Assembly: GCF_012849375.1 (NCBI RefSeq) | Contig: NZ_CP051684.1 | Location: 2,294,001 to 2,358,000 of the forward strand | DNA from: Duganella dendranthematis | GTDB lineage: Bacteria; Pseudomonadota; Gammaproteobacteria; Burkholderiales; Burkholderiaceae_D | Direction: 5' to 3' | DNA length: 64,000 nucleotides | Shown: piece after piece, positions 1 to 64,000 of the stretch | Layout of the letters: every line of letters starts with the position of its first letter | Numbering within the stretch: the stretch's first letter is position 1 | Notes under the pieces: model-generated | The model's input: the letters and a program-made list of their open reading frames with translations, nothing else | Database searches by the model: none | Told to the model about the DNA's origin: nothing | Position numbers and translations under genes: made by a program

Positions 1-30
1 GCGACTGCGATGGCCGTGGAGCTGGTGTAA
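1..30 (+). CDS. 3' end of an upstream gene (partial)
   Basis: The first 30 bases read as an open frame ending MAVELV followed by TAA at 28-30. The stop lies directly against the ATG at 31, which suggests that the preceding gene is co-transcribed with the SDR gene. Too little is visible to name a family. Confidence 0.5.
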   Translation, partial: ATAMAVELV

Positions 31-705
31 ATGGCGACTGCACTGATTATCGGCGCCTCGCGCGGCATCGGGCTGGAACTGGTCAAGCAATACCGCAACG
101 ATGGCTGGCGCGTGATCGCCACCGCGCGCAAGCAGGAAGACTGCGACGCGCTGGCCGCGCTGGGCGCCGAGCCGCACAAGCTGGATGTGACCAATCTGGA
201 AGCGGTGGCGGGCATCGGCTGGAAGCTCGATGGCGAAGAACTGGATGTCGCTATTCTGAACGCGGGCGTGTACGGCCCGCGTCACGACGGTTTTCCGGCG
301 CAGGCGGACTTTGACGCGGTGATGCACACCAACGTGCTGGCGGCGATGCGCTTGCTGCCGGTGCTGGCGCCGCTGGTGTGCGCGTCGCGTGGCGACGGCA
401 AGCTGGCGGTGCTGTCGTCGCGTATGGGATCGCTGAGCGAGCGCACCTCGCCGTCAGGCTCGCTGTACCGCGCCAGCAAGGCCGCGCTGAATTCGGTGTT
501 GATCGACACCGCGCTGGTGTTCGGCAAGCAGGGCGCGACTTGTGTAGCCTTCCATCCGGGCTGGGTGCAGACCGACATGGGCGGCGCCGGTGCCGACATC
601 ACGGTAGAACAAAGCGCCAGCGGCATCCGCGCCACGCTGGCCGGGTTGGCCGCCTCCGAAGTCGCCGTCTACCGCAGCTACGACGGCACGGAAATCGGCT
701 GGTAA
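31..705 (+). CDS. SDR family NAD(P)-dependent oxidoreductase
   Basis: A 224-residue classical short-chain dehydrogenase/reductase of the compact carbonyl-reductase (C-factor/sniffer) type. The Rossmann dinucleotide motif GASRGIG is at residues 8-14, NAG at 77-79 and the catalytic YRASK (Y146, K150) with an upstream Ser around 130. The C-terminal [11 protein letters not shown] is typical of this subgroup. It is expected to be a cytosolic NAD(P)H-dependent ketone or aldehyde reductase; the substrate is not evident. The ATG directly follows the stop of the preceding gene, so translation may be coupled. A nested palindromic repeat follows the stop codon. Confidence 0.9.
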
Positions 706-706
706 A

Positions 707-767
707 CCCCGCACAGCCACATAGGGTCTGACCCCAAGGGGTCAGACCCTGCGACGGATTTGCGGGG
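707..767. repeat. Nested palindromic repeat, copy 1
   Basis: A perfect 13-bp inverted repeat at 723-735 and 738-750 (arm AGGGTCTGACCCC, 2-bp centre) sits inside an outer inverted repeat CCCCGCA (707-713) and TGCGGGG (761-767). It starts right after the SDR stop codon. The same core occurs at 49206-49235 and 60843-60869, so this is a dispersed REP-like element. It may also work as a transcription terminator or attenuator, although no T-run follows. Confidence 0.85.
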
Positions 768-788
768 CAACTATAAACGAGACACGCA

Positions 789-1916
789 ATGATACTGAGC
801 CAGGAACATGAAATGATCCGTGACGCCCTGCGCACCTTCGCGCAGGACCGTCTCGCCCCCAACGCCGCCCGCTGGGACAAGGAGCACCACTTCCCCAAGG
901 AAGAATTGAAAGAGCTGGCGGCGCTGGGCGCCTTCGGCGTCGCGGTGCCGGAAGAACTGGGCGGCGCCGGCATGGATTACGTGTCGCTGGCCCTGGTGCT
1001 AGAAGAAATCGCCGCCGGTGATGGCGGCACCTCCACGATCATCTCCGTCAACAACTGCCCGGTATGCAGCATCGGCATGATGTACGCCAACGCGCAGCAA
1101 AAGGAACAGTGGCTGCGGCCCCTGGCGCAAGGCGACATGCTCGGCGCCTTCTGCCTCACCGAACCGCACACCGGCAGTGACGCCGCCGCCCTGCGCACCA
1201 CCGCCACGCGCGACGGCGACCACTATGTGCTGAACGGCGTAAAACAGTTCATCACCAGCGGCAAGCACGCCGACGTCGCCATCGTCATGGCCGTCACCGA
1301 CAAGAACGCCGGCAAGAAAGGCATCAGCGCCTTCTGGGTGCCGACCTCCACGCCGGGGTACATCGTTGCCGGCATCGAGCAGAAGATGGGCCAGCACTCG
1401 TCCGACACCGCGCAAATCGTGTTTGAACACTGCCGCATCCCGGCCGAGAACCTGATCGGCGAAGAAGGCCAGGGCTACAAGATTGCCTTGTCGGGACTGG
1501 AGGGCGGCCGCATCGGCATCGCCTCGCAATCGGTCGGCATGGCGCGTTCCGCCTACGAGGCCGCGCTGCGCTACGCGCGGGAACGCGAAAGCTTCGGCAA
1601 GCCGATTTTCGAGCACCAGTCGGTGCAATTCAAACTGGCGGAGATGGCGATGCAGATCGAAGCCGCGCGGCAGCTGATCCTGCACGCCGCGTCGATGAAA
1701 GACGCCGGCCTGCCATGCCTGAAGGAAGCCGCCATGGCCAAGCTGTTCGCCTCCGAAATGGCGGAGAAGGTGTGCTCCGACGCCATCCAGATCCACGGCG
1801 GCTACGGCTACGTCAGCGACTTCCCGGTAGAACGCATCTACCGCGACGCCCGCGTATGCCAGATCTACGAAGGCACCAGCGACATCCAGAAAATCCTGAT
1901 CGCCCGCGCGCTCTAG
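789..1916 (+). CDS. Acyl-CoA dehydrogenase
   Basis: A 375-residue acyl-CoA dehydrogenase of short/branched-chain type, an FAD flavoprotein that oxidises an acyl-CoA to the 2-enoyl-CoA and passes electrons to ETF. It has the FAD-contact segment CLTEPHTGSDA, the signature region GGYGYVSDFPVER and the C-terminal IYEGTSDIQ, whose Glu (E361) aligns with the catalytic base of SCAD/MCAD. Length is normal. The ribosome site before the ATG is weak. It could feed branched-chain degradation, since leucine-catabolism genes lie 21 kb away, but its own neighbours do not fix the substrate. Its TAG stop overlaps the convergent flavin reductase stop. Confidence 0.9.
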   Translation: MILSQEHEMIRDALRTFAQDRLAPNAARWDKEHHFPKEELKELAALGAFGVAVPEELGGAGMDYVSLALVLEEIAAGDGGTSTIISVNNCPVCSIGMMYANAQQKEQWLRPLAQGDMLGAFCLTEPHTGSDAAALRTTATRDGDHYVLNGVKQFITSGKHADVAIVMAVTDKNAGKKGISAFWVPTSTPGYIVAGIEQKMGQHSSDTAQIVFEHCRIPAENLIGEEGQGYKIALSGLEGGRIGIASQSVGMARSAYEAALRYARERESFGKPIFEHQSVQFKLAEMAMQIEAARQLILHAASMKDAGLPCLKEAAMAKLFASEMAEKVCSDAIQIHGGYGYVSDFPVERIYRDARVCQIYEGTSDIQKILIARAL

Positions 1917-2488
1917 GTCTTGGCGACCACCGCTTCGCCGATGGCGTAGAAATTGCCGCCGGCGATGTAGTGCAGGCTGCGCCACTGCGGATCGGCGTTT
2001 TCGAAAGCCCAGTGGCCGTTCTGGAACACGCGGTCGTCCGCATACGCGGCCACCACTTCGCCGATGAACAGATCGTAGACCTGCTCATTGCGCGGCTCCG
2101 GCAGCACTTTGCAGATCAACCACGCCGACGAACCCACCACCAGCGGCACATCATAACCTTCCACCTTGAACAGCTGCACGCCGGCCTTTGCCAGCTTGTC
2201 CGGCGTATCCACGGCGCTGGTGTGGCCGACATCGTAGGTCAGCTGCAGCTGCGCCATGTTCGGCACCTGCAGCACGAAGTAGCCACTCTGCTCCACCAGC
2301 GGTCGCGTGGCGGTGGCCTTGTCCAGCACCACGGTCACCTTGGGCGGCGCAAAATCCAGCGCGCACGACCACGCCGCCGACATCACATTCTCCACCCCTC
2401 CATGGCTGGCCGACACCAGCACCGTCGGCCCGTGATTCAATAAACGATATGCCTTCGCCAGCTCCACCGGCTTGATATGCTGATCCAA
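1913..2488 (-). CDS. Flavin reductase-like (DIM6/NTAB) protein
   Basis: A 191-residue protein of the flavin reductase-like, FMN-binding split-barrel family. The N-terminal part (GPTVLVSASHGGVENVMSAA) and the motif VVLDKATATRPLVE match the FMN-binding region. It probably reduces or binds flavin in the cytosol. The start is TTG at 2488, with AGGAG six bases upstream. It is the last gene of the minus-strand arsC-arsB-lepB-like run, 10 bp after the preceding stop, so it may be co-transcribed with the arsenic genes. Its last four bases overlap the convergent acyl-CoA dehydrogenase. Confidence 0.8.
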   Translation of the reverse strand: MDQHIKPVELAKAYRLLNHGPTVLVSASHGGVENVMSAAWSCALDFAPPKVTVVLDKATATRPLVEQSGYFVLQVPNMAQLQLTYDVGHTSAVDTPDKLAKAGVQLFKVEGYDVPLVVGSSAWLICKVLPEPRNEQVYDLFIGEVVAAYADDRVFQNGHWAFENADPQWRSLHYIAGGNFYAIGEAVVAKT

Positions 2489-2498
2489 TCCCTACTCC

Positions 2499-3412
2499 TT
2501 AATTGCGCGGCATAGCGACGTACACCACCTTGCCAATCACCGCACTGGCAGGTACAAAGCCCCAGAAACGACTGTCCATACTGTTATCCCGATTATCGCC
2601 CATGACGAAATAGCTCGCTGCCGGCACCGTGCAGCTCAGCGTCTCGCCATCGTCCGTGCATTCTTTCGGCAGCGCCAGGTCGCCGCGCGGTACTCGCGCC
2701 GGCGCCTGCTCACGCAAAAGAATGTCATGCTCTTGCTGGCCGAATTTTTCGCGATAGCGCTTCAGGTACATCAGCCGCTCGTCGTCCAGATAATCCTTCA
2801 GTTCCTGGCCGCGACCATCTACGCCATTCACCAGCACATGCTTGTCGCGGTAGACGATTTTGTCGCCGGGCAGACCAACCACGCGCTTGATGTAGGACTG
2901 GCTCGGATCGACCGGGAAATCGAATACCAGGATATCGCCACGCTCCAGCGGCGCCAAAATCGCGCCATGACCGAGCCGGTGTCCCATGCTGCCGTAGTAG
3001 CCGAAGCCCCACTTCTGCACCATCACATTGGCGCCGACCGGCAGCGCGGGAATCATCGCCGAGGAAGGGATCTTGAACGGCTCATACAAAAATACGCGCA
3101 GCGACACCATGACGATGGATGCCGCCACCGCCACGCCAACCAGCCCATACCAGCGCGAATGCCATGGCCGCTGTTCATCAAATGTGCGCTCGACGGCAAA
3201 GCGGTAGGCGCGCCAGATCCACAACACCGTCAACGCCACCGAAATCAGGCCGAACAGCAGCGGCGACTGATGGCCGGGCACCAGGAAGCCGGCGATGCCC
3301 ACCACCAGCCCCGCCACAAAACTGAGCAACGCCCAGCGCGGCGCGCCGACATACAGGAACGCCAGTGGCGCGGCCAGGATACTCAGGACAACGGCAATCC
3401 ACTTTTTAGGTT

Positions 3413-3416
<4 letters not shown>
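2499..3416 (-). CDS. Signal peptidase I-like protein with altered nucleophile
   Basis: A 305-residue S26 signal peptidase-like membrane protein. About four hydrophobic segments lie in residues 5-105, followed by a periplasmic catalytic domain. It keeps the Lys box [11 protein letters not shown] (general base K177) and [12 protein letters not shown] at 272-283. In the Ser box, IPSSAM replaces the usual IPSGSM, so Ala120 (codon 3057-3059) stands where the nucleophile should be; Ser119 is adjacent. It could be inactive or could use a shifted Ser. The start is TTG at 3416, overlapping the arsB TGA and preceded by GGAG, so it is coupled to arsB. A signal peptidase in an arsenic operon is unusual. 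The usual housekeeping lepB context (lepA, rnc) is absent. Confidence 0.85.
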
Positions 3417-4692
<1,276 letters not shown>

Positions 4693-4699
<7 letters not shown>

Positions 4700-5157
4700 G
4701 CGGCACCGAGCGTGCCGATGCGGTCCAGCGCTGCTTGCGATAAGGTCGGCGCGGCCAGAAACGCCTCAATGCGCACGCGGAGGATGCGGTAAGTCTCCTC
4801 GAAGGCCGCCTCGATTTCTTCGTCGCTGCCCACCAAATGGCTCGGATCTGCCACGCCCCAGTGCGCGCGCAGCACCGGGCCCAGATACGCCGGGCAAGTC
4901 TCGCCGGCCGCGCTGCCGCACACGGTGATCACCACGTCCGGCGTCACCGGCAGCGCATCCCACGATTTGCTGTAATAGCCTTCGGTGGAGATGCCTTTAC
5001 GCTGCAACAGCGCCACCGCGCGTGGATTCAGCTGACCGGTCGGCTGGCTGCCGGCGCTCAGCGCCCGCCAGCCTTCGGGAGCCAGGTGATTGAAGACGGC
5101 CTCGCTCAACAGCGAGCGGCAGGAATTACCGGTACACAGGAAAAGTATGGTTTGCAT
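4693..5157 (-). CDS. arsC: Arsenate reductase, low-MW phosphatase type
   Basis: A 154-residue thioredoxin-coupled arsenate reductase of the low-molecular-weight phosphotyrosine phosphatase fold. The P-loop CTGNSCRS (Cys8 to Arg14, CX5R) is N-terminal, and the resolving pair Cys80 and Cys88 ([11 protein letters not shown]) corresponds to the disulfide-relay cysteines of TrxA-type ArsC. It reduces arsenate to arsenite for ArsB, whose gene overlaps its 3' end. A plain protein-tyrosine phosphatase is less likely, given the extra cysteines and the operon. Confidence 0.92.
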
Positions 5158-5212
5158 GAAGCGCCGCAGCGACAGTTGGGACAGCCAAATGATATCGGAA
5201 TAGCCCGCAAAA

Positions 5213-5467
5213 TCAATTGGACGTAAAGCCGGAGCGGATGTCGATCAGTTCGGAGGCCGGAAGTGCGCGCTGCACGTCGGCAATCGCGTTGGAGAGGGCG
5301 GCGGCGGCGCTGTCGGCCGGACGGCGGAAGTCCAGCACCAGGTTGCCGGCACGGTTGAAGCTCAGCAGCGCATCCTCGCAGCCGCCGGCGGCCAGTTGCG
5401 CCGACAAGTCGTCGTAATCGTGATCCTGGGTGGCCAGCCGGTATCTGAGCGTAAAAGCGAATTCCAT
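5213..5467 (-). CDS. Small hypothetical protein, possible truncated regulator
   Basis: An 84-residue acidic protein starting at ATG 5467, preceded by GGAGG seven bases upstream; the frame extends further upstream without a good site. It contains the pattern GGCEDALLSFNRAGNLVLDF. It recalls, from memory, the N-terminal domain of small predicted DNA-binding proteins that normally continue into a helix-turn-helix. Here the frame stops after RSGFTSN, so that domain is missing. Function unknown. It lies 55 bp upstream of arsC on the same strand but is not ArsR: there is no winged helix and no ELCVCDL-type metal site. Confidence 0.65.
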   Translation of the reverse strand: MEFAFTLRYRLATQDHDYDDLSAQLAAGGCEDALLSFNRAGNLVLDFRRPADSAAAALSNAIADVQRALPASELIDIRSGFTSN

Positions 5468-5553
5468 CGTGCTCCTCCCATCAGCACTCCAGAATAGGCC
5501 GACGCTGCCTGGCGCGTTTGGGCGAACGCAAAGGACGAACAAAAATGCGGACG

Positions 5554-5580
5554 AAAAAAAAGCCCACATCGCTGCAGGCT
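5554..5580 (-). terminator. Intrinsic terminator of the candidate small RNA
   Basis: Read on the minus strand, AGCCTGCA and TGTGGGCT form an eight-pair stem (two G-U pairs) closed by a GCGA tetraloop, directly followed by seven or eight T. It is a strong Rho-independent terminator shape, and no protein gene ends just upstream of it. Confidence 0.85.
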
Positions 5581-5815
5581 TCGTTCCAATGTATTACCTA
5601 TGCTTCAATCGTACCGGTCTCCAGGGCTATCTGCCAAGTGAGTCGGCGTCTCAGGCGCCCATGCTATCTGCGTGGTGCCCCTAACGTGTAAATCGACTAA
5701 TGTCTTCGGGACTACAACTCCAGCGTCTGCGTCACCTGCGCCATCGAACTTACACAACTCTGGGCGCGGCGCATCGGCCGGATGTGGGACTGTTTGCCAG
5801 GCAAACCTCAACCAC
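5554..5815 (-). ncRNA. Candidate small non-coding RNA (about 260 nt)
   Basis: The 386 bp between the genes at 5467 and 5854 carry no convincing protein gene. On the minus strand they hold a sigma70-like promoter (TACACT at 5827-5822) and, about 260 bases later, the GNRA-loop terminator. The segment CCCACATC near its start (about 5788-5781) can pair with GATGTGGG in the terminator arm, so the ends may close on each other. It lacks the tag codons of tmRNA, the P4 signature of RNase P RNA and the SRP loop. A partial likeness to 6S RNA (CAGTCCC...GCCGAT near the 5' end, AGCCTGCAGCG near the 3' end) is too weak to name it. Confidence 0.5.
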
Positions 5816-5821
5816 AAACAA

Positions 5822-5851
5822 AGTGTACCACAGTTTTTGTGCGCCGCACAA
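5822..5851 (-). promoter_or_regulatory. Sigma70-like promoter for the candidate small RNA
   Basis: On the minus strand TTGTGC (5851-5846) and TACACT (5827-5822) are separated by 18 bp, and TG occurs one base before TACACT as in extended -10 promoters. Transcription would begin near 5815. A perfect 7-1-7 palindrome, GTTTGCCTGGCAAAC on the minus strand (5792-5806), lies just downstream of the start and resembles a LacI-type operator. Confidence 0.55.
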
Positions 5852-5853
5852 AT

Positions 5854-6768
5854 TTATTTTGAAACCGTTTCGGTGACCAGCGGTGCGGGCGTCTGTTGCG
5901 CCGCTTCGCGGCCGGCCCGTTCAAACTCGGAAATCACCTGCGCGCCGAACAACAGCAAGGTGGCGCCGATCTCCAGGCTGAACATGACGATGATGGCGGT
6001 GGTCATCGAGCCATACACCACGTTCACCTGCGACAACGTGGAGAAATACCACACCAGGATGCGGCGGGCGATTTCCCACAGCAGCGCCGCCGTCACGCCG
6101 CCGATCAGCGCATGCGACAGCGACAGCCGTCCGACCGGCATCACCAGATAAATCGACGACAGCACGAGGACCTCGCCGGCCAAACCCAGCATATACAGCA
6201 GCACGCCCGACACGCCGTTCAGCGACCAGCTATAGCCAAACAGTCGCACGCTTTCCTCGCCCATCACCTGCAGGCTGCCGGCCACCAGCGTGACCAGCAA
6301 CAAGCCGATGCCCAGCGACAGGATGTAGCAATAGGGCATCACCGCCGAAATCAGGAAATGCCGGCGCCGAATGGCCACCCGGTGCTTGAAGATCACGCAC
6401 ATGGCGTTTTCCAGCACCGTGAAGGCCAGCGAACTGAAGAACAACATGGTGATCACCAGCACACCACCGACCAGGTCGCGATGTTCCAGGAAATGCGCCA
6501 CCTCGGCCACGATCGGCTGGGCCTGCCCCGGCACCAGCCAGTTCAGATATCGCCCGACGGCCGCCAGCAATTCGTCCTGCGCAATGATGTGCGACAGCGC
6601 CACCACCGCCAGCATCAGCAGCGGCAGTATCGACAGCAGTGAGTAATACGCCACCGCGCCCGCCAGCAGCAGGCCTTGGTTGGCGCGGAAGCCTTTTAGG
6701 CATTGCACCGTGAAATCCATGGGATGACCGGCAACATAGGCCAGCGCCCGGCGGTTGAGTAAGTTCAT
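5854..6768 (-). CDS. YihY/BrkB-family inner-membrane protein
   Basis: A 304-residue polytopic protein of the YihY/virulence factor BrkB family (older annotation: ribonuclease BN). It has the typical N-terminal motif LLLAGAVAYYSLLSILPLLML, the later segment VYGSMTTAIIVMFSLEIGATLLLFGAQ and about six hydrophobic segments. The molecular role of the family is unsettled. I chose ATG 6768 because family homology begins there; the ribosome site is weak. It lies 20 bp downstream of the substrate-binding protein gene on the same strand, so co-transcription is likely. Confidence 0.88.
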   Translation of the reverse strand: MNLLNRRALAYVAGHPMDFTVQCLKGFRANQGLLLAGAVAYYSLLSILPLLMLAVVALSHIIAQDELLAAVGRYLNWLVPGQAQPIVAEVAHFLEHRDLVGGVLVITMLFFSSLAFTVLENAMCVIFKHRVAIRRRHFLISAVMPYCYILSLGIGLLLVTLVAGSLQVMGEESVRLFGYSWSLNGVSGVLLYMLGLAGEVLVLSSIYLVMPVGRLSLSHALIGGVTAALLWEIARRILVWYFSTLSQVNVVYGSMTTAIIVMFSLEIGATLLLFGAQVISEFERAGREAAQQTPAPLVTETVSK

Positions 6769-6788
6769 CTTGTCATTGTAGGCACCGC

Positions 6789-8450
6789 TCAGTGCGCGGT
6801 ATGTGCGGCTACGTCCAGATAGCGCCAGTTGGTGAACTCCACCGGATGGCGACGGTAATTTTTCAGCCACGGCTGTTGCAGATCGGCGGAGATGGGATGC
6901 GTCAGCAACACCCACGGCGTGTAGGCGTGGATGAGTTGCGCCAGCTCATCATACAGCGCGGTGCGCTGCGGCGATTCACCCATCAAGCGGGCTTGCTCGT
7001 AGCGCTGATTGTAGGCTGGCAGGTTGAAGCGGGCATAGTTGGCGCGGCCGGCGTTGGGACCATACAGCAGCTGGTAGAAATTATCGCCATCGGGGAAGTC
7101 GGCGACCCAGTTGGTTTCAAACATCATCACCGAACCAAGGCGCGAAGCCTTGATGATTTCCGTCTTCTTGTCGCTCTTGAAGGTGACGTTGAGGCCGATG
7201 GCGTTGAGGTTCTTGCGCCACAGCTCGTCACGCAGGCGGCCGACGGTGGAGGCTTCGCTGTGCATCACCAGCGTCAGCGGCTTGCCGTCCGGCTGGGTAC
7301 GATAGCCATTCTTGCCCTTGCGGTAGCCGTAGCGGTCCAGCAGCGCATTGGCCAGCGCCGGATCATAGGCGACCGGGCTGCGATAGTTGGGATCGTTGCC
7401 CAGCACGTTGGGCGGCAGCGGCGTCACGGCCGGCAGCGCCAGGCCTTTTTTCATCTGCGCGATGTCTTCGGTGCTGTTGTAGCCGAGCGCGATGGCGCGT
7501 CGCAACGCCACCTTGTCCTTACTGTAGCCGCCAATCAGCGGATCGTCCATGTTCATCCACATGTAATAGGTTTGCAACACCGGAAACGGCGCCAGCACGA
7601 TGCCTTTGCGGACCAGTTCGGGCTGCAACTGGTTGTCGGCGGTCAGCACCATTTCCTTCATCGACTCCGGGACCTGCTCCAGGAAATCAAATTCGCCATT
7701 CAGAAAGCCCAGCACGCGCGACTGGTATTCCTCGACGATCTTGATGTCGATGCGGTCGAGGATGGGCAAGCGCTGGCCTTGAAATTCGGTCGGACGAAAG
7801 TCGCGGTTGGCCAGCAGCACGATCTGGTCGCTGCGCTTCCAGGTGCCGATCTTGAACGGGCCGGTGCCGACGGGATGGTTGCCAGCTTGCGCGCCGTAAG
7901 CCTGCACCACTTCGTGCGCCACCACGGATGTGGCCGGCATCGCCAGGTAGAACAGGAAGTTGGGATCGGGCGCCTTCAGGCGGATGCGCAGAGTGAACTT
8001 GTCAACCGCCTCGATGCCGGCCACGCCGTCGAACAAATACAGCCACGGCGATTTCAGCGCCGGGTCGTACAGGCGCTTGAGGCTGTAGACGTAGTCGTCG
8101 GCGGTGGCCTGCCGGTGCGCGCCGTGGAAAGCGGCATCCGGCGTGAAATAGACGTCCTGGCGCAGGCGGAAGGTGTAGGTTTTGCCGCCGTCGCTCAACA
8201 CCGGCATGGCGGCGGCGGAGTTGGGGATCAGTTTGACCGGGCGGGCCAGGTAGTCGTAGCGCAGCAGCGGGTCGAACAGATTTTCCAGCAGGCTGAGGCT
8301 GGCGATGTCGGAGGCGACGGCGGGGTCGAGCGCGGTCTCGCCGGTGCTGAGGAAGGCGTGCAGCACTTTCGGCGCGGGCTCGGCATGGCCAGCGACCGTG
8401 ACGGCCAACGCCAGCACGGCGGCTGCACAAGTTTTCAGCATCCTTCCCAT
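6789..8450 (-). CDS. ABC transporter substrate-binding protein (family 5)
   Basis: A 553-residue periplasmic solute-binding protein of the oligopeptide/dipeptide (SBP_bac_5) family. It has an N-terminal signal peptide ending in AGHA, followed by LHAFLSTGETALDPAVASD and the family regions YTFRLRQDVYF and VGTGPFKI. It would capture peptides or related solutes for an ABC importer, but no permease or ATPase gene is adjacent, so it is an orphan here. The start at 8450 has GAGGAA just upstream; ATG 8441 is an alternative. Confidence 0.88.
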   Translation of the reverse strand: MGRMLKTCAAAVLALAVTVAGHAEPAPKVLHAFLSTGETALDPAVASDIASLSLLENLFDPLLRYDYLARPVKLIPNSAAAMPVLSDGGKTYTFRLRQDVYFTPDAAFHGAHRQATADDYVYSLKRLYDPALKSPWLYLFDGVAGIEAVDKFTLRIRLKAPDPNFLFYLAMPATSVVAHEVVQAYGAQAGNHPVGTGPFKIGTWKRSDQIVLLANRDFRPTEFQGQRLPILDRIDIKIVEEYQSRVLGFLNGEFDFLEQVPESMKEMVLTADNQLQPELVRKGIVLAPFPVLQTYYMWMNMDDPLIGGYSKDKVALRRAIALGYNSTEDIAQMKKGLALPAVTPLPPNVLGNDPNYRSPVAYDPALANALLDRYGYRKGKNGYRTQPDGKPLTLVMHSEASTVGRLRDELWRKNLNAIGLNVTFKSDKKTEIIKASRLGSVMMFETNWVADFPDGDNFYQLLYGPNAGRANYARFNLPAYNQRYEQARLMGESPQRTALYDELAQLIHAYTPWVLLTHPISADLQQPWLKNYRRHPVEFTNWRYLDVAAHTAH

Positions 8451-8482
8451 GATTCCTCGCACGGTAAAGCGGCAGCTTATAA

Positions 8483-8510
8483 CTTTTTGCGCTTGCTTAC
8501 CCGCTATACT
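8483..8510 (+). promoter_or_regulatory. Promoter of the spmAB-dacB operon
   Basis: TATACT at 8505-8510 is a near-perfect -10 box with a poor -35 region (CTTTTT, 8483-8488) at 16 bp. Transcription would start near 8517, giving a leader of about 23 bases before ATG 8540. It lies in the 89-bp gap between divergent genes. Confidence 0.55.
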
Positions 8511-8539
8511 TTGCAAATTGCCCACTGCATACACGAAAA

Positions 8540-9778
8540 ATGTCGCTCAACTACATCTGGTCTGGCTTCTTCCTGGTGGGATTTCTGGCCGCGTTGGCGC
8601 AGTTCCTGTTCCTGGGCGACACGGAAATCTTCAAGCGCATCATCGACGGCACCTTCGACTCGGCCCGCACCGGCGTGATGGATATCGCCCTGCCGCTGGC
8701 CGGCGTGATGACGCTGTGGCTGGGCATCATGAACATCGGCGAGAAAGCCGGCGCCATCGACCTGCTGGCCAAACTGATCGCGCCGTTCTTTTCGCGCATT
8801 TTCCCCGGCGTGCCGTCCAGCCACCCGGCCACCGGCCACATGGTGATGAACTTCTCGGCCAACCTGCTGGGCCTGGACAATGCCGCCACCCCGTTCGGCC
8901 TGAAGGCGATGGAAAGCCTGCAGACGCTCAACCCCAACAAGGACGAGCCGACTGATGCGCAAATCATGTTCCTGGTTCTGCACACCTCGGGCCTGACCCT
9001 GATACCGCTGGCCATCATGGCGCAGCGCTCGATCCTTGGCGCGGCCGATCCGTCCGACATCTTTATCCCCTGCATGGTGGCGACCTATGTGGCGACCATG
9101 ACCGGCATCATCGCCGTTTCCATCCGCCAGCGCATCAACCTGTTCAACCGCGTGGTGGTGGGCTGGCTGGGCGGCATCACCGCCTTCATCGTCGGGCTGG
9201 TCTGGTACTTCACCAACTACTTGACCAAGCCGGAGATTGAAACCTTCTCCAAAGTCTTCAGCAACTTCGTGCTGATGGCCGTCATCGGTGGCTTCATCAT
9301 CGGCGCGCTGCGCAAGAAGGTCAACGTCTACGAGGCGTTTATCGAAGGCGCCAAGGGCGGCATCCAGACCTCGCTGACCGTGATTCCGTATCTGGTCGGC
9401 ATGCTGGTGGCGATCAGCGTGATCCGCAACGCCGGTCTGCTGGGCTTTGTGGTGCAGGGCTTCAGCTGGCTGTTCAGCCACCTGGGCGTCAACACCGATT
9501 TCGTCTCGGCGCTGCCGACCGCGCTGATGAAGCCGCTGAGCGGCAGCGCGGCCAAGGCCATGATGATCGACACCATGCAAACTTATGGCGTCGATTCCTT
9601 TGTCGGCCGCCTGGCCTGCGTGTTCCAGGGCTCGGCTGACACCACTTTCTACATCGTCGCGCTGTATTTCGGCTCGGTCGGCATCCGCAAGACGCGCTAT
9701 GCGATCTCCTGCGGCCTGATCGCCGATTTCGCCGGCGTGCTTGCTGCGATTGCGATTTCCTATGTCTTCTTCCACTAA
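8540..9778 (+). CDS. SpmA/SpmB-type nucleoside recognition membrane protein
   Basis: A 412-residue membrane protein equal to a fusion of spore maturation proteins SpmA and SpmB, each a nucleoside recognition (Gate) domain. The first half has the motif NFSANLLGLDNAATPFGLKAM and the second GGIQTSLTVIPYLVGMLVAI with FQGSADTTFYIVALYFGSVG, both hallmarks of the family. About ten hydrophobic segments are visible. Such fusions are common in non-sporulating proteobacteria, where their role is unknown. The 3' end overlaps dacB by 17 bp, so the two genes are coupled and a link to cell-wall work is plausible. Confidence 0.9.
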   Translation: MSLNYIWSGFFLVGFLAALAQFLFLGDTEIFKRIIDGTFDSARTGVMDIALPLAGVMTLWLGIMNIGEKAGAIDLLAKLIAPFFSRIFPGVPSSHPATGHMVMNFSANLLGLDNAATPFGLKAMESLQTLNPNKDEPTDAQIMFLVLHTSGLTLIPLAIMAQRSILGAADPSDIFIPCMVATYVATMTGIIAVSIRQRINLFNRVVVGWLGGITAFIVGLVWYFTNYLTKPEIETFSKVFSNFVLMAVIGGFIIGALRKKVNVYEAFIEGAKGGIQTSLTVIPYLVGMLVAISVIRNAGLLGFVVQGFSWLFSHLGVNTDFVSALPTALMKPLSGSAAKAMMIDTMQTYGVDSFVGRLACVFQGSADTTFYIVALYFGSVGIRKTRYAISCGLIADFAGVLAAIAISYVFFH

Positions 9779-11264
9779 GTTGTTACGACGTCTGCTGGTT
9801 GCCGCGTTGATCGCGGCCGGCTCTGTCCACGCTGCCGACCTGCCGGAGCCGGTGGCGCGGCTGATGCAGTCGTCAAATATTCCGCCCGAAGCGGCCGGCA
9901 TCATCGTCCTGCGCGGCGATACCGTGCTGGTGTCGCACAACCCGCAGCAAAGCATGCAGCCGGGTTCCACCATGAAGCTGTTCACCACGCTGACGGCGCT
10001 GGAGCAGCTGGGACCGGTATTCCGCGGCCGCACCGAATTGCGCAGCAGCGCCGACGTCGTCAACGGTGTCCTGCAAGGCGACCTGATCCTGCGCGGCGGC
10101 GCCGATGCCGACTTTAACGAAGACGTGCTGGGCCACATGCTGCAAGCGCTGCGCAACCAGGGCATCCGACGCATCAAGGGCGACATCATCGTCGACCGCC
10201 TGCTGTTCACGCCGTCGCGGCCGGATGCGGGGCAGCCGCCGTTTGATGAATATCCATGGGCCTACTACAACGTCATTCCCAACGCGGCGCTGATCAACAC
10301 CAACCTGTTGAAAGTGGAAATGCGCTCCACCGGCAACAAACTGTCGCTGGTGATGTTGCCGGAGATGGACAAAGTCAGCATCCGCTCGGAGATGAAACTG
10401 ACCGATGCCGCCTGCGGGAGCTGGGAAAACGGCTGGCGCACGCCGGACTATTCGCGCAAAGGCGACCGCATCGAAGTGGTGCTGCACGGCAGCTTCCCGA
10501 AAGACTGCACCAAATCCACCAACATCAACGTGCTGGACAGCCAGGACTTCCTGGCACGGCTGCTGCTGGCCGAATGGAGCAAGCTGGGCGGCTCACTCAG
10601 CGGTGAAGTGCGCGAGGCAGCCATCCCGGCAGCACCGGCCGATGCTGCGTCCGCGCCGGCGATCGCCACCCGCCTGCTGGCCGAGCACGTCTCCCGCGCG
10701 CTGCCCGAAATCGTCCGCGACACCAACAAACAATCCGACAACACATTGGCCCGCACCATCTTCCTCAGCCTGGGCAGCCTGGAAGCCGATCCGCAACTGG
10801 GCAGCAAACCGCTGCCACCGGACGCCAGCGGCGCCAGCACCCCGATGCGCGCCGAGACCGCCATCCGCGCCTGGCTGCAGCAGCACAACATCGACGGCAA
10901 CGGCCTGATCCTCGACAACGGCTCCGGCCTGTCGCGCAGCGAACGCGCCACGCCGGCGCAGCTGGCCGCCCTGCTGCAAGCTGGCCTGAAAAGCCTGTGG
11001 ATGCCGGAATTTCTCGCCAGCCTGCCGGTGGCCGCCACCGACGGCACCATGCGCCGACGTCTGAAGGACAGCCCGGCCGCGCAGCGCGCGCGCCTGAAAA
11101 CTGGTAGCCTGACCGGCATGATCGCCATCGCCGGCTACGTGCAGGACGCCAACAACCAGCCCTGCATCGTGGTCGCCATCCTCAACGACGCCCACGTCGC
11201 CAACGGCGCCGGCCGCGCCGTGCTGGACGAGCTGGTTGACTGGGTGGCCCGTTCCGGCAATTAA
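9762..11264 (+). CDS. dacB: D-alanyl-D-alanine carboxypeptidase/endopeptidase (PBP4)
   Basis: A 500-residue periplasmic class C low-molecular-weight penicillin-binding protein (peptidase S13). A signal peptide ending HAA (about residue 25) precedes the catalytic motifs STMK (Ser69, Lys72), SDN (325-327) and KTG (446-448). The large insert between the first two motifs is typical of PBP4. It trims the terminal D-Ala and cleaves peptide cross-links in peptidoglycan. The ATG lies within the 3' end of the SpmAB gene. In many proteobacteria PBP4 affects AmpC induction, and a blaR1-ampC pair lies 1 kb downstream. Confidence 0.93.
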
Positions 11265-11277
11265 TCAGGAGCACTGC

Positions 11278-12255
<978 letters not shown>

Positions 12256-12337
12256 AACACCAGACCACCCGCCGCCCCTTCCGCTGCAGCGCGGGCGAGC
12301 GGCGCGGCGGGCGGCAGAGCGCAGTTGGCGATGCCGC

Positions 12338-12367
12338 TTGACCTCATTGCGACAACTGTCGCATAAT
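12338..12367 (+). promoter_or_regulatory. Promoter of blaR1-like/ampC with embedded operator
   Basis: TTGACC (12338-12343) and CATAAT (12362-12367) form a sigma70 promoter with 18-bp spacing; transcription would begin near 12374. The spacer and the edge of the -10 box are occupied by the perfect inverted repeat TGCGACAACTGTCGCA (12348-12363). That layout predicts steric repression by a BlaI/MecI-type dimer. A degenerate half-site AGTCGCA lies at 12377-12383. Confidence 0.75.
12348..12363. promoter_or_regulatory. BlaI-like operator (7-2-7 inverted repeat)
   Basis: TGCGACA and TGTCGCA are separated by AC, giving a perfect 16-bp dyad. Size and symmetry fit BlaI/MecI operators, whose half-sites carry ACA/TGT next to a 2-bp centre. 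No BlaI-type gene is visible anywhere in the window, so the repressor would be encoded elsewhere. Confidence 0.65.
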
Positions 12368-12396
12368 GATGGCAACAGTCGCACATGGAGTCGCTC

Positions 12397-14145
12397 GTGT
12401 CTATCTTCGCTATCTTTCCCGGCTTGGAGCCGCTAGCCCTGCGCTTTGCGCTGGCCAGCGCCGGCTGCGTGGCCGCCGGTCTCGGCGTGTGGGCGGTGAC
12501 GAGCTTGTGCCGCCGCTGGCTGCCCGCCATCGCTGCGCAGCGTTCCGTGTGGCTGCTGGGCCAGTGCACCGTCCTCGCGGCCTTCCTGCTGATCCTGCTG
12601 CCGCAAAGCGAACGCCTGCGCATGCTGCCTCCGATCGATATCGAAAACTACGCCACGCCATTGCCAGCCACGCGCGCCGACGCCGGCATCACCGCACCCG
12701 CCACCGCCGTCAAAGACGCGCCGGCCACCATCACACCGCAAACCCTCCTCGCCTACGCCACCCAAGGCTGGCTGCTGCTGTACGCACTGGGGCTAGGCTA
12801 CACGCTGATTCAACTACTGCGTACCCGCCGCACGCTGGATGCGCTGGCCTCCGCCGGCATCCGCACCAACGCCGCGCCGGTTCACACCATCGAAATCGAC
12901 GCCCCGATCTCGCCGATGCTCTTCGGCCTGCTGCGCCCACGCCTGCTGCTGCCGTTGCACCTGCGCGGCTTTGACGAAGACCAGCGCCAAATGATCGTCG
13001 AACACGAACTGACGCACTGGCGCCGCCACGACCTGCAATGGGCCAGCGCCGGCATCGTGCTGCAAACGCTGCTCTGGTTTAATCCCTTCATGCGCCTGCT
13101 ACGCAACCAGCTGTCGTGGGCACAGGAATTGGGCTGCGACCGCGACGTGCTGCAAGGCCGTCCGCAAGCACAACGCAAAGCCTACGCGGCGGCGCTGATC
13201 ACGCAACTCAAACTCCAGCAAACGCCGATTGCCACCGCACTCGCCTTCGGCCACGTCACGCCGGACACGCTGGCCGACCGCATCGCCCTGATCCGCACGC
13301 CCGCCAAAGCGCTGCGCGGACCATGGACCCGCATCGCCACGCTGGCCGCGCTGGCCGCCGTGCTGGCGACCAGCCTGGCGCTGCAACCATCGCTGGCGTC
13401 GCAAAGCGCCAATCTGCTGTCCTGCACCGCGCTGGTGGACGCGGCCACTGGCCAGTCGCTACGCCGCGACGGCCAATGCGGCGAACGCGCCACGCCGGCA
13501 TCCACCTTCAACATCGTGGTCGCGCTGATGGGCTACGACAGCGGTATCCTGACCGACGAGCACACGCCAGTCATCAAGTACCAGCCAAGGTACCAAACCT
13601 GGGACCACGCCGACTGGCGCATCGACACCGATCCCTCCAGCTGGATCAAATACTCCAACCTGTGGTACGCGCAGCAGGTCACCACACGGTTGGGAGAAGA
13701 CAAGCTGCAACGCTACGTCCGCAGCTTTGGCTACGGCAACCAGGACCTCTCCGGCGACGCCGGCAAGCACAATGGCCTGACCCAGTCGTGGGTGGAATCC
13801 TCGCTGGCGATTTCGCCGGACGAGCAGGTGGCCTTCCTGCGCAAGATCGTCAACCGTCAGCTGCCGATTTCCGCCAAAGCCTACGACATGACCACCCGTA
13901 TCCTGCATCCGCAGACGCTGGCCAACGGCTGGACCATCTACGGCAAAACCGGCACCGGCTCGCCGCCTCTGATCAACAGCGACGACGACCGCCAATACGG
14001 CTGGTATGTCGGCTGGGCCACCAAGGGCAACCGCACCATCGTCTTTGCCAACATGACGCTGGACCACCGACAGGACGTCTTCGCAGGCCCGCGCATCCGC
14101 GACGCCTTCCTGCGCAACGTCGCCACCCAACTCGACACGCTTTAA
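12397..14145 (+). CDS. BlaR1-like M56 metallopeptidase with class D beta-lactamase-like domain
   Basis: About 582 residues. N-terminal membrane helices and a cytosolic M56 zinc peptidase domain with HELTH (about 203-207) and a downstream QELGCDRD are followed by a periplasmic penicillin-binding domain of the BlaR1/OXA type. The latter has YGN (446-448), KTG (517-519) and YGWYVGW. The Ser motif reads STFN, not STFK: the Asn codon AAC is at 13510-13512, where the carboxylated Lys belongs. The usual SxV is SNL. BlaR1 family members sense beta-lactams and relieve BlaI repression by proteolysis. I chose GTG 12397 because GGAG (12387-12390) precedes it; ATG 12385 is possible. ampC follows 25 bp downstream. 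Confidence 0.85.
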   Translation: MSIFAIFPGLEPLALRFALASAGCVAAGLGVWAVTSLCRRWLPAIAAQRSVWLLGQCTVLAAFLLILLPQSERLRMLPPIDIENYATPLPATRADAGITAPATAVKDAPATITPQTLLAYATQGWLLLYALGLGYTLIQLLRTRRTLDALASAGIRTNAAPVHTIEIDAPISPMLFGLLRPRLLLPLHLRGFDEDQRQMIVEHELTHWRRHDLQWASAGIVLQTLLWFNPFMRLLRNQLSWAQELGCDRDVLQGRPQAQRKAYAAALITQLKLQQTPIATALAFGHVTPDTLADRIALIRTPAKALRGPWTRIATLAALAAVLATSLALQPSLASQSANLLSCTALVDAATGQSLRRDGQCGERATPASTFNIVVALMGYDSGILTDEHTPVIKYQPRYQTWDHADWRIDTDPSSWIKYSNLWYAQQVTTRLGEDKLQRYVRSFGYGNQDLSGDAGKHNGLTQSWVESSLAISPDEQVAFLRKIVNRQLPISAKAYDMTTRILHPQTLANGWTIYGKTGTGSPPLINSDDDRQYGWYVGWATKGNRTIVFANMTLDHRQDVFAGPRIRDAFLRNVATQLDTL

Positions 14146-14170
14146 CCCACCACCCACCCAAGGAGACATC

Positions 14171-15313
14171 TTGTCTACACTGAGCCGCATGGCATTTGCC
14201 ATCGCAGCAGGCTGCTGCATACCCGTCGCCGGCGCCGCCGACCTGCAAACCATCGTCGATCAGGCCATCAAACCGATCATGAAAGAGCACGACGTGGCGG
14301 GCATCGCCGTCGCCGTCACCATCGACGGCAAGCCGGCTTTCTTCAGCTACGGCGTGGCGTCGAAGGAGAGCGGCGCGCCGGTCAGCGAACACACACTGTT
14401 TGAACTGGGCTCGGTCAGCAAGACCTTCACCGCCACCATGGCGTCGTATGCGCTGGTGCAGGGCAAGCTGTCGCTGGACGATCATCCCAGCCGCTACGTG
14501 CCCAGGCTGAAAGGCACGCCACTCGACAAGGCGACGGTACTCAACTTCGGCACCTACACCGCCGGCGGCCTGCCGCTGCAGTTCCCGGATGCGGTGACGG
14601 ATGATGAGCAAGGCATGCTGGCCTACTTCGGCCACTTCAAGCCGAGCGCCGCGGCGGGTCAGATGCGCGTGTACTCGAATCCCAGCCTTGGCATGTTCGG
14701 CCACCTGGCCGGCCTGTCGCTCAAAGCCAATCCGGCCGACGTGCTGGAAAAGCAGATCCTGCCCAAGCTGGGCATGACCCATACCTACCTGCGCATGCCG
14801 GACAGCGCGATGACCAATTACGCCTGGGGCTACAACCAGGACAACAAGCCAGTCCGCATGGGACAGGAACTGTTCTCGGGCCAGACTTACGGCGTGCGCT
14901 CCAGCACCTCGGACCTGATCCGCTACGTGCAGGCGAATATCGATCCGAGTCAGCTTGACGCCACGCTGCGCAGTGCCATCGAAGGCACGCACGTCGGCTA
15001 CTACCGCGTCGGCGGCATGGTGCAGGGCCTGGGCTGGGAACGGTATGCGATGCCGGTGTCGCTGGATACCCTACAGGACGGGAACTCCAGCAAGATGAGC
15101 CGCGAAGCCAATCGGGTCACGCTGCTGACGCCGCCCAAGCCGCCATCCGACAACGTCTGGTACAACAAGACCGGCGCCACCAACGGCTTCGGCGCCTATG
15201 TCGCCTTTGTGCCGGCGAAGAAAATCGGCATCGTCATTTTGGCGAACAAGAACTACCCGATCGCCGACCGCGTCAAGGCCGCTTACGCGATCATGAACGC
15301 GCTCAAGGACTGA
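14171..15313 (+). CDS. ampC: Class C beta-lactamase
   Basis: A 380-residue periplasmic serine beta-lactamase of the AmpC family with all motifs intact: SVSK (Ser81, Lys84), YSN (168-170) and KTG (333-335). The family pattern TYTAGGLPLQFPD is also present. The signal peptide ends near AGA (about 22). The TTG start at 14171 has GGAG seven bases upstream. It hydrolyses penicillins and cephalosporins. It is 25 bp downstream of the BlaR1-like gene with no promoter visible between, so it probably shares the operator-controlled promoter at 12338. This is unlike classical ampR-controlled ampC. Confidence 0.95.
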   Translation: MSTLSRMAFAIAAGCCIPVAGAADLQTIVDQAIKPIMKEHDVAGIAVAVTIDGKPAFFSYGVASKESGAPVSEHTLFELGSVSKTFTATMASYALVQGKLSLDDHPSRYVPRLKGTPLDKATVLNFGTYTAGGLPLQFPDAVTDDEQGMLAYFGHFKPSAAAGQMRVYSNPSLGMFGHLAGLSLKANPADVLEKQILPKLGMTHTYLRMPDSAMTNYAWGYNQDNKPVRMGQELFSGQTYGVRSSTSDLIRYVQANIDPSQLDATLRSAIEGTHVGYYRVGGMVQGLGWERYAMPVSLDTLQDGNSSKMSREANRVTLLTPPKPPSDNVWYNKTGATNGFGAYVAFVPAKKIGIVILANKNYPIADRVKAAYAIMNALKD

Positions 15314-15315
15314 CG

Positions 15316-16155
15316 CTATTGACCGCCATCCGCTGCCGGCGCGGCGGCCGGCGCAGGCAAGGTAGGCACAGGACTGGTCAGCACATCGAGGATGGCGGCG
15401 GTTTCCGCATCGGGCGTGCCGTCGTACAGCGCCGGGCGGTATTTGGTCTGGAATACCGAGATGACGTTGCGCGTGGCCTGATCCAGTTCGCCGGTCTGCG
15501 GCACGGCGTAGCCATGGTCGGCCAGCTTGCGCTGGAACCAGGCCACTTCCGGCAACTGCTGCTGGAAGCCGGGCAGGCGCGCCGCCACGCGGCTGGCTTC
15601 CGGCCACGGAATCAGGCCGGCATCGGCCAGCTGCTTCCACGGGAACAGCGGTCCCGGGTCCTGCTTGCGCTGCGGCGCGATATCGTTGTGGCCGAGGATA
15701 TTCCCCGGCGCGATGTTGTGGCGCTGGACGATGTCCTTCAACAGCAAAATCAGCTGATCGATCTGTGACTGCTTGAACGGTGCGTACACGCGGCCCTCCG
15801 GCGTCTCCTTGAAGCCCGGATTGACAATCTCGATGCCGATCGAGGCGGAATTGAGCTGGTTGTAGATCTTCCAGCTGCTGTAGCCCGCGTGGTTGGCCTG
15901 GCGCGATTCATCCACCAGCGTGTAGAAGAACGGCGGCTCGGTGTCGGTCAGCAGATAGTGCGCGCTGACGTCGGCGGTGGTCAGCGTCTTGATCGAACGC
16001 GGCGTGTCGCTCACCGTGTAGTGCACGATGATGTACTTGATACGGTCGCTCTGCGCGCGCGCTGTCAGCGTGTGGTCCAGCCGAGGTCCGGGCGGCGGTA
16101 CCGTGGCGCAACCGGCGACCAGCGCAGTCAGGGCAAGCAGGGGAACTGTCTTCAT
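15316..16155 (-). CDS. amiD: N-acetylmuramoyl-L-alanine amidase, AmiD-like lipoprotein
   Basis: A 279-residue lipoprotein (lipobox LVAGC, Cys16) with an Amidase_2 zinc domain (first ligand His45 in IIVHYT, later ligands around GHNDIAPQRKQDPG) and a C-terminal peptidoglycan-binding helical domain. It resembles E. coli AmiD, an outer-membrane-anchored amidase that removes stem peptides from MurNAc or anhydroMurNAc. It is the last gene of the minus-strand muropeptide-salvage cluster, 20 bp after the sugar kinase, and would supply free amino sugars and peptides. It ends 2 bp from the convergent ampC. Confidence 0.9.
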   Translation of the reverse strand: MKTVPLLALTALVAGCATVPPPGPRLDHTLTARAQSDRIKYIIVHYTVSDTPRSIKTLTTADVSAHYLLTDTEPPFFYTLVDESRQANHAGYSSWKIYNQLNSASIGIEIVNPGFKETPEGRVYAPFKQSQIDQLILLLKDIVQRHNIAPGNILGHNDIAPQRKQDPGPLFPWKQLADAGLIPWPEASRVAARLPGFQQQLPEVAWFQRKLADHGYAVPQTGELDQATRNVISVFQTKYRPALYDGTPDAETAAILDVLTSPVPTLPAPAAAPAADGGQ

Positions 16156-16175
16156 GGCGTCTCTCGGCTATCGAT

Positions 16176-17075
16176 TCAATCAGGGGAGTGTAGAGCAATC
16201 CGCGCCGCAGCGTGGTGCGCCAGCGTGTGACGCTGCGTCAGCGACAAGGTAGCTGGCAGCGCGGCGCGCATGCTTTGCGCGATCAGCGGATGCAGCTGCG
16301 CCGCCCGTCCGCCCAGCGTGATCGGACGCGCGCCGTAGCGGCCCACCAGCGCCAGCGCAATGCGCGCCAGTTCGCGGCCGGCGTTTTCCAGAATCGTCCG
16401 CGCCACCGGATCGGCATCCGCGCTGGCGGCAACGGCCAGCGCCAGGCTGCCGATGGCGCCGCGATCCTGGCCGTAGATGAACCGGCGCGACAAGGTCCAG
16501 TCGCTGCCGCCGATTTGGCCGAACACCGCGCGCGCCATGGCCGACTGCTGCCACACGCCCGGCTGCTCGTCCTCCAGCCGCCAGATATGCCGCATGGCCT
16601 CGCGCGCGATCCAGAATCCGCCGCCGCCGTCATCCAGCGTCACGCCGCGTCCACCGGCGCGGTGGAACTGGCCATCAACATCGATCCATGCGGCGATGGA
16701 ACCGGTGCCGGCGTACACCAGATAGCCCTCGCCCGGCGCAAAGCTGTCCAGATACGCGATCTCCACGTCATTGCGCATGCTGATGGCGGCCGGCGCGATC
16801 TGCAGCGCCTCCGCCAGCAAGTGCGTTACCTGCGTGCTGGCGCCGTCAAAGCCGGTCAGGCCGGCGCACGCGCGCAGCGGCTGGCCAGCGGCCCGCACCT
16901 GCGTCGCCAGCATGGCGAAGATGCCGCGCACCGCATCGCGGCCGGCGGTGCTGTTCATCTGCGTGGCCGACATGCCGCCGACACTGCCCTCGGCCACAAT
17001 CACCCCCGCCTTATCGGCCATGGCCCAACGGGTTTGCGTGCCACCGGCATCGATGCCCAGACCGAGATCGCTCAT
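16176..17075 (-). CDS. BadF/BcrA-type amino-sugar kinase (MurK/NagK-like)
   Basis: About 299 residues of the BadF/BadG/BcrA/BcrD ATPase (ASKHA) family, which includes N-acetylglucosamine kinase and the MurNAc/GlcNAc kinase MurK. GIDAGGTQTRW is the phosphate-1 loop, and VYAGTGSIAAW and TLDDGGGGFWIAREA are further family motifs. Because murQ is in the same cluster and MurQ needs MurNAc-6-phosphate, a 6-kinase acting on MurNAc and GlcNAc is the most economical role. A plain GlcNAc kinase cannot be excluded. GGAG lies six bases before ATG 17075; ATG 17078 overlaps the upstream stop. Confidence 0.82.
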   Translation of the reverse strand: MSDLGLGIDAGGTQTRWAMADKAGVIVAEGSVGGMSATQMNSTAGRDAVRGIFAMLATQVRAAGQPLRACAGLTGFDGASTQVTHLLAEALQIAPAAISMRNDVEIAYLDSFAPGEGYLVYAGTGSIAAWIDVDGQFHRAGGRGVTLDDGGGGFWIAREAMRHIWRLEDEQPGVWQQSAMARAVFGQIGGSDWTLSRRFIYGQDRGAIGSLALAVAASADADPVARTILENAGRELARIALALVGRYGARPITLGGRAAQLHPLIAQSMRAALPATLSLTQRHTLAHHAAARIALHSPD

Positions 17076-17077
17076 CA

Positions 17078-18772
17078 TCAGCTCCGTGTATAGACCTGTA
17101 CCCGTTCGCTTTCATTGCCCAGGCGGTCGACCGCACTGACCACCACCGACTGCGCCGCCGCACCCGCCGCGTCATCGGCCAGCAGCAGCACCGGACGCGA
17201 TGCCGGCGCCACCGCAAAGCGCCACTCATTGCCGTAGCGCGACCAGATCGCATAATGCGCCACCGGCCTGCCGAAGCCGGCGGACAGCTTGAGCGCCACG
17301 CCGTTGCTGTCACGCCGCGCAGCCGCTTGCGGCGCAGCCGGCGCATCGCTGCCCAGCCACGGCGTGGGCGGCGTCAGTGCGGCAGTTTGATACGCCTGCG
17401 TTCTCAGTTGATCGCTGATGCCCTTGCGGTTTTCCATCAGCGCCGCAATCGAGAAGTGCAGGTGGCCGCGCACGCCGCTGCGAGTGCGCGTGACGCCGAT
17501 CTGCTTGACGATTTCGTCCGGCGCGAACGCCTTGGCGCTGTTGTCGATGCGGCTGGTGTACAGGCCAGGCCACACATGGCGCGCGTGCGTGTTCTGCGCC
17601 AGCCAGTAGTCGAGCAGCACGTCGAACGCCTGCGGCGCCTGCGCCACCGGCCAATACAGCTGCGGCGCCAGGTAATCGAGCCAGCCGTTGGCCAGCCACA
17701 GTTCCGCATCCGCATACAGCTTGTCGTACTGGCTGAAGCCGACGATGCCGGCCGGACGGCGATCCGGGCGGCCGATGCCGAAGGGGCTGATGCCGAAGCG
17801 CACCCACGATTTCTCCTTGTGGATGCCAAGGTACATCGCTTCGATCAGCGAGTTGACGTTCTGGCGGCGCCAGTGCGCGCGGTCCAGCGTGCCGCCCGAC
17901 AGCAGGTAACGCTGCCATGACAGCTGGTCCGGGAATTCCAGTTCCTGTTTGCCGCCGCCGCTGGCGCTGGCGTCCAGCGCCACGCCTTCCGGCCCGGCCG
18001 CATTCGGCGTATCGATCGGATACGGATAGAAGTAATCGTCGATATGCACGCCGTCGATATCGTAGCGGCGCACCACGTCCAGCACGACGTTCAGCGTGTG
18101 CTGCGAGGCGGCCGCTTCGCCCGGGTCCATCCACAGATAGCGGCCGTATGGCTTGATCACTTCGGGCAGCCTGCGGCCGATATGGTTGGCGGCCAGCGGC
18201 GACTTGGCGGTGGCGTGACGCGCGCGGTAGGGATTGAACCACGCGTGCAGTTCCAGCCCGCGCGCGTGCGCCTGCTCAATCCAGAATTGCAGCGGATCCC
18301 ACGGCTGCGCCGGCGCGCGGCCCTGCTGGCCGGTGAGGAATTCCGACCACGGCTCCAGCTCGGACGGATAAATCGCGTCGGCGCTCGGCCGCACCTGCAG
18401 CACGATGGCGTTCAGATTCAGCGCCCGCGCGCGGTCCAGAATGGCAAGGGCTTCGGCCTGCTGCTTGGCCATGTTCAGATTGCTGCGGCTGGGCCAGTCG
18501 ATATTGGCGACAGTGGACACCCAGGCGGCGCGGAATTCACGCGGCGCCGCCGGCGGCATATTGGGATCGAAGGCCAACGCCGGGCTCGGCGCCGGCAACG
18601 ATCCGGCCGGGGCCGCAACTGCGGGGCGGGCAGGCGTCGTCACGCCAGCTTCTGGCACGGGCGCAGTCGGCGTACTGGAACATCCATCAAGCAGCGCCGC
18701 CAGACCAGCCGCCACGCCAGCCGACAAAGTCAGCCGCTTCTTCGCATTAAAAACCAAAACCACTCTCCGCAT
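17078..18772 (-). CDS. GHL10-family glycoside hydrolase lipoprotein
   Basis: About 564 residues. An N-terminal lipoprotein signal (LLDGC) and a Pro/Ala linker precede a glycosyl hydrolase-like 10 (YngK/DUF187) barrel starting at REFRAAWVSTVANIDWPS. Other family motifs are VLQVRPSADAIYP, HAWFNPYRA and DGVHIDDYFYPYP (acidic catalytic-type Asp pair). A fibronectin-like C-terminal part follows after about residue 460. YngK-type enzymes act on amino-sugar or peptidoglycan-like glycans; here it probably cleaves muropeptide glycans at the outer membrane. The start at ATG 18772 has no strong ribosome site. The gene overlaps the kinase start by one base. Confidence 0.85.
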   Translation of the reverse strand: MRRVVLVFNAKKRLTLSAGVAAGLAALLDGCSSTPTAPVPEAGVTTPARPAVAAPAGSLPAPSPALAFDPNMPPAAPREFRAAWVSTVANIDWPSRSNLNMAKQQAEALAILDRARALNLNAIVLQVRPSADAIYPSELEPWSEFLTGQQGRAPAQPWDPLQFWIEQAHARGLELHAWFNPYRARHATAKSPLAANHIGRRLPEVIKPYGRYLWMDPGEAAASQHTLNVVLDVVRRYDIDGVHIDDYFYPYPIDTPNAAGPEGVALDASASGGGKQELEFPDQLSWQRYLLSGGTLDRAHWRRQNVNSLIEAMYLGIHKEKSWVRFGISPFGIGRPDRRPAGIVGFSQYDKLYADAELWLANGWLDYLAPQLYWPVAQAPQAFDVLLDYWLAQNTHARHVWPGLYTSRIDNSAKAFAPDEIVKQIGVTRTRSGVRGHLHFSIAALMENRKGISDQLRTQAYQTAALTPPTPWLGSDAPAAPQAAARRDSNGVALKLSAGFGRPVAHYAIWSRYGNEWRFAVAPASRPVLLLADDAAGAAAQSVVVSAVDRLGNESERVQVYTRS

Positions 18773-18795
18773 CAGTTGAGACCGTATTGTAATGG

Positions 18796-20067
18796 CTATT
18801 GCCGGCCAAACTCGGCCGGTATGCGCACCCGTGCGGCCAGCACAAACGCCGGCAACGTCGATATACAGGCCCAGATGAAGAACTGTTGATAACCCAGTTG
18901 TTGCTGAATCCAGCCGCTGACCATGCCCGGCAACATCATGCCGAGGGCCATGAAACCGGTGCATAGCGCATAGTGGGCGGTTTTATGCTCGCCATCGGCC
19001 ACCAGCACCATGTACAGCATGAAAGCGGCAAAGCCGAAACCGTAGCCGAATTGCTCCACCGCCAGGCACAGCGACACCAGCGCCAGATTATCCGGCAGGG
19101 CCGTGGCCAGATAGACAAACACCAGGTCCGGCACGTGCATGACAACCACCATCGGCATCAGCGCGCGCTTGAGGCCGAAGCGCGACACCACCACGCCGCC
19201 GGCCAGCCCGCCCAGCACCAGCGCGCACACGCCGATCGTGCCGTAGACCAGGCCGAAATCCGAGGTGCTGAGGCCGAGACCGCCCCTGGCGCGCGGATCG
19301 AGCAGGAATGGCGCGGCCATCTTCAGCAGCTGCGCCTCGCCCAGGCGGTACAGCAGCAGGAAGCCGAGCGTGACGCCGATCTCCTGTTTCTGGAAAAAGC
19401 TGCGGAACGTATGAACAAAGTCCTGCCATAGCGCGCCGCCGGCCGTGTGGCGGTGGTCGTCGCCCGGACGCGGCAGCATCAACTGGTGATAGCCGCACAA
19501 GGCCAGGAACAGTACCGCCATCAGCGCAAACACCACCGACCACGCATGCACCGGATCGCCGGTGGCCTTCATCAGCTGGCCGGCAAGATAGACCAGACCG
19601 CCTTGCCCGCTGATCATCGCCAGCTTATAGAACGCGCTGCGCACGCCAACAAAAGCAGCCTGCTGACGCTGGGTCGGCAAGCCCAGCATATAAAAACCGT
19701 CGGAAGCGATATCGTGCGTGGCGGACGAGAACGCCATCAGCCAGAAGATCACCAGCGTCCAGCGGAAAAAGTCTGGCGCGTGCAAGGTCAGCGCCACCGC
19801 CGCCAGCCCGGCGCCGCCGACCAGCTGCATCAGCACCGTCCAGCGGCGCTTGGTGCCGAACATCTCCACAATCGGCGACCACAGCGGCTTGACCACCCAC
19901 GGCAAGTACAGCCAGGCCGTATAAAACGCCAGATCGGCGTTCGAGATGCCGAGGTTTTTGTACATCACCGTCGACAGCAGCATCACGGCGACGTACGGCA
20001 CGCCTTGGCTGAAGGACACGCTGGGCACCCAGGCCCAGGGATTTGCGTTGCGACTGGTTATTTTCAT
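18796..20067 (-). CDS. AmpG-like MFS permease
   Basis: A 423-residue, roughly 12-helix major facilitator of the AmpG/acetyl-CoA transporter-like subgroup. It has FSQGVPYVAVMLLSTVMYKNLG at the N-terminus, PWVVKPLWSPIVEMFGTKRRW and the AmpG-typical ATHDIASDGFYM. AmpG imports anhydromuropeptides, and the surrounding murQ, kinase and amidase genes support sugar or muropeptide import by this protein. It is shorter than E. coli AmpG (491 residues). ATG 20067 was chosen because the conserved protein begins there; 43 bp separate it from a divergent small membrane-protein gene. Confidence 0.85.
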   Translation of the reverse strand: MKITSRNANPWAWVPSVSFSQGVPYVAVMLLSTVMYKNLGISNADLAFYTAWLYLPWVVKPLWSPIVEMFGTKRRWTVLMQLVGGAGLAAVALTLHAPDFFRWTLVIFWLMAFSSATHDIASDGFYMLGLPTQRQQAAFVGVRSAFYKLAMISGQGGLVYLAGQLMKATGDPVHAWSVVFALMAVLFLALCGYHQLMLPRPGDDHRHTAGGALWQDFVHTFRSFFQKQEIGVTLGFLLLYRLGEAQLLKMAAPFLLDPRARGGLGLSTSDFGLVYGTIGVCALVLGGLAGGVVVSRFGLKRALMPMVVVMHVPDLVFVYLATALPDNLALVSLCLAVEQFGYGFGFAAFMLYMVLVADGEHKTAHYALCTGFMALGMMLPGMVSGWIQQQLGYQQFFIWACISTLPAFVLAARVRIPAEFGRQ

Positions 20068-20110
20068 CGCAGGTACGATACGGTTACCTTCCACAGAACG
20101 CAACCAAATC

Positions 20111-20350
20111 ATGTACCTGCTGACGTATTTGCTGATCCTGTTGTCCTACCCGCTGCTGTTTCTGATGATCACACCGTTCATCCTGGGTCCTGTGACGATC
20201 TACCTCGGCTTCCGCGCCTGGCGCAACAAGCTGCGCAGCCAACCCGGCGTCAGCGGCCTTGGCAAACTCTGGGCGGCCAACGCCATGCTGATCGCCACCG
20301 CCTCGATGATTTTCCAGATTTACATCATCAACACCCAGTATCGCGCCTAG
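20111..20350 (+). CDS. Small two-helix membrane protein
   Basis: A 79-residue protein with two hydrophobic segments (about 3-35 and 55-75) separated by a basic loop, RAWRNKLRSQ. The family was not recognised. It lies on the opposite strand between murQ and the AmpG-like gene, inside an otherwise one-way cluster. It starts 43 bp from the divergent ampG-like start and ends 11 bp before the convergent murQ stop. No clear ribosome site precedes ATG 20111. The composition looks like a real membrane protein rather than an antisense shadow, since neither strand here is otherwise coding. Confidence 0.6.
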   Translation: MYLLTYLLILLSYPLLFLMITPFILGPVTIYLGFRAWRNKLRSQPGVSGLGKLWAANAMLIATASMIFQIYIINTQYRA

Positions 20351-20361
20351 TCCGCTGATTT

Positions 20362-21240
20362 TTAGTCTAGGGCAGTGCGGAGGTTGCCGTCGGTGGCGTC
20401 CAGCAGGGCTTGCGCCTGGTCGGCGGGGAGGTGCTTCAGCAGGACGACGATGGCGGTTTTGACGTGGAAGTGGCTTTGTTCCAGCGCTGCGCGCGCGGCG
20501 GCTTCGGTGGCGCCGGTGGCGTGCATGGTCAGGTGGATGGCGCGCTCGACCAGCTTGACGTTGGTCGGATGCAGGTCGACCATCAGGTTGCCGTAAACTT
20601 TATGCAGCCGCACCATCAGCGCGCTCGATAGCGTGTTCAGCAGGATCTTTTGCGCCGTGCCGGCTTTGAGCCGGGTGCTGCCGGAGATGACTTCCGGGCC
20701 GGTGTCCAGGCAAATACCGATGTCGGCGCCGCTCAGCAGCGGCGTGCCGGGATTGTTGGCGATGCCGACCGTGAGCGCTCCCACCATGCGCGCCGCCTGC
20801 AACGCGCCGAGCACGTACGGCGTGGTGCCGGACGCGGCCACCAGCAAAATCACATCGTTGTAGTTGGGATAGAGCAGGCGCAGGTCGGACGCGCCCTTGT
20901 TGCGGTCATCTTCCGCCCCTTCCACAGCCTGGAACATCGCACCCAGGCCGCCGGCCAGCAATGCCACCGCCCGATCCGGCGGCCAGGAAAAGGTCGGCGA
21001 CAGCTCGACGCTGTCCAGAATCCCCAGCCGCCCCGAGGTGCCGGCGCCGACATACACCAGCCGGCCGCCGGCCGCCACGCGCGGCGTCATCGCCGTCACC
21101 GCCGCGCAGATGCTGGCCGAGGCCGCCTTCACGGCCTGCGCCGCCAGCGCCTGGTCGTCGACCAATGCATCGACCAGGGCCTCCACCGGGTAGAGGTCCA
21201 ACTGGGGATGCTGCGTACTCGGCGTCTCGGTCTTGAGCAT
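20362..21240 (-). CDS. murQ: N-acetylmuramic acid 6-phosphate etherase
   Basis: A 292-residue SIS-domain lyase that converts MurNAc-6-phosphate to GlcNAc-6-phosphate and D-lactate in the cytosol. It has the family motifs VYVGAGTSGRLGILDSVELSPTF and VEGAEDD (both with catalytic Glu positions) and VAASGTTPYVLGAL. The C-terminal helical part includes NLMVDLHPTNVKL. It follows the GntR regulator gene by 5 bp. Together with the BadF-type kinase it forms a MurNAc salvage route that does not need AnmK. Confidence 0.95.
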   Translation of the reverse strand: MLKTETPSTQHPQLDLYPVEALVDALVDDQALAAQAVKAASASICAAVTAMTPRVAAGGRLVYVGAGTSGRLGILDSVELSPTFSWPPDRAVALLAGGLGAMFQAVEGAEDDRNKGASDLRLLYPNYNDVILLVAASGTTPYVLGALQAARMVGALTVGIANNPGTPLLSGADIGICLDTGPEVISGSTRLKAGTAQKILLNTLSSALMVRLHKVYGNLMVDLHPTNVKLVERAIHLTMHATGATEAAARAALEQSHFHVKTAIVVLLKHLPADQAQALLDATDGNLRTALD

Positions 21241-21245
21241 GGGGT

Positions 21246-21986
21246 TTAAGTAGCGCGGCGCATCTCCGCGACGAAATCGTAGTGGTCGCTATGGCAATAC
21301 GAATGGGTCAGTTCCATCGCCTCGCCGGTTTCCAGATAGGCTATCCGGGTGATGTACAGCAGCGCCTGGCCTTCGGGCACGCCGAGCTGCGCCGCCAGAT
21401 CGGCCGACGCATTCATCGCGCGGATGTGCTGCAACGCCCGCGCCGGCGATTTGTTAATGCTGTCCAGATACTGGTACAGCGAGTTGCCGACCGCGTTCGG
21501 GTCGTTCAGCACCGTTTGCGGCAACACCGACACCTCGTACGCCATGACCACGTCATCGGCCAGCCGCAACCGCTCCAGCCGCGCCACCTTGGAATACGGC
21601 GACAGCCCCAGGCTCAGCTGTTCTTCCGGCGTCGGCGCCACGATGGCGCGCTTGAGCCAGCGCGAACCGGGAATGTGGCCGCGCTGCTGCAACTGTTCCG
21701 AAAAACTGGTGAGGTTGGACAGCGGCTGCTCGATGCGCGGCGCAATATAATTGCCAGAACCGCGGCGACGCACTACCAGTCCCTGGTCCACCAACTGGTC
21801 GATGGCCTTGCGCGCGGTGACCCGCGAAACGTTTAACAGTTCCGACAAAGTGCGTTCCGACGGTAGCGCCTGATCCACCTGGTAGCGGCCATTGAGCACA
21901 TCGTCGCTCAATTTACGGGCAATTTGCATGTACAACGGCGAACTGTCGTTGGCATCCGCCTTGAATTCAAAACTGGTCTGGCTCAT
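21246..21986 (-). CDS. GntR/HutC-family regulator (UTRA domain)
   Basis: A 246-residue repressor-type protein. It has an N-terminal GntR winged helix (PLYMQIARKLSDDVLNGRY, then LPSERTLSELLNVSRVTARKA) and a C-terminal UTRA ligand-binding domain ending HSYCHSDHYDF. HutC/NagR-like members bind GlcNAc-6-phosphate or related sugars. As the first gene before murQ (5 bp apart) it most likely controls the salvage cluster, with an amino-sugar phosphate as inducer. Repeats upstream of its start are candidate operators. Confidence 0.92.
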   Translation of the reverse strand: MSQTSFEFKADANDSSPLYMQIARKLSDDVLNGRYQVDQALPSERTLSELLNVSRVTARKAIDQLVDQGLVVRRRGSGNYIAPRIEQPLSNLTSFSEQLQQRGHIPGSRWLKRAIVAPTPEEQLSLGLSPYSKVARLERLRLADDVVMAYEVSVLPQTVLNDPNAVGNSLYQYLDSINKSPARALQHIRAMNASADLAAQLGVPEGQALLYITRIAYLETGEAMELTHSYCHSDHYDFVAEMRRAT

Positions 21987-22002
21987 TCAATTCTCCTCAC
22001 TC

Positions 22003-22080
22003 CGCTAGTGTAATAGCGATGCGGAAAACGGTGTGCGTCGCGTGCGGTGTGAAGCAACAATATTTCTACAACTAGCGTAA
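22003..22080. promoter_or_regulatory. Candidate GntR operator region
   Basis: CGCTAGTGTAATAGCG (22003-22018) is a dyad with 5-bp arms, and its segment CTAGTGTAA recurs as CTAGCGTAA at 22072-22080. Both copies lie between the gntR start and the divergent YchJ-like gene, where an autoregulatory operator is expected. Support is by position and repetition only. Confidence 0.35.
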
Positions 22081-22155
22081 CGCCGGACCCGGCGGATTGC
22101 GCCTATTTGGCGGATAATGCGGGGTTTGCACCACCAGCCCAGACTGTTTCCGACC

Positions 22156-22593
22156 ATGTCCAAGAAGTCCACCGCGCCTGCCGGCTGCCCCTGCGGCGGC
22201 CCGTCGCTCGCCACCTGCTGCGGCCCGTACATCGCCGGGACCGCCATCGCGCCCAGCGCCGAGGCCCTGATGCGCTCGCGCTATACCGCCTACGGCCAAC
22301 GCAACGAGCCCTACCTGCTGGCCACCTGGCACGCCAGCACCCGTCCAACCGAGCCCATCATGAGCGACGAGGAAAAGGTGCAATGGCTGGGACTTGAGGT
22401 AAAATCTGCTTTACGTTTACGTCAACGTAAAGCAGATGAAGCCGACCTGACCCAGGATACGGTGGAATTCGTCGCCCGGTTCAAGATCAATGGCCGGGCC
22501 CAGCGCCTGCACGAGATCAGCAACTTTGTACGCGAACCGGCAGAAGGAGGAGACCTGCGCTGGTTTTACGTTGACGGTAGTTTTCCAGAATAG
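22156..22593 (+). CDS. YchJ family protein (UPF0225)
   Basis: A 145-residue YchJ-like protein with the N-terminal zinc-type cysteine cluster CPCGGPSLATCCGPYI, the motif ALMRSRYTAY and the C-terminal EFVARFKINGRAQRLHEISNFV ending WFYVDGSF. The biochemical role is unknown. ATG 22156 begins the conserved part. The segment around residues 84-94 (KSALRLRQRKAD) is encoded by a 14-bp perfect inverted repeat and looks like a lineage-specific insertion between conserved blocks. The mccB gene follows 18 bp later on the same strand. Confidence 0.85.
   Translation: MSKKSTAPAGCPCGGPSLATCCGPYIAGTAIAPSAEALMRSRYTAYGQRNEPYLLATWHASTRPTEPIMSDEEKVQWLGLEVKSALRLRQRKADEADLTQDTVEFVARFKINGRAQRLHEISNFVREPAEGGDLRWFYVDGSFPE
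22404..22437. repeat. 14-bp perfect inverted repeat inside a coding region
   Basis: The arms ATCTGCTTTACGTT (22404-22417) and AACGTAAAGCAGAT (22424-22437) match perfectly around a 6-base loop, TACGTC. The AT-rich hairpin lies in frame within the YchJ-like gene and stands out from the GC-rich surroundings. Confidence 0.85.
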
Positions 22594-22611
22594 ACAGACA
22601 AAGGAAAAGCC

Positions 22612-24219
22612 ATGCCGCACATCGAAAGCAAGCTCAACCCTCGTAGCGAGGATTTCAAGGCCAACGCCGCCGCCATGCAGGCCGTCGTCGACGATTTGCG
22701 CGACAAGGTCGCCAAAATCGCCCTCGGCGGCGGCGAAGCGGCCTCGGCCAAGCACGTCGCCCGTGGCAAGCTGCTGCCGCGCGACCGCGTGCAGATGCTG
22801 CTCGATCCCGGCACGCCTTTCCTCGAACTGTCGCAGATGGCGGCTTACGCCATGTATGACGATGCCGCGCCGTCGGCCGGCATCATCACCGGCATCGGCC
22901 GCGTGGCCGGCCAGGAATGCGTGATCGTCTGTAACGACGCCACCGTCAAGGGCGGCACCTACTACCCGATGACGGTCAAGAAGCACCTGCGCGCACAGGA
23001 AATCGCCGACCAGAACAACCTGCCGTGCATCTACCTGGTGGACTCCGGCGGCGCCAATCTGCCGAACCAGGACGATGTCTTCCCGGACCGCGACCACTTC
23101 GGCCGCATCTTCTACAACCAGGCCAACCTGTCGGCCAAGGGCATCCCGCAGATCGCGGTGGTGATGGGTTCCTGCACCGCCGGCGGCGCCTATGTGCCGG
23201 CGATGAGCGACGAATCCATCATCGTCAAGGAACAGGGCACCATCTTCCTCGGCGGCCCGCCGCTGGTGAAGGCCGCCACCGGCGAAGTGGTGACGGCGGA
23301 AGACCTGGGCGGCGGCGACGTGCACACGCGCTTGTCCGGCGTGGCCGACCACCTGGCGCAGAACGATTTGCACGCGCTGTCGCTGGCGCGCACCATCGTC
23401 TCCAATCTGAACCGCACCAAGCCGCAGCAGGGCGCGTTGCGCGAGGCCGTGGAACCGGCGTACCCCGCCTCCGAACTGTATGGCGTGATCCCGGTCGATA
23501 CCCGCAAGCCGTTCGACGTGCGCGAAGTGATCGCCCGCATCGTCGACGGTAGCGAATTCGATGAATTCAAGGCGCGCTACGGCACCACGCTGGTGTGCGG
23601 CTTCGCCCACATCTTCGGCATGAAGGTCGGCATCATCGCCAACAACGGCATCCTGTTCTCGGAATCGGCGCTGAAAGGCGCGCACTTCATCGAACTGTGC
23701 GCACAGCGCAAGATCCCGCTGGTATTCCTGCAAAATATCACCGGCTTCATGGTCGGCCGCAAGTACGAAAACGAAGGCATCGCCCGCAACGGCGCCAAGA
23801 TGGTGACGGCGGTGGCGACGGCCGCAGTGCCCAAGTTTACCGTCATCATCGGCGGCAGCTTCGGCGCCGGCAATTACGGCATGTGCGGCCGCGCCTTCTC
23901 GCCGCGCTTCATGTGGATGTGGCCTAACGCGCGCATTTCGGTGATGGGCGGCGACCAGGCGGCGTCCGTGCTGGCCACCGTGAAGCGCGACGGCATCGAA
24001 GGCAAGGGCGGCGCGTGGTCGGCGGAAGAGGAAGCTGCCTTCAAGCAGCCGATCAAGGAACAATACGAACATCAGGGCCACCCGTACTACGCCACCGCGC
24101 GCCTGTGGGACGATGGCGTGATCGATCCCGCCGATACGCGCATGGTGCTGGGCCTCGGCCTGTCCGCCGCGATGAACGCGGAAATTGAAGACACCAAATT
24201 CGGTGTCTTCCGGATGTGA
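22612..24219 (+). CDS. mccB: Methylcrotonoyl-CoA carboxylase, carboxyltransferase subunit
   Basis: A 535-residue carboxyltransferase (beta) subunit of a biotin-dependent acyl-CoA carboxylase. It has the N-terminal [24 protein letters not shown], the acyl-CoA pocket region [16 protein letters not shown] and the C-terminal oxyanion region [20 protein letters not shown]. Length and these motifs match MccB (LiuB) rather than the propionyl-CoA enzyme. It carboxylates 3-methylcrotonyl-CoA in leucine degradation, using the biotinyl alpha subunit encoded at 30235. It starts a plus-strand run with liuC and the bio genes. Confidence 0.93.
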
Positions 24220-24221
24220 CC

Positions 24222-24998
24222 ATGATGACATTGCCTGAACAGGTAGTGGCGGTTCCCGCCAACATCGGCGGCGCGCAGATCACGCTGCAAACCACCATCT
24301 ACAAGCCGCCGGGAGCGGGGCCTTTCCCGGTGCTGTTCATGAATCACGGCAAAGACGGCGGCGACGCGCACCTTCAGAAGCGCGCCACCTTCCCGGTCAT
24401 CAGCCAGGAATTCGTCAAGCGCGGCTACGCAGTAGTGATCCCGATGCGCATGGGCTTTGCGGGATCGGGCGGCACTTACATCAACTCGCATTGCGAAGCC
24501 AAGGACAACGGCGAGCAGCAAGCCAACTCGCTGTTCTTCGCCATGCAGTATGTGATGAAGCAGCCATGGGCGGATCAGGACCACGTGATCCTTGCCGGCC
24601 AGTCGCACGGCGGCCTGACGGCGATGGCCGCCGGCAGCCATGAGATCCACGGCGTGCGCGGCATCATCAACTTTGCCGGTGGCGTCAACAGCCGTTCGCA
24701 CTGCGACTGGCAAGCCGCATTGGTGGACGCCTTCAGGCAATGGGGCGCGACCACCAAGGTGCCGAGCATCTGGTTCTACGGCGCCAACGACAAACACTTC
24801 GGCCCGCAGCTGGCGTCCGAGATGTACCAGGCCTATACCGGCGCCGGCGGCAAGGCGCAGCTGGTGGCGTATGGTCCGTTCAAAAAAGACGCGCACGGCA
24901 TGAGCGCCAGCCCGGACGGCGTATCGATCTGGTGGCCGGACACGGAGCGCTTCCTGAAATCCGTCGGCATGCCGACCGAAGTCAAAACCAAGGAATGA
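24222..24998 (+). CDS. Dienelactone hydrolase-like alpha/beta hydrolase
   Basis: About 258 residues with the alpha/beta hydrolase fold: FPVLFMNHGKDGG near the N-terminus, the nucleophile elbow GQSHGG (Ser) and later GANDKHF (Asp) and DAHGM (His). There is no signal peptide, so it is likely cytosolic. It could be a thioesterase or esterase acting beside leucine catabolism, but no substrate can be read from the sequence. ATG 24222 is 2 bp after the mccB stop; GTG 24216 overlapping it is also possible. Its stop overlaps an in-frame upstream ATG of liuC. Confidence 0.8.
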   Translation: MMTLPEQVVAVPANIGGAQITLQTTIYKPPGAGPFPVLFMNHGKDGGDAHLQKRATFPVISQEFVKRGYAVVIPMRMGFAGSGGTYINSHCEAKDNGEQQANSLFFAMQYVMKQPWADQDHVILAGQSHGGLTAMAAGSHEIHGVRGIINFAGGVNSRSHCDWQAALVDAFRQWGATTKVPSIWFYGANDKHFGPQLASEMYQAYTGAGGKAQLVAYGPFKKDAHGMSASPDGVSIWWPDTERFLKSVGMPTEVKTKE

Positions 24999-25000
24999 GC

Positions 25001-25786
25001 ATGGCCTTTGAAACCCTGACCATCACGCGCGAAGACCGCATCGCCACGGTAACGCTAAACCGTCCGAACGTGCGCAATGCCTTCAACGAAACCACCATCG
25101 CCGAAATTAAGCAGGCCTTCAGCGAACTCGGTGAAGATGACGCGCTGCGCGCCATCGTGCTGGCTGCGAACGGCCCAGCCTTCTGCGCCGGCGCGGACCT
25201 GAACTGGATGAAGAAAATGGCGGGCTACACGCACGCCGAAAACCACGCGGATGCGCTGCAGCTGGCGGAAATGCTGCGCACCATTTATCTGTGTCCGAAA
25301 CCGGTGGTGGCCAAGGTGCAGGGCGACTGCTATGCCGGCGGCATGGGCCTGGTGGCCGCATGTGACATCATCGTCGCGGTGGAAGAAGCGAATTTCTGCC
25401 TGAGCGAAGTGAAATTGGGCCTGATTCCGGCGACGATTTCGCCATATGTGATCAAGGCCATGGGCGAGAATGCCGCGCGCCGCTACTTCCTGACCGCCGA
25501 ACGTTTCGGCGCGCGGGAAGCGCTGCGCATCGGCTTCGCCCACGAAGTAGTGAGTACGGAGACGCTCGACGCCAAGGTGACGGAGATCGTCAAGGCGTTG
25601 GTCAACAACAGCCCGAACGCCGTGCAGCAAGCCAAAGTGCTGGTGCGCGACGTGGTTGGGCAACCCGTCAACGATGCGCTGCTGGCCGATACCGCCGAGC
25701 GCATCGCGCAAATCCGCGCCTCCGACCAGGGGCGCGAAGGCGTGGCGTCGTTTCTGGAGAAGCGCAAGCCCGCCTGGTTGAATTAA
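25001..25786 (+). CDS. liuC: Enoyl-CoA hydratase, probable methylglutaconyl-CoA hydratase
   Basis: A 261-residue crotonase-fold enzyme. It has the oxyanion-hole motifs AFCAGADLNWMK and YAGGMGLVAACDIIV, and ANFCLSEVKLGLIPATISPYV, which is characteristic of methylglutaconyl-CoA hydratases. It hydrates 3-methylglutaconyl-CoA to HMG-CoA, the step between MCC and HMG-CoA lyase, both encoded in this run. ATG 25001 has AAGGA six bases upstream; ATG 24995 overlaps the hydrolase stop. Confidence 0.9.
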   Translation: MAFETLTITREDRIATVTLNRPNVRNAFNETTIAEIKQAFSELGEDDALRAIVLAANGPAFCAGADLNWMKKMAGYTHAENHADALQLAEMLRTIYLCPKPVVAKVQGDCYAGGMGLVAACDIIVAVEEANFCLSEVKLGLIPATISPYVIKAMGENAARRYFLTAERFGAREALRIGFAHEVVSTETLDAKVTEIVKALVNNSPNAVQQAKVLVRDVVGQPVNDALLADTAERIAQIRASDQGREGVASFLEKRKPAWLN

Positions 25787-25796
25787 TGGAGCAGTT

Positions 25797-27125
25797 TTGG
25801 ACTTGAATAAACAAAGCGACTGGGTAGCACGCAGCTTGCGCAGCGTATGGCATCCGTGCACCCAGATGCAGCATCACGAAACCATTCCCTTGATCCCGGT
25901 CAGCCGCGGCAAGGGCGCGTGGCTGTACGACCATGAAGGCCGCCGCTACCTGGACGCGATCAGCTCCTGGTGGGTGAACCTGTTCGGTCACGCCAACCCG
26001 CGCATCAACGCCGCGCTGAAAGACCAGCTGGACACGCTGGAACACGCCATGCTGGCCGGCTTCACGCACGAACCGGTGATCGAGCTGTCGGAAAAACTGT
26101 CGGCGCTGACCGGCCATGTGCTGGGCCACAGCTTCTACGCCAGCGATGGCGCCTCCGCCGTGGAAATCGCGCTCAAGATGAGCTTCCACTCGTGGCGCAA
26201 CAATGGCCACGCGGACAAGCAGGAATTCGTCTGCCTCAAGGGCAGCTACCACGGCGAGACCATCGGCGCGCTGGCCGTCACCGACGTCGCACTGTTCAAG
26301 GACGCCTACGGCCCGCTGCTGCGCGCGTCGCAAACCGTGATGTCGCCGGATGCGCGCCAGGCCGCCGACGGTGAAACGGCGCAGGACGTCGCCCGCCGCG
26401 CCGCCGCCGATGTCGAACGCCTGTTCACCGAACGCGCCGACAAGATCGCCGCCATCATCATCGAACCGCTGGTGCAATGCGCCACCGGCATGGCGATGCA
26501 CGATCCACTCTACCTGCAACTGGTGCGCGCGCTGTGCGACCGGCACAACGTCCACCTGATCCTCGACGAAATCGCCGTCGGCTGCGGCCGCACCGGCACC
26601 TTCTTCGCCTGCGAACAGGCGAATGTGTGGCCGGACTTCCTGTGCCTGTCGAAAGGCATCAGCGGCGGCTACCTGCCGTTGTCGCTGGTGATGACGCGTG
26701 ACGAAATCTACCAGGCCTTCTACAGCAACGACGTCACGCGCGGCTTCCTGCACTCGCACTCGTACACCGGCAACCCCCTGGCCTGCCGCGCCGCACTGGC
26801 GACGCTGCAAATCTTCGAGGAAGACGATGTACTGAACACCAACAAGATCAAGGCCGCACGCCTGACCGCCGCGCTGCAACCGCTGGCGCAGCACGAACAG
26901 GTGCGCAACTTCCGCCAGCGCGGCATGATCTGGGCCTTTGACGCCATCGACGCGCCAAAAGACTTCTCGCGCCGCTTCTTCGCCAGCGCCACCGAGCACG
27001 AACTGCTGATGCGTCCCATCGGCGCCACCGTCTACATGATGCCGCCGTATATCCTCAGCGACGAGGAAATCGACGGCCTGGCCGCCAACACGCTGGCCGT
27101 ATTCAACCAGGTCATGGCGGGCTGA
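25797..27125 (+). CDS. bioA: Adenosylmethionine-8-amino-7-oxononanoate aminotransferase
   Basis: A 442-residue class III PLP aminotransferase that makes DAPA from KAPA in biotin synthesis, with S-adenosylmethionine as amino donor. It has the N-terminal VWHPCTQMQ motif diagnostic of BioA, the PLP phosphate site [24 protein letters not shown] (Asp) and the PLP lysine in [11 protein letters not shown]. The TTG start at 25797 has GGAG five bases upstream. It lies 10 bp after liuC and 2 bp before bioF. Confidence 0.95.
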
Positions 27126-27127
27126 CG

Positions 27128-28318
27128 ATGGAACTGCTGAATCAACTCAAGCAGCAGCTGCAAGGGCTGGACGACCAGCAGCTGTTCCGCAAGCGCCGCA
27201 CGGTCAACTCGCCGTGCGGCCCGCGGGTGCTCGTGGAAGGCCGTGAACTGCTGGCCTTCTGCAGCAACGACTACCTTGGCCTGGCCAACCACCGCAAGAT
27301 CAAGCTCGCGCTGCAGGAAGGCGCGGCGATTTATGGCGTCGGCAGCGGCGCCTCGCACCTGATCAGCGGCCATATCCGCGCCCACGCCATGCTGGAAGAA
27401 CGTCTGGCGCAATTCGTAGGCGACCATCTGGAAGCACCGCGCGCCATCAGCTTCTGCACCGGCTATATGGCCAACCTGGCCGTCATCACCGGCCTGACCG
27501 CTGGCGACAAGCAAGCAGAAATCTTCTCGGAAGAACTGAATCACGCCTCGCTGATCGATGGCGCCCGGCTGTCCCGCGCCAAGACCCACGTCTACCCGCA
27601 CGCCGACCTGGCGGCGCTGGAAGCGCTGCTCAAGGCCAGCAAGGCCGCTACCAAGGTCGTCGTGACGGACAGTGTCTTCAGCATGGACGGCAATCTGGCA
27701 CCGCTTCCGCAGATACTGGCCCTGTGCGAACAGCACGGCGCCTGGCTGGTGGTGGACGACGCCCACGGCTTCGGCGCGCTGGGTGCGCAAGGCCACGGCG
27801 TGCTGGAACATTTCAACCTGCGATCGCCGTACCTGGTGTACATGGGCACTCTCGGCAAGGCGGCCGGCGTCGGTGGCGCCTTCGTCGCCGCGCATGAAAC
27901 GGTGATTGAAACGCTGATCCAGAAAGCCCGCCCCTACATTTTCACCACCGCCACGCCGCCGGCGCTGGCGCATGCGCTGCTGACCAGCCTCGATCTACTG
28001 GAAGGTGACGAAGGCATCACACGGCGCGCCAACCTGCAGGCATTGGTGGCACAATTGGACGATGGCCTGCGCCTGGAGCGCTGGCAGCGCCTGCCCTCGA
28101 AGACTGCGATCCAGCCTATCCTGATCGGCGATAATGCTGAAACCATGCGCGCCGGCGCCGCCCTGTACGAGCAGGGACTGTGGGTGGGGGCGATCCGTCC
28201 GCCGACCGTGGCGCCGGGCACCGCGCGCTTGCGTGTCACCCTCTCGGCCGGGCATACCCGCCAGGAAGTGGCAACCTTAATCACCGCGCTTAATGCATTG
28301 GCATTGGAAAGGACCTGA
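27128..28318 (+). CDS. bioF: 8-amino-7-oxononanoate synthase
   Basis: A 396-residue PLP alpha-oxoamine synthase that condenses pimeloyl-ACP/CoA with alanine to KAPA, upstream of BioA. It has [26 protein letters not shown], the Asp motif [12 protein letters not shown] and the PLP lysine in MGTLGKAAG. Length is normal. It is packed tightly between bioA and bioD. Confidence 0.96.
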
Positions 28319-28319
28319 G

Positions 28320-29096
28320 ATGAGCTTGGACGATCCCGTGTTGGCAGTCGCTCCAAAAACGCAACCGGCAGCGGCGGCCAGCGGCCTGCCGCCGCGCTTT
28401 AACTGCTTCGTCACCGGCACCGATACGGAAATCGGCAAGACGCTGATTTCCTCCGCCATGCTGCACGCGCTGGTGCAAGCCGGCGTGCGCGCCTGCGGCA
28501 TGAAGCCGGTGGCGGCCGGCACGGAACTGGGTGCGGACGGCAAATGGCATAACGACGATTGCGACCAGCTGGCCGCCGCCGGCAATGTCCATCTGCCGCA
28601 GTCGATCACCACGCCCTTCCTGCTGAAGGAACCGGCCGCGCCGCATATCGCCGCCGCGCTGGAAGGCGTCACCATTTCGCCGGTACCGATCCTGGCGGCC
28701 TACGTGGAAATCAACGCCGCCTCGGATGCGGTGGTGGTGGAAGGCGTGGGTGGCTTCATCGTGCCGCTGAACGACGAATTCGACACCGCCGATCTGGCCG
28801 AGCAGCTGGAACTGCCGGTGGTGCTGGTGGTGGGCCTGCGCCTCGGCTGCATCAGCCACGCGCTGCTGACGGTGGAAGCCATCCTGTCGCGCGGCCTGAA
28901 GCTGGCCGGCTGGGTAGCCAATGAAACCCAGTCCGACATGGCCTTCGCCGACGAAAACGTGACCGCACTGGCGCAGCGCATTCCGGCGCCGCTACTGGGC
29001 CGCGTGCCACGCCTGGACCAGCCGACCGCCGAAGCGGCCGCCGGCCATATCGATTTTACGCAGCTGCCGCACTGGCCGCTGCAAACTGCAATTTGA
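28320..29096 (+). CDS. bioD: Dethiobiotin synthetase
   Basis: A 258-residue ATP-dependent carboxylase that closes the ureido ring of DAPA. The P-loop is [12 protein letters not shown] (about residues 28-39), with MKPVAAG and [10 protein letters not shown] following. An N-terminal extension of about 25 residues (Ala/Pro-rich) precedes the usual start. AAAGGA lies seven bases before ATG 28320. The 3' end approaches the bioB start. Confidence 0.95.
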
Positions 29097-29113
29097 ACGA
29101 AGAAGGAAAACCG

Positions 29114-30160
29114 ATGTCTGAAACTACCCTCCAGGAACCGAAAGTCGTTTCCCTGCACCGCCCGACGGCGCCGATCGTGCCTGCCGCCACCACCTGGCCG
29201 CGCGAAGAAGTACTGGCGCTGTATGAGCTGCCGTTCAATGAACTGATGTTCCGCGCGCAGCAAACGCAGCGCGCCAACTTCCCGGACGGCGACGTCGAAC
29301 TGGCCACGCTGCTGTCGATCAAAACCGGCGGCTGCGAAGAAGACTGCGGCTACTGCCCGCAGGCGGCGCGCTATGACACCGGCGTTGAAGCCAAGAAGAT
29401 CCTCGACATCGACACCGTGCTCGATGCCGCCCAACAGGCCAAGGATAACGGCGCCACCCGCTTCTGCATGGGCGCCGCCTGGCGCAGCCCGAAAGACCGC
29501 GACATGGACAAGGTCGAAGAGATGGTGCGCTCGGTGAAAGCCCTGGGCCTGGAAACCTGCGCCACGCTGGGCATGCTGGAAGAACACCAGGCGCAGCGCC
29601 TGAAGGACGCCGGCCTCGATTACTACAACCACAATCTGGACACCGCGCCTGAGTTCTACGACAACGTGATCTCCACCCGCGAATACCAGGACCGCCTGGA
29701 CACGCTGGGCCACGTGCGCGAAGCGGGCCTGAAGGTCTGCTGCGGCGGCATCGTCGGCATGGGCGAATCGCGCGACCAGCGCGCCGGCCTGATCGCCCAG
29801 CTGGCAAACCTGAATCCATATCCGGAATCGGTGCCGATCAACCACCTGGTGCAAGTGGAAGGTACGCCGCTGTTCGGCCAGGACAAACTGGACCCGCTGG
29901 AATTCGTCCGCACCATCGCCGTGGCGCGCATCACGATGCCGAAGGCGCGCGTGCGTCTGTCGGCCGGCCGCCGCGAACTGGGCGAAGCCGTGCAGGCGAT
30001 GTGCTTCATGGCCGGCGCCAATTCGATCTTCTACGGTGACAAGCTGCTGACCACCGATAACCCGGAAGCCAACGACGACCGCGCGCTGCTGGAAAAACTG
30101 GGCCTGAAAACCCGCGGCGCCGTACTGGATTCGGTACAAAAAGAGAGCTGCGGCTGCTAA
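29114..30160 (+). CDS. bioB: Biotin synthase
   Basis: A 348-residue radical SAM enzyme that inserts sulfur into dethiobiotin. The CX3CX2C cluster motif is [12 protein letters not shown], followed by YYNHNLDT and [33 protein letters not shown] in pieces typical of BioB. ATG 29114 has an AGAAGGA site seven bases upstream; ATG 29093, overlapping bioD, is an alternative. It completes bioA-F-D-B; bioC and bioH are not in the window. Confidence 0.96.
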
Positions 30161-30234
30161 AAGCAAGCCTCACTCAGCATCACCATAAAAAAACTTCCAG
30201 CGAATTTACAAAATAAGCTGCAAAGAGAGAGACG

Positions 30235-32172
<1,938 letters not shown>

Positions 32173-32184
32173 AGGAGAACCACC

Positions 32185-33117
32185 ATGCGCATCCTGCTAC
32201 ACCGTGCCGACGGCAAGACCGAACCGTGGATCAAGGACTTCGCCAAATACCTGCCGGACGCGGAAATCGAGATCTGGCACGCCGGTGAAAAATGCCAGGC
32301 CTGCGACTACGCCGTGGTGTGGTCGCCGCCGGAAGCGATGCTGGCCGAACTGGCCACCGTCAAAGCCATCTTCGTCACCGGCGCCGGCGTCGACGCGCTG
32401 CTGAAGTTCGGCGACGCGCTGCCGCGCCACATTCCCATCATCCGCCTGGAAGATGCCGGCATGGCGATCCAGATGGCCGAATACGTTACGCACGCCGCGC
32501 TGCGCTACTTCCGCCGTTTCGACGAATACGAAACCCAGGCGCGCGCCGGCCAGTGGGCGCCGCTGCCGCAGCACCGCAAGGAAGACTTCTCCATCGGCGT
32601 GCTGGGCATGGGCGTGCTGGGTGCGCGCGTGCTGGAGGCGCTGGCGCCGTTCGGCTTCCCGCTACGCGGCTGGAGTCGCACTGAAAAGAGTGTGCCCGGT
32701 GTGCAGACTTTCCATGGCGCCGACGGCCTGGACACCTTCCTGCGCGGCACCCGCGTGCTGGTCTGCATGCTGCCGCTGACGCCGGAGACCAGCAACATCA
32801 TGGACCGCACCAACATGAGCAAGCTGCCGCAAGGCGCGTACCTCATCAACGTCGCACGCGGCGCGCACATCGCGGAGCCGGACCTGATCACGCTGATCAA
32901 GTCCGGCCATATCGCCGCCGCCACGCTGGACGTGTTCCGCAACGAGCCTTTGCCGGCGCAGCACCCGTTCTGGCAGGAGCCGCGCATCACCATCACGCCG
33001 CACATCTCCGCGCTGACCTTGCGCCGCGAAAGCGTGCAGCAGATCGCCGACAACATCCGCAAGACCGAAGCCGGCCAGCCAGTCGCCGGCGTGGTCGACC
33101 GCACACTGGGGTATTGA
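32185..33117 (+). CDS. ghrA: Glyoxylate/hydroxypyruvate reductase A-like dehydrogenase
   Basis: A 310-residue D-2-hydroxyacid dehydrogenase of GhrA type. It has the NAD(P)-binding GVLGMGVLGARVLEAL, RGWSRTEKSVPGV (phosphate-contact Arg), NVARGAHIAEPDL with catalytic Arg, the Glu in FRNEPLPAQHPFW and the catalytic His in TPHISA. It reduces glyoxylate or hydroxypyruvate. It lies between mccA and the HMG-CoA lyase gene with 12-bp and 1-bp gaps, so it is in the operon, though it has no obvious step in leucine degradation. Confidence 0.9.
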   Translation: MRILLHRADGKTEPWIKDFAKYLPDAEIEIWHAGEKCQACDYAVVWSPPEAMLAELATVKAIFVTGAGVDALLKFGDALPRHIPIIRLEDAGMAIQMAEYVTHAALRYFRRFDEYETQARAGQWAPLPQHRKEDFSIGVLGMGVLGARVLEALAPFGFPLRGWSRTEKSVPGVQTFHGADGLDTFLRGTRVLVCMLPLTPETSNIMDRTNMSKLPQGAYLINVARGAHIAEPDLITLIKSGHIAAATLDVFRNEPLPAQHPFWQEPRITITPHISALTLRRESVQQIADNIRKTEAGQPVAGVVDRTLGY

Positions 33118-33118
33118 A

Positions 33119-34030
33119 ATGAGCAGCTTACCGAAGCAAGTCAAAATCGTTGAAGTCGGCCCGCGTGACGGCCTGCAAAACGAAAAGGAAAACGTCCCGG
33201 CCGAGATCAAGATCGAGCTGGTGAACCTTCTCACCAGCGCCGGCTTCCAGAACATCGAAGCGGCGGCCTTCGTATCGCCGAAATGGGTGCCGCAGATGGC
33301 CACCAGCGCCGAAGTGATGGCCGCCATCACGCGCAAACCGGGCGTGATCTATTCCGCGCTGACGCCGAATATGCAGGGCTTTGAAGCGGCGCTGGCCGCG
33401 CGCGCGGACGAAGTGGTGATCTTCGGTTCGGCGTCGGAAGCCTTCTCGCAAAAGAACATCAACTGCTCCATCGCCGAATCGATTGCGCGCTTTGAGGGCG
33501 TGGCCAAGGCGGCGAAAGAGCAGGGCATCCGCCTGCGCGGCAGCATCAGCTGCGCCTTCGGCTGTCCGTACCAGGGCGACGTGCCGCTCGATGCGGTGGC
33601 CGACGTGGTGGGCCGCATGCGCGACCTGGGCTGCGACGAAATCGACATCGCCGACACCATCGGCGTCGCCACGCCGCGCAAGACGCAGGCTGTGATGGAA
33701 CGCGCCATCGGTCAATTCCGCGTGGATGGCTTGTCGGGCCACTTCCACGATACTTATGGACAGGCGCTGGCCAATATCTACGCCAGCCTGGAGCTGGGCA
33801 TCGCGATCTACCACTCGTCGGTGTCGGGCCTGGGCGGCTGCCCGTATGCCAAGGGTGCGACCGGCAACGTCGCCACCGAAGATGTGCTGTACATGATGCA
33901 GGGGCTGGGCATCGACACCGGCATCGACCTCGATATCGTGGTGGACGCCGGCCAGTTCATCTCGCAATTCCTCAACCGCAAAGGCGCCAGCCGCGCCGGC
34001 AACGCCATCGCCGCCAAGCGCGCAAGCTAA
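33119..34030 (+). CDS. mvaB: Hydroxymethylglutaryl-CoA lyase
   Basis: A 303-residue TIM-barrel HMGL-family lyase that splits HMG-CoA into acetoacetate and acetyl-CoA, the last step of leucine degradation (LiuE). It has VEVGPRDGLQNE at the N-terminus, the metal-site HFHDTYG and the loop SVSGLGGCPYAKGATGNVATED with the catalytic Cys. It starts one base after the ghrA stop and ends against the convergent response-regulator gene. Confidence 0.95.
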   Translation: MSSLPKQVKIVEVGPRDGLQNEKENVPAEIKIELVNLLTSAGFQNIEAAAFVSPKWVPQMATSAEVMAAITRKPGVIYSALTPNMQGFEAALAARADEVVIFGSASEAFSQKNINCSIAESIARFEGVAKAAKEQGIRLRGSISCAFGCPYQGDVPLDAVADVVGRMRDLGCDEIDIADTIGVATPRKTQAVMERAIGQFRVDGLSGHFHDTYGQALANIYASLELGIAIYHSSVSGLGGCPYAKGATGNVATEDVLYMMQGLGIDTGIDLDIVVDAGQFISQFLNRKGASRAGNAIAAKRAS

Positions 34031-34759
34031 TTACATCTGCCGGAACTGGCGCGTGTAGGCGTCGCTGACGCCCAGTTTGTCGGTGCGGCCCTTGAGGCGG
34101 ATTTCCATTGACGTGCCATCGCGCTCGATGCGGTCGATCGCTTCCAGGTTGACGATGGCGCCACGGTGGATTTGCGTGAACTGCGCCGGGTCCAGCTGCT
34201 CGATCAGGCTTTTCAACGGCAGGCGTATCAGCGCCTCGCCGTCCGATGTCACCACGCGCGTGTATTTGCCATCCGACTGGAAGAACTGCACATCGCGCAC
34301 CATCACCAGCCGCACCGTGTTGCCGGCCGACGCCTTGATCCATTTGAGACGCTGCACCGGCGCCGGCGCCAGCTGCTGCCACACGCCGGCCGGCACCGGC
34401 GCCGTGCTGCGCGTCTTCAGCCGCTTCACCGTTTGCAGCAGCCGCGCCGCCGTCACCGGCTTGACGATGTAGTCGACCGCGCCGGCTTCAAACGCCTGCA
34501 CCGCATGTTCGGCATAGGCGGTGACGAACACGATCTGCGCATGCTCGCCCACATGCCGCGCCACTTCAATGCCGGTCAGGCCGGGGATCTGAATGTCCAG
34601 GAACACCACGTCCGGCTTCAGCGCTTCCAATAGCGACACCGCCTCGACGCCATTTTCCGCATGGCCGCCGATGCTCAGCTCCGGCCATAGCGTCGCCAGC
34701 TGGTCGCGCAGTTCGGCCATCAGCAACGGTTCGTCTTCCACTATCAGTGCTACCGGCAT
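34031..34759 (-). CDS. LytTR-family response regulator
   Basis: A 242-residue LytR/AlgR-type regulator. It has a receiver domain with the phosphoacceptor Asp55 in VVFLDIQIPG and Lys in YIVKPV, then a C-terminal LytTR DNA-binding domain (RDVQFFQSDGKYTRVVTSDG, IHRGAIVNLEAID). It is the partner of the histidine kinase encoded 2 bp upstream. LytTR systems of this kind often control cell-envelope or export genes. The target is unknown here. Confidence 0.93.
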   Translation of the reverse strand: MPVALIVEDEPLLMAELRDQLATLWPELSIGGHAENGVEAVSLLEALKPDVVFLDIQIPGLTGIEVARHVGEHAQIVFVTAYAEHAVQAFEAGAVDYIVKPVTAARLLQTVKRLKTRSTAPVPAGVWQQLAPAPVQRLKWIKASAGNTVRLVMVRDVQFFQSDGKYTRVVTSDGEALIRLPLKSLIEQLDPAQFTQIHRGAIVNLEAIDRIERDGTSMEIRLKGRTDKLGVSDAYTRQFRQM

Positions 34760-34761
34760 GC

Positions 34762-36042
34762 TTACTCCTTGATGATCAGCGTGGCCCGCACGCCGCCTTG
34801 TTCCGACGCCGCCACCGACAGCGAAGCGCGCTCGCCATACAGCAGCTGCAAGCGTTCGTGGATGTTGGCAAGGCCAAATCCCTGGCCCATCTGCTCGGTC
34901 AGGCCGACGCCATCATCGCATACCTGCACCCGCAGTTCGCTGCCGCGCAGTGTGGCGCTGATGACGATTTCGCCCGGCCGGCTGGCGCGTTCCAGCCCGT
35001 GCTTGACGGCGTTTTCCACCAGCGAGATCAGCATCGCCGGCGGCAGGGTGCGGGACAGTGCGGCATCGTCAGCATCGATGCGGAAACGCAGCCGCTGGCC
35101 CATGCGGATCTGCATGATGGACAGGTAGTTGCGCGCCAGCGCCAGCTCGCGTTCCAGCGTCGACGACGCCGAGCGCATATCCGGCAGCGCATTTTGCAAA
35201 TAACCGACCAGGTGATCCAACATCTGCTGGGCGGTGTCGGCGTCGGTGCGGATCAGGTATTTGAGGTTGGCCAGGGTGTTGAACAGGAAGTGTGGTTCGA
35301 CCTGCGCCTGCAACGCCGTCAGCCGCGCTTGCAGCGCCGTGCGCTCCAGTTCCTGTTCGCGCTTGATGGCGCGCAGTGCGCGATCGCGTTGGGCCAGCTG
35401 ATCCTGTAAGTGTGCGGAGATGGTTTGCACGGCGTGCAGTGCTTCGCCACGCTGCACGCAGAAGAAATTGATGCCGAAGCGGCGGCGAATACGTACCTCG
35501 ACCGGCTGGCCTGGTTCGCCGGCCACCGTCACTTCGGTGCTGCGGCCCAGCCACAATGGACGCCATGGCCCCAGCACGACCTTGCCGATGAACGGCGAAT
35601 GGCGAAACACGGCCGGCCCGTGATAGCCCAGCGCCATTCCCAGCGCCAGGCCGGACAGCGTTTCGGCGCACAGGTCGTAGGTGCTGAGCGGATCGAGCGG
35701 CGACAGCAGCATGCGGTGGGGACGCGAACTGAACATCTCGGCAGTCAGCGGCGTGCCGGCTTCGGTCAGTTCGTTCAGGTAGCGGCGCACGGTGCTGATC
35801 ACGCCCACCGACGGGATCAAGGCCGGCCACAGGATGGCCATCACCAGGCCCCAGTTCCAGCCCGGGTGCATGCCGGCGTGCGCGGCCAGCGAGGACAGCA
35901 GCGTCACCAGCAGCACGATGAAGAGGCCGACCAGGATACCGATGCCGGCCCACAAGCGCAGCAGCGATTGCCAATAGTAGCGGCGCACCAGCTTGCGATC
36001 GTGCTCGAAGGAGGGTCTGAGGTAAGAGGGTATGGTATTCAT
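34762..36042 (-). CDS. LytS-type sensor histidine kinase
   Basis: About 426 residues. Two hydrophobic segments (about 23-50 and 55-80) precede a cytosolic part with a coiled-coil-like helix and the His_kinase box QVEPHFLFNTLANLKYL, followed by an ATPase domain with LVENAVKHGLE (N box) and GVGLTEQMGQGFGLANIHERL (G box). It phosphorylates the neighbouring LytTR regulator. ATG 36042 was chosen where the conserved sequence begins; ATG 36051 is in frame and also lacks a strong ribosome site. Confidence 0.9.
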   Translation of the reverse strand: MNTIPSYLRPSFEHDRKLVRRYYWQSLLRLWAGIGILVGLFIVLLVTLLSSLAAHAGMHPGWNWGLVMAILWPALIPSVGVISTVRRYLNELTEAGTPLTAEMFSSRPHRMLLSPLDPLSTYDLCAETLSGLALGMALGYHGPAVFRHSPFIGKVVLGPWRPLWLGRSTEVTVAGEPGQPVEVRIRRRFGINFFCVQRGEALHAVQTISAHLQDQLAQRDRALRAIKREQELERTALQARLTALQAQVEPHFLFNTLANLKYLIRTDADTAQQMLDHLVGYLQNALPDMRSASSTLERELALARNYLSIMQIRMGQRLRFRIDADDAALSRTLPPAMLISLVENAVKHGLERASRPGEIVISATLRGSELRVQVCDDGVGLTEQMGQGFGLANIHERLQLLYGERASLSVAASEQGGVRATLIIKE

Positions 36043-36116
36043 GAGTCCCATTCTACCGGCGGCGTGGCGGCAAAACGGCGCGTGCGACGAAGGGGCCAAA
36101 AGCGGGAACGAATAGG

Positions 36117-36155
36117 AAAAAACCCTGTCTGACGTTGCCGTCAAACAGGGTTTTT
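36117..36155. terminator. Bidirectional intrinsic terminator after tRNA-Pro
   Basis: CCCTGTCTGACG (36123-36134) and CGTCAAACAGGG (36139-36150) form a long hairpin with one mismatch and a TTGC loop, flanked by A-runs on one side and T-runs on the other. It can stop minus-strand transcription leaving the tRNA, and plus-strand transcription as well. Confidence 0.85.
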
Positions 36156-36161
36156 AGATTC

Positions 36162-36238
36162 TGGTCGGAGTACAAGGATTCGAACCTTGGACCCCCTGGT
36201 CCCAAACCAGGTGCGCTACCGGGCTGCGCTACACTCCG
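36162..36238 (-). tRNA. tRNA-Pro (anticodon TGG)
   Basis: On the minus strand a 77-base cloverleaf runs from CGGAGTGTAGCGCAGCCC to the encoded 3' end ACCA. The acceptor stem is CGGAGT/ACTCCG, the anticodon stem-loop CTGGTTTGGGACCAG holds TGG, and the T arm has GGTTCGAATCC. Intrinsic terminator sequence follows 7 bases later. No integrase or repeated attachment site lies nearby. Confidence 0.97.
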
Positions 36239-36297
36239 AAGAAGCAAGATAATACAGCCTGGCAGGAAGGTCGTCAAGTCCCTACCAAAATTGATGC

Positions 36298-36303
36298 TAT
36301 GAT
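36298..36303 (+). promoter_or_regulatory. -10 element immediately upstream of the TonB-like gene
   Basis: TATGAT lies ten bases before ATG 36313, with only a weak -35 match (TCAAGT, 36274-36279) at 18 bp. If used, the transcript would begin within a few bases of the ATG, giving a leaderless or nearly leaderless mRNA. No ribosome site is visible. Confidence 0.4.
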
Positions 36304-36312
36304 CGAAAAATC

Positions 36313-36960
36313 ATGCGTGCCACTTTTTCATTCGATCAGCCCAGCTTGCGCCGCCGTCCCGGCCTGGTGGCCGGCATTGGCGTGTCGCTGGCGCTGCATT
36401 TGGTGCTGCTGTTCGGCTACCGCGTGTCCCATCCACCGGCGCGTGAACAGCCGCAGCGGAGCATGACGGTATGGCTGCAACCGCTCAAGCCGCCGCAGAT
36501 GGTCGCCAAAATCGAACCGCCGCCTCAACCAAAGCGCGACAAGCCGGATGTGGCCAAGGCCACGCCGCGCGTGCGCAATGCGCCGACCGCCTCCACGACG
36601 CCGCAAGCTGCTGAGCCTCAGCCGGCCGTCGCCGCGCAGACGCAGGTTCAGCCAGCCGAGTCGCAAGCCATCACGCTGCCGCCCGCGCCCGATCCGCTGC
36701 ATCCTGAGCAGCAGCCAAAACAGTTTGATATGAACGCGGCGCTGAAAACCGCCCGCAAAGTGGCCAACGAAAAAGATCCGGCCCGCGCCGGCTTACCGGT
36801 GGCCCAGCTGGACGACCATCCGCTGTATCCGGAAAACCATGAGACGCAGCTGCAAAAAGGCGTGGCCAGCGCCAAGAAGGGTGATTGTCTGCAAAAAGGC
36901 GCCGGCCTTGGCTTGCTGGCCCCGCTGGTCTGGGCCTTCGACAAGAAGTGCAAGTTCTAG
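36313..36960 (+). CDS. TonB-like single-pass membrane protein
   Basis: A 215-residue protein with one N-terminal transmembrane helix (about 18-38, with VSLALHLVLLFGY as in TonB/energy transducers), a Pro/Gln-rich periplasmic linker (about 45-140) and a small C-terminal region with two cysteines (KGDCLQKG, KKCKF). It lacks a clear TonB C-terminal fold, so energy transduction is only a suggestion. It stands alone on the plus strand and its stop overlaps the convergent rsmI stop by 4 bp. Confidence 0.7.
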   Translation: MRATFSFDQPSLRRRPGLVAGIGVSLALHLVLLFGYRVSHPPAREQPQRSMTVWLQPLKPPQMVAKIEPPPQPKRDKPDVAKATPRVRNAPTASTTPQAAEPQPAVAAQTQVQPAESQAITLPPAPDPLHPEQQPKQFDMNAALKTARKVANEKDPARAGLPVAQLDDHPLYPENHETQLQKGVASAKKGDCLQKGAGLGLLAPLVWAFDKKCKF

Positions 36961-37865
36961 TCGTCGTTCTTTAATTGCAGCGCGCGGTCGTACAGCGCAT
37001 TTTTCTTGCGGCCGGTAATTTGCGCGGCCAGCCCGGCTGCCTGTTTAACGGGCAGTTCCGCCAGCAGGATTTGCAGGATGCGGTCGGCATCGGCGTCGTT
37101 TTCGTCATCCGCCGGCGGCGCGCCTTCCAGCAGCACCACGAATTCCCCCTTTTCCCGATGCCCATCGGCCTTGATCCAGGCTTCCGCCTCGGACAGCGGG
37201 CAGCGGTGGATTTCTTCAAACATCTTGGTCAGCTCGCGCGCGAACACCACCTGGCGGGTCGGCTCAAATACCGAGGCCAGCGCGCTGGCGCAGTCCAGGA
37301 TCCGGTGCGGCGCCTCATAAAACACCATGGTCGCCGTCACCGCCCGCAGCGTGCCGAGGAAATTCTCGCGCTGCTTGGCCTTGGCCGGCAGAAAACCGAC
37401 AAAGTAAAACTGGTCATTCACCAGTCCGCTGGCCGACAAGGCCGTCACCGCAGCCGACGCGCCCGGCAGCGGCAGCACCCGCAAACCCGCCGCCCGCACC
37501 GCATCGACGATGCGCGCGCCCGGATCGGACACGGCCGGCGTACCGGCGTCCGACACCAGCGCGATGCGCTCGCCGGCCTGCAAACGGGCGATCAGCACCT
37601 CGGCCGCCTCGCGCTCGTTATGCTGATGCGCGGCAATCAACGGCTTGTGCAGGCCGAAGCGGCCCATCAGCTGGGCGGTGTTGCGCGTGTCCTCGCATGC
37701 CACAGCATTGACCAGGCTCAAAACGTGCAGTGCGCGCAGGCTAATATCCGTCACATTTCCTATGGGGGTCGCCACAACGTACAAGGTTGCGCTAGGATAG
37801 GTCTGGTGCGCCATTTCGCCCATGACGGGCAGGTTGGCGATGGAACTGGATACGAGGTCGCTCAT
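36957..37865 (-). CDS. rsmI: 16S rRNA (cytidine1402-2'-O)-methyltransferase
   Basis: About 302 residues of the tetrapyrrole-methylase-like SAM enzyme RsmI (YraL). It has TLYVVATPIGNVTDISLRAL, CEDTRNTAQLM, SDAGTPAVSDPG and PGASAAVTALSASGL. It methylates C1402 of 16S rRNA in the decoding centre. The start at 37865 lies 14 bp from the divergent lpoA start, the same divergent arrangement as yraL/yraM in E. coli. Confidence 0.95.
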   Translation of the reverse strand: MSDLVSSSIANLPVMGEMAHQTYPSATLYVVATPIGNVTDISLRALHVLSLVNAVACEDTRNTAQLMGRFGLHKPLIAAHQHNEREAAEVLIARLQAGERIALVSDAGTPAVSDPGARIVDAVRAAGLRVLPLPGASAAVTALSASGLVNDQFYFVGFLPAKAKQRENFLGTLRAVTATMVFYEAPHRILDCASALASVFEPTRQVVFARELTKMFEEIHRCPLSEAEAWIKADGHREKGEFVVLLEGAPPADDENDADADRILQILLAELPVKQAAGLAAQITGRKKNALYDRALQLKNDD

Positions 37866-37879
37866 TGGGGGTAGGTAGG

Positions 37880-39295
37880 ATGAATAGTGTGAGGTTGACG
37901 CTGCTGTGCATGGCGGCCGCAGTGCTGAGTGCGTGCAGCACGCCGTTTTGCGACGCGCCGGGTGGATTGTGCGCGCCCCAGCCCGCAAAAACAAGCCCGC
38001 CGCCGCCAGTGGTGGTGCAGCCGGCGCCACTGCCCAAGCCGCCGCCGGAGCCGACCCCGCCGCCGGCCGAGGTGTTTGCCATCAGCCTGCCGGGCGCCAC
38101 CGCCGCCAGCGACGACGACCGCAGCCAGCTGCCGCCGCGCGCCGAGCCGCCGGCCGCGGTGCGCGACGTCGATTACAACGCCTTGCCGCCCGATACGCCG
38201 ATCCGCATCGGCCTGCTGCTGCCGCTGCGCTCGGAAACCCTGGGCGCCGCCGCCGATTCGGTGCGCGCCGGCTTCATGGCCGCCTGGGAGCGCGACCGCG
38301 CCAACATCACCGTCAGCGTGCTGGAAACCGGCGATGTGCCGCAGGATATCCTGTCGGCCTACGCCCGCGCGCTGCAAGACCAGGACATCGTGGTCGGCCC
38401 GCTGTCGCGCGCGGCCGTGGCCACGGTGGCGGCCAGCCCGCTGCTGAGCAAACCGACCATCGCCCTGAATTATCCGGAGGGCTACGGCCAGCCTGGCGCC
38501 GCGCCGCTGCCGCAGAACATGGTGGCGATCGGCCTGTCGATCGAGGAAGAAGCCCGCCAGGCCGCCCAATGGGCCGCCAGCGAACAACCGGACGGCGCCG
38601 CACTGGTGCTGACCACCGGCTCGGCCTGGCAACGCCGGGTGGCGGCCGCCTTCGCCGGCCAGTGGCAGAAGCTGGGCCGCCCGGTGCGCACCATCGAACT
38701 GAGTTCGCCGGACGGCTACCTGAGCGATCCCGAACTGGTGCAGCTGCGCGCCACCCTGCGCCAGAACCTGCCGGCGCTGCTGTTCTCGGCCATGGGCGCC
38801 GACCAGACCCGCCAGCTGCGCCAGGCGCTGGGCAGCACCACCAGCACCGAGCCGACCAATCCGATCTTCAGCACCGCCGACGCGCTGCCGCCGCCACCGG
38901 CCGCGCCGCCCACCGAACAATTCAGCAGTCTGCCGATCTATGGCACCTCGGCGCTCAATCCCGGCAGCGGCGCCGGTTTCCCCACCCAGGACCTGGACGG
39001 CGTGCGCCTGCTGGACCTGCCGTGGCAAGTGCAGCGCGACCATCCGGCGGTGATGGTCTACCCGCGCCCCGCGCAAACCGGCGTCGGCAGCGCCGACATG
39101 ACGCGCCTGTACGCGCTCGGCATCGACGCCTTCCGCGTGGCGCGCGAAATCGGCCGTCACCCGGCCGGCCGCTTCCAGCTGGACGGTGTAACCGGCCGCC
39201 TGACCGTCGATTTCGGCCAGGGTCCGGCCCATTTCGAGCGCATCGAGCAATCGGCCGTCTACCAGAACGGCGCGCCGCAGCCGGTCAGTCCATGA
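37880..39295 (+). CDS. lpoA: Penicillin-binding protein activator LpoA-like (LppC)
   Basis: A 471-residue outer-membrane lipoprotein (signal with lipobox VLSAC) with a Pro-rich linker and a C-terminal periplasmic-binding-like LppC domain (IRIGLLLPLRSETLGAAADSVRAGF, VVGPLSRAAV). LpoA activates PBP1A from the outer membrane. It lacks the N-terminal TPR domain of E. coli LpoA (about 680 residues), as expected for betaproteobacterial short forms. The start at ATG 37880 is preceded by a G-rich stretch; TTG 37865 is an alternative. Confidence 0.88.
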   Translation: MNSVRLTLLCMAAAVLSACSTPFCDAPGGLCAPQPAKTSPPPPVVVQPAPLPKPPPEPTPPPAEVFAISLPGATAASDDDRSQLPPRAEPPAAVRDVDYNALPPDTPIRIGLLLPLRSETLGAAADSVRAGFMAAWERDRANITVSVLETGDVPQDILSAYARALQDQDIVVGPLSRAAVATVAASPLLSKPTIALNYPEGYGQPGAAPLPQNMVAIGLSIEEEARQAAQWAASEQPDGAALVLTTGSAWQRRVAAAFAGQWQKLGRPVRTIELSSPDGYLSDPELVQLRATLRQNLPALLFSAMGADQTRQLRQALGSTTSTEPTNPIFSTADALPPPPAAPPTEQFSSLPIYGTSALNPGSGAGFPTQDLDGVRLLDLPWQVQRDHPAVMVYPRPAQTGVGSADMTRLYALGIDAFRVAREIGRHPAGRFQLDGVTGRLTVDFGQGPAHFERIEQSAVYQNGAPQPVSP

Positions 39296-39302
39296 GGATG
39301 CC

Positions 39303-39653
39303 ATGCCGCGCACCCCACAGCAGCGGCTCGGCCGGCTGGGCGAGGACCGGGCGCTGGCCCACCTCGAGGCCCAGGGCCTGACGCTGCTGGAGCGCAATTT
39401 CCTGTGTAAATCGGGCGAAATCGACCTGATCATGCAAGAAGGGCCGACGCTGGTGTTCGTGGAAGTGCGCCAGCGCGCCGCCAGCCGCTTCGGCGGCGCC
39501 GTCTACAGCGTCACGCCGGCCAAGCAGCAGCGCCTGCTGCGCGCTGCGGAATATTATCTGTTCCGCCATAAAATCCCCCCACCATGCCGGTTCGACCTGG
39601 TCGCCATCGACGATGAAAAGTTGTCATGGATACAAAATATGCTGGAGATGTAA
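39303..39653 (+). CDS. yraN: YraN family endonuclease-like protein (UPF0102)
   Basis: A 116-residue restriction-endonuclease-like fold protein with GRLGEDRALAHLEAQGL and the nuclease-type GEIDLIMQEGPTLVFVEVRQR (Asp, Glu). Function is not established. GAGG lies six bases before ATG 39303. It sits between lpoA and diaA as in many proteobacteria. Confidence 0.92.
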   Translation: MPRTPQQRLGRLGEDRALAHLEAQGLTLLERNFLCKSGEIDLIMQEGPTLVFVEVRQRAASRFGGAVYSVTPAKQQRLLRAAEYYLFRHKIPPPCRFDLVAIDDEKLSWIQNMLEM

Positions 39654-39671
39654 GCATTTTTAACAGCGCTT

Positions 39672-39701
39672 GTCCGGTCTGCCGGACGACTGCACTATAA
39701 T
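39672..39701 (+). promoter_or_regulatory. Promoter with hairpin spacer just before diaA
   Basis: A consensus TATAAT at 39696-39701 ends eight bases before ATG 39710, so the start of transcription falls on or next to the start codon. GTCCGGTCTGCCGGAC (39672-39687), a perfect 6-bp stem with a 4-base loop, occupies the -35/spacer zone. There is no clear -35 hexamer. Confidence 0.5.
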
Positions 39702-39709
39702 CAGCAACT

Positions 39710-40306
39710 ATGACTAATCAACGCATCCTGGCGCACTTCCACGAAAGTGCCGAAATTAAAATCCAGTCCGCGACCGTGCTGGCCCCACACATCGCGCAGG
39801 CGATCGAGATGATGTTCTCGGCGCTGTCCAACGGCAACAAGATTCTGGTCTGCGGCAACGGCGGCTCGGCGGCCGATTCGCAGCACTTTGCGGCCGAACT
39901 GGTCGGACGCTTCGAACGCGAACGCTTCCCGCTGCCGGCCATCGCGCTGACCACCGACACCTCGATCCTGACGGCGGTCGCCAACGACTACAGCTACCGC
40001 GAGATTTTCTCCAAGCAGGTGCAGGCGTTCGGCCAGGAAGGCGACATCCTGCTGGCGTTCTCCACTTCCGGCAACTCCGGCAACGTGGTGGCGGCGATTG
40101 AAGCGGCGCTGGAACGCGAAATGCGCGTGGTCGCGATGACCGGCAAGGGCGGCGGCGCCATCGGCAAGATGCTGACCGACGCCGACGTCCACATCTGCGT
40201 GCCGGCCGACCGTACTGCCCGTATCCAGGAAGTTCACCTGGTCACCATTCATGCAATTTGCGACGGCATCGACGTCGCGCTGTTCGGAGGAGATGCGAAT
40301 GAGTAA
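39710..40306 (+). CDS. diaA: SIS-domain protein DiaA / phosphoheptose isomerase-like
   Basis: A 198-residue SIS protein. It has [47 protein letters not shown] and a C-terminal HAICDGID. Sequence alone fits both GmhA and DiaA, but the order lpoA-yraN-diaA-dolP points to DiaA, the tetrameric DnaA-binding initiation factor. No ribosome site precedes the ATG, and the adjacent TATAAT suggests a leaderless mRNA. The 3' end overlaps dolP by 8 bp. Confidence 0.88.
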
Positions 40307-40966
40307 GTCCAGCGCTATCTGGAAACAAGTACAACGTCCGCTGGCCATGAGCGTGTTGTGTGGCGCCATGCTGGCATCGCTGTCGGGCTGCGTCGCACTG
40401 GTGGCGGGCGGCGCGATTTCCGGTACGCTGGCTGCCTCCGACCGCCGCACCTTCGGCGCGCAAACCGAAGACCGCGCGATCGAAGTCAAGGGCGCGGTGC
40501 GCATCAACAACGTCACCGGCGACGCCGGCCATGTCAACATCAACAGTTTCAACCGCCGCGCGCTGCTGACCGGCGAAGTGCGCGATGACGCCATGAAAGC
40601 CGCGGTCGAGCGCGAAGTGCGCGGCATCGAAGGCGTGATCGACGTCATCAACGAACTGGAAGTGGCCGGCCTGGCCAGCTACACCTCCCGTTCCAGCGAC
40701 ACCATCATCACCGGCAAGGTCAAGGCCAGCCTGGTCGACGCCAAGGACATTTCGGCCAACTCGTATCAGGTGGTCACCGAGCGCGGCGTGGTCTACCTGC
40801 AGGGTCGCGTGACCCAGCGCGAGGGCCAGATTGGCGCCGACATCGCCCGCGGCGTCAGCGGCGTGATGAAGGTGGTCAAGGTGTTCGAATACATCAGCGA
40901 GGAAGAGCTGAAGCAGTATCAACCTCAGCCTGCCAATAGCGCCAATACCAATTCGCAGAGCGCACA

Positions 40967-40970
<4 letters not shown>
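40299..40970 (+). CDS. dolP: BON-domain outer-membrane lipoprotein DolP-like
   Basis: A 223-residue lipoprotein (lipobox LSGC near residue 30) with two BON domains: [26 protein letters not shown] with [10 protein letters not shown], then [19 protein letters not shown]. DolP (YraP) associates with the outer membrane and supports its integrity. A strong GGAGGAG site precedes ATG 40299, which overlaps the diaA end. The C-terminal Gln/Asn-rich tail is short. Confidence 0.9.
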
Positions 40971-41491
<521 letters not shown>

Positions 41492-41545
41492 CTGGCACGC
41501 GGCTTGCATGGCATAAAGCTCTCCTCAACTACCAGGAAAGCCGCC

Positions 41546-41989
41546 ATGGACCGCAACCAAGTTACGCAAAAAATCCTCTCCACTAAAGTCGCCAGGCAGA
41601 TGCGCTGGGCCGACCTCGCGCAGGAATTCGGTCAAAGCAAGGAGTGGACGACCGCCGCGCTGCTGGGCCAGATGACCTTCAGCCGCGCGCAGGCCGACAA
41701 GGCGCAGCAACTGTTCGACCTCACCGACGAGGAAGCGGCGTGGCTGCAAATCGTGCCGTACAAAGGCTCGCTACCGACCGCCGTGCCGACCGATCCGCTG
41801 ATCTACCGCTGGTACGAAATCGTCAGCGTCTACGGCACTACCATCAAGGAACTGATCCACGAGGAATTCGGCGACGGCATCATGAGCGCGATCGACTTCT
41901 CGATGGATATCCAGCGAGAAGCCGATCCCAAGGGCGACCGCGTGCAGGTGGTCCTGAGCGGCAAATTCCTGCCCTACAAATCCTACTAA
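41546..41989 (+). CDS. cynS: Cyanate hydratase (cyanase)
   Basis: A 147-residue cyanase that converts cyanate and bicarbonate to ammonia and CO2. The catalytic trio Arg88, Glu91 and Ser114 (YRWYEIV, GIMSAIDF) is spaced exactly as in E. coli CynS. The N-terminal helical DNA-binding-like domain is present. The start at ATG 41546 has AGGA about nine bases upstream. No cynR or cynT genes adjoin; the divergent or preceding genes are unrelated. Confidence 0.96.
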   Translation: MDRNQVTQKILSTKVARQMRWADLAQEFGQSKEWTTAALLGQMTFSRAQADKAQQLFDLTDEEAAWLQIVPYKGSLPTAVPTDPLIYRWYEIVSVYGTTIKELIHEEFGDGIMSAIDFSMDIQREADPKGDRVQVVLSGKFLPYKSY

Positions 41990-41994
41990 GCCAG

Positions 41995-42885
41995 CTAGAA
42001 GCCGGCCTGCAGCGACAGGTACAGGCCGTGCTGCTTCTTCGGATTGAATATGGTGATGTCACCCAGCTCCGCATACGCGGCCGTCACTGACACATTCCTG
42101 GTCGGGAACCAGGCGACGAAGGCGTCGTAATACGCCTTCTCATTGTCGACGCCGAGATTGTGCGGCTTGCGGCGGTACTCGGCGCCCAGCGCCACCTTGC
42201 GGGTGATCAGGTAGGCGGCCGAGAACTCCGGCATCAGGCGCGTATCGTCGTTGCGGTCGCCGCCGAAACCGAGGATGCCCATCTGGTTGGCGCGGGTGGC
42301 GCGCAGCGTGGCGTTCAGCAGCAGGCTTTGTTCCAGGTAGATCTTGGTGGCCGAGACGTAGTAGTCGTAGCCATGGTCGTCCTTGGCGCCCAGCTGCTTA
42401 ACGTTGGTGACGCCCAGCGCTTCCAGCCCGCGCACGCCTTTGTTCTTCTTGTACATCAAGCCGATCGCCACCTGTGGCACCCAGCTGTCCTGCTCATACA
42501 CGGCATCGCCCAGTACCTTCAGTTTAAGGCCGACGATATCCTGCTTGATGTTGAGCTTGTCCAGCGGCGCCAGGCTGCCCTTGAATTCCTGGTTGTCGAA
42601 CGACACTTCGAGCCGGTCGGCGATGCCGACCGCCACGCCGTAGCTGCCCAGCTTGTAGTCCTGCGTATTGATGTAGGTGTAGTGCGCATTCGCGCCCCAG
42701 CTGTCGCGCGAGCCGTAGCCGCTGATCAGCGCCCACGGTGTAATGCCGCCGCCGCCCGCGCCTTCCACCTGAATCACGCCGCCGGTGGCCAGCAGCTTGC
42801 CCATGTCGGGCGACGATTGCGCGTACGCGCCGGCAGACGGCAGTACCGCCAGCGCAGCCATCAAGGCTGGAATAATTTTTTTCAT
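41995..42885 (-). CDS. DUF3034 outer-membrane beta-barrel protein
   Basis: A 296-residue exported protein. The signal peptide ends AYA (about 22), repeated amphipathic strands follow, and it finishes in Phe (LYLSLQAGF), as outer-membrane barrels do. It matches my recollection of DUF3034 proteins (TGGVIQVEGAGGGGITPWA near the N-terminus). Function unknown, possibly a porin. It lies 18 bp downstream of the exported truncated haemoglobin gene and is likely co-transcribed with it. Confidence 0.8.
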   Translation of the reverse strand: MKKIIPALMAALAVLPSAGAYAQSSPDMGKLLATGGVIQVEGAGGGGITPWALISGYGSRDSWGANAHYTYINTQDYKLGSYGVAVGIADRLEVSFDNQEFKGSLAPLDKLNIKQDIVGLKLKVLGDAVYEQDSWVPQVAIGLMYKKNKGVRGLEALGVTNVKQLGAKDDHGYDYYVSATKIYLEQSLLLNATLRATRANQMGILGFGGDRNDDTRLMPEFSAAYLITRKVALGAEYRRKPHNLGVDNEKAYYDAFVAWFPTRNVSVTAAYAELGDITIFNPKKQHGLYLSLQAGF

Positions 42886-42903
42886 TATTGTGCTCCTGAC
42901 GGA

Positions 42904-43377
42904 TTACTTGGTGACGATATCGCGCTGCATCGGCGCCAGCTTGGCGACCAGCTTGAGCGCGACGCGGCTCGGCACATTGTGCTGTTCCATCGCGATCTGC
43001 AAATCCTCGGTCAGCGCATTGAACATGGCGTTGGTGATCTTCAGATCCTGGTGCACAGTCTTCATATCGCGCACCAGGCCCACGCCCTCCATTGCCTTGT
43101 CGTGGTATTTGCCGGTGTACTTGCACGGGCCGCCGGCGAACTCGCAGAACTGCTCCTGCAGGCGCACGTTCAGCTGCGGGATGTCGAAGTCGGTGAAGCT
43201 TTCCTTGATGCGCGGATCGGCCAGCACCAGCGTGATGAAGGTATCGACGATCTTCTTGATACCTTCCTTGCCGCCCAGGCCCTGGTAAGTCGAGTCCTCG
43301 GTATAGGGCGTTTGCGCCATGGCCAGCGAAGAAGCCAGCAGCAGGCCGCAGCCCAGGCGCTTGATGAATTTTTTCAT
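42904..43377 (-). CDS. Exported group I truncated haemoglobin
   Basis: A 157-residue protein with an N-terminal signal peptide (hydrophobic to about residue 21) and a truncated globin domain. It has YQGLGGKEGIKKIVDTF at the N-terminus, FAGGPCKYTGKYHDKAM and the proximal His109 in TVHQDLKIT. Periplasmic location is unusual for the family, whose members mostly act in the cytosol on NO or O2. It is paired with a DUF3034 outer-membrane protein gene. Confidence 0.88.
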   Translation of the reverse strand: MKKFIKRLGCGLLLASSLAMAQTPYTEDSTYQGLGGKEGIKKIVDTFITLVLADPRIKESFTDFDIPQLNVRLQEQFCEFAGGPCKYTGKYHDKAMEGVGLVRDMKTVHQDLKITNAMFNALTEDLQIAMEQHNVPSRVALKLVAKLAPMQRDIVTK

Positions 43378-43444
43378 ATCAGTCCTGATTAAAAACGATA
43401 AAGAGAATTCAGCGGGGGCTCGGCTTCTACTGCAATTTATCAGA

Positions 43445-43867
43445 TTATTTGGGGTACAAGATCATTTGCGTGCATCTGAACAACGCTATTGTTTTGCCAG
43501 TATCTTTGTTGATGACCGTGGCGTCCCACACCTGCGTGGTGCGGCCCAGATGCACCGCCGTGGCGGTGGCCACCACCGTGCCTTCGCGCGCGGTGCCGAG
43601 GTGATTGGATTTCAACTCGATGGTGGTGAAGTTCTGCGCGCCTTCCGGCAGATGCGAGAAGCACGCATAGCCGCAGGCCGTATCGGCCAGCGTGACCACG
43701 CTGCCCGCATGCAGGAAACCGTTCGGCGCGAGATGATAGCCGCTGACGGCGAATTCCGCCACAATCTCGCCTTCCTTGACGGAAGTGATGACGATGCCCA
43801 GATAATCCGGCAAGGTGCCCTTGCCGAACTGGTTGAAGTAGTCGGTATTGAATTTTTCCGCGTCCAT
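43445..43867 (-). CDS. PaaI-type hotdog thioesterase
   Basis: A 140-residue acyl-CoA thioesterase-like protein of the PaaI/4HBT family. It has GYHLAPNGFLHAGSVVTLADTACGYA, with the catalytic Asn and His-Gly segment, and ELKSNHLGTAREG. The substrate is unknown. It lies 12 bp downstream of the anti-sigma gene on the same strand and may be co-transcribed with the sigma/anti-sigma pair, which would be a curious addition to that regulon. Confidence 0.88.
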   Translation of the reverse strand: MDAEKFNTDYFNQFGKGTLPDYLGIVITSVKEGEIVAEFAVSGYHLAPNGFLHAGSVVTLADTACGYACFSHLPEGAQNFTTIELKSNHLGTAREGTVVATATAVHLGRTTQVWDATVINKDTGKTIALFRCTQMILYPK

Positions 43868-43879
43868 GCTGCTCCCTAT

Positions 43880-44572
43880 TTACATTACGCGTACCCACGC
43901 GCCTTTATAGAGTATAGGGCCAGTCGGACCATTCGGATCGGGCGAGCCGCCTTTCGGCTCCAGCGACACCGCCAGCAGCGCGACGTCGTCGCCGACCGCA
44001 TTGCTGCCCAGCGCCAGCTTGACTTCACCTCTGTCAGCCAGCAGGCCGAGCGAACGTGGATTGCCCTGTTTCGGCACCGCCCACAGTTGCAGCGTCTTGT
44101 CGCTGGCCACCGGCGCGTTGCCGACCAGGCGGACGGTCAGCGCCTTGCGATGCGTGTCGCCGGTCAGCACCAGTGCGGTCTGCGATTTCGCATCGGTCAG
44201 CGTGGCGACATAATCAAGCTGCGGCTGATCCAGCACGCGCGTGCCGATGACCACCACCAGCAAGGCCGCCATCGCGCTCGAAACCAGGCCGAGCGAGCGC
44301 CAGAAGGTCAGCGACGCCAGCCAGCCGGCTTGCGCCGGCCGCAGATTCAGGCGCCGCTCGATGCCGGCCCACACCTGCTTGCGCGGTGCCACCGCAGTGG
44401 CGAATTCGCCCATCGGCGTTAACCGGTCCTGCCACTCCGCCGTCAAACGGCGCAGCGCGGCGTCGTTGTGCAGATAGCCTTCGAAGCGGCGGCGGGCGCC
44501 GCCCTTCAGCGTGCCGAGTACATATTCCGCCGCTAGCTTTTCGCGCAATGGCGCATTGTCGCGAATATTCAT
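43880..44572 (-). CDS. Anti-sigma factor, RskA-like
   Basis: A 230-residue single-pass membrane protein. The N-terminal cytosolic anti-sigma domain ([22 protein letters not shown]) is followed by one transmembrane helix (about 95-117) and a C-terminal RskA periplasmic domain ([18 protein letters not shown]). It sequesters the ECF sigma factor encoded upstream; ATG 44572 overlaps its stop. There is no zinc HxxxCxxC motif. Release probably follows periplasmic proteolysis. Confidence 0.92.
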
Positions 44573-45156
44573 GGACGCTCTCCCTTGGCCAGGCACGTCT
44601 TCAGCTTTTCCAGGCTGCGGCGTATCCAGGTCTTGACGGTCCCGATCGGCAGCGCCATCTGCTGCGCCACTTCGCTGTGCGACAAATCATGAAAGAACGC
44701 CAGTCCCACCACCTGGCGGTGCAAGCCTTCCAGCGCCGACATGCAATACGCCAGCGCGGTGGCGTCGCGGCTGAGTTCCAGCGCCTCAATCGGCGTGGCG
44801 GCAGGGTCGTGCAGTGCATTCATGATTGCGGCGTCAAAAGGGTCTCCATCGATTTCGGCAGCGACATCGCTACGGCGGAGCAAATCGAAAGCCTTGTTGC
44901 GCACGATGGTGGTCATCCATGTCATCGGTGCGGCCAAATGGCTCTGATAAGTGCCGGCGTTGTGCCAGATCGCGACGAAACTTTCTTGCAACACTTCTTC
45001 AGCCAGTTCGCGCTTACCTAATATACGCAGCGCGAAGCCAAACAGTTTCGCTGAAGTAGCGTCATATAACGAGCGGAAAGCTGCGGCGTCGTGCAGGGCG
45101 GCGCCATTGAGCCAGGTGCGCAGCTGTTGGGGATCGAGGGTTTTGGCGTCGGACAC
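44569..45156 (-). CDS. ECF RNA polymerase sigma factor (SigK-like)
   Basis: A 195-residue sigma70-family ECF factor. Region 2 has [21 protein letters not shown] and [14 protein letters not shown], and region 4 has [32 protein letters not shown]. It groups with SigK/RskA-type pairs. GTG 45156 with AAGG upstream gives the usual family length; longer in-frame starts (ATG 45192, 45276) are possible. The divergent TonB receptor and the later DUF4331 operon carry a shared promoter-like motif, making them probable targets. Confidence 0.92.
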
Positions 45157-45220
45157 GGCATGCCTTAATCGGAAGATGAAGAAAATTACCATATTCCCAA
45201 CCTGGCGCGAAACAAAATCG

Positions 45221-45248
45221 TGAATCCAGTTGCAGCCCGCCTGCGTAC
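45221..45248 (+). promoter_or_regulatory. Putative ECF-sigma promoter of the TonB receptor gene
   Basis: TGAATCC (45221-45227) and CGTAC (45244-45248) are separated by 16 bp. The same layout, TGAATCT-N16-CGTAT, occurs upstream of the DUF4331 gene. The distance from the -10-like element to the start codon is 46 bp here and 48 bp there. Confidence 0.6.
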
Positions 45249-45294
45249 AAGGCTTACAACATGAAGCATTCAACAATGCGGGCGAGGGGACGGG

Positions 45295-47304
45295 ATGACG
45301 ACCAGATGCGGGGTTGCAGCAGTATCGGCACTGCTATTACACGGCGCGGCGCTGGCCACCGAGGACAGCACCGGTGCGCTGGCCAGCGTGACAGTGTTGG
45401 GGCATTACGACAATGCAGTCGGCACCTCCGACGCCGCCAGCCAGGGCACGGTGACGGCCAACCTGATCGCCAACCGTCCGGCACTGCGCACCGGCGAGCT
45501 GCTGGAGTTCGTGCCCGGCATGATCGTCACCCAGCACAGCGGCGACGGCAAGGCCAACCAATATTTCCTGCGCGGTTTCAATCTGGACCACGGCACGGAC
45601 TTCGCCACCTGGGTCGACGGCGTGCCGGTCAATATGCGCAGCAACGCGCACGGCCAGGGCTATTCCGACCTCAACTTCCTGATTCCCGAGCTGGTGCAGC
45701 GCATCGACTACAAGAAAGGCAGTTACTTCGCCGACGAGGGCGACTTCTCCTCGGCCGGCGCCGCCCACATTGGCCTGAGCGACCAGCTGAAGCAGGGCAT
45801 TGCCAGCCTGACCGCCGGCAGCTACGGCTACCAGCGCGGCGTGCTGGCCGACTCGATGGAAGCCGCTGGCGGCACCCTGCTGTACGGGCTGGAAGTAAGC
45901 CGCAACAACGGCCCGTGGCAAACCCCGGAGCAGGTGCGCAAGTACAGCGGCACGCTGCGCTACAGCCACGGCGACGCGCAAGACGGCTATAGCATCACCG
46001 CCATGGCCTACCGCAACCGCTGGAACGCCACCGACCAGGTGCCGCTGCGCGCCGTGCAGGAAGGCCTGATCGGCCGCTTCGGCAGCCTTGACCCCACCGA
46101 CGGCGGCGACACCTCGCGCACCAGCCTGGCCTGGAATATGCACCGGCGCGACAGCGACCACGTGACGCAGGCCTCGGCCTACCTGGTGCGCTCCAGCCTC
46201 GACCTCTACAGCAACTTCACTTATCTGCTGAACGACCCGGTCCACGGCGACCAGTTCCAGCAAAGCGAACGCCGCACCATGGGCGGCGGCAGCGTCAGCC
46301 AGGCCTGGCTGAACAACACCGGCGGCATCGACATGCGCAACCAGCTGGGCCTGCAGGCGCGCTACGACCACATCGCCCCGATCGGCCTGTACGCTACCGA
46401 GGGACGCCAGCGGCTGTCCACCGTGCGCGAGGACCGCGTCAACGAGGCCAGCGTCGGTCTGTATGCGGACAACACCAGCTACTGGACGCCGACCTTCCGC
46501 AGCATCGCCGGCCTGCGCTATGACGCCTACCGCTTCAAGGTCAACGACGACAGCGCCAATGCGCACAAGTTCTCGCCCAAGCTGTCGCTGATCTTCGGGC
46601 CATGGGCCCAGACCGAATATTTCATTAACTACGGCGCCGGCTTCCACAGCAACGATGCGCGCGGCGTCACCGGCCCAGATCCCGCACCGCCGCTGGTCGG
46701 CACGCGCGGCGCCGAACTGGGCGTGCGCAGCGAATGGCTGCCGGGCCTGCAAAGCTCCTTGTCGGTCTGGGCGCTGGATATCGATTCGGAACTGGTGTAC
46801 GCCGGCGACAGCGGCCAGACCGAAGCCAGCCGCGCCAGCCGCCGCACCGGCGTCGAATGGAACAACCACTACATCGCCGCGCCGTGGCTGCTGTTCGACC
46901 TCGACCTGGCGGTGTCGCACGCGCGCTACCGCCAGAGCGACCCGGTGGGCAACTATGTGCCGGAGGCGCTGGACAAGGTGGCGTCGTTCGGCGTCACGGT
47001 CAAGGATATCGGCCGCTGGTTTGGCGGCTTTGAACTGCGCTACTTCGGCCAGCGCCCGCTGATCGAAGACAACAGCGTGCGCTCGGCCGCCACTACGCTG
47101 GCCTATGGCCGCATCGGCTATCAACTGAATAAGCGCACCAGGCTGACACTGGACGGTTTCAACCTGTTCAACCGCCGCGCCAGCGACATCGACTACTACT
47201 ACACCTCGCGTCTGGCGGGCGAGCCGGCCGAAGGTGTGAACGATGTGCATTTCCATCCGGTCGAGCCGCGCACGCTGCGGCTGACCCTGACGCACAACTT
47301 CTAA
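45295..47304 (+). CDS. TonB-dependent outer-membrane receptor
   Basis: A 669-residue receptor. It has a signal peptide, a plug domain (VTVLGHYDNAVGTSDAASQG, LEFVPGMIVTQHSGDGKANQYFLRGFNLDHGTDFA in short pieces) and a 22-strand-type barrel ending in RLTLTHNF with the terminal Phe. It takes up an unknown ligand using TonB energy. There is no N-terminal signalling (STN) domain, so it does not itself signal through FecR. GAGGGGACGGG precedes the ATG. It lies divergent from the ECF sigma gene. Confidence 0.93.
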   Translation: MTTRCGVAAVSALLLHGAALATEDSTGALASVTVLGHYDNAVGTSDAASQGTVTANLIANRPALRTGELLEFVPGMIVTQHSGDGKANQYFLRGFNLDHGTDFATWVDGVPVNMRSNAHGQGYSDLNFLIPELVQRIDYKKGSYFADEGDFSSAGAAHIGLSDQLKQGIASLTAGSYGYQRGVLADSMEAAGGTLLYGLEVSRNNGPWQTPEQVRKYSGTLRYSHGDAQDGYSITAMAYRNRWNATDQVPLRAVQEGLIGRFGSLDPTDGGDTSRTSLAWNMHRRDSDHVTQASAYLVRSSLDLYSNFTYLLNDPVHGDQFQQSERRTMGGGSVSQAWLNNTGGIDMRNQLGLQARYDHIAPIGLYATEGRQRLSTVREDRVNEASVGLYADNTSYWTPTFRSIAGLRYDAYRFKVNDDSANAHKFSPKLSLIFGPWAQTEYFINYGAGFHSNDARGVTGPDPAPPLVGTRGAELGVRSEWLPGLQSSLSVWALDIDSELVYAGDSGQTEASRASRRTGVEWNNHYIAAPWLLFDLDLAVSHARYRQSDPVGNYVPEALDKVASFGVTVKDIGRWFGGFELRYFGQRPLIEDNSVRSAATTLAYGRIGYQLNKRTRLTLDGFNLFNRRASDIDYYYTSRLAGEPAEGVNDVHFHPVEPRTLRLTLTHNF

Positions 47305-47336
47305 ATACAGTTTCTAAAAAATAATCTTATGAAATC

Positions 47337-47364
47337 TGAATCTGACGCGCGGTGCGCCGCGTAT
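47337..47364 (+). promoter_or_regulatory. Putative ECF-sigma promoter of the DUF4331 operon
   Basis: TGAATCT (47337-47343), 16 bp, CGTAT (47360-47364). It matches the motif upstream of the TonB receptor in sequence, spacing and distance to the start codon (ATG 47413). Confidence 0.6.
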
Positions 47365-47412
47365 ATCACCCTGCAGTACCCACAGAAGGTCTACTCATTC
47401 GGAGGAAGCGAG

Positions 47413-48942
47413 ATGCAAACTATCATCAATCAAGCCGTGCGCCTGGCAGTTATTGGCACACTGGCCGGTGCATATCTGCCGGCGGCAATGGCGTCCAGCC
47501 ACCGCGAAGCACCGTTCATTACGCAAAGCCCCAAGGTCGACGGCACCGACTTCTATATGTTCCGCAGCTACGAAACTGGCCGCAGCGCCTTCGTCACGCT
47601 GATCGCCGACTACGTGCCGCTGCAAGATCCCGGCGCCGGTCCCAACTACTTCGCCATGGACCCGAACGCGCTGTACGAGATCCACATCGACAACAACGGC
47701 GACGCCAAGGAAGACCTGACCTTCCAGTTCCGCTTTAATAACACCAACAAGGACACCAAGCTGACAGTGGGGGGCAAGCAGGTATCGATTCCGCTGGTAA
47801 TCAACGGCGGCGCCATCGCCGCGCCGAATGCGGCCGGCGCCAACATCCGCGAAACCTATACCATCAACGTGGTGCGCGGCGACCGCCGTACCGGCACCAA
47901 AGCGGCCGTCACCAATGCTGCCGATGGCGGCACCACCTTCGACAAGCCGCTCGACAACATTGGCAACAAGTCGATTCCGAACTATGCAGCTTACGCCGCA
48001 GCGCACGTCTACAGCGTCAACATCCCCGGTTGCAGCACGCCAGCGCGGGTGTTCGTCGGCCAGCGCAAAGACCCGTTCGTGGTCAACCTGGGCGAGACCT
48101 TCGATCTGGTGAACATCAAGGCGCCGGCCACCGAATTTGCCGCCAACGCGGAAAGCGCCGCCAAGGACGACCTGGCCGGCAAAAACGTCACCGCCATCGA
48201 GATGGAAGTGGCAGCCTCCTGCCTGACCGCCTCCGGCAGCAGCGATCCGGTGATCGGCGGCTGGACCACCGCCAGCGTGCGCCAGGGCCGTCTGCTGAAT
48301 CCGACGCCAAACACCGGTACGCCATCGAAAGAAGGCGGCGCCTGGACGCAAGTCTCGCGCCTCGGCATGCCGCTGGTGAACGAAGTGGTGATCGGCTTGA
48401 AGGACAAGGACACCTTCAACGCCAGCAAGCCTTCCGGCGATACGCAGTTTGCCACCTACGTGACCAATCCAACGCTGCCAGCGCTGATTGAAATCCTGTA
48501 CGGCAGCGCCGGTGCCAAGGCGCCGACCAACTTCCCGCGCAACGATCTGGTAGCGGCATTCCTGACCGGCGTGAAGGGCCTGAACCAGCCCGCCACCGTC
48601 ACCCCGTCCGAAATGCTGCGCCTGAATACCAGCACGCCAGCGGTGGCCGTAGGTAGCCAGAACCGCCTGGGTGTGATCGGTGGCGACAATGCCGGCTTCC
48701 CGAACGGCCGTCGTCCCGGCGACGACGTGGTCGATATCGCGCTGCGCGTAGTGATGGGCAAACTGTGCACGCTGAACCTCGGCTGCGCACCGGCCGATGC
48801 ACCGGCTGGCGGCCTGCACTTCACCGACGGTGCCTTCCTGGACGCCAGCTTCTTTAACACCGGCTTCCCATATCTGAAAACCCCGCTGCCAGGTTCGCCG
48901 CAAACCGGCGCCGTGGTGCAAGCCGCACGGGGGGCGCCATGA
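47413..48942 (+). CDS. DUF4331 domain exported protein
   Basis: A 509-residue protein with a signal peptide ending near MAS (about 29), directly followed by the family hallmark SSHREAPFI and KVDGTDFYMFRS. An Asp/Asn-rich stretch, HIDNNGDAKEDLTF, resembles a calcium-type loop. The C-terminal part includes DDVVDIALRVVMG. DUF4331 proteins have no established function. GGAGG precedes ATG 47413. It heads an operon with a small lipoprotein, a TPR protein and a HupE-like permease, under an ECF-type promoter motif. Confidence 0.88.
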   Translation: MQTIINQAVRLAVIGTLAGAYLPAAMASSHREAPFITQSPKVDGTDFYMFRSYETGRSAFVTLIADYVPLQDPGAGPNYFAMDPNALYEIHIDNNGDAKEDLTFQFRFNNTNKDTKLTVGGKQVSIPLVINGGAIAAPNAAGANIRETYTINVVRGDRRTGTKAAVTNAADGGTTFDKPLDNIGNKSIPNYAAYAAAHVYSVNIPGCSTPARVFVGQRKDPFVVNLGETFDLVNIKAPATEFAANAESAAKDDLAGKNVTAIEMEVAASCLTASGSSDPVIGGWTTASVRQGRLLNPTPNTGTPSKEGGAWTQVSRLGMPLVNEVVIGLKDKDTFNASKPSGDTQFATYVTNPTLPALIEILYGSAGAKAPTNFPRNDLVAAFLTGVKGLNQPATVTPSEMLRLNTSTPAVAVGSQNRLGVIGGDNAGFPNGRRPGDDVVDIALRVVMGKLCTLNLGCAPADAPAGGLHFTDGAFLDASFFNTGFPYLKTPLPGSPQTGAVVQAARGAP

Positions 48943-49193
48943 AGATCAAGATCCTGACGCTGGGCCTCGGTGCGCTGCTGGTGCTCAGCGCCTGCGGTGG
49001 CAGCAGCAGCCACTATGAATCGCCGACGCCGCCCGTTACGACGCCGCCGCCACCGGTCTCGATGGTGGATGCGTTCTTCACGGCGGTTCTGGCCATCATT
49101 GGTGACGGCAGCGAAACCACCACCGAGCCGCAAGCGATCGACAGCATCGTCGCCACCGCACCGGAAGATACCGAACCGGTCGTATTGAAGTAA
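48939..49193 (+). CDS. Small lipoprotein
   Basis: An 84-residue lipoprotein with lipobox VLSAC (Cys19), a Pro/Thr spacer and a short acidic C-terminal part (VDAFFTAVLAIIGDGSETTTEP). The family was not recognised. ATG 48939 overlaps the DUF4331 stop (ATGA), so translation is coupled and it likely works with the DUF4331 protein. A nested palindromic repeat begins at its stop codon. Confidence 0.8.
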   Translation: MKIKILTLGLGALLVLSACGGSSSHYESPTPPVTTPPPPVSMVDAFFTAVLAIIGDGSETTTEPQAIDSIVATAPEDTEPVVLK

Positions 49194-49256
49194 CCCGCAA
49201 CCGAAAGGGTCTGACCCCGTGCGGGGTCAGACCCTGGCCTCCGCGGTCTGCGGGGT
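49193..49256. repeat. Nested palindromic repeat, copy 2
   Basis: The core arms AGGGTCTGACCCC (49206-49218) and GGGGTCAGACCCT (49223-49235) have a 4-bp loop and sit inside outer arms ACCCGCA (49193-49199) and TGCGGGGT (49249-49256). It lies between two genes of one operon, immediately after the lipoprotein stop, so it may attenuate or stabilise the transcript. Confidence 0.85.
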
Positions 49257-49277
49257 AAAAAGTGCCGAGGGCCCATC

Positions 49278-50441
49278 ATGCACAAACTAATTCTGGCGCT
49301 GGCATGTTGCAGCGCCGCTGCCACCCAGGCAGCCCCCTACATTCCCGCCAGCGGCCAGCTGGTGGTGGAAACCGTGCCGCGCCGGGGCGACCCGGCGCAA
49401 CAGGAATTGCGCCGCTTGCGCAGCCAGCTCAACGCCAGCCCGAACGACATTACCCTCGCCGCCACCATCGCGCGCCGCTACATCGCGCTGGCCCGCAGCG
49501 AAACCGATCCACGCTACCTGGGCTACGCGGAATCCGCACTCGCCCCCTGGTGGCAGCAAGCCGCGCCACCCACCGACGTCCGACTGCTGCGCGCCACACT
49601 CCTGCAAAGCACCCACCAATTCACGCCGGCGCTGGCCGACCTGAAAGCCGTGCTGGCGTCCGAACCGCAAAACGTCCAGGCCTGGCTGACGCAAGCCACC
49701 GTGCAAACCGTCCAAGGCGACTATTCCGGCGCCACCGTCAGCTGTGCGCGCGTGTCCGGCCTGTCGATCGAACTGGTGGGCATCACCTGCATCGCCAACA
49801 TCGGCGCCGTCACCGGCAAGGCCGCAGCCAGCGAACAGCTGCTGGACCTGACGCTATCCCGCAGTTCCAACGCGCCGCAGGATTTGCGTGTCTGGGCACT
49901 GACGCTGCTGGCGGAAATGGCCCAGCGGCGCGGCGACGCAACAACGTCCGAAGCCCGCTTCCGCCGCGCACTGACGCTGAGTCCACGCGACAGCTATCTG
50001 CTGGGCGCCTACGCCGACCTGCTGCTGGAACAAAACCGCGCCGCCGACGTGCTGGAACTGCTGCGCGACCAGGAACGCATCGACGCGCTGCTGCTACGCC
50101 GCGCACTCGCCCTGCAACAAGCGGGCAAACAAAGCGCAATGCAAGCCGACGTCCGCGAACTGGCCGCGCGCTTCGACGCCGCCGCCCAACGCGGCGACAC
50201 CGTCCACCAACGCGAACAAGCGCGCTTTGAACTGGTGCTGCGTCACGATGCCAAAACTGCGCTGGCCTTGGCCCGCAAAAACTGGGAAGTACAAAAAGAG
50301 CCCGCCGACATCCGCATCTATCTGCAAGCCGCTGTACAGGCACGCGCGGACGCCAGGCCGGTGATCGAATGGGTCGCCACCCATCACACCGAAGATGCCG
50401 CCGCCACGCGGCTGATTCACCAACTGCAAGCGGGGACATGA
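49278..50441 (+). CDS. Exported tetratricopeptide-repeat protein
   Basis: A 387-residue protein with a signal peptide ending QAA (about 19) and TPR-like helical pairs across about 40-320 (for example ALADLKAVLASEPQNVQAWLTQA and EARFRRALTLSPRDSYLLGAYA, in short pieces). No catalytic motif is present; it is probably a periplasmic scaffold. It lies between the DUF4331/lipoprotein genes and the HupE-like gene, whose ATG overlaps its stop, so it belongs to the same system. Confidence 0.85.
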   Translation: MHKLILALACCSAAATQAAPYIPASGQLVVETVPRRGDPAQQELRRLRSQLNASPNDITLAATIARRYIALARSETDPRYLGYAESALAPWWQQAAPPTDVRLLRATLLQSTHQFTPALADLKAVLASEPQNVQAWLTQATVQTVQGDYSGATVSCARVSGLSIELVGITCIANIGAVTGKAAASEQLLDLTLSRSSNAPQDLRVWALTLLAEMAQRRGDATTSEARFRRALTLSPRDSYLLGAYADLLLEQNRAADVLELLRDQERIDALLLRRALALQQAGKQSAMQADVRELAARFDAAAQRGDTVHQREQARFELVLRHDAKTALALARKNWEVQKEPADIRIYLQAAVQARADARPVIEWVATHHTEDAAATRLIHQLQAGT

Positions 50442-51553
50442 TGAAACGATGGCTACTTGGTTTGCTGTTGTGCTGCGCCATGCTCCCAGCGTCCGCGCAC
50501 AAACCCAGCGACAGTTATTTGTCGCTCGACGTGCAGGGCGAAAAGGTCAGCGGCCAGTGGGACATCGCGCTGCGCGACCTGGATTACGCCATCGGCCTTG
50601 ACCAGAATGGCGACGGCAAGCTGACATGGGACGAAATCCGCACCCGCCACGCCGCGATTGCAGCCTACGCGCTGGAGCGCCTCAACCTGGCGACCGACGA
50701 CGGCGCCTGTAGCGTACACACCGACCAGCAACTGATCGACGACCACACCGACGGCGCCTACAGCGTGCTGCGCTTTACCGCCACCTGCCCGTCGTCACCG
50801 GCCGCGCTGATCATCGGCTATCGGCTGTTCGCCGATCTCGATCCGCAGCACAAAGGGTTGCTGCGGCTGACGCATGCGGGCGTTACCTCCACCGCGATTT
50901 TCGAACCTAGCCATGCGCAACAACGCCTGTCGCTGGCGGCGCCGGACCAGTGGCGCCAGTTCAGCGCGTACGTCAAGGACGGTGTCTGGCATATCTGGAT
51001 TGGCTACGACCACATCCTGTTCCTGCTGTCGTTGCTGCTGCCGGCCGTGCTGCTGGCGGCGCCGGCCAACAACCTGCGCGGTGCCTTCATCGACGTGCTG
51101 AAAGTGGTGACGGCGTTCACGCTGGCGCACTCGCTGACGTTGACGCTGGCCAGCCTGTCGCTGATATCGCTGCCTTCGCGACTGGTGGAATCGGCCATCG
51201 CCGCTTCGGTCATTCTGGCGGCGGTCAACAACGTCTACCCGCTGTTTAGGGGACGGCGGCCATGGGCTGCATTCGGTTTCGGCCTGATACATGGCTTCGG
51301 CTTTGCCAGCGTATTGATCGATCTCGGACTGCCAAAAGGCGCGCTGCTGGCGAGTCTATTTGGCTTTAACCTGGGCGTCGAAATTGGTCAGCTGTGCATC
51401 GTCGCCGTGTTCCTGCCGCTGGCGTTCCTGCTGCGCCGGACCCGGTTCTACCACCACCTGCTGACCGGCGGCTCCGCCGTCATCGCGCTGGTGGCGCTGG
51501 TGTGGTTCATCGAACGCGCGCTGGATATTCAAGCCCAGTGGATCGGCGTGTGA
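50438..51553 (+). CDS. HupE/UreJ-like permease with periplasmic EF-hand
   Basis: A 371-residue protein with a signal peptide ending SAH (about 21) and an N-terminal periplasmic domain (about 22-180) containing a canonical EF-hand loop, DQNGDGKLTWDE (55-66). About six membrane helices of the HupE/UreJ_2 family follow, with GYDHILFLLSLLLPAVL, TLAHSLTLTLA and FGLIHGFGFASVL. The conserved His/Asp recall nickel/cobalt-type permeases. ATG 50438 overlaps the TPR stop. Its 3' end overlaps the convergent ung gene by 25 bp. A transport role for a metal ion is inferred. Confidence 0.88.
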   Translation: MMKRWLLGLLLCCAMLPASAHKPSDSYLSLDVQGEKVSGQWDIALRDLDYAIGLDQNGDGKLTWDEIRTRHAAIAAYALERLNLATDDGACSVHTDQQLIDDHTDGAYSVLRFTATCPSSPAALIIGYRLFADLDPQHKGLLRLTHAGVTSTAIFEPSHAQQRLSLAAPDQWRQFSAYVKDGVWHIWIGYDHILFLLSLLLPAVLLAAPANNLRGAFIDVLKVVTAFTLAHSLTLTLASLSLISLPSRLVESAIAASVILAAVNNVYPLFRGRRPWAAFGFGLIHGFGFASVLIDLGLPKGALLASLFGFNLGVEIGQLCIVAVFLPLAFLLRRTRFYHHLLTGGSAVIALVALVWFIERALDIQAQWIGV

Positions 51554-52191
51554 CCATTGGCGGCCAGATAATCGTTCGCCCGCGAAAATGGCTTGCTGCC
51601 AAAGAAGCCTTTATGCGCGGAGAACGGCGAGGGATGCGGCGACGTAATCACTAGATGCTTGCCGCTGTCGATCAACGCGCGCTTGGCGATTGCATAGCTG
51701 CCCCACAAGATGAACACAATGCGCTCGCGCTGCTGCGACAGTGCGCGGATGGCGCTGTCGGTGAACGTCTCCCAGCCGTGATTGGCGTGCGAACCGGCTT
51801 CACGCGCACGCACTGTCAGCACGCTATTCAGCAAGAACACGCCCTGCTGCGCCCAGTCGCTGAGATCAGTCTGGCGACGATCGACACCCAGATCGTTATG
51901 CAGCTCCTGAAAAATATTCTGCAAGCTAGGCTGCGGTCGATTCCCCTCCGGCACCGAAAAACAAAAACCCATCGCGGCACCGGGCGTGTGATACGGGTCC
52001 TGGCCGAGGATCACGACTTTAACGTCATCGAACGGCGTCAAATCAAAGGCGCGGAAGATATTCTTGCCAGCCGGGCAGCACTGCGTCGCAGCATATTCGG
52101 CGCGGACGAACGACGTCAGCGATTCCCAATACGGCTGCTCAAACTCCCCCTGCAAGCGCTGCTTCCACGACTCCTCAATGCGTACACTCAT
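51529..52191 (-). CDS. ung: Uracil-DNA glycosylase
   Basis: A 220-residue family 1 UDG that removes uracil from DNA. The water-activating Asp65 lies in VVILGQDPYHTPGAAMGFCFS, the motif LLNSVLTVRAREAGSHANHGWE is present in parts, and the Leu-loop region is HPSPFSAHKGFFGSKPFS. The start at ATG 52191 has GGGAA upstream. It overlaps the convergent HupE-like gene at its 3' end. Confidence 0.97.
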   Translation of the reverse strand: MSVRIEESWKQRLQGEFEQPYWESLTSFVRAEYAATQCCPAGKNIFRAFDLTPFDDVKVVILGQDPYHTPGAAMGFCFSVPEGNRPQPSLQNIFQELHNDLGVDRRQTDLSDWAQQGVFLLNSVLTVRAREAGSHANHGWETFTDSAIRALSQQRERIVFILWGSYAIAKRALIDSGKHLVITSPHPSPFSAHKGFFGSKPFSRANDYLAANGHTPIHWA

Positions 52192-52294
52192 GTGCGTTCC
52201 CGGACGATGCCACCGTTTTAGCGTTTCACTCCGGGCGAGTATAACGCCCTTGGCGTAAAATCCATGATTCATCACCGAACGCTACGGGACTACT

Positions 52295-53185
52295 TTGGAC
52301 ATCCGCTCGCTCCGCTATTTCGTCACCACCGTGCAGCTGAACAGCTTCACCCAAGCGGCTGAATCGATGTACGTCACCCAATCGACCATCAGCAAGATGG
52401 TGCGGCAACTGGAGGAGGAAGTCGGCGAGGCGCTGCTGATACGGCAAGGCCGCAAGCTGGTACTGACCGACGCCGGCCGCATCGTGTTTGAGCGCGGGCA
52501 GGAGATGCTCAACTCCATGCGCCTGCTGAACACGGAACTGCAAGACACCAAGGCCTTGCAGCGCGGCCACCTGACTGTCGGCATTCCGCCGATGATCAAC
52601 CTGCTGTTCACGCCGGTGCTGAAGGCGTTCCGCGAACGGCATCCGGATATCGAACTGACGCTGCGCGAAGATACCGGCCAGGTCATCGAGCGGCTGGTGG
52701 CGACCGGCGAACTGGAACTCGGCATGACCGTGTCGCCGGTCGATCCGTCGCTGGATTTGCAATCGAAAGAAGTGGCCAAATTTCCCATCTGGGCCGTGGC
52801 CAAGCCGGACACCTTCCGCCGCAACGCGGCCACCATCAAGCTGTCCAATCTGGCGTCGATGCCGCTGGTGCTGCTCAAGGACGAATTTGCGTTGACGCGC
52901 GCCTTGCGCCAGGTCTTCCAGCAGCACGGACTGGAGCCGGTGATCGCGGCCCAAAGCGGCCAGTGGGATTGGTTGCTGTCGATGGCGTCGGCCGGCGTCG
53001 GCGTGGCCTTGCTGCCGGAGCCGTTCATTCACCGGCTCAACGGCGTCGAGGTGGCCGCGGTGCGCGTGGTCGAACCAGAGATCAGCTGGCGGCTGGCCCA
53101 CATCTGGAACGGCCGCTACCTGTCGCACGCGGCACGCGCCTGGGTGGAGTTGTGCGCGACCATGCTGCCCGGCCACTGGTTGTAG
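52295..53185 (+). CDS. LysR-family transcriptional regulator
   Basis: A 296-residue LTTR. It has an N-terminal winged helix (MDIRSLRYFVTTVQLNSFTQAAESMYVTQSTISKMVRQLE read in parts) and a substrate-binding domain with a CynR/CbbR-like beginning, RGHLTVGIPPMINLLFTPVL. The TTG start at 52295 has GGGAC upstream. It is divergent from ung with a 103-bp gap and has no clear target next to it, so the ligand and regulon are unknown. Confidence 0.92.
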   Translation: MDIRSLRYFVTTVQLNSFTQAAESMYVTQSTISKMVRQLEEEVGEALLIRQGRKLVLTDAGRIVFERGQEMLNSMRLLNTELQDTKALQRGHLTVGIPPMINLLFTPVLKAFRERHPDIELTLREDTGQVIERLVATGELELGMTVSPVDPSLDLQSKEVAKFPIWAVAKPDTFRRNAATIKLSNLASMPLVLLKDEFALTRALRQVFQQHGLEPVIAAQSGQWDWLLSMASAGVGVALLPEPFIHRLNGVEVAAVRVVEPEISWRLAHIWNGRYLSHAARAWVELCATMLPGHWL

Positions 53186-53226
53186 TAACAAGCGCGTAGA
53201 ATGGCGTCTTTAAAAAGGACACCGAC

Positions 53227-53490
53227 ATGAAGAAAACAGATTTGGCCAAGGCCGACGCCAAAAAGCTGATGGGCAAAATGGGCACGCCCGGCACCGCCTT
53301 TGGCAACGCCGGTACCGCCGTCGTCGACAAGCGCGAGCAGCGCAAACGCGACCAGGCGCTGGGCCTGGTGCCATTCGCCGTCAAACTGAATGATGAACTG
53401 GTAAAACGCCTGCACACTCTCGCCACCGAGCGCGGCCAGGATCTGAACCAGACCGTCGCCGAAGTGCTGGCCAAGGGCCTGGACGCCTAA
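53227..53490 (+). CDS. Small protein with ribbon-helix-helix-like C-terminus
   Basis: An 87-residue basic protein. The N-terminal part (KKLMGKMGTPGTAFGNAG) is Gly/Lys-rich, and the C-terminal 40 residues (VPFAVKLNDELVKRLHTLA, then LNQTVAEVLAKGL) read like a ribbon-helix-helix DNA-binding segment. The role is unknown; an autoregulatory or antitoxin-like DNA-binding protein is possible. Ribosome site AAGGACACCGACATG. It is next to, but convergent with, the VapBC-type pair. Confidence 0.65.
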   Translation: MKKTDLAKADAKKLMGKMGTPGTAFGNAGTAVVDKREQRKRDQALGLVPFAVKLNDELVKRLHTLATERGQDLNQTVAEVLAKGLDA

Positions 53491-53494
53491 GCGT

Positions 53495-53872
53495 TCAAAT
53501 CACCTCAACCAGAGGGGAGTAGCTGGCCAGCAAACGATCAGCGGTCAGCAGCCTCAAAGATTCCGAGACAGCTTGCGCGACCAGCATGCGGTCGAAAGGA
53601 TCTTTATGAAGGTAGGGCAGACGTAGTACCGCCGCCGCGTGCGCGTGCGAAATGCGCAACTCTTGCAAGCCTGTTTGTGCCATTTGATTTACTAGCTCAC
53701 CTAAATCAAGGTTGAGCTTGCCAATGCCCACTTTGATCGAGATTTCCCAGATCGAGACACTGCTGACGTAGACCATAGGCGCGGCCAAAATCTGGGTGCG
53801 CACTTTTTTGGATAATCTCAGACTATCTTGCAGACACCAGAGCAGTATGTGAGTGTCCAGCAGCAAATGCAC
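53495..53872 (-). CDS. vapC: VapC-type PIN-domain toxin
   Basis: A 125-residue PIN-domain ribonuclease with acidic residues Asp6 (LLLDTHILLW), Glu43 (SIWEISIK), Asp91/Asp94 (HKDPFDRMLVAQA) and the late LLTADR. It would cleave RNA when free of its antitoxin. The GTG start shares one base with the stop of the antitoxin gene (TAGTG). Length is typical. Confidence 0.92.
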   Translation of the reverse strand: MHLLLDTHILLWCLQDSLRLSKKVRTQILAAPMVYVSSVSIWEISIKVGIGKLNLDLGELVNQMAQTGLQELRISHAHAAAVLRLPYLHKDPFDRMLVAQAVSESLRLLTADRLLASYSPLVEVI

Positions 53873-54108
53873 TATTTCCCCTCGAACGCAGCCTGTAAGT
53901 CGTCAGGCAGCGGTGCGTCGAAGTCATCTGCAATCCAGATCTTGCCTTTCATGGTGCCGAGCCGGCGAACAACCTTTGTAGGACGAAGGGCAACCAGTTG
54001 GGCAACAAGTTCTCCGCCCTGTGAAATGATCACTTCCTCGCCGTGCCTGACGGCTTCCACTAAACCAGGGAGCTGATTTTGTGCTACTGCGATATCAATG
54101 ATAGGCAT
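53872..54108 (-). CDS. Phd/YefM-type antitoxin
   Basis: A 78-residue prevent-host-death family antitoxin. The N-terminal DNA-binding part has IDIAVAQNQLPGLVEAVRHGEEVIISQGGELVAQLVAL read in segments, with a short acidic C-terminal tail (DDFDAPLPDDLQAAFEG) that would wrap the toxin. It likely represses its own operon. It precedes and overlaps the PIN toxin gene by one base. Confidence 0.9.
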   Translation of the reverse strand: MPIIDIAVAQNQLPGLVEAVRHGEEVIISQGGELVAQLVALRPTKVVRRLGTMKGKIWIADDFDAPLPDDLQAAFEGK

Positions 54109-54173
54109 GTGACCTCCGACAGTTCAGTCTAGCCGTCCAGACTTACAGCGCAAGCCCTGCCATTTGAGACAAA

Positions 54174-54206
54174 TCAAAAAAGGCTCCGTGAGGAGCCTTT
54201 GTTTTT
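54174..54206. terminator. Intrinsic terminator after lipA
   Basis: AAGGCTCC (54180-54187), loop GTGA, GGAGCCTT (54192-54199), with six A on the left and TGTTTTT on the right, so it can terminate in either direction. On the minus strand it follows the lipA stop codon directly. Confidence 0.9.
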
Positions 54207-55179
54207 AGCCTGCTGCCAGCACGTTGTGTGCTTGCTCGTCCGCGTGGTACGAGCTGCGCACCATGGCGCCGACGGCGGCGTGCTTGAAGCCCATTTTGTA
54301 GGCTTCTTCTTCGTACATCTTGAACACGTCCGGGTGCACGTAGCGGCGCACCGGCAGGTGGCTGTTGGACGGCGCCAGGTACTGGCCGATGGTCAGCATG
54401 TCGATGTCGTGCTCGCGCATGTCGCGCATCACTTGCAGCACTTCTTCGTCGGTCTCGCCCAGGCCGACCATGATCCCCGACTTGGTCTTGACACTCGGGT
54501 ACATTGCCTTGAAATCCTTCAGCAGCTTCAGCGAGTGCATGTAGTCCGAACCCGGACGCGCTTCCTTGTACAGGCGCGGTGCGGTTTCCAGGTTGTGGTT
54601 CATCACGTCCGGCAGGCCGTCGGCGAAGATCGCCAGCGCTTTTTCCAGGCGGCCGCGGAAATCCGGCACCAGCACTTCGATCTGGGTTTTCGGCGACAGC
54701 GCGCGGGTGTTCTGGATGCACTCGACGAAGTGCTGCGCACCGCCGTCGCGCAGGTCGTCGCGATCCACCGAGGTGATCACAACGTAGCTCAGGCGCAGCT
54801 TGGCGATGGTGTGCGACAGGTTGGTCGGCTCATCCTTGTCCAGCGGGTCCGGGCGGCCGTGGCCGACGTCGCAGAACGGGCAGCGGCGGGTGCACTTGTC
54901 GCCCATGATCATGAAGGTGGCCGTGCCCTTGCCGAAGCACTCGCCGATGTTCGGGCAGCTGGCTTCTTCGCACACGGTCACCAGCTTGTTCTCGCGCAGC
55001 GTTTCCTTGATTTCGTAGAAACGGGTGTTCGGCGAACCGGCCTTGACGCGGATCCAGTCCGGCTTCTTCAGGCGCTCGACCTGCTCGATCGGCACGATCT
55101 TGATCGGAATGCGCGAAGTCTTGCTGGCGCCTTTTTGCTTCTCGCTCGGGTTGTACGCTACGATGGTTTCAGTGGTCAT
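54205..55179 (-). CDS. lipA: Lipoyl synthase
   Basis: A 324-residue radical SAM enzyme that inserts two sulfurs into octanoyl groups on E2 and GcvH proteins. The auxiliary cluster motif is [13 protein letters not shown] and the SAM cluster motif is [18 protein letters not shown] near the C-terminus carries the conserved Ser ligand. It lies 7 bp downstream of lipB and is followed by an intrinsic terminator. Confidence 0.97.
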
Positions 55180-55186
55180 AATCAGT

Positions 55187-55846
55187 TCATTCGTTGGTCG
55201 CCAGGACGCGGACTAATTCCTCGGCCAGCTGCTGTTGCACATCCGACAGTTTTGCCTGCGCGCCAACGGTGCGCATATCGACTGTTTCCAGTCCGGCATA
55301 GCCGCAAGGATTAATCCAGGAAAACGGGGCCAGATCCATCGCCACATTCAGCGACAGCCCGTGGTAGGTGCAGCCATTGCCGCGTACCTTCAAGCCCAGC
55401 GCGGCAATCTTCGCGCCTTTGTGATCGCCGCCGGCCATATAGATGCCCGGCGCGCCTTCCACGCGCTCACCGACGAGATTATACGCCTGCAAGACATTGA
55501 TGATCGCCTGCTCGATTTTATGCACAAACTGGCGGGCATACAGCTTGCCGCCCGGCTTGTTGCGGCGCAGATCCATCAGCAGGTAAATCACCACCTGGCC
55601 GGGCCCGTGATAGGTGACTTCACCGCCGCGATCGGTCTGGACTACGGGAATCTCCGTGGCCCCGGCCAGCAGGTGGCCGCGGTCGGCGCCCAGGCCCAGC
55701 GTGTACACCGGCGCGTGCTCGACGATCCACAATTCATCGCGCGAGTCCGGCGTGCGGGCGTCGGTAAAGGCCCGCATGGCGGCGAAGGTGCTGTCGTAAT
55801 CGGCTTGGCCGAGATGCTTGATCTCAGGGAAGGTAGGAGACGTCAT
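55187..55846 (-). CDS. lipB: Octanoyltransferase
   Basis: A 219-residue cofactor transferase that moves octanoate from ACP to lipoyl domains. It has [43 protein letters not shown] read in parts, and the catalytic Cys in NPCGYAGLE. The start at ATG 55846 begins the conserved part; the ribosome site is weak. It forms a pair with lipA. Confidence 0.96.
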
Positions 55847-55874
55847 CCCGCCATTATACGCCTGCGCGTCACTT

Positions 55875-56501
55875 TCATCCCGGCTGGTGGCGGGCCAGCC
55901 AGGCCTGCACCGACGGCCGCTGCCACTGGAAATCGACGTAGTCGCGCAGCTTGGCCGGCACCGCGTCGCCATTGCGCACTAGCCGGCTCAGCATGATGGC
56001 GAGGTCAGTATCGGCAATCGACCAGTCGCCGAACAGGTGCTGCGGCCCCTGCACCAGGCGTTCGGCCACGTGCACCAGCTTGGCGGCGGCCGCCTGCGCG
56101 GTCTCGCTCAGCGGCGCGCACGGCTTCTTGAAGAACACGGTTTCGGTATCGCGCTCGACCCGCACCGGCACCAGGTCGCTGCGCACCCACGCCTGGAGCT
56201 GCCGCGCCAGCGCACGCTGACGGCGGTCCTGCGGATACAGCGCGATGTACTCCGGCGGTGGAAAGCTCTCGTCCAGGTATTCGGTGATGGCGCTCGACTC
56301 GGTCAGCACAAAATCCCCTTCCACCAGCGCCGGGACGCGGGCGGTCAGCGCGCGGTCGGCAAACGCCGCCTGTCTCTGCTCACCACTGCCCAGATCCACC
56401 GTCTTGACGCTGAAAGGCAAGCCCTTCTCGGTCAGCGCCACAAACACGGACAAAGCATACGGGCTGGTGAAAAGGCTATCGGCGTACAGTTCAAACAACA
56501 T
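55875..56501 (-). CDS. Glutathione S-transferase (YfcF-like)
   Basis: A 208-residue GST. The N-terminal thioredoxin-like domain has [22 protein letters not shown] and the glutathione-contact segment [13 protein letters not shown], and the C-terminal helical domain follows. It probably conjugates glutathione to electrophiles or has peroxidase activity. It is divergent from a LysR regulator, which is the likely controller, and is inserted between lipB and the DUF493 gene. Confidence 0.9.
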
Positions 56502-56522
56502 GGCGGCTCCGGCTTAGGTAGA

Positions 56523-56602
56523 TTTATTCACATAGTAAACCTTGTGTAAGTGCCTGTATAACGGTATATTTTCGCAATTCTTGTTAGTTTTATTCACAAA
56601 GT
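56523..56602. repeat. Direct repeat flanking the GST/LysR divergent promoters
   Basis: TTTATTCACATAGT (56523-56536) and TTTATTCACAAAGT (56589-56602) match at 13 of 14 positions, 66 bp apart, in the AT-rich 111-bp gap. TATATT at 56565-56570 may be a -10 box for the LysR gene. The repeats are candidate LysR sites. Confidence 0.5.
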
Positions 56603-56612
56603 TATCCACAGC

Positions 56613-57506
56613 ATGGCCCGCAGGCTGCCCAATTTTTCCGCATTGCGCGCCTTCGAGGCGGCGGCCCGCCACGAGAATTTCTCGCGCGCGGCGGACGAGT
56701 TGCACCTGACGCACGGCGCGATCAGCCACCAGGTGCGGGCGCTGGAAGAGGAGCTGGGCCGGCAACTATTCGTGCGCAATGGCCGCCAGGTGAAAATAAC
56801 TAACGACGGCCTGAAATTCGCCCAGTTCCTCGGCAAGGCCTTCGCCGACATCGCCGCCGCCACTGACGCCATGCGCGCCACCAGCATCAACCAGCGGCTG
56901 ACCATCACTTCGATTCCGTCGTTTGCGGCGCGCTGGCTGGCGCCGCGTCTCGGTAAATTCATTGAGCTGCATCCGGATATCGAAGTGGTGCTGCAATCGA
57001 GCGGCCACATGCAGGATCTGGCGCGCGAGGGCGTGGATGTGGGCATCCGCTTCGGGCGCGGCAACTATCCGGGCATGCTGGTATTGCGCTTGATGGGCGA
57101 TGTATATTACCCAGTAGTGAGTCCACACTATCGCGGTGGCCAGCTGCCGCTTGCACCGGCTGATCTGGCGCGGCATACGCTGCTGCGCTCGGTGGAGCGC
57201 TGGACGCCGTGGCTGCACGCAGCCGGGGTGGACCTGCCGGAACCATCCGGCGGGCTGCTGTTTGAGGATTTATCGATGCTGGTGCGTTCCGCTGCCGATG
57301 GCAACGGCGTGGCGCTGGTGCGGCACGTGGTGGCGATGCAGGAGATCGCCTCCGGGCAGCTGCTGCGGCTGTTCAACATCGCCACGCCGAGCCCGGATGA
57401 ATACTACTTCGTCACGCCGCCCGGCGCGGCGAGCAAGCCGCAGGTGCAGGCGTTCCGCGACTGGCTGCTGGAAGAGATTGCCGTCTTCCAGCGCCAGCAC
57501 ACTTAA
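56613..57506 (+). CDS. GcvA-like LysR regulator
   Basis: A 297-residue LTTR of GcvA type. It starts RRLPNFSALRAFEAAARHENFSRAADELHLTHGAISHQVRALEE (read in parts) and has the substrate domain FAARWLAPRLGKF and GVDVGIRFGRGNYPG typical of that subgroup. The likely target is the divergent GST gene. It ends directly against the convergent DUF493 gene. Confidence 0.92.
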   Translation: MARRLPNFSALRAFEAAARHENFSRAADELHLTHGAISHQVRALEEELGRQLFVRNGRQVKITNDGLKFAQFLGKAFADIAAATDAMRATSINQRLTITSIPSFAARWLAPRLGKFIELHPDIEVVLQSSGHMQDLAREGVDVGIRFGRGNYPGMLVLRLMGDVYYPVVSPHYRGGQLPLAPADLARHTLLRSVERWTPWLHAAGVDLPEPSGGLLFEDLSMLVRSAADGNGVALVRHVVAMQEIASGQLLRLFNIATPSPDEYYFVTPPGAASKPQVQAFRDWLLEEIAVFQRQHT

Positions 57507-57788
57507 CTACATGACAATCTTGACCATCGGGTGAGCCGACAGTTCGGTGTACAGCGCATCGAGCTGCTCGCGACTGGTGGCGCGCACGGTGCAGGTGAGG
57601 CCGGTGTAATTGCCTTTGGCCGAAGGACGTACTTCCATCTTGCCTTCATGGAAGTCCTGGTCATGCTTCTGCACGACGCCGGTAATGGTCGGGGCGAAAT
57701 CGATATGAGTCGGACCCATGACCTTGATCGGGAAGTCACTCGGGTATTCGATGAGGGACTCTGATGGGGGGATCGCTTGCATATTCAT
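57507..57788 (-). CDS. DUF493 (YbeD) family protein
   Basis: A 93-residue protein of the DUF493/YbeD family, a small ferredoxin-like fold of unknown role. It has LIEYPSDFPIKVMG at the N-terminus and TVRATSREQLDALYTELSAHP followed by VKIVM at the end. In many proteobacteria the gene directly precedes lipB. Here the GST and LysR genes separate the two. Confidence 0.92.
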   Translation of the reverse strand: MNMQAIPPSESLIEYPSDFPIKVMGPTHIDFAPTITGVVQKHDQDFHEGKMEVRPSAKGNYTGLTCTVRATSREQLDALYTELSAHPMVKIVM

Positions 57789-57849
57789 TCCAATCTAAAA
57801 ATATAACCTGGGACGCCGAACGGCGTCTCAGGCCTATATTGTAGCTGGA

Positions 57850-58638
57850 TCAGGACTTTGCAAGCGCCAGCGGCTCGGCAGCGGGCTGGCCCGACAGACG
57901 CTGCAAGCGCGCCAGCGCCGACTCATTGCCCAGCGCCGGCTGGCTGACCGATTTGCGGATCGCCTCCAGTTCGGCGGCCTGGTCCAGCGGCTTCTGGCCG
58001 ATATCGGTGACGATGCGCAAGCCTTCGGCATTGGTGCGGATGGTCTCGGCGCGGCGGGTCAGGGCGCTCAATGCGCTCGACTGGCCTTGCATGCCTTGCA
58101 ACCCAGTCAGCTGGGCCTGACGCTCGGCGCGCAGCTGCTGCAAATCCTGCTGGGCGCGGGCCGAAGCCAACGCCTGCATCGCCTTCTTCGCCTGCGAATC
58201 GAACTCGGCCAGCTGCTTCGACAGCGCGTCGACGATGGTTTGCAGCTCGTTCATATACTGTTTGGCGTCGGCTTCCTCCTGCAGTTCCTGCGGCATGCGC
58301 GCCTTGTTGGCCTCCAGCTCGTCGCAGAACAGCGTAATCGTTGATTCCGAAATCTTGCCGCTGGCTAGGCGCTCGGCCAGCGTGCCGGCCGCCTGCTCGT
58401 CGGTGGCGATCAGCTGGCGCAGCTTGACCACATCGTCGGCTTCCTTGTTGAACGCGGCGCGGGCGGCGGCCAGCTTCTGGGCGGTGCTGCGCAGACTGTC
58501 GGCCAGACGGTCGCGGTCGGCCTCGGTCGCAGTCTCCGGATCAAAATTGGCGATCGCTTCGGACACGCGATTGCCCAGCGCGCCAAAGTGCTTGGTGATC
58601 AGGCGCGCGGTCAAACCCCAGCCATTCAAGTTGCTCAT
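57850..58638 (-). CDS. PspA/IM30-like coiled-coil protein (YjfJ type)
   Basis: A 262-residue, almost wholly helical protein with long coiled coils over about 40-215 (for example TAQKLAAARAAFNKEADDVVKLR in short pieces) and the C-terminal ESALARLQRLSGQ, which resembles the end of E. coli YjfJ, a PspA relative. It is probably a peripheral inner-membrane protein. It follows the DUF2491 gene by 30 bp, the yjfJ/yjfK pairing in reverse order. Confidence 0.75.
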   Translation of the reverse strand: MSNLNGWGLTARLITKHFGALGNRVSEAIANFDPETATEADRDRLADSLRSTAQKLAAARAAFNKEADDVVKLRQLIATDEQAAGTLAERLASGKISESTITLFCDELEANKARMPQELQEEADAKQYMNELQTIVDALSKQLAEFDSQAKKAMQALASARAQQDLQQLRAERQAQLTGLQGMQGQSSALSALTRRAETIRTNAEGLRIVTDIGQKPLDQAAELEAIRKSVSQPALGNESALARLQRLSGQPAAEPLALAKS

Positions 58639-58668
58639 GTCAGTCTTCCTTCTTTTCAAAGTTGCGCA

Positions 58669-59445
58669 TCATTGGATAACGATGCGTTGCTGCTCCACCG
58701 GGATGCCAATCACAAAGTCCACATGGATCCCGCGTTTGGATGAATCGCCGTTCACGCTGTGGATAATTTCCGTCGTGATCAGCAAATACTCGTTGCCGCC
58801 GCCGCGCAAAGTGCGCACATACGGCATGAAATACATCTCCTGACGCAGGCCGGTGCTGCCGCTGGCGTCGTCCAGCCGCACCTCGGTGCCGGTGAACGGC
58901 GGCATGTACGGCGTTTCCGGATCGCCGGCGTCGCGCCAGTAATCAAGGCCTTCGCTGCTGCCGAACACCAGCTCCAGATCCAGGCCCAGATCCGCCAGTT
59001 GCTGGCGCCACAGCGTGTAGCTGCGGTCGCCGAGGCCGGCGCCGGCCTGGCCCGTGTAGGCGTCCTGATCCGCGGCCGTTTCCGGAATCACGCGCGCCAG
59101 CTGGGTGCAGTACATGATCTCGCTGACCGCGCCGCTGGCGTTCTGGTAGACCTGCAGGAATTTTTCCTTGTCGTCGCGGTCGCCCGTTTCCAGGTAATAG
59201 CGATACAAGCCGCCGGACTGCTTGAGGCGGATCTGCGATACGGCCAGGATGCGGGTGTCGTCCGCCTCCGGCAGCGTAATCAGCGAACCGTTGGCGACCG
59301 CGCGCAGCAGCGGCGACTGCTGGATGCCGACCACGCTGCCGATGCGCGCGCCGAGCGGCAGATCGCCATCGGTACGCGGCGCCTCGTTGCCGGCCAGTCT
59401 GGCCGCGCCATTGCGCAGATAGTTGTATGCATCGGTCCAGCCCAT
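58669..59445 (-). CDS. DUF2491 (YjfK-like) protein
   Basis: A 258-residue protein of the DUF2491 family. It starts MGWTDAYNYLRNGAARLAG, with LPLGARIGSVVGIQQSPLLRA, QVYQNASGAVSEIMYC, DYWRDAGDPETPYMPPFTGTE and IIHSVNGDSSKRGIHVDFVIG. Function unknown; the E. coli relative is yjfK. AAGGA lies seven bases before ATG 59445, and ATG 59448 and TTG 59451 overlap the upstream stop. The operon is shared with the coiled-coil and membrane proteins. Confidence 0.85.
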   Translation of the reverse strand: MGWTDAYNYLRNGAARLAGNEAPRTDGDLPLGARIGSVVGIQQSPLLRAVANGSLITLPEADDTRILAVSQIRLKQSGGLYRYYLETGDRDDKEKFLQVYQNASGAVSEIMYCTQLARVIPETAADQDAYTGQAGAGLGDRSYTLWRQQLADLGLDLELVFGSSEGLDYWRDAGDPETPYMPPFTGTEVRLDDASGSTGLRQEMYFMPYVRTLRGGGNEYLLITTEIIHSVNGDSSKRGIHVDFVIGIPVEQQRIVIQ

Positions 59446-59447
59446 CA

Positions 59448-60245
59448 TCAATTCCTTTCAAACGAATAATTCGGCGCGGCGCGCAGGCGGCGGAACTTGC
59501 GTACCGAATACACCACCGCCCACATCAGTAAACTCAACACGGACAACCAGGCAAACCAGCGCAGCACGCTCATGAAGAACGACGGCTGCGGCGCGGCGAC
59601 CGTTACCGCAGCCGGTGCACCCAGGCCCGGCATGCCGGTCACCATGGCGCCGCCGTCGGTCACCGGCGCGGTGGCGGCCGGCTGCGGCGGGGCCGGAGTC
59701 CCATTGGTGGTAGTGGTCGGATACGCCACCGGCTGATGGCTCTGGCTCATCGCCCGCCCCAGCATGAAGCCCATCACGCCCGCCATCAGGCCATTGCCAC
59801 TGCCGGACGGCTGTTGTTGATAACCCGGCCCCGGTGCCGGATAGGCCGGCGCGCGGTACACGGGTGACGGTTGCTGCGGCTGGCGCAAGGTGTCGTTCAG
59901 TGGCGGCAGCGGCTGGTTATTGGCAGCGGCGCGACGTTCATCAAGCGTCTTCAGCGCATTGGCGCGCGACGCGCTCTGCTCGACATCGCGCGACATGGCC
60001 GAGGTGTTGCGCTGCGGCTGGGCCGGCGAACCGGCCTGCTGGCCGAAGGCGCCCGGACCGCTCTGGCGGTTGGCGGGCGGCGCCGACGGTCTGCTATGTC
60101 TGGCGGCGTTGTTCTTTTGTGAAGAAAATCCACTTTTAAACGAGGACGATGTGCCAGAATGAGAAGTTGCGCCGGCATACACGGGCACATTGCCGGCCAC
60201 GGCCAGGCAAAGCATCAACAGCAGCGCAGATCGAAATGACTTCAT
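59448..60245 (-). CDS. Exported/membrane protein with Pro/Gln/Ser-rich region
   Basis: A 265-residue protein. It has a signal peptide (to about VYA, residue 24), a long low-complexity Ser/Pro/Gln/Asn stretch (about 27-150), a Gly-rich hydrophobic patch (GLMAGVMGFMLGRAMSQ) and a C-terminal transmembrane helix (about 225-247) with a basic end. The family was not recognised. It is the first gene of the operon with DUF2491 and the PspA-like protein, so an envelope-stress or membrane role is plausible. Confidence 0.7.
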   Translation of the reverse strand: MKSFRSALLLMLCLAVAGNVPVYAGATSHSGTSSSFKSGFSSQKNNAARHSRPSAPPANRQSGPGAFGQQAGSPAQPQRNTSAMSRDVEQSASRANALKTLDERRAAANNQPLPPLNDTLRQPQQPSPVYRAPAYPAPGPGYQQQPSGSGNGLMAGVMGFMLGRAMSQSHQPVAYPTTTTNGTPAPPQPAATAPVTDGGAMVTGMPGLGAPAAVTVAAPQPSFFMSVLRWFAWLSVLSLLMWAVVYSVRKFRRLRAAPNYSFERN

Positions 60246-60330
60246 GATGTGTTTTCACAAAGAGTTGAATGAAAAACAGCATAGCGCCGCGCGTCGGCGG
60301 GTGCATCGGTAATAAAAGGCACGCTTCACC

Positions 60331-60813
60331 ATGACACGTAAATACCTGGACATGAATCAGCACGACGCGCTCTACAAGGTGGCGCGCGCGTATCCCGGCG
60401 GCATCGACGCCCTGGCGCAGGCGATGGGGATCTCGGTCAACGTCTTGCGCAACAAGCTGGCGCCGACGATCGCGTCGCACTATCCGTCGTTTGAGGAGGT
60501 GTCGACGGTGGTCGACCTGTGCCACAAGGCGGGCGTGGCGGACGCGCATCTGCCGCTGCATGCGCTGCTGGTGCGGCACGGCATGGCCGCATTTGTAGTG
60601 CCGATGCCGGAGGCGATCGGCGAAGACGACCTGTCGCAGACGGTGTGCAAGGTGATGAGCCAGGTGGGCGCGGTGGCGGAAGCCGTTTCCACCGCGCTGC
60701 TGGATGGCAAGGTCACGGCGGCGGAAGCGGATTTGATCGAGCGCGAGTTTCAGGGCGCGCTGTCGGCGCTGGGCGAGTGGCGTGCCCGCCTGCGCCTGAA
60801 GGCCCAGCAATAG
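60331..60813 (+). CDS. CII-like helix-turn-helix regulator
   Basis: A 160-residue protein of the phage regulatory CII (GpCII) family. It has NQHDALYKVARAYPGGIDALAQAMGISVNVLRNKLAP read in parts and an acidic helical C-terminal half. Such genes are common on betaproteobacterial chromosomes away from prophages, and no other phage gene is near. ATG 60331 is used; ATG 60352 begins the conserved part. It is divergent from the Yjf-like operon, which it might regulate. Confidence 0.8.
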   Translation: MTRKYLDMNQHDALYKVARAYPGGIDALAQAMGISVNVLRNKLAPTIASHYPSFEEVSTVVDLCHKAGVADAHLPLHALLVRHGMAAFVVPMPEAIGEDDLSQTVCKVMSQVGAVAEAVSTALLDGKVTAAEADLIEREFQGALSALGEWRARLRLKAQQ

Positions 60814-60823
60814 CAGGCTTTCA

Positions 60824-60869
60824 CCCCGCACTTCGCATGCGGGGGTCTGACCCGGACCGGGTCAGACCC
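60824..60869. repeat. Palindromic repeat, copy 3 (tandem arrangement)
   Basis: The core arms GGGTCTGACCCGG (60843-60855) and CCGGGTCAGACCC (60857-60869) are perfect around one base. The CCCCGCA (60824-60830) and TGCGGGG (60838-60844) arms, which enclose the core in copies 1 and 2, here form a separate hairpin just upstream. It lies between convergent genes, where a terminator is expected. Confidence 0.8.
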
Positions 60870-60883
60870 GATGTGGCTTAGGG

Positions 60884-62803
60884 TTACTGGCGGTTTTCTC
60901 GGCGATCGCGGTTAGGGTCTTTTTTCTCGTCGCGCGGTTTTTCGGCTTCGCGGCGCGGTTCGGCGCGCTGGGGTTGCTGCTGCTGCGGTGGCGATGGCGG
61001 CGGCGTGAACTGGCGTGGCGGCTGCTGCGATTGCTGCGGCTGCTGCGGTTGCTGTACCGGCTGCGCCGGCTGCGGCGGACGCTGCTGCTCATCACGCGGA
61101 CGGAAACGGCGCCCATTGTCATCGCCGCCCCGGTCCGTGCGATCGCGCGGCTGTTGCCACTGCGGCTGTTGCGGCTGCTGCGGCTGCTGAGCTTGTTGTG
61201 GCTGCTGCGGCGCCACCTGCGCCGGCTGCGGCGTCGTCGGCGCCTGCCAGCGCGGCGGCTGCCCCGGCTGCTGGCCAGCCTGACCTGGTTGCCCTTGCTG
61301 CCCCGGCTGGTTAAACCGCGGCCGCAACTCAATCCGCACATCGTTCGGGTTAATGGTTTGCGCCGGTGCATCCGGATGGCCGAACTGGTTGGGCGCCAGG
61401 GTGCTCAACTGGCCGCGCGGCTGTTGCGCCGGCACGGGTACCGGCTGCGAAGGCGCCGTCAGCACGCGGCCCGGCCGGTCATTGCGGCCGTCATTACGTC
61501 CATCATTGCGATCAAACCGATCCGGTATGCCATCATGATCGCGGTCACCGCCGCCACGGTTGGTGGTCAAACCACGGCCCGGCGGCTGCGGCGGCGCCAC
61601 TGGCGACACATTATTGACGAAACTCGCCGGCGGAATCACCTGCGCGCCCCGGTTCACCACCACATTGCGGCGGCCTTCAAACTGATCGCGCGGCAGCACC
61701 GTCAGGCCATCGCGACGGCCATTCCAGTCATTGCGCGGCGTGAACGGCTTGCCGTTATGCGTCCACGTCACGCGGCGGTCGTAATCCGCCGACACCCGAT
61801 AGCCCGGCACAAAACGGTCGCGCGGCGACAACGGATACCAGCCCAATCCCGGCCCCGGACGCGGTCCGCCACCATTGCCGCCAACCCAGCCGACCAGCGC
61901 CGGCGCCCACACCGGCCGCCCCGCAGGACGTCCCGGCGCCCACGACCAGCGGCGGCCGACCATCACCCACCGCCCATAGTGCGACGGGGCATAACCCCAC
62001 GGCGCGTTGTCGACCCAGGTCCAGCCCCACGGCGCCAGCCAGATCCAGCGGCCGTCGCGGTACGGCGCCCAGTCCAGCGCCACATTGCGCGGGGTCCACA
62101 GCGGGCCGTATTCGGCGTTCTCGACCCAGGTGCCGTTGCGGTCCAGCTCTTCATAACCGGTCATGCCGCTGGAAACAAAACGGGTGGTGGTGCTGTTGTC
62201 GTAGCGGTCGCGGTCCTCGGACCAGATGTCGAAGCCGTCGCGGCGGGCCACGCTGGTGCGCACGTCTTCGCCGGTCACATCCACATGACGGCCGTTGCTG
62301 ACCACCACCGACGAGCCGGCGCCATCCACCCGCGCGCTACCAGCCAGCAGGCTGATCTGGCTGGTGTCCGGCTGACGGTCAACGTCGACCCGCAAAACAC
62401 CGGGTTCCAGCATGGTGATGCGGGCTTGCGGCGTGGTCAGTTCAAAGTCGCGCAGCAGGTCGGGGTTGCGCACGCGGATGCTGACGCTGCCGTAATTGAG
62501 GCGCAAGCGCAGCAGGTCATCGTCCATGGCGGTGATTTCCAGGTCGGAGTCGCCATCCACCCGCACGGCGGTCGAGCCGACGCGAAATTCGGTGCGGGCG
62601 CCGTTGGCCGTGTTGATGTGGTTGGCGGCCGTCACCGGCCAGTTCAGCGAGGCGCCGACCGGATCGCCATCCCCCACCAGCGTGACTTGCCCTTCGACGC
62701 TGGAGATGCGGCCGACAATCGCCGGCGGATCTTCAGCCTGGGCCAACGCGGAAAAGCCGGCCAATGCGGCCAGCACGACGGTGTGGATAATCTTGCGGCT
62801 CAT
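60884..62803 (-). CDS. DUF6600/FecR-like exported protein with Pro/Gln-rich tail
   Basis: A 639-residue exported protein. It has a signal peptide ending AQA (about 21), then a FecR-like domain (VGRISSVEGQVTLVGDGDPVGA, LNWPVTAANHINTANGARTEFRVGS in parts) and a Trp/Arg-rich middle region (WTPRNVALDWAPYRDGRW, GWTWVDNAPWGYAPSHYGRW). A thrombospondin-3-like calcium loop, DRDHDGIPDRFD, follows, and the Q/P tail covers about the last 170 residues. Function unknown, probably in the periplasm or on the cell surface. AGGAGA precedes ATG 62803. Confidence 0.82.
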   Translation of the reverse strand: MSRKIIHTVVLAALAGFSALAQAEDPPAIVGRISSVEGQVTLVGDGDPVGASLNWPVTAANHINTANGARTEFRVGSTAVRVDGDSDLEITAMDDDLLRLRLNYGSVSIRVRNPDLLRDFELTTPQARITMLEPGVLRVDVDRQPDTSQISLLAGSARVDGAGSSVVVSNGRHVDVTGEDVRTSVARRDGFDIWSEDRDRYDNSTTTRFVSSGMTGYEELDRNGTWVENAEYGPLWTPRNVALDWAPYRDGRWIWLAPWGWTWVDNAPWGYAPSHYGRWVMVGRRWSWAPGRPAGRPVWAPALVGWVGGNGGGPRPGPGLGWYPLSPRDRFVPGYRVSADYDRRVTWTHNGKPFTPRNDWNGRRDGLTVLPRDQFEGRRNVVVNRGAQVIPPASFVNNVSPVAPPQPPGRGLTTNRGGGDRDHDGIPDRFDRNDGRNDGRNDRPGRVLTAPSQPVPVPAQQPRGQLSTLAPNQFGHPDAPAQTINPNDVRIELRPRFNQPGQQGQPGQAGQQPGQPPRWQAPTTPQPAQVAPQQPQQAQQPQQPQQPQWQQPRDRTDRGGDDNGRRFRPRDEQQRPPQPAQPVQQPQQPQQSQQPPRQFTPPPSPPQQQQPQRAEPRREAEKPRDEKKDPNRDRRENRQ

Positions 62804-62885
62804 GGCAGCGTCTCCTGTGGGTAATGCCTGAATAACGCCGCGCGCGCGAAACCGACGACAGCGGTTACAAATACTTGCAAACTTT

Positions 62886-63524
62886 CTAAGCCGCCGCGCC
62901 ACCGCGTTTGACGAAGAACAGCGCCGCGCCGACCGCCATCAGCAGGCCGCCGAACACGCGGTTCTGCTTTTTAACGGCGCGGGCGTCGCGGAAAAAGCGC
63001 TGCATGGACGAAGCCAGGAAGGCGTAGCTGTGCATCACCACCAGGTCGATGCAGCACATCGTCACGGCCAGGATCAGCAGTTGTGGCAGCAGCGGCGACT
63101 TATCGGTAATAAATTGCGGCAGCACCGCCACCATGAAGATGATGCCCTTCGGGTTGGTGGCGTTGGTCAGGAAACCGGTCAGGAAGCGCTTTTTGACGGT
63201 CGGCACCACCACGGCGGCCTGCTGCTGTTCGCTGATGTGGACCTTGGCGCGCCACTGGCTCAGGCCGAGGTAGATCAGGTACAGCGCCCCCACCGTCTTG
63301 ACGATATTGAACGCCACTTCCGACGCCATCAGCAGCGAACCGACGCCGGCGCCGGCGATGAAGAACACCAGCAGCAAGCCGGTCTGCAAGCCAAGGATGG
63401 TGGCGCTGGCGCGGCGCACGCCATACGACAGGCCGTGCGACATCGACAACACGGCGCCCGAGCCCGGCGACACGGCAATAATGCAGGCAGCAACAAAGAA
63501 AGTGATCCAGGTGGCGAAGCTCAT
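62886..63524 (-). CDS. LysE/RhtB-family amino-acid exporter
   Basis: A 212-residue, six-helix LysE/RhtB translocator. It has the N-terminal [21 protein letters not shown] and [19 protein letters not shown] motifs. It exports amino acids or homoserine-like compounds. ATG 63524 begins the conserved protein. It lies 82 bp upstream of the DUF6600 gene on the same strand and divergent from the DUF808 gene. Confidence 0.92.
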
Positions 63525-63633
63525 GGCGATTCCGTTTAATTTGTTTAACTTAAGCAATCATCATTGTAGCGGTATCGGGACGCGGCTTGCTTGGGTTAAT
63601 ATTGCCTGTCAAACCATACAAGGAGTACCCCCG

Positions 63634-64000
63634 ATGGCCGGTTCCAGCCTGTTAGCCCTGATCGACGATATCGCCTCCATCCTCGACGACGTCGCCCTGA
63701 TGAGCAAGGTGGCGGCCAAAAAAACCGCCGGCGTGCTGGGCGATGACCTGGCGCTCAACGCCCAGCAGGTGGCCGGCGTGCGCGCCGAGCGCGAATTGCC
63801 GGTGGTGTGGGCGGTCGGCGTCGGCTCGCTGAAGAACAAGGCCATCCTGGTGCCGGCGGCGCTGGCAATCAGCGCGTTTGCGCCTTGGGCCATCACGCCA
63901 CTGCTGATGGTGGGCGGCCTGTACCTGTGCTTTGAAGGCTTCGAGAAAATCGCCCACAGCCTGTTCCATAGCGGCGACGACGAACACAAGGCCGAGCTAC
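63634..64000 (+). CDS. DUF808 (YedI) membrane protein, partial
   Basis: The first 122 residues of a DUF808/YedI family inner-membrane protein, cut by the window end. It has [43 protein letters not shown] read in parts, then [38 protein letters not shown]. Function unknown. AGGAG lies about eight bases before ATG 63634. Confidence 0.9.

Follow-up and report, generated by a model that had tools for sequence, protein, structure and literature searches.

The 64,000-nucleotide stretch of DNA analyzed here (the window), from the soil bacterium Duganella dendranthematis, carries an apparent SigK/RskA-like ECF regulon. The core operon of this regulon, encoding a TonB-dependent receptor, a DUF4331 protein, a small lipoprotein, a TPR protein and a HupE-like permease, has in our judgment an even chance of being a system that catches a transition metal and moves it through the envelope, the metal being most likely copper and next nickel. 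A metal as the likely ligand, proposed in the initial annotation, is supported by an N-terminal Ser-Ser-His in DUF4331, an N-terminal histidine (His1) in HupE and the match of the HupE N-terminal domain to the fold of copper-bound 9GCE. The complete route from the outside to the cytosol, proposed there as well, is not supported as written and is treated below as a putative path.

All of the families named previously (RskA_C, ECF sigma, TonB, DUF4331, lipoprotein, TPR and HupE_UreJ_2) were found at the locus. The minus strand encodes an RskA_C-type membrane anti-sigma factor (43880..44572; Pfam PF10099, E 3.6e-24), whose ATG at 44572 overlaps the stop of the gene for a SigK-like ECF sigma factor (44569..45192). 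On the plus strand, an ECF promoter, TGAATCC-N16-CGTA (45221..45247), lies upstream of the gene for the TonB-dependent receptor (45295..47304), which comprises Plug and barrel domains only according to Pfam. A second ECF promoter, TGAATCT-N16-CGTA (47337..47363), is located upstream of the gene for the exported DUF4331 protein (47413..48942; Pfam E 7.4e-159). The following genes, also on the plus strand, encode an 84-aa lipoprotein with lipobox LSAC, two C-terminal TEP motifs and no Pfam match (48939..49193), an exported TPR protein identified by Pfam (49278..50441), and a HupE/UreJ-2 permease that carries an Ang-1-like periplasmic domain at its N-terminus (50438..51553; HupE_UreJ_2 PF13795, E 7.2e-49, above the cut-off). 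The overlapping stops and starts reported for this gene group occur at two of its three junctions, with 4 nt shared by the DUF4331 and lipoprotein genes (48939–48942) and 4 nt by the TPR and HupE genes (50438–50441), but not at the third, where 84 nt separate the lipoprotein and TPR genes. DUF4331 most likely starts at 47413, not 47329, because the ECF promoter occupies 47337–47363 and the closest database relatives are 509 aa long; the HupE start is most likely 50438, as its closest database relatives have 371 aa.

The gene order is kept across 80 named loci, indicating that the genes form one conserved unit. Around DUF4331 in these loci, some of which end at contig boundaries, TPR was found in 71, the lipoprotein in 70, HupE in 70, an ECF gene labelled sigma in 38 and TonB in 30. 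In a set of 148 DUF4331 ORFs, where some genomes were entered twice, as short and long loci, the lipoprotein was counted 132 times, including at least two false matches (L112 and L129). Among 229 genomes of the class, DUF4331 is present in 22 and HupE_UreJ_2 in 67 (63 above its cut-off); 20 contain both (Fisher p 3e-10, kinship ignored), and in 15 of the 22 DUF4331 genomes HupE lies on the same contig and strand, downstream within 4 kb. The initial annotation had named independent occurrence of the families as evidence against its proposal, and this is partly the case: HupE_UreJ_2 is found without DUF4331 (47 of 229 genomes), whereas DUF4331 rarely lacks HupE_UreJ_2 (2 of 22). The parts are thus separable, since HupE_UreJ_2 occurs without DUF4331 in those 47 genomes and some DUF4331 loci contain DUF4198 with no TPR-HupE pair within the stretch fetched.

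ECF control of the unit, also proposed initially, is supported by the promoter motif preceding both TonB and DUF4331. In the named loci GAATC[CT]-N16-CGTA was found before 62 of 79 DUF4331 genes and 20 of 29 TonB genes, and before none of 1,288 unlabelled genes (838 from the named loci and 450 from the class). GAATCC-N16-CGTA occurs 68 times in the named loci and its reversed form not once; with spacers of 12, 14, 15, 17, 18, and 20 the same elements occur 1, 3, 0, 9, 0, and 3 times, respectively. At the class level the motif GAATC[CT]-N16-CGTA was absent from all 36 DUF4331 rows, some of which are duplicate views of one genome, and a looser form was present in 8 of 19 rows after removal of most duplicates (all bar one genome). 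In all four tested genomes without an adjacent sigma of this kind, an orthologous one (60–76% identity; next best at most 34%) is encoded elsewhere, and in one of the four (L284) the motif precedes the sigma gene itself.

The view that the sigma factor switches on this system is supported as motif-based control, but the sigma apparently acts on a wider gene set, partly located elsewhere in the genome. Motif searches yielded 26 matches versus 3 for the reversed control in 15 genomes of the genus, and 27 versus 6 in six genomes, so that some of the listed targets are due to chance; 4 of the 26 and 10 of the 27 matches have no recurrent target. In the window's own genome, spacers of 15–17 gave four matches versus one control match, one of the four having spacer 17 (L186). 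The 27 matches precede, among others, three genes for flavin amine oxidase (Pfam was run on one of them), two for fasciclin and two for DUF3455, and cytochrome c genes carry the motif in 3 of 15 genus genomes. The amine oxidase, fasciclin and cytochrome c targets are as compatible with redox or envelope stress as they are with metal. A DUF3034 protein (41995..42885, minus strand; Pfam) is a possible regulon member because a homologue in another genome (L298) lies downstream of the same ECF promoter; no ECF motif was found before the copy in the window.

These targets also suit a regulon for envelope redox stress, in which the sigma would answer oxidants or a damaged envelope, with the DUF4331 operon as one protective output and metal in a secondary or structural role. 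We consider this explanation unlikely. It agrees with the motif-bearing flavin amine oxidase, fasciclin, DUF3455 and cytochrome c genes, with the retention of both SigK-type cysteines, C150 and C200, in all 29 aligned sigmas including that of the window, with the SigF-NrsF and MsrPQ-like genes adjoining 15–16 of the 80 loci, and with the pairing of ECF with a ChrR-type cupin anti-sigma in some gammaproteobacterial clusters (by Pfam for L153, by eye for the others). Anti-sigma factors of the ChrR type are tied to singlet oxygen. A set that combines a TonB receptor and a permease with two proteins bearing a metal motif at the N-terminus would, however, be unusual for a pure redox defence, and DUF4198 and bufferins have the same promoter in some genomes.

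As in the SigK/RskA system, the sigma gene of the window lies beside that of an RskA_C membrane anti-sigma. The SigK model PRK09646 (NCBIfam) ranked third by E-value for this protein, with 125.5 bits against a cut-off of 226, and the sigma is therefore described as SigK-like and not filed as SigK. By residue numbering, the spacing of 50 between C150 and C200 equals that of C133 and C183 in SigK. A further likeness is found in L087, where a fasciclin-like gene (recognized by eye) is located between the sigma pair and DUF4331 and TGCATCC-N16-CGTA precedes both; no fasciclin match was obtained in the window's own genome. Unlike the SigK/RskA regulon described in PMC7509140, the system in the window has the TonB-DUF4331-HupE operon as its core output. 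Cell-surface signalling of the FecI/FecR/TonB type, which likewise has an ECF sigma adjoining a TonB receptor, was rejected: the receptor, with Plug and barrel alone, carries no signalling domain by Pfam, and the anti-sigma is of RskA_C, not FecR, type.

Tentatively, DUF4331 may be regarded as an exported family that holds copper or nickel by a free Ser-Ser-His, within a SigK/RskA-like regulon that includes an EF-hand-bearing anglerase permease. The Ser-Ser-His, coded from 47494, directly follows the predicted cleavage site and, given this cleavage, has the form of an ATCUN motif (free N-terminal X-X-His, X2 not proline). With a crude signal predictor, histidine was found at +3 in 35 of 36 DUF4331 proteins versus 1 of 98 other exported proteins. 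The single ORF without the motif among the 148 (L089) had been called too short, and the DNA of L089 encodes it. The alignment (A1) comprised 42 of 147 DUF4331 ORFs, the window protein and four database proteins. Invariant Asp residues are also present in the DUF4331 sequences compared. The family has at least 8,000 relatives (all 8,000 candidates scored matched); a PDB sequence search with a single sequence or a profile returned nothing, and DUF4331 was not found named in the literature searched.

The predicted mature HupE begins with His1 (50498), directly after the signal peptide; by the same crude predictor histidine is at +1 in 49 of 54 HupE proteins versus 3 of 98 other exported proteins. 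Conserved His/Asp residues are present at a putative membrane site; the HupE alignment (A2) comprised 48 of 99 collected ORFs plus that of the window. The best fold matches of the N-terminal domain were copper-bound 9GCE followed by the zinc proteins ZrgA and PA4063; lower-ranked matches (GLIC, G6PT etc.) were set aside as common folds. The protein shares with Ang-1, an anglerase of the permease class described in 2025 (Franco Cairo, PMC12537917), the HupE/UreJ-2 transmembrane domain, the predicted His1 and the Ig-like fold, but it is only 17% identical to 9GCE and has an additional EF-hand-like loop. DUF4331, TPR and lipoprotein partners and an ECF promoter accompany it, none of which was noticed for Ang-1 in the available part of PMC12537917.

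The loop, DQNGDGKLTWDE (50600..50635, plus strand), lies within the Ang-1-like domain and follows the pattern D-x-[DN]-x-[DN]-x(4)-W-x-E, seen by eye in 35 of 39 HupE rows from loci with DUF4331 and in 1 of the 10 remaining rows. Together with the acidic lipoprotein it might indicate calcium or lanthanide handling, for which PqqU, a PQQ transporter, as the closest solved relative of the TonB receptor would also speak (PqqU/YncD, then BtuB, by profile; PDB searches with a single HupE or TonB sequence gave nothing useful). This is very improbable: the PqqU similarity is distant, the loop could be structural, and copper or nickel would be a better fit than calcium for His1 and Ser-Ser-His.

TonB receptors usually serve uptake, a role that sits uneasily with a response to copper excess. 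A connection to copper comes from bufferins, which counter copper stress according to the available part of PMC12452194. Of 30 bufferin regions scanned, five had no detectable bufA start, and 6 of the remaining 25 usable genus regions have a bufferin promoter with the exact motif; these six look like one related group. The motif was not found at the bufferin operon of the window's genome, and a scan of another 20 MNIO loci (L212-L231) for this bufA start yielded none. In the Bufferin/Gig systems, too, a copper defence of the envelope is encoded next to an ECF gene, as far as the available text goes (PMC12452194, PMC10304878), but the DUF4331 operon itself has no bufferin; for Gig, control by the adjoining ECF is assumed there, not demonstrated. 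In a plasmid search, Cupriavidus RpoQ was not among the matches listed (25 of 454 records).

Uptake of nickel or cobalt to feed urease, hydrogenase or cobalamin is improbable, even though the metals bound by ATCUN motifs include Ni(II) in addition to Cu(II) and extra HupE_UreJ genes lie near DUF4331 in L087, L089, and L090 (the two of L087 were analyzed with Pfam). Riboswitches for nickel/cobalt or cobalamin were not found: Rfam gave nothing at gathering score at 40000-56000 of the window (best E 0.17 at a permissive threshold) and two tRNAs only in eight related loci at the gathering threshold. The bufferin link also points away from nickel, to copper. In the available part of PMC12537917 HupE/UreJ permeases and DUF4198 are linked to nickel, DUF4198 binding it, but Ang-1 prefers copper in vitro (Kd 74 nM versus 220 nM for nickel). 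That HupE relatives are known for nickel in this source speaks against the copper reading.

Under the metal-capture reading preferred here, a periplasmic stress or metal signal would free the sigma from its membrane anti-sigma, and the sigma would transcribe the TonB-DUF4331-lipoprotein-TPR-HupE genes from TGAATCC-N16-CGTA-type promoters. Judging by the motifs, it would also drive cytochrome c and a 70–85-aa protein, joined in some genomes by DUF4198, DUF3034 and fasciclin proteins and by bufferins. The receptor may import the metal or a chelate, processed DUF4331 would hold the metal by its Ser-Ser-His, and the repeated TEP tail of the lipoprotein may tether or dock partners. The His1 domain of HupE could then take the metal to the conserved His/Asp membrane site.

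The promoter assigns the operon a regulator, and the N-terminal motif gives the DUF4331 family a testable function. The operon also suggests what a regulator family with an unknown trigger may sense. The SigK/RskA signal is stated to be unknown (PMC7509140), and the putative metal operon described here is apparently under a SigK-like sigma. If the proposal is true, envelope metal, notably copper, would be the long-missing signal or cargo of Gram-negative SigK/RskA systems.

The 6.53-Mb genome containing the cluster encodes, on the minus strand of the window, an anti-sigma factor (43880–44572) and an ECF sigma factor (44569–45192), and on the plus strand a TonB receptor, a DUF4331 protein, an 84-aa lipoprotein, a TPR protein and a HupE/UreJ-2 permease, in this order and ending at 51553. 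Of the three junctions between the last four genes, two are 4-nt overlaps, whereas the lipoprotein and TPR genes are separated by 84 nt. The nearest named DUF4331 loci are those of Duganella margarita (99% identity) and D. levis (98%). A globin gene (42904–43377) and a DUF3034 gene (41995–42885) adjoin the cluster; both also lie beside DUF4331 in a distant genome (locus L148). By eye, two small ORFs at 53227–53872 resemble an antitoxin/PIN-domain toxin pair.

Within 7.5 kb of DUF4331, the 80 named loci contain genes for TPR (71), HupE (70) and a small lipoprotein (70, a tally depending partly on a text pattern), as well as ECF factors labelled "sigma" (38), TonB (30), SigF-NrsF (16) and DUF4198 (4). 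The positions of the sigma and TonB genes are variable, with TonB located before, inside or after the core. Three loci (L092, L098, and L101) carry DUF4331 and the lipoprotein with DUF4198, without TPR-HupE in the stretch covered. Among 229 gammaproteobacterial genomes, HupE_UreJ_2 is present in 67 and DUF4331 in 22, with both in 20; the two genes are adjacent and in the same orientation in 15 of the 22 DUF4331 carriers. SigF-NrsF is located immediately 5' of DUF4331 in 16/80 loci (L054–L091, mostly Janthinobacterium), and the opposite flank carries genes for DUF1223 and molybdopterin-oxidoreductase/cytochrome b561; in many of these loci, DUF4331 retains the promoter of the other ECF factor.

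That promoter, TGAATCC-N16-CGTA, is kept between the sigma and TonB genes in the window and the eight loci aligned to it. The form TGAATCN-N16-CGTA has two matches in the 64-kb window, 5' of TonB and 5' of DUF4331, against 0.03 expected. In the named loci, GAATC[CT]-N16-CGTA precedes DUF4331 (62/79), TonB (20/29), a DUF4198b-labelled gene (1/2) and none of 838 unlabelled genes; in the Gammaproteobacteria-wide loci it was found before 0/36 DUF4331 rows and 0/450 unlabelled genes. A looser pattern, also admitting TGCATCC-N16-CGTA, precedes DUF4331 in 72/79 cases versus 10/1,121 other genes in the former set, and in 8/19 versus 7/465 in the latter.

The sigma factor resembles SigK, as evidenced by its RskA_C partner, a match to the SigK model (ranked third among its NCBIfam matches, yet under the cut-off) and two cysteines 50 residues apart, retained in 29/29 aligned sequences. 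This spacing equals that of C133/C183 in SigK, according to PMC7509140, which also describes a minimal mpt83-sigK-rskA cassette tried in a Gram-negative and states that the signal for SigK/RskA is unknown. In Andreprevotia (L087), the sigma pair, a fasciclin-like gene and DUF4331 are contiguous, with TGCATCC-N16-CGTA 5' of both of the latter; the fasciclin-like call was made by eye, from resemblance to Pfam-confirmed fasciclins. All four genomes tested that lack an adjacent sigma factor of this kind encode an orthologous one elsewhere.

The exact motif has 26 matches in 15 genomes of the genus, versus three for the reversed control, with targets comprising DUF4331 (6), TonB (6), a conserved small protein (5), cytochrome c (3) and bufferin precursors (2), and four unassigned. 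Twenty-five matches fall in the ten DUF4331-carrying genomes, though one of these has none, and the five genomes without DUF4331 have one in total. Six further genomes gave 27 matches versus six for the control: amine oxidase (3), DUF4331 (3), TonB, fasciclin, DUF3455 and the small protein (2 each), and DUF4198, DUF3034 and the sigma gene itself (1 each), with 10/27 lacking a recurrent target. A SigK-like factor answering oxidants or envelope damage, with the DUF4331 operon as one output of several, stays a serious reading of this regulon. Promoters of bufferins, which counter copper stress (PMC12452194), contain the exact motif in 6/25 usable regions of the genus, all six from DUF4331 carriers; the motif was not found upstream of the bufferin operon of the studied genome (L211:5205–7201, ~4.115 Mb), which encodes a DUF2282-like precursor and then a single 579-aa MNIO-DUF2063 fusion. 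The small protein (70–85 aa) begins ~9–55 nt 3' of the ECF promoter in seven genomes (L182:1554–1769; also L189, L193, L196, L205, L275, and L286), and two members scanned had no Pfam match.

In 147/148 local DUF4331 ORFs (some genomes being included twice), an AxA-like site is immediately followed by the sequence x-x-His-x-[EDQ]-[AGS]-Pro; 142 of these ORFs have Ala at -1. All 120 close relatives listed also carry this sequence after such a site. In a clade ~33% identical to the window's protein it occurs in 116/120, the remaining four having short or odd starts, and His3 is invariant in a 47-sequence alignment. Under a crude signal-peptide rule, His is predicted at +3 in 35/36 DUF4331, 3/31 TPR and 1/98 other exported proteins, and at +1 in 49/54 HupE and 3/98 other exported proteins. 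A free Ser-Ser-His is an ATCUN motif, and Cu(II)/Ni(II) binding by DUF4331 is thus the natural prediction. A literature search found no publication naming DUF4331, PF14224 or the N-terminal motif. A second HupE/UreJ-2 of this genome (L160:7392–8471, ~3.03 Mb) also has His after its signal peptide, and the adjoining lipoprotein looks Ig-like. A further HupE/UreJ-2 group (L166, L169, L170, and L176) lacks His1 in the aligned rows; the neighboring gene is, by its look, presumably SoxB-like.

The anatomy of the locus fits metal capture, as evidenced by the receptor, the N-terminal metal motifs of two partner proteins and the conserved His/Asp in the membrane part of the permease. Gene order, promoter motif, N-terminal motifs and the fold of a model are observed; we infer the metal, the direction of transport and the signal. 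Copper is preferred because Ang-1, the periplasmic domain type of anglerase HupE/UreJ-2 permeases, prefers copper in vitro (PMC12537917) and because some members of the genus have this promoter before their bufferin genes; nickel ranks close behind.
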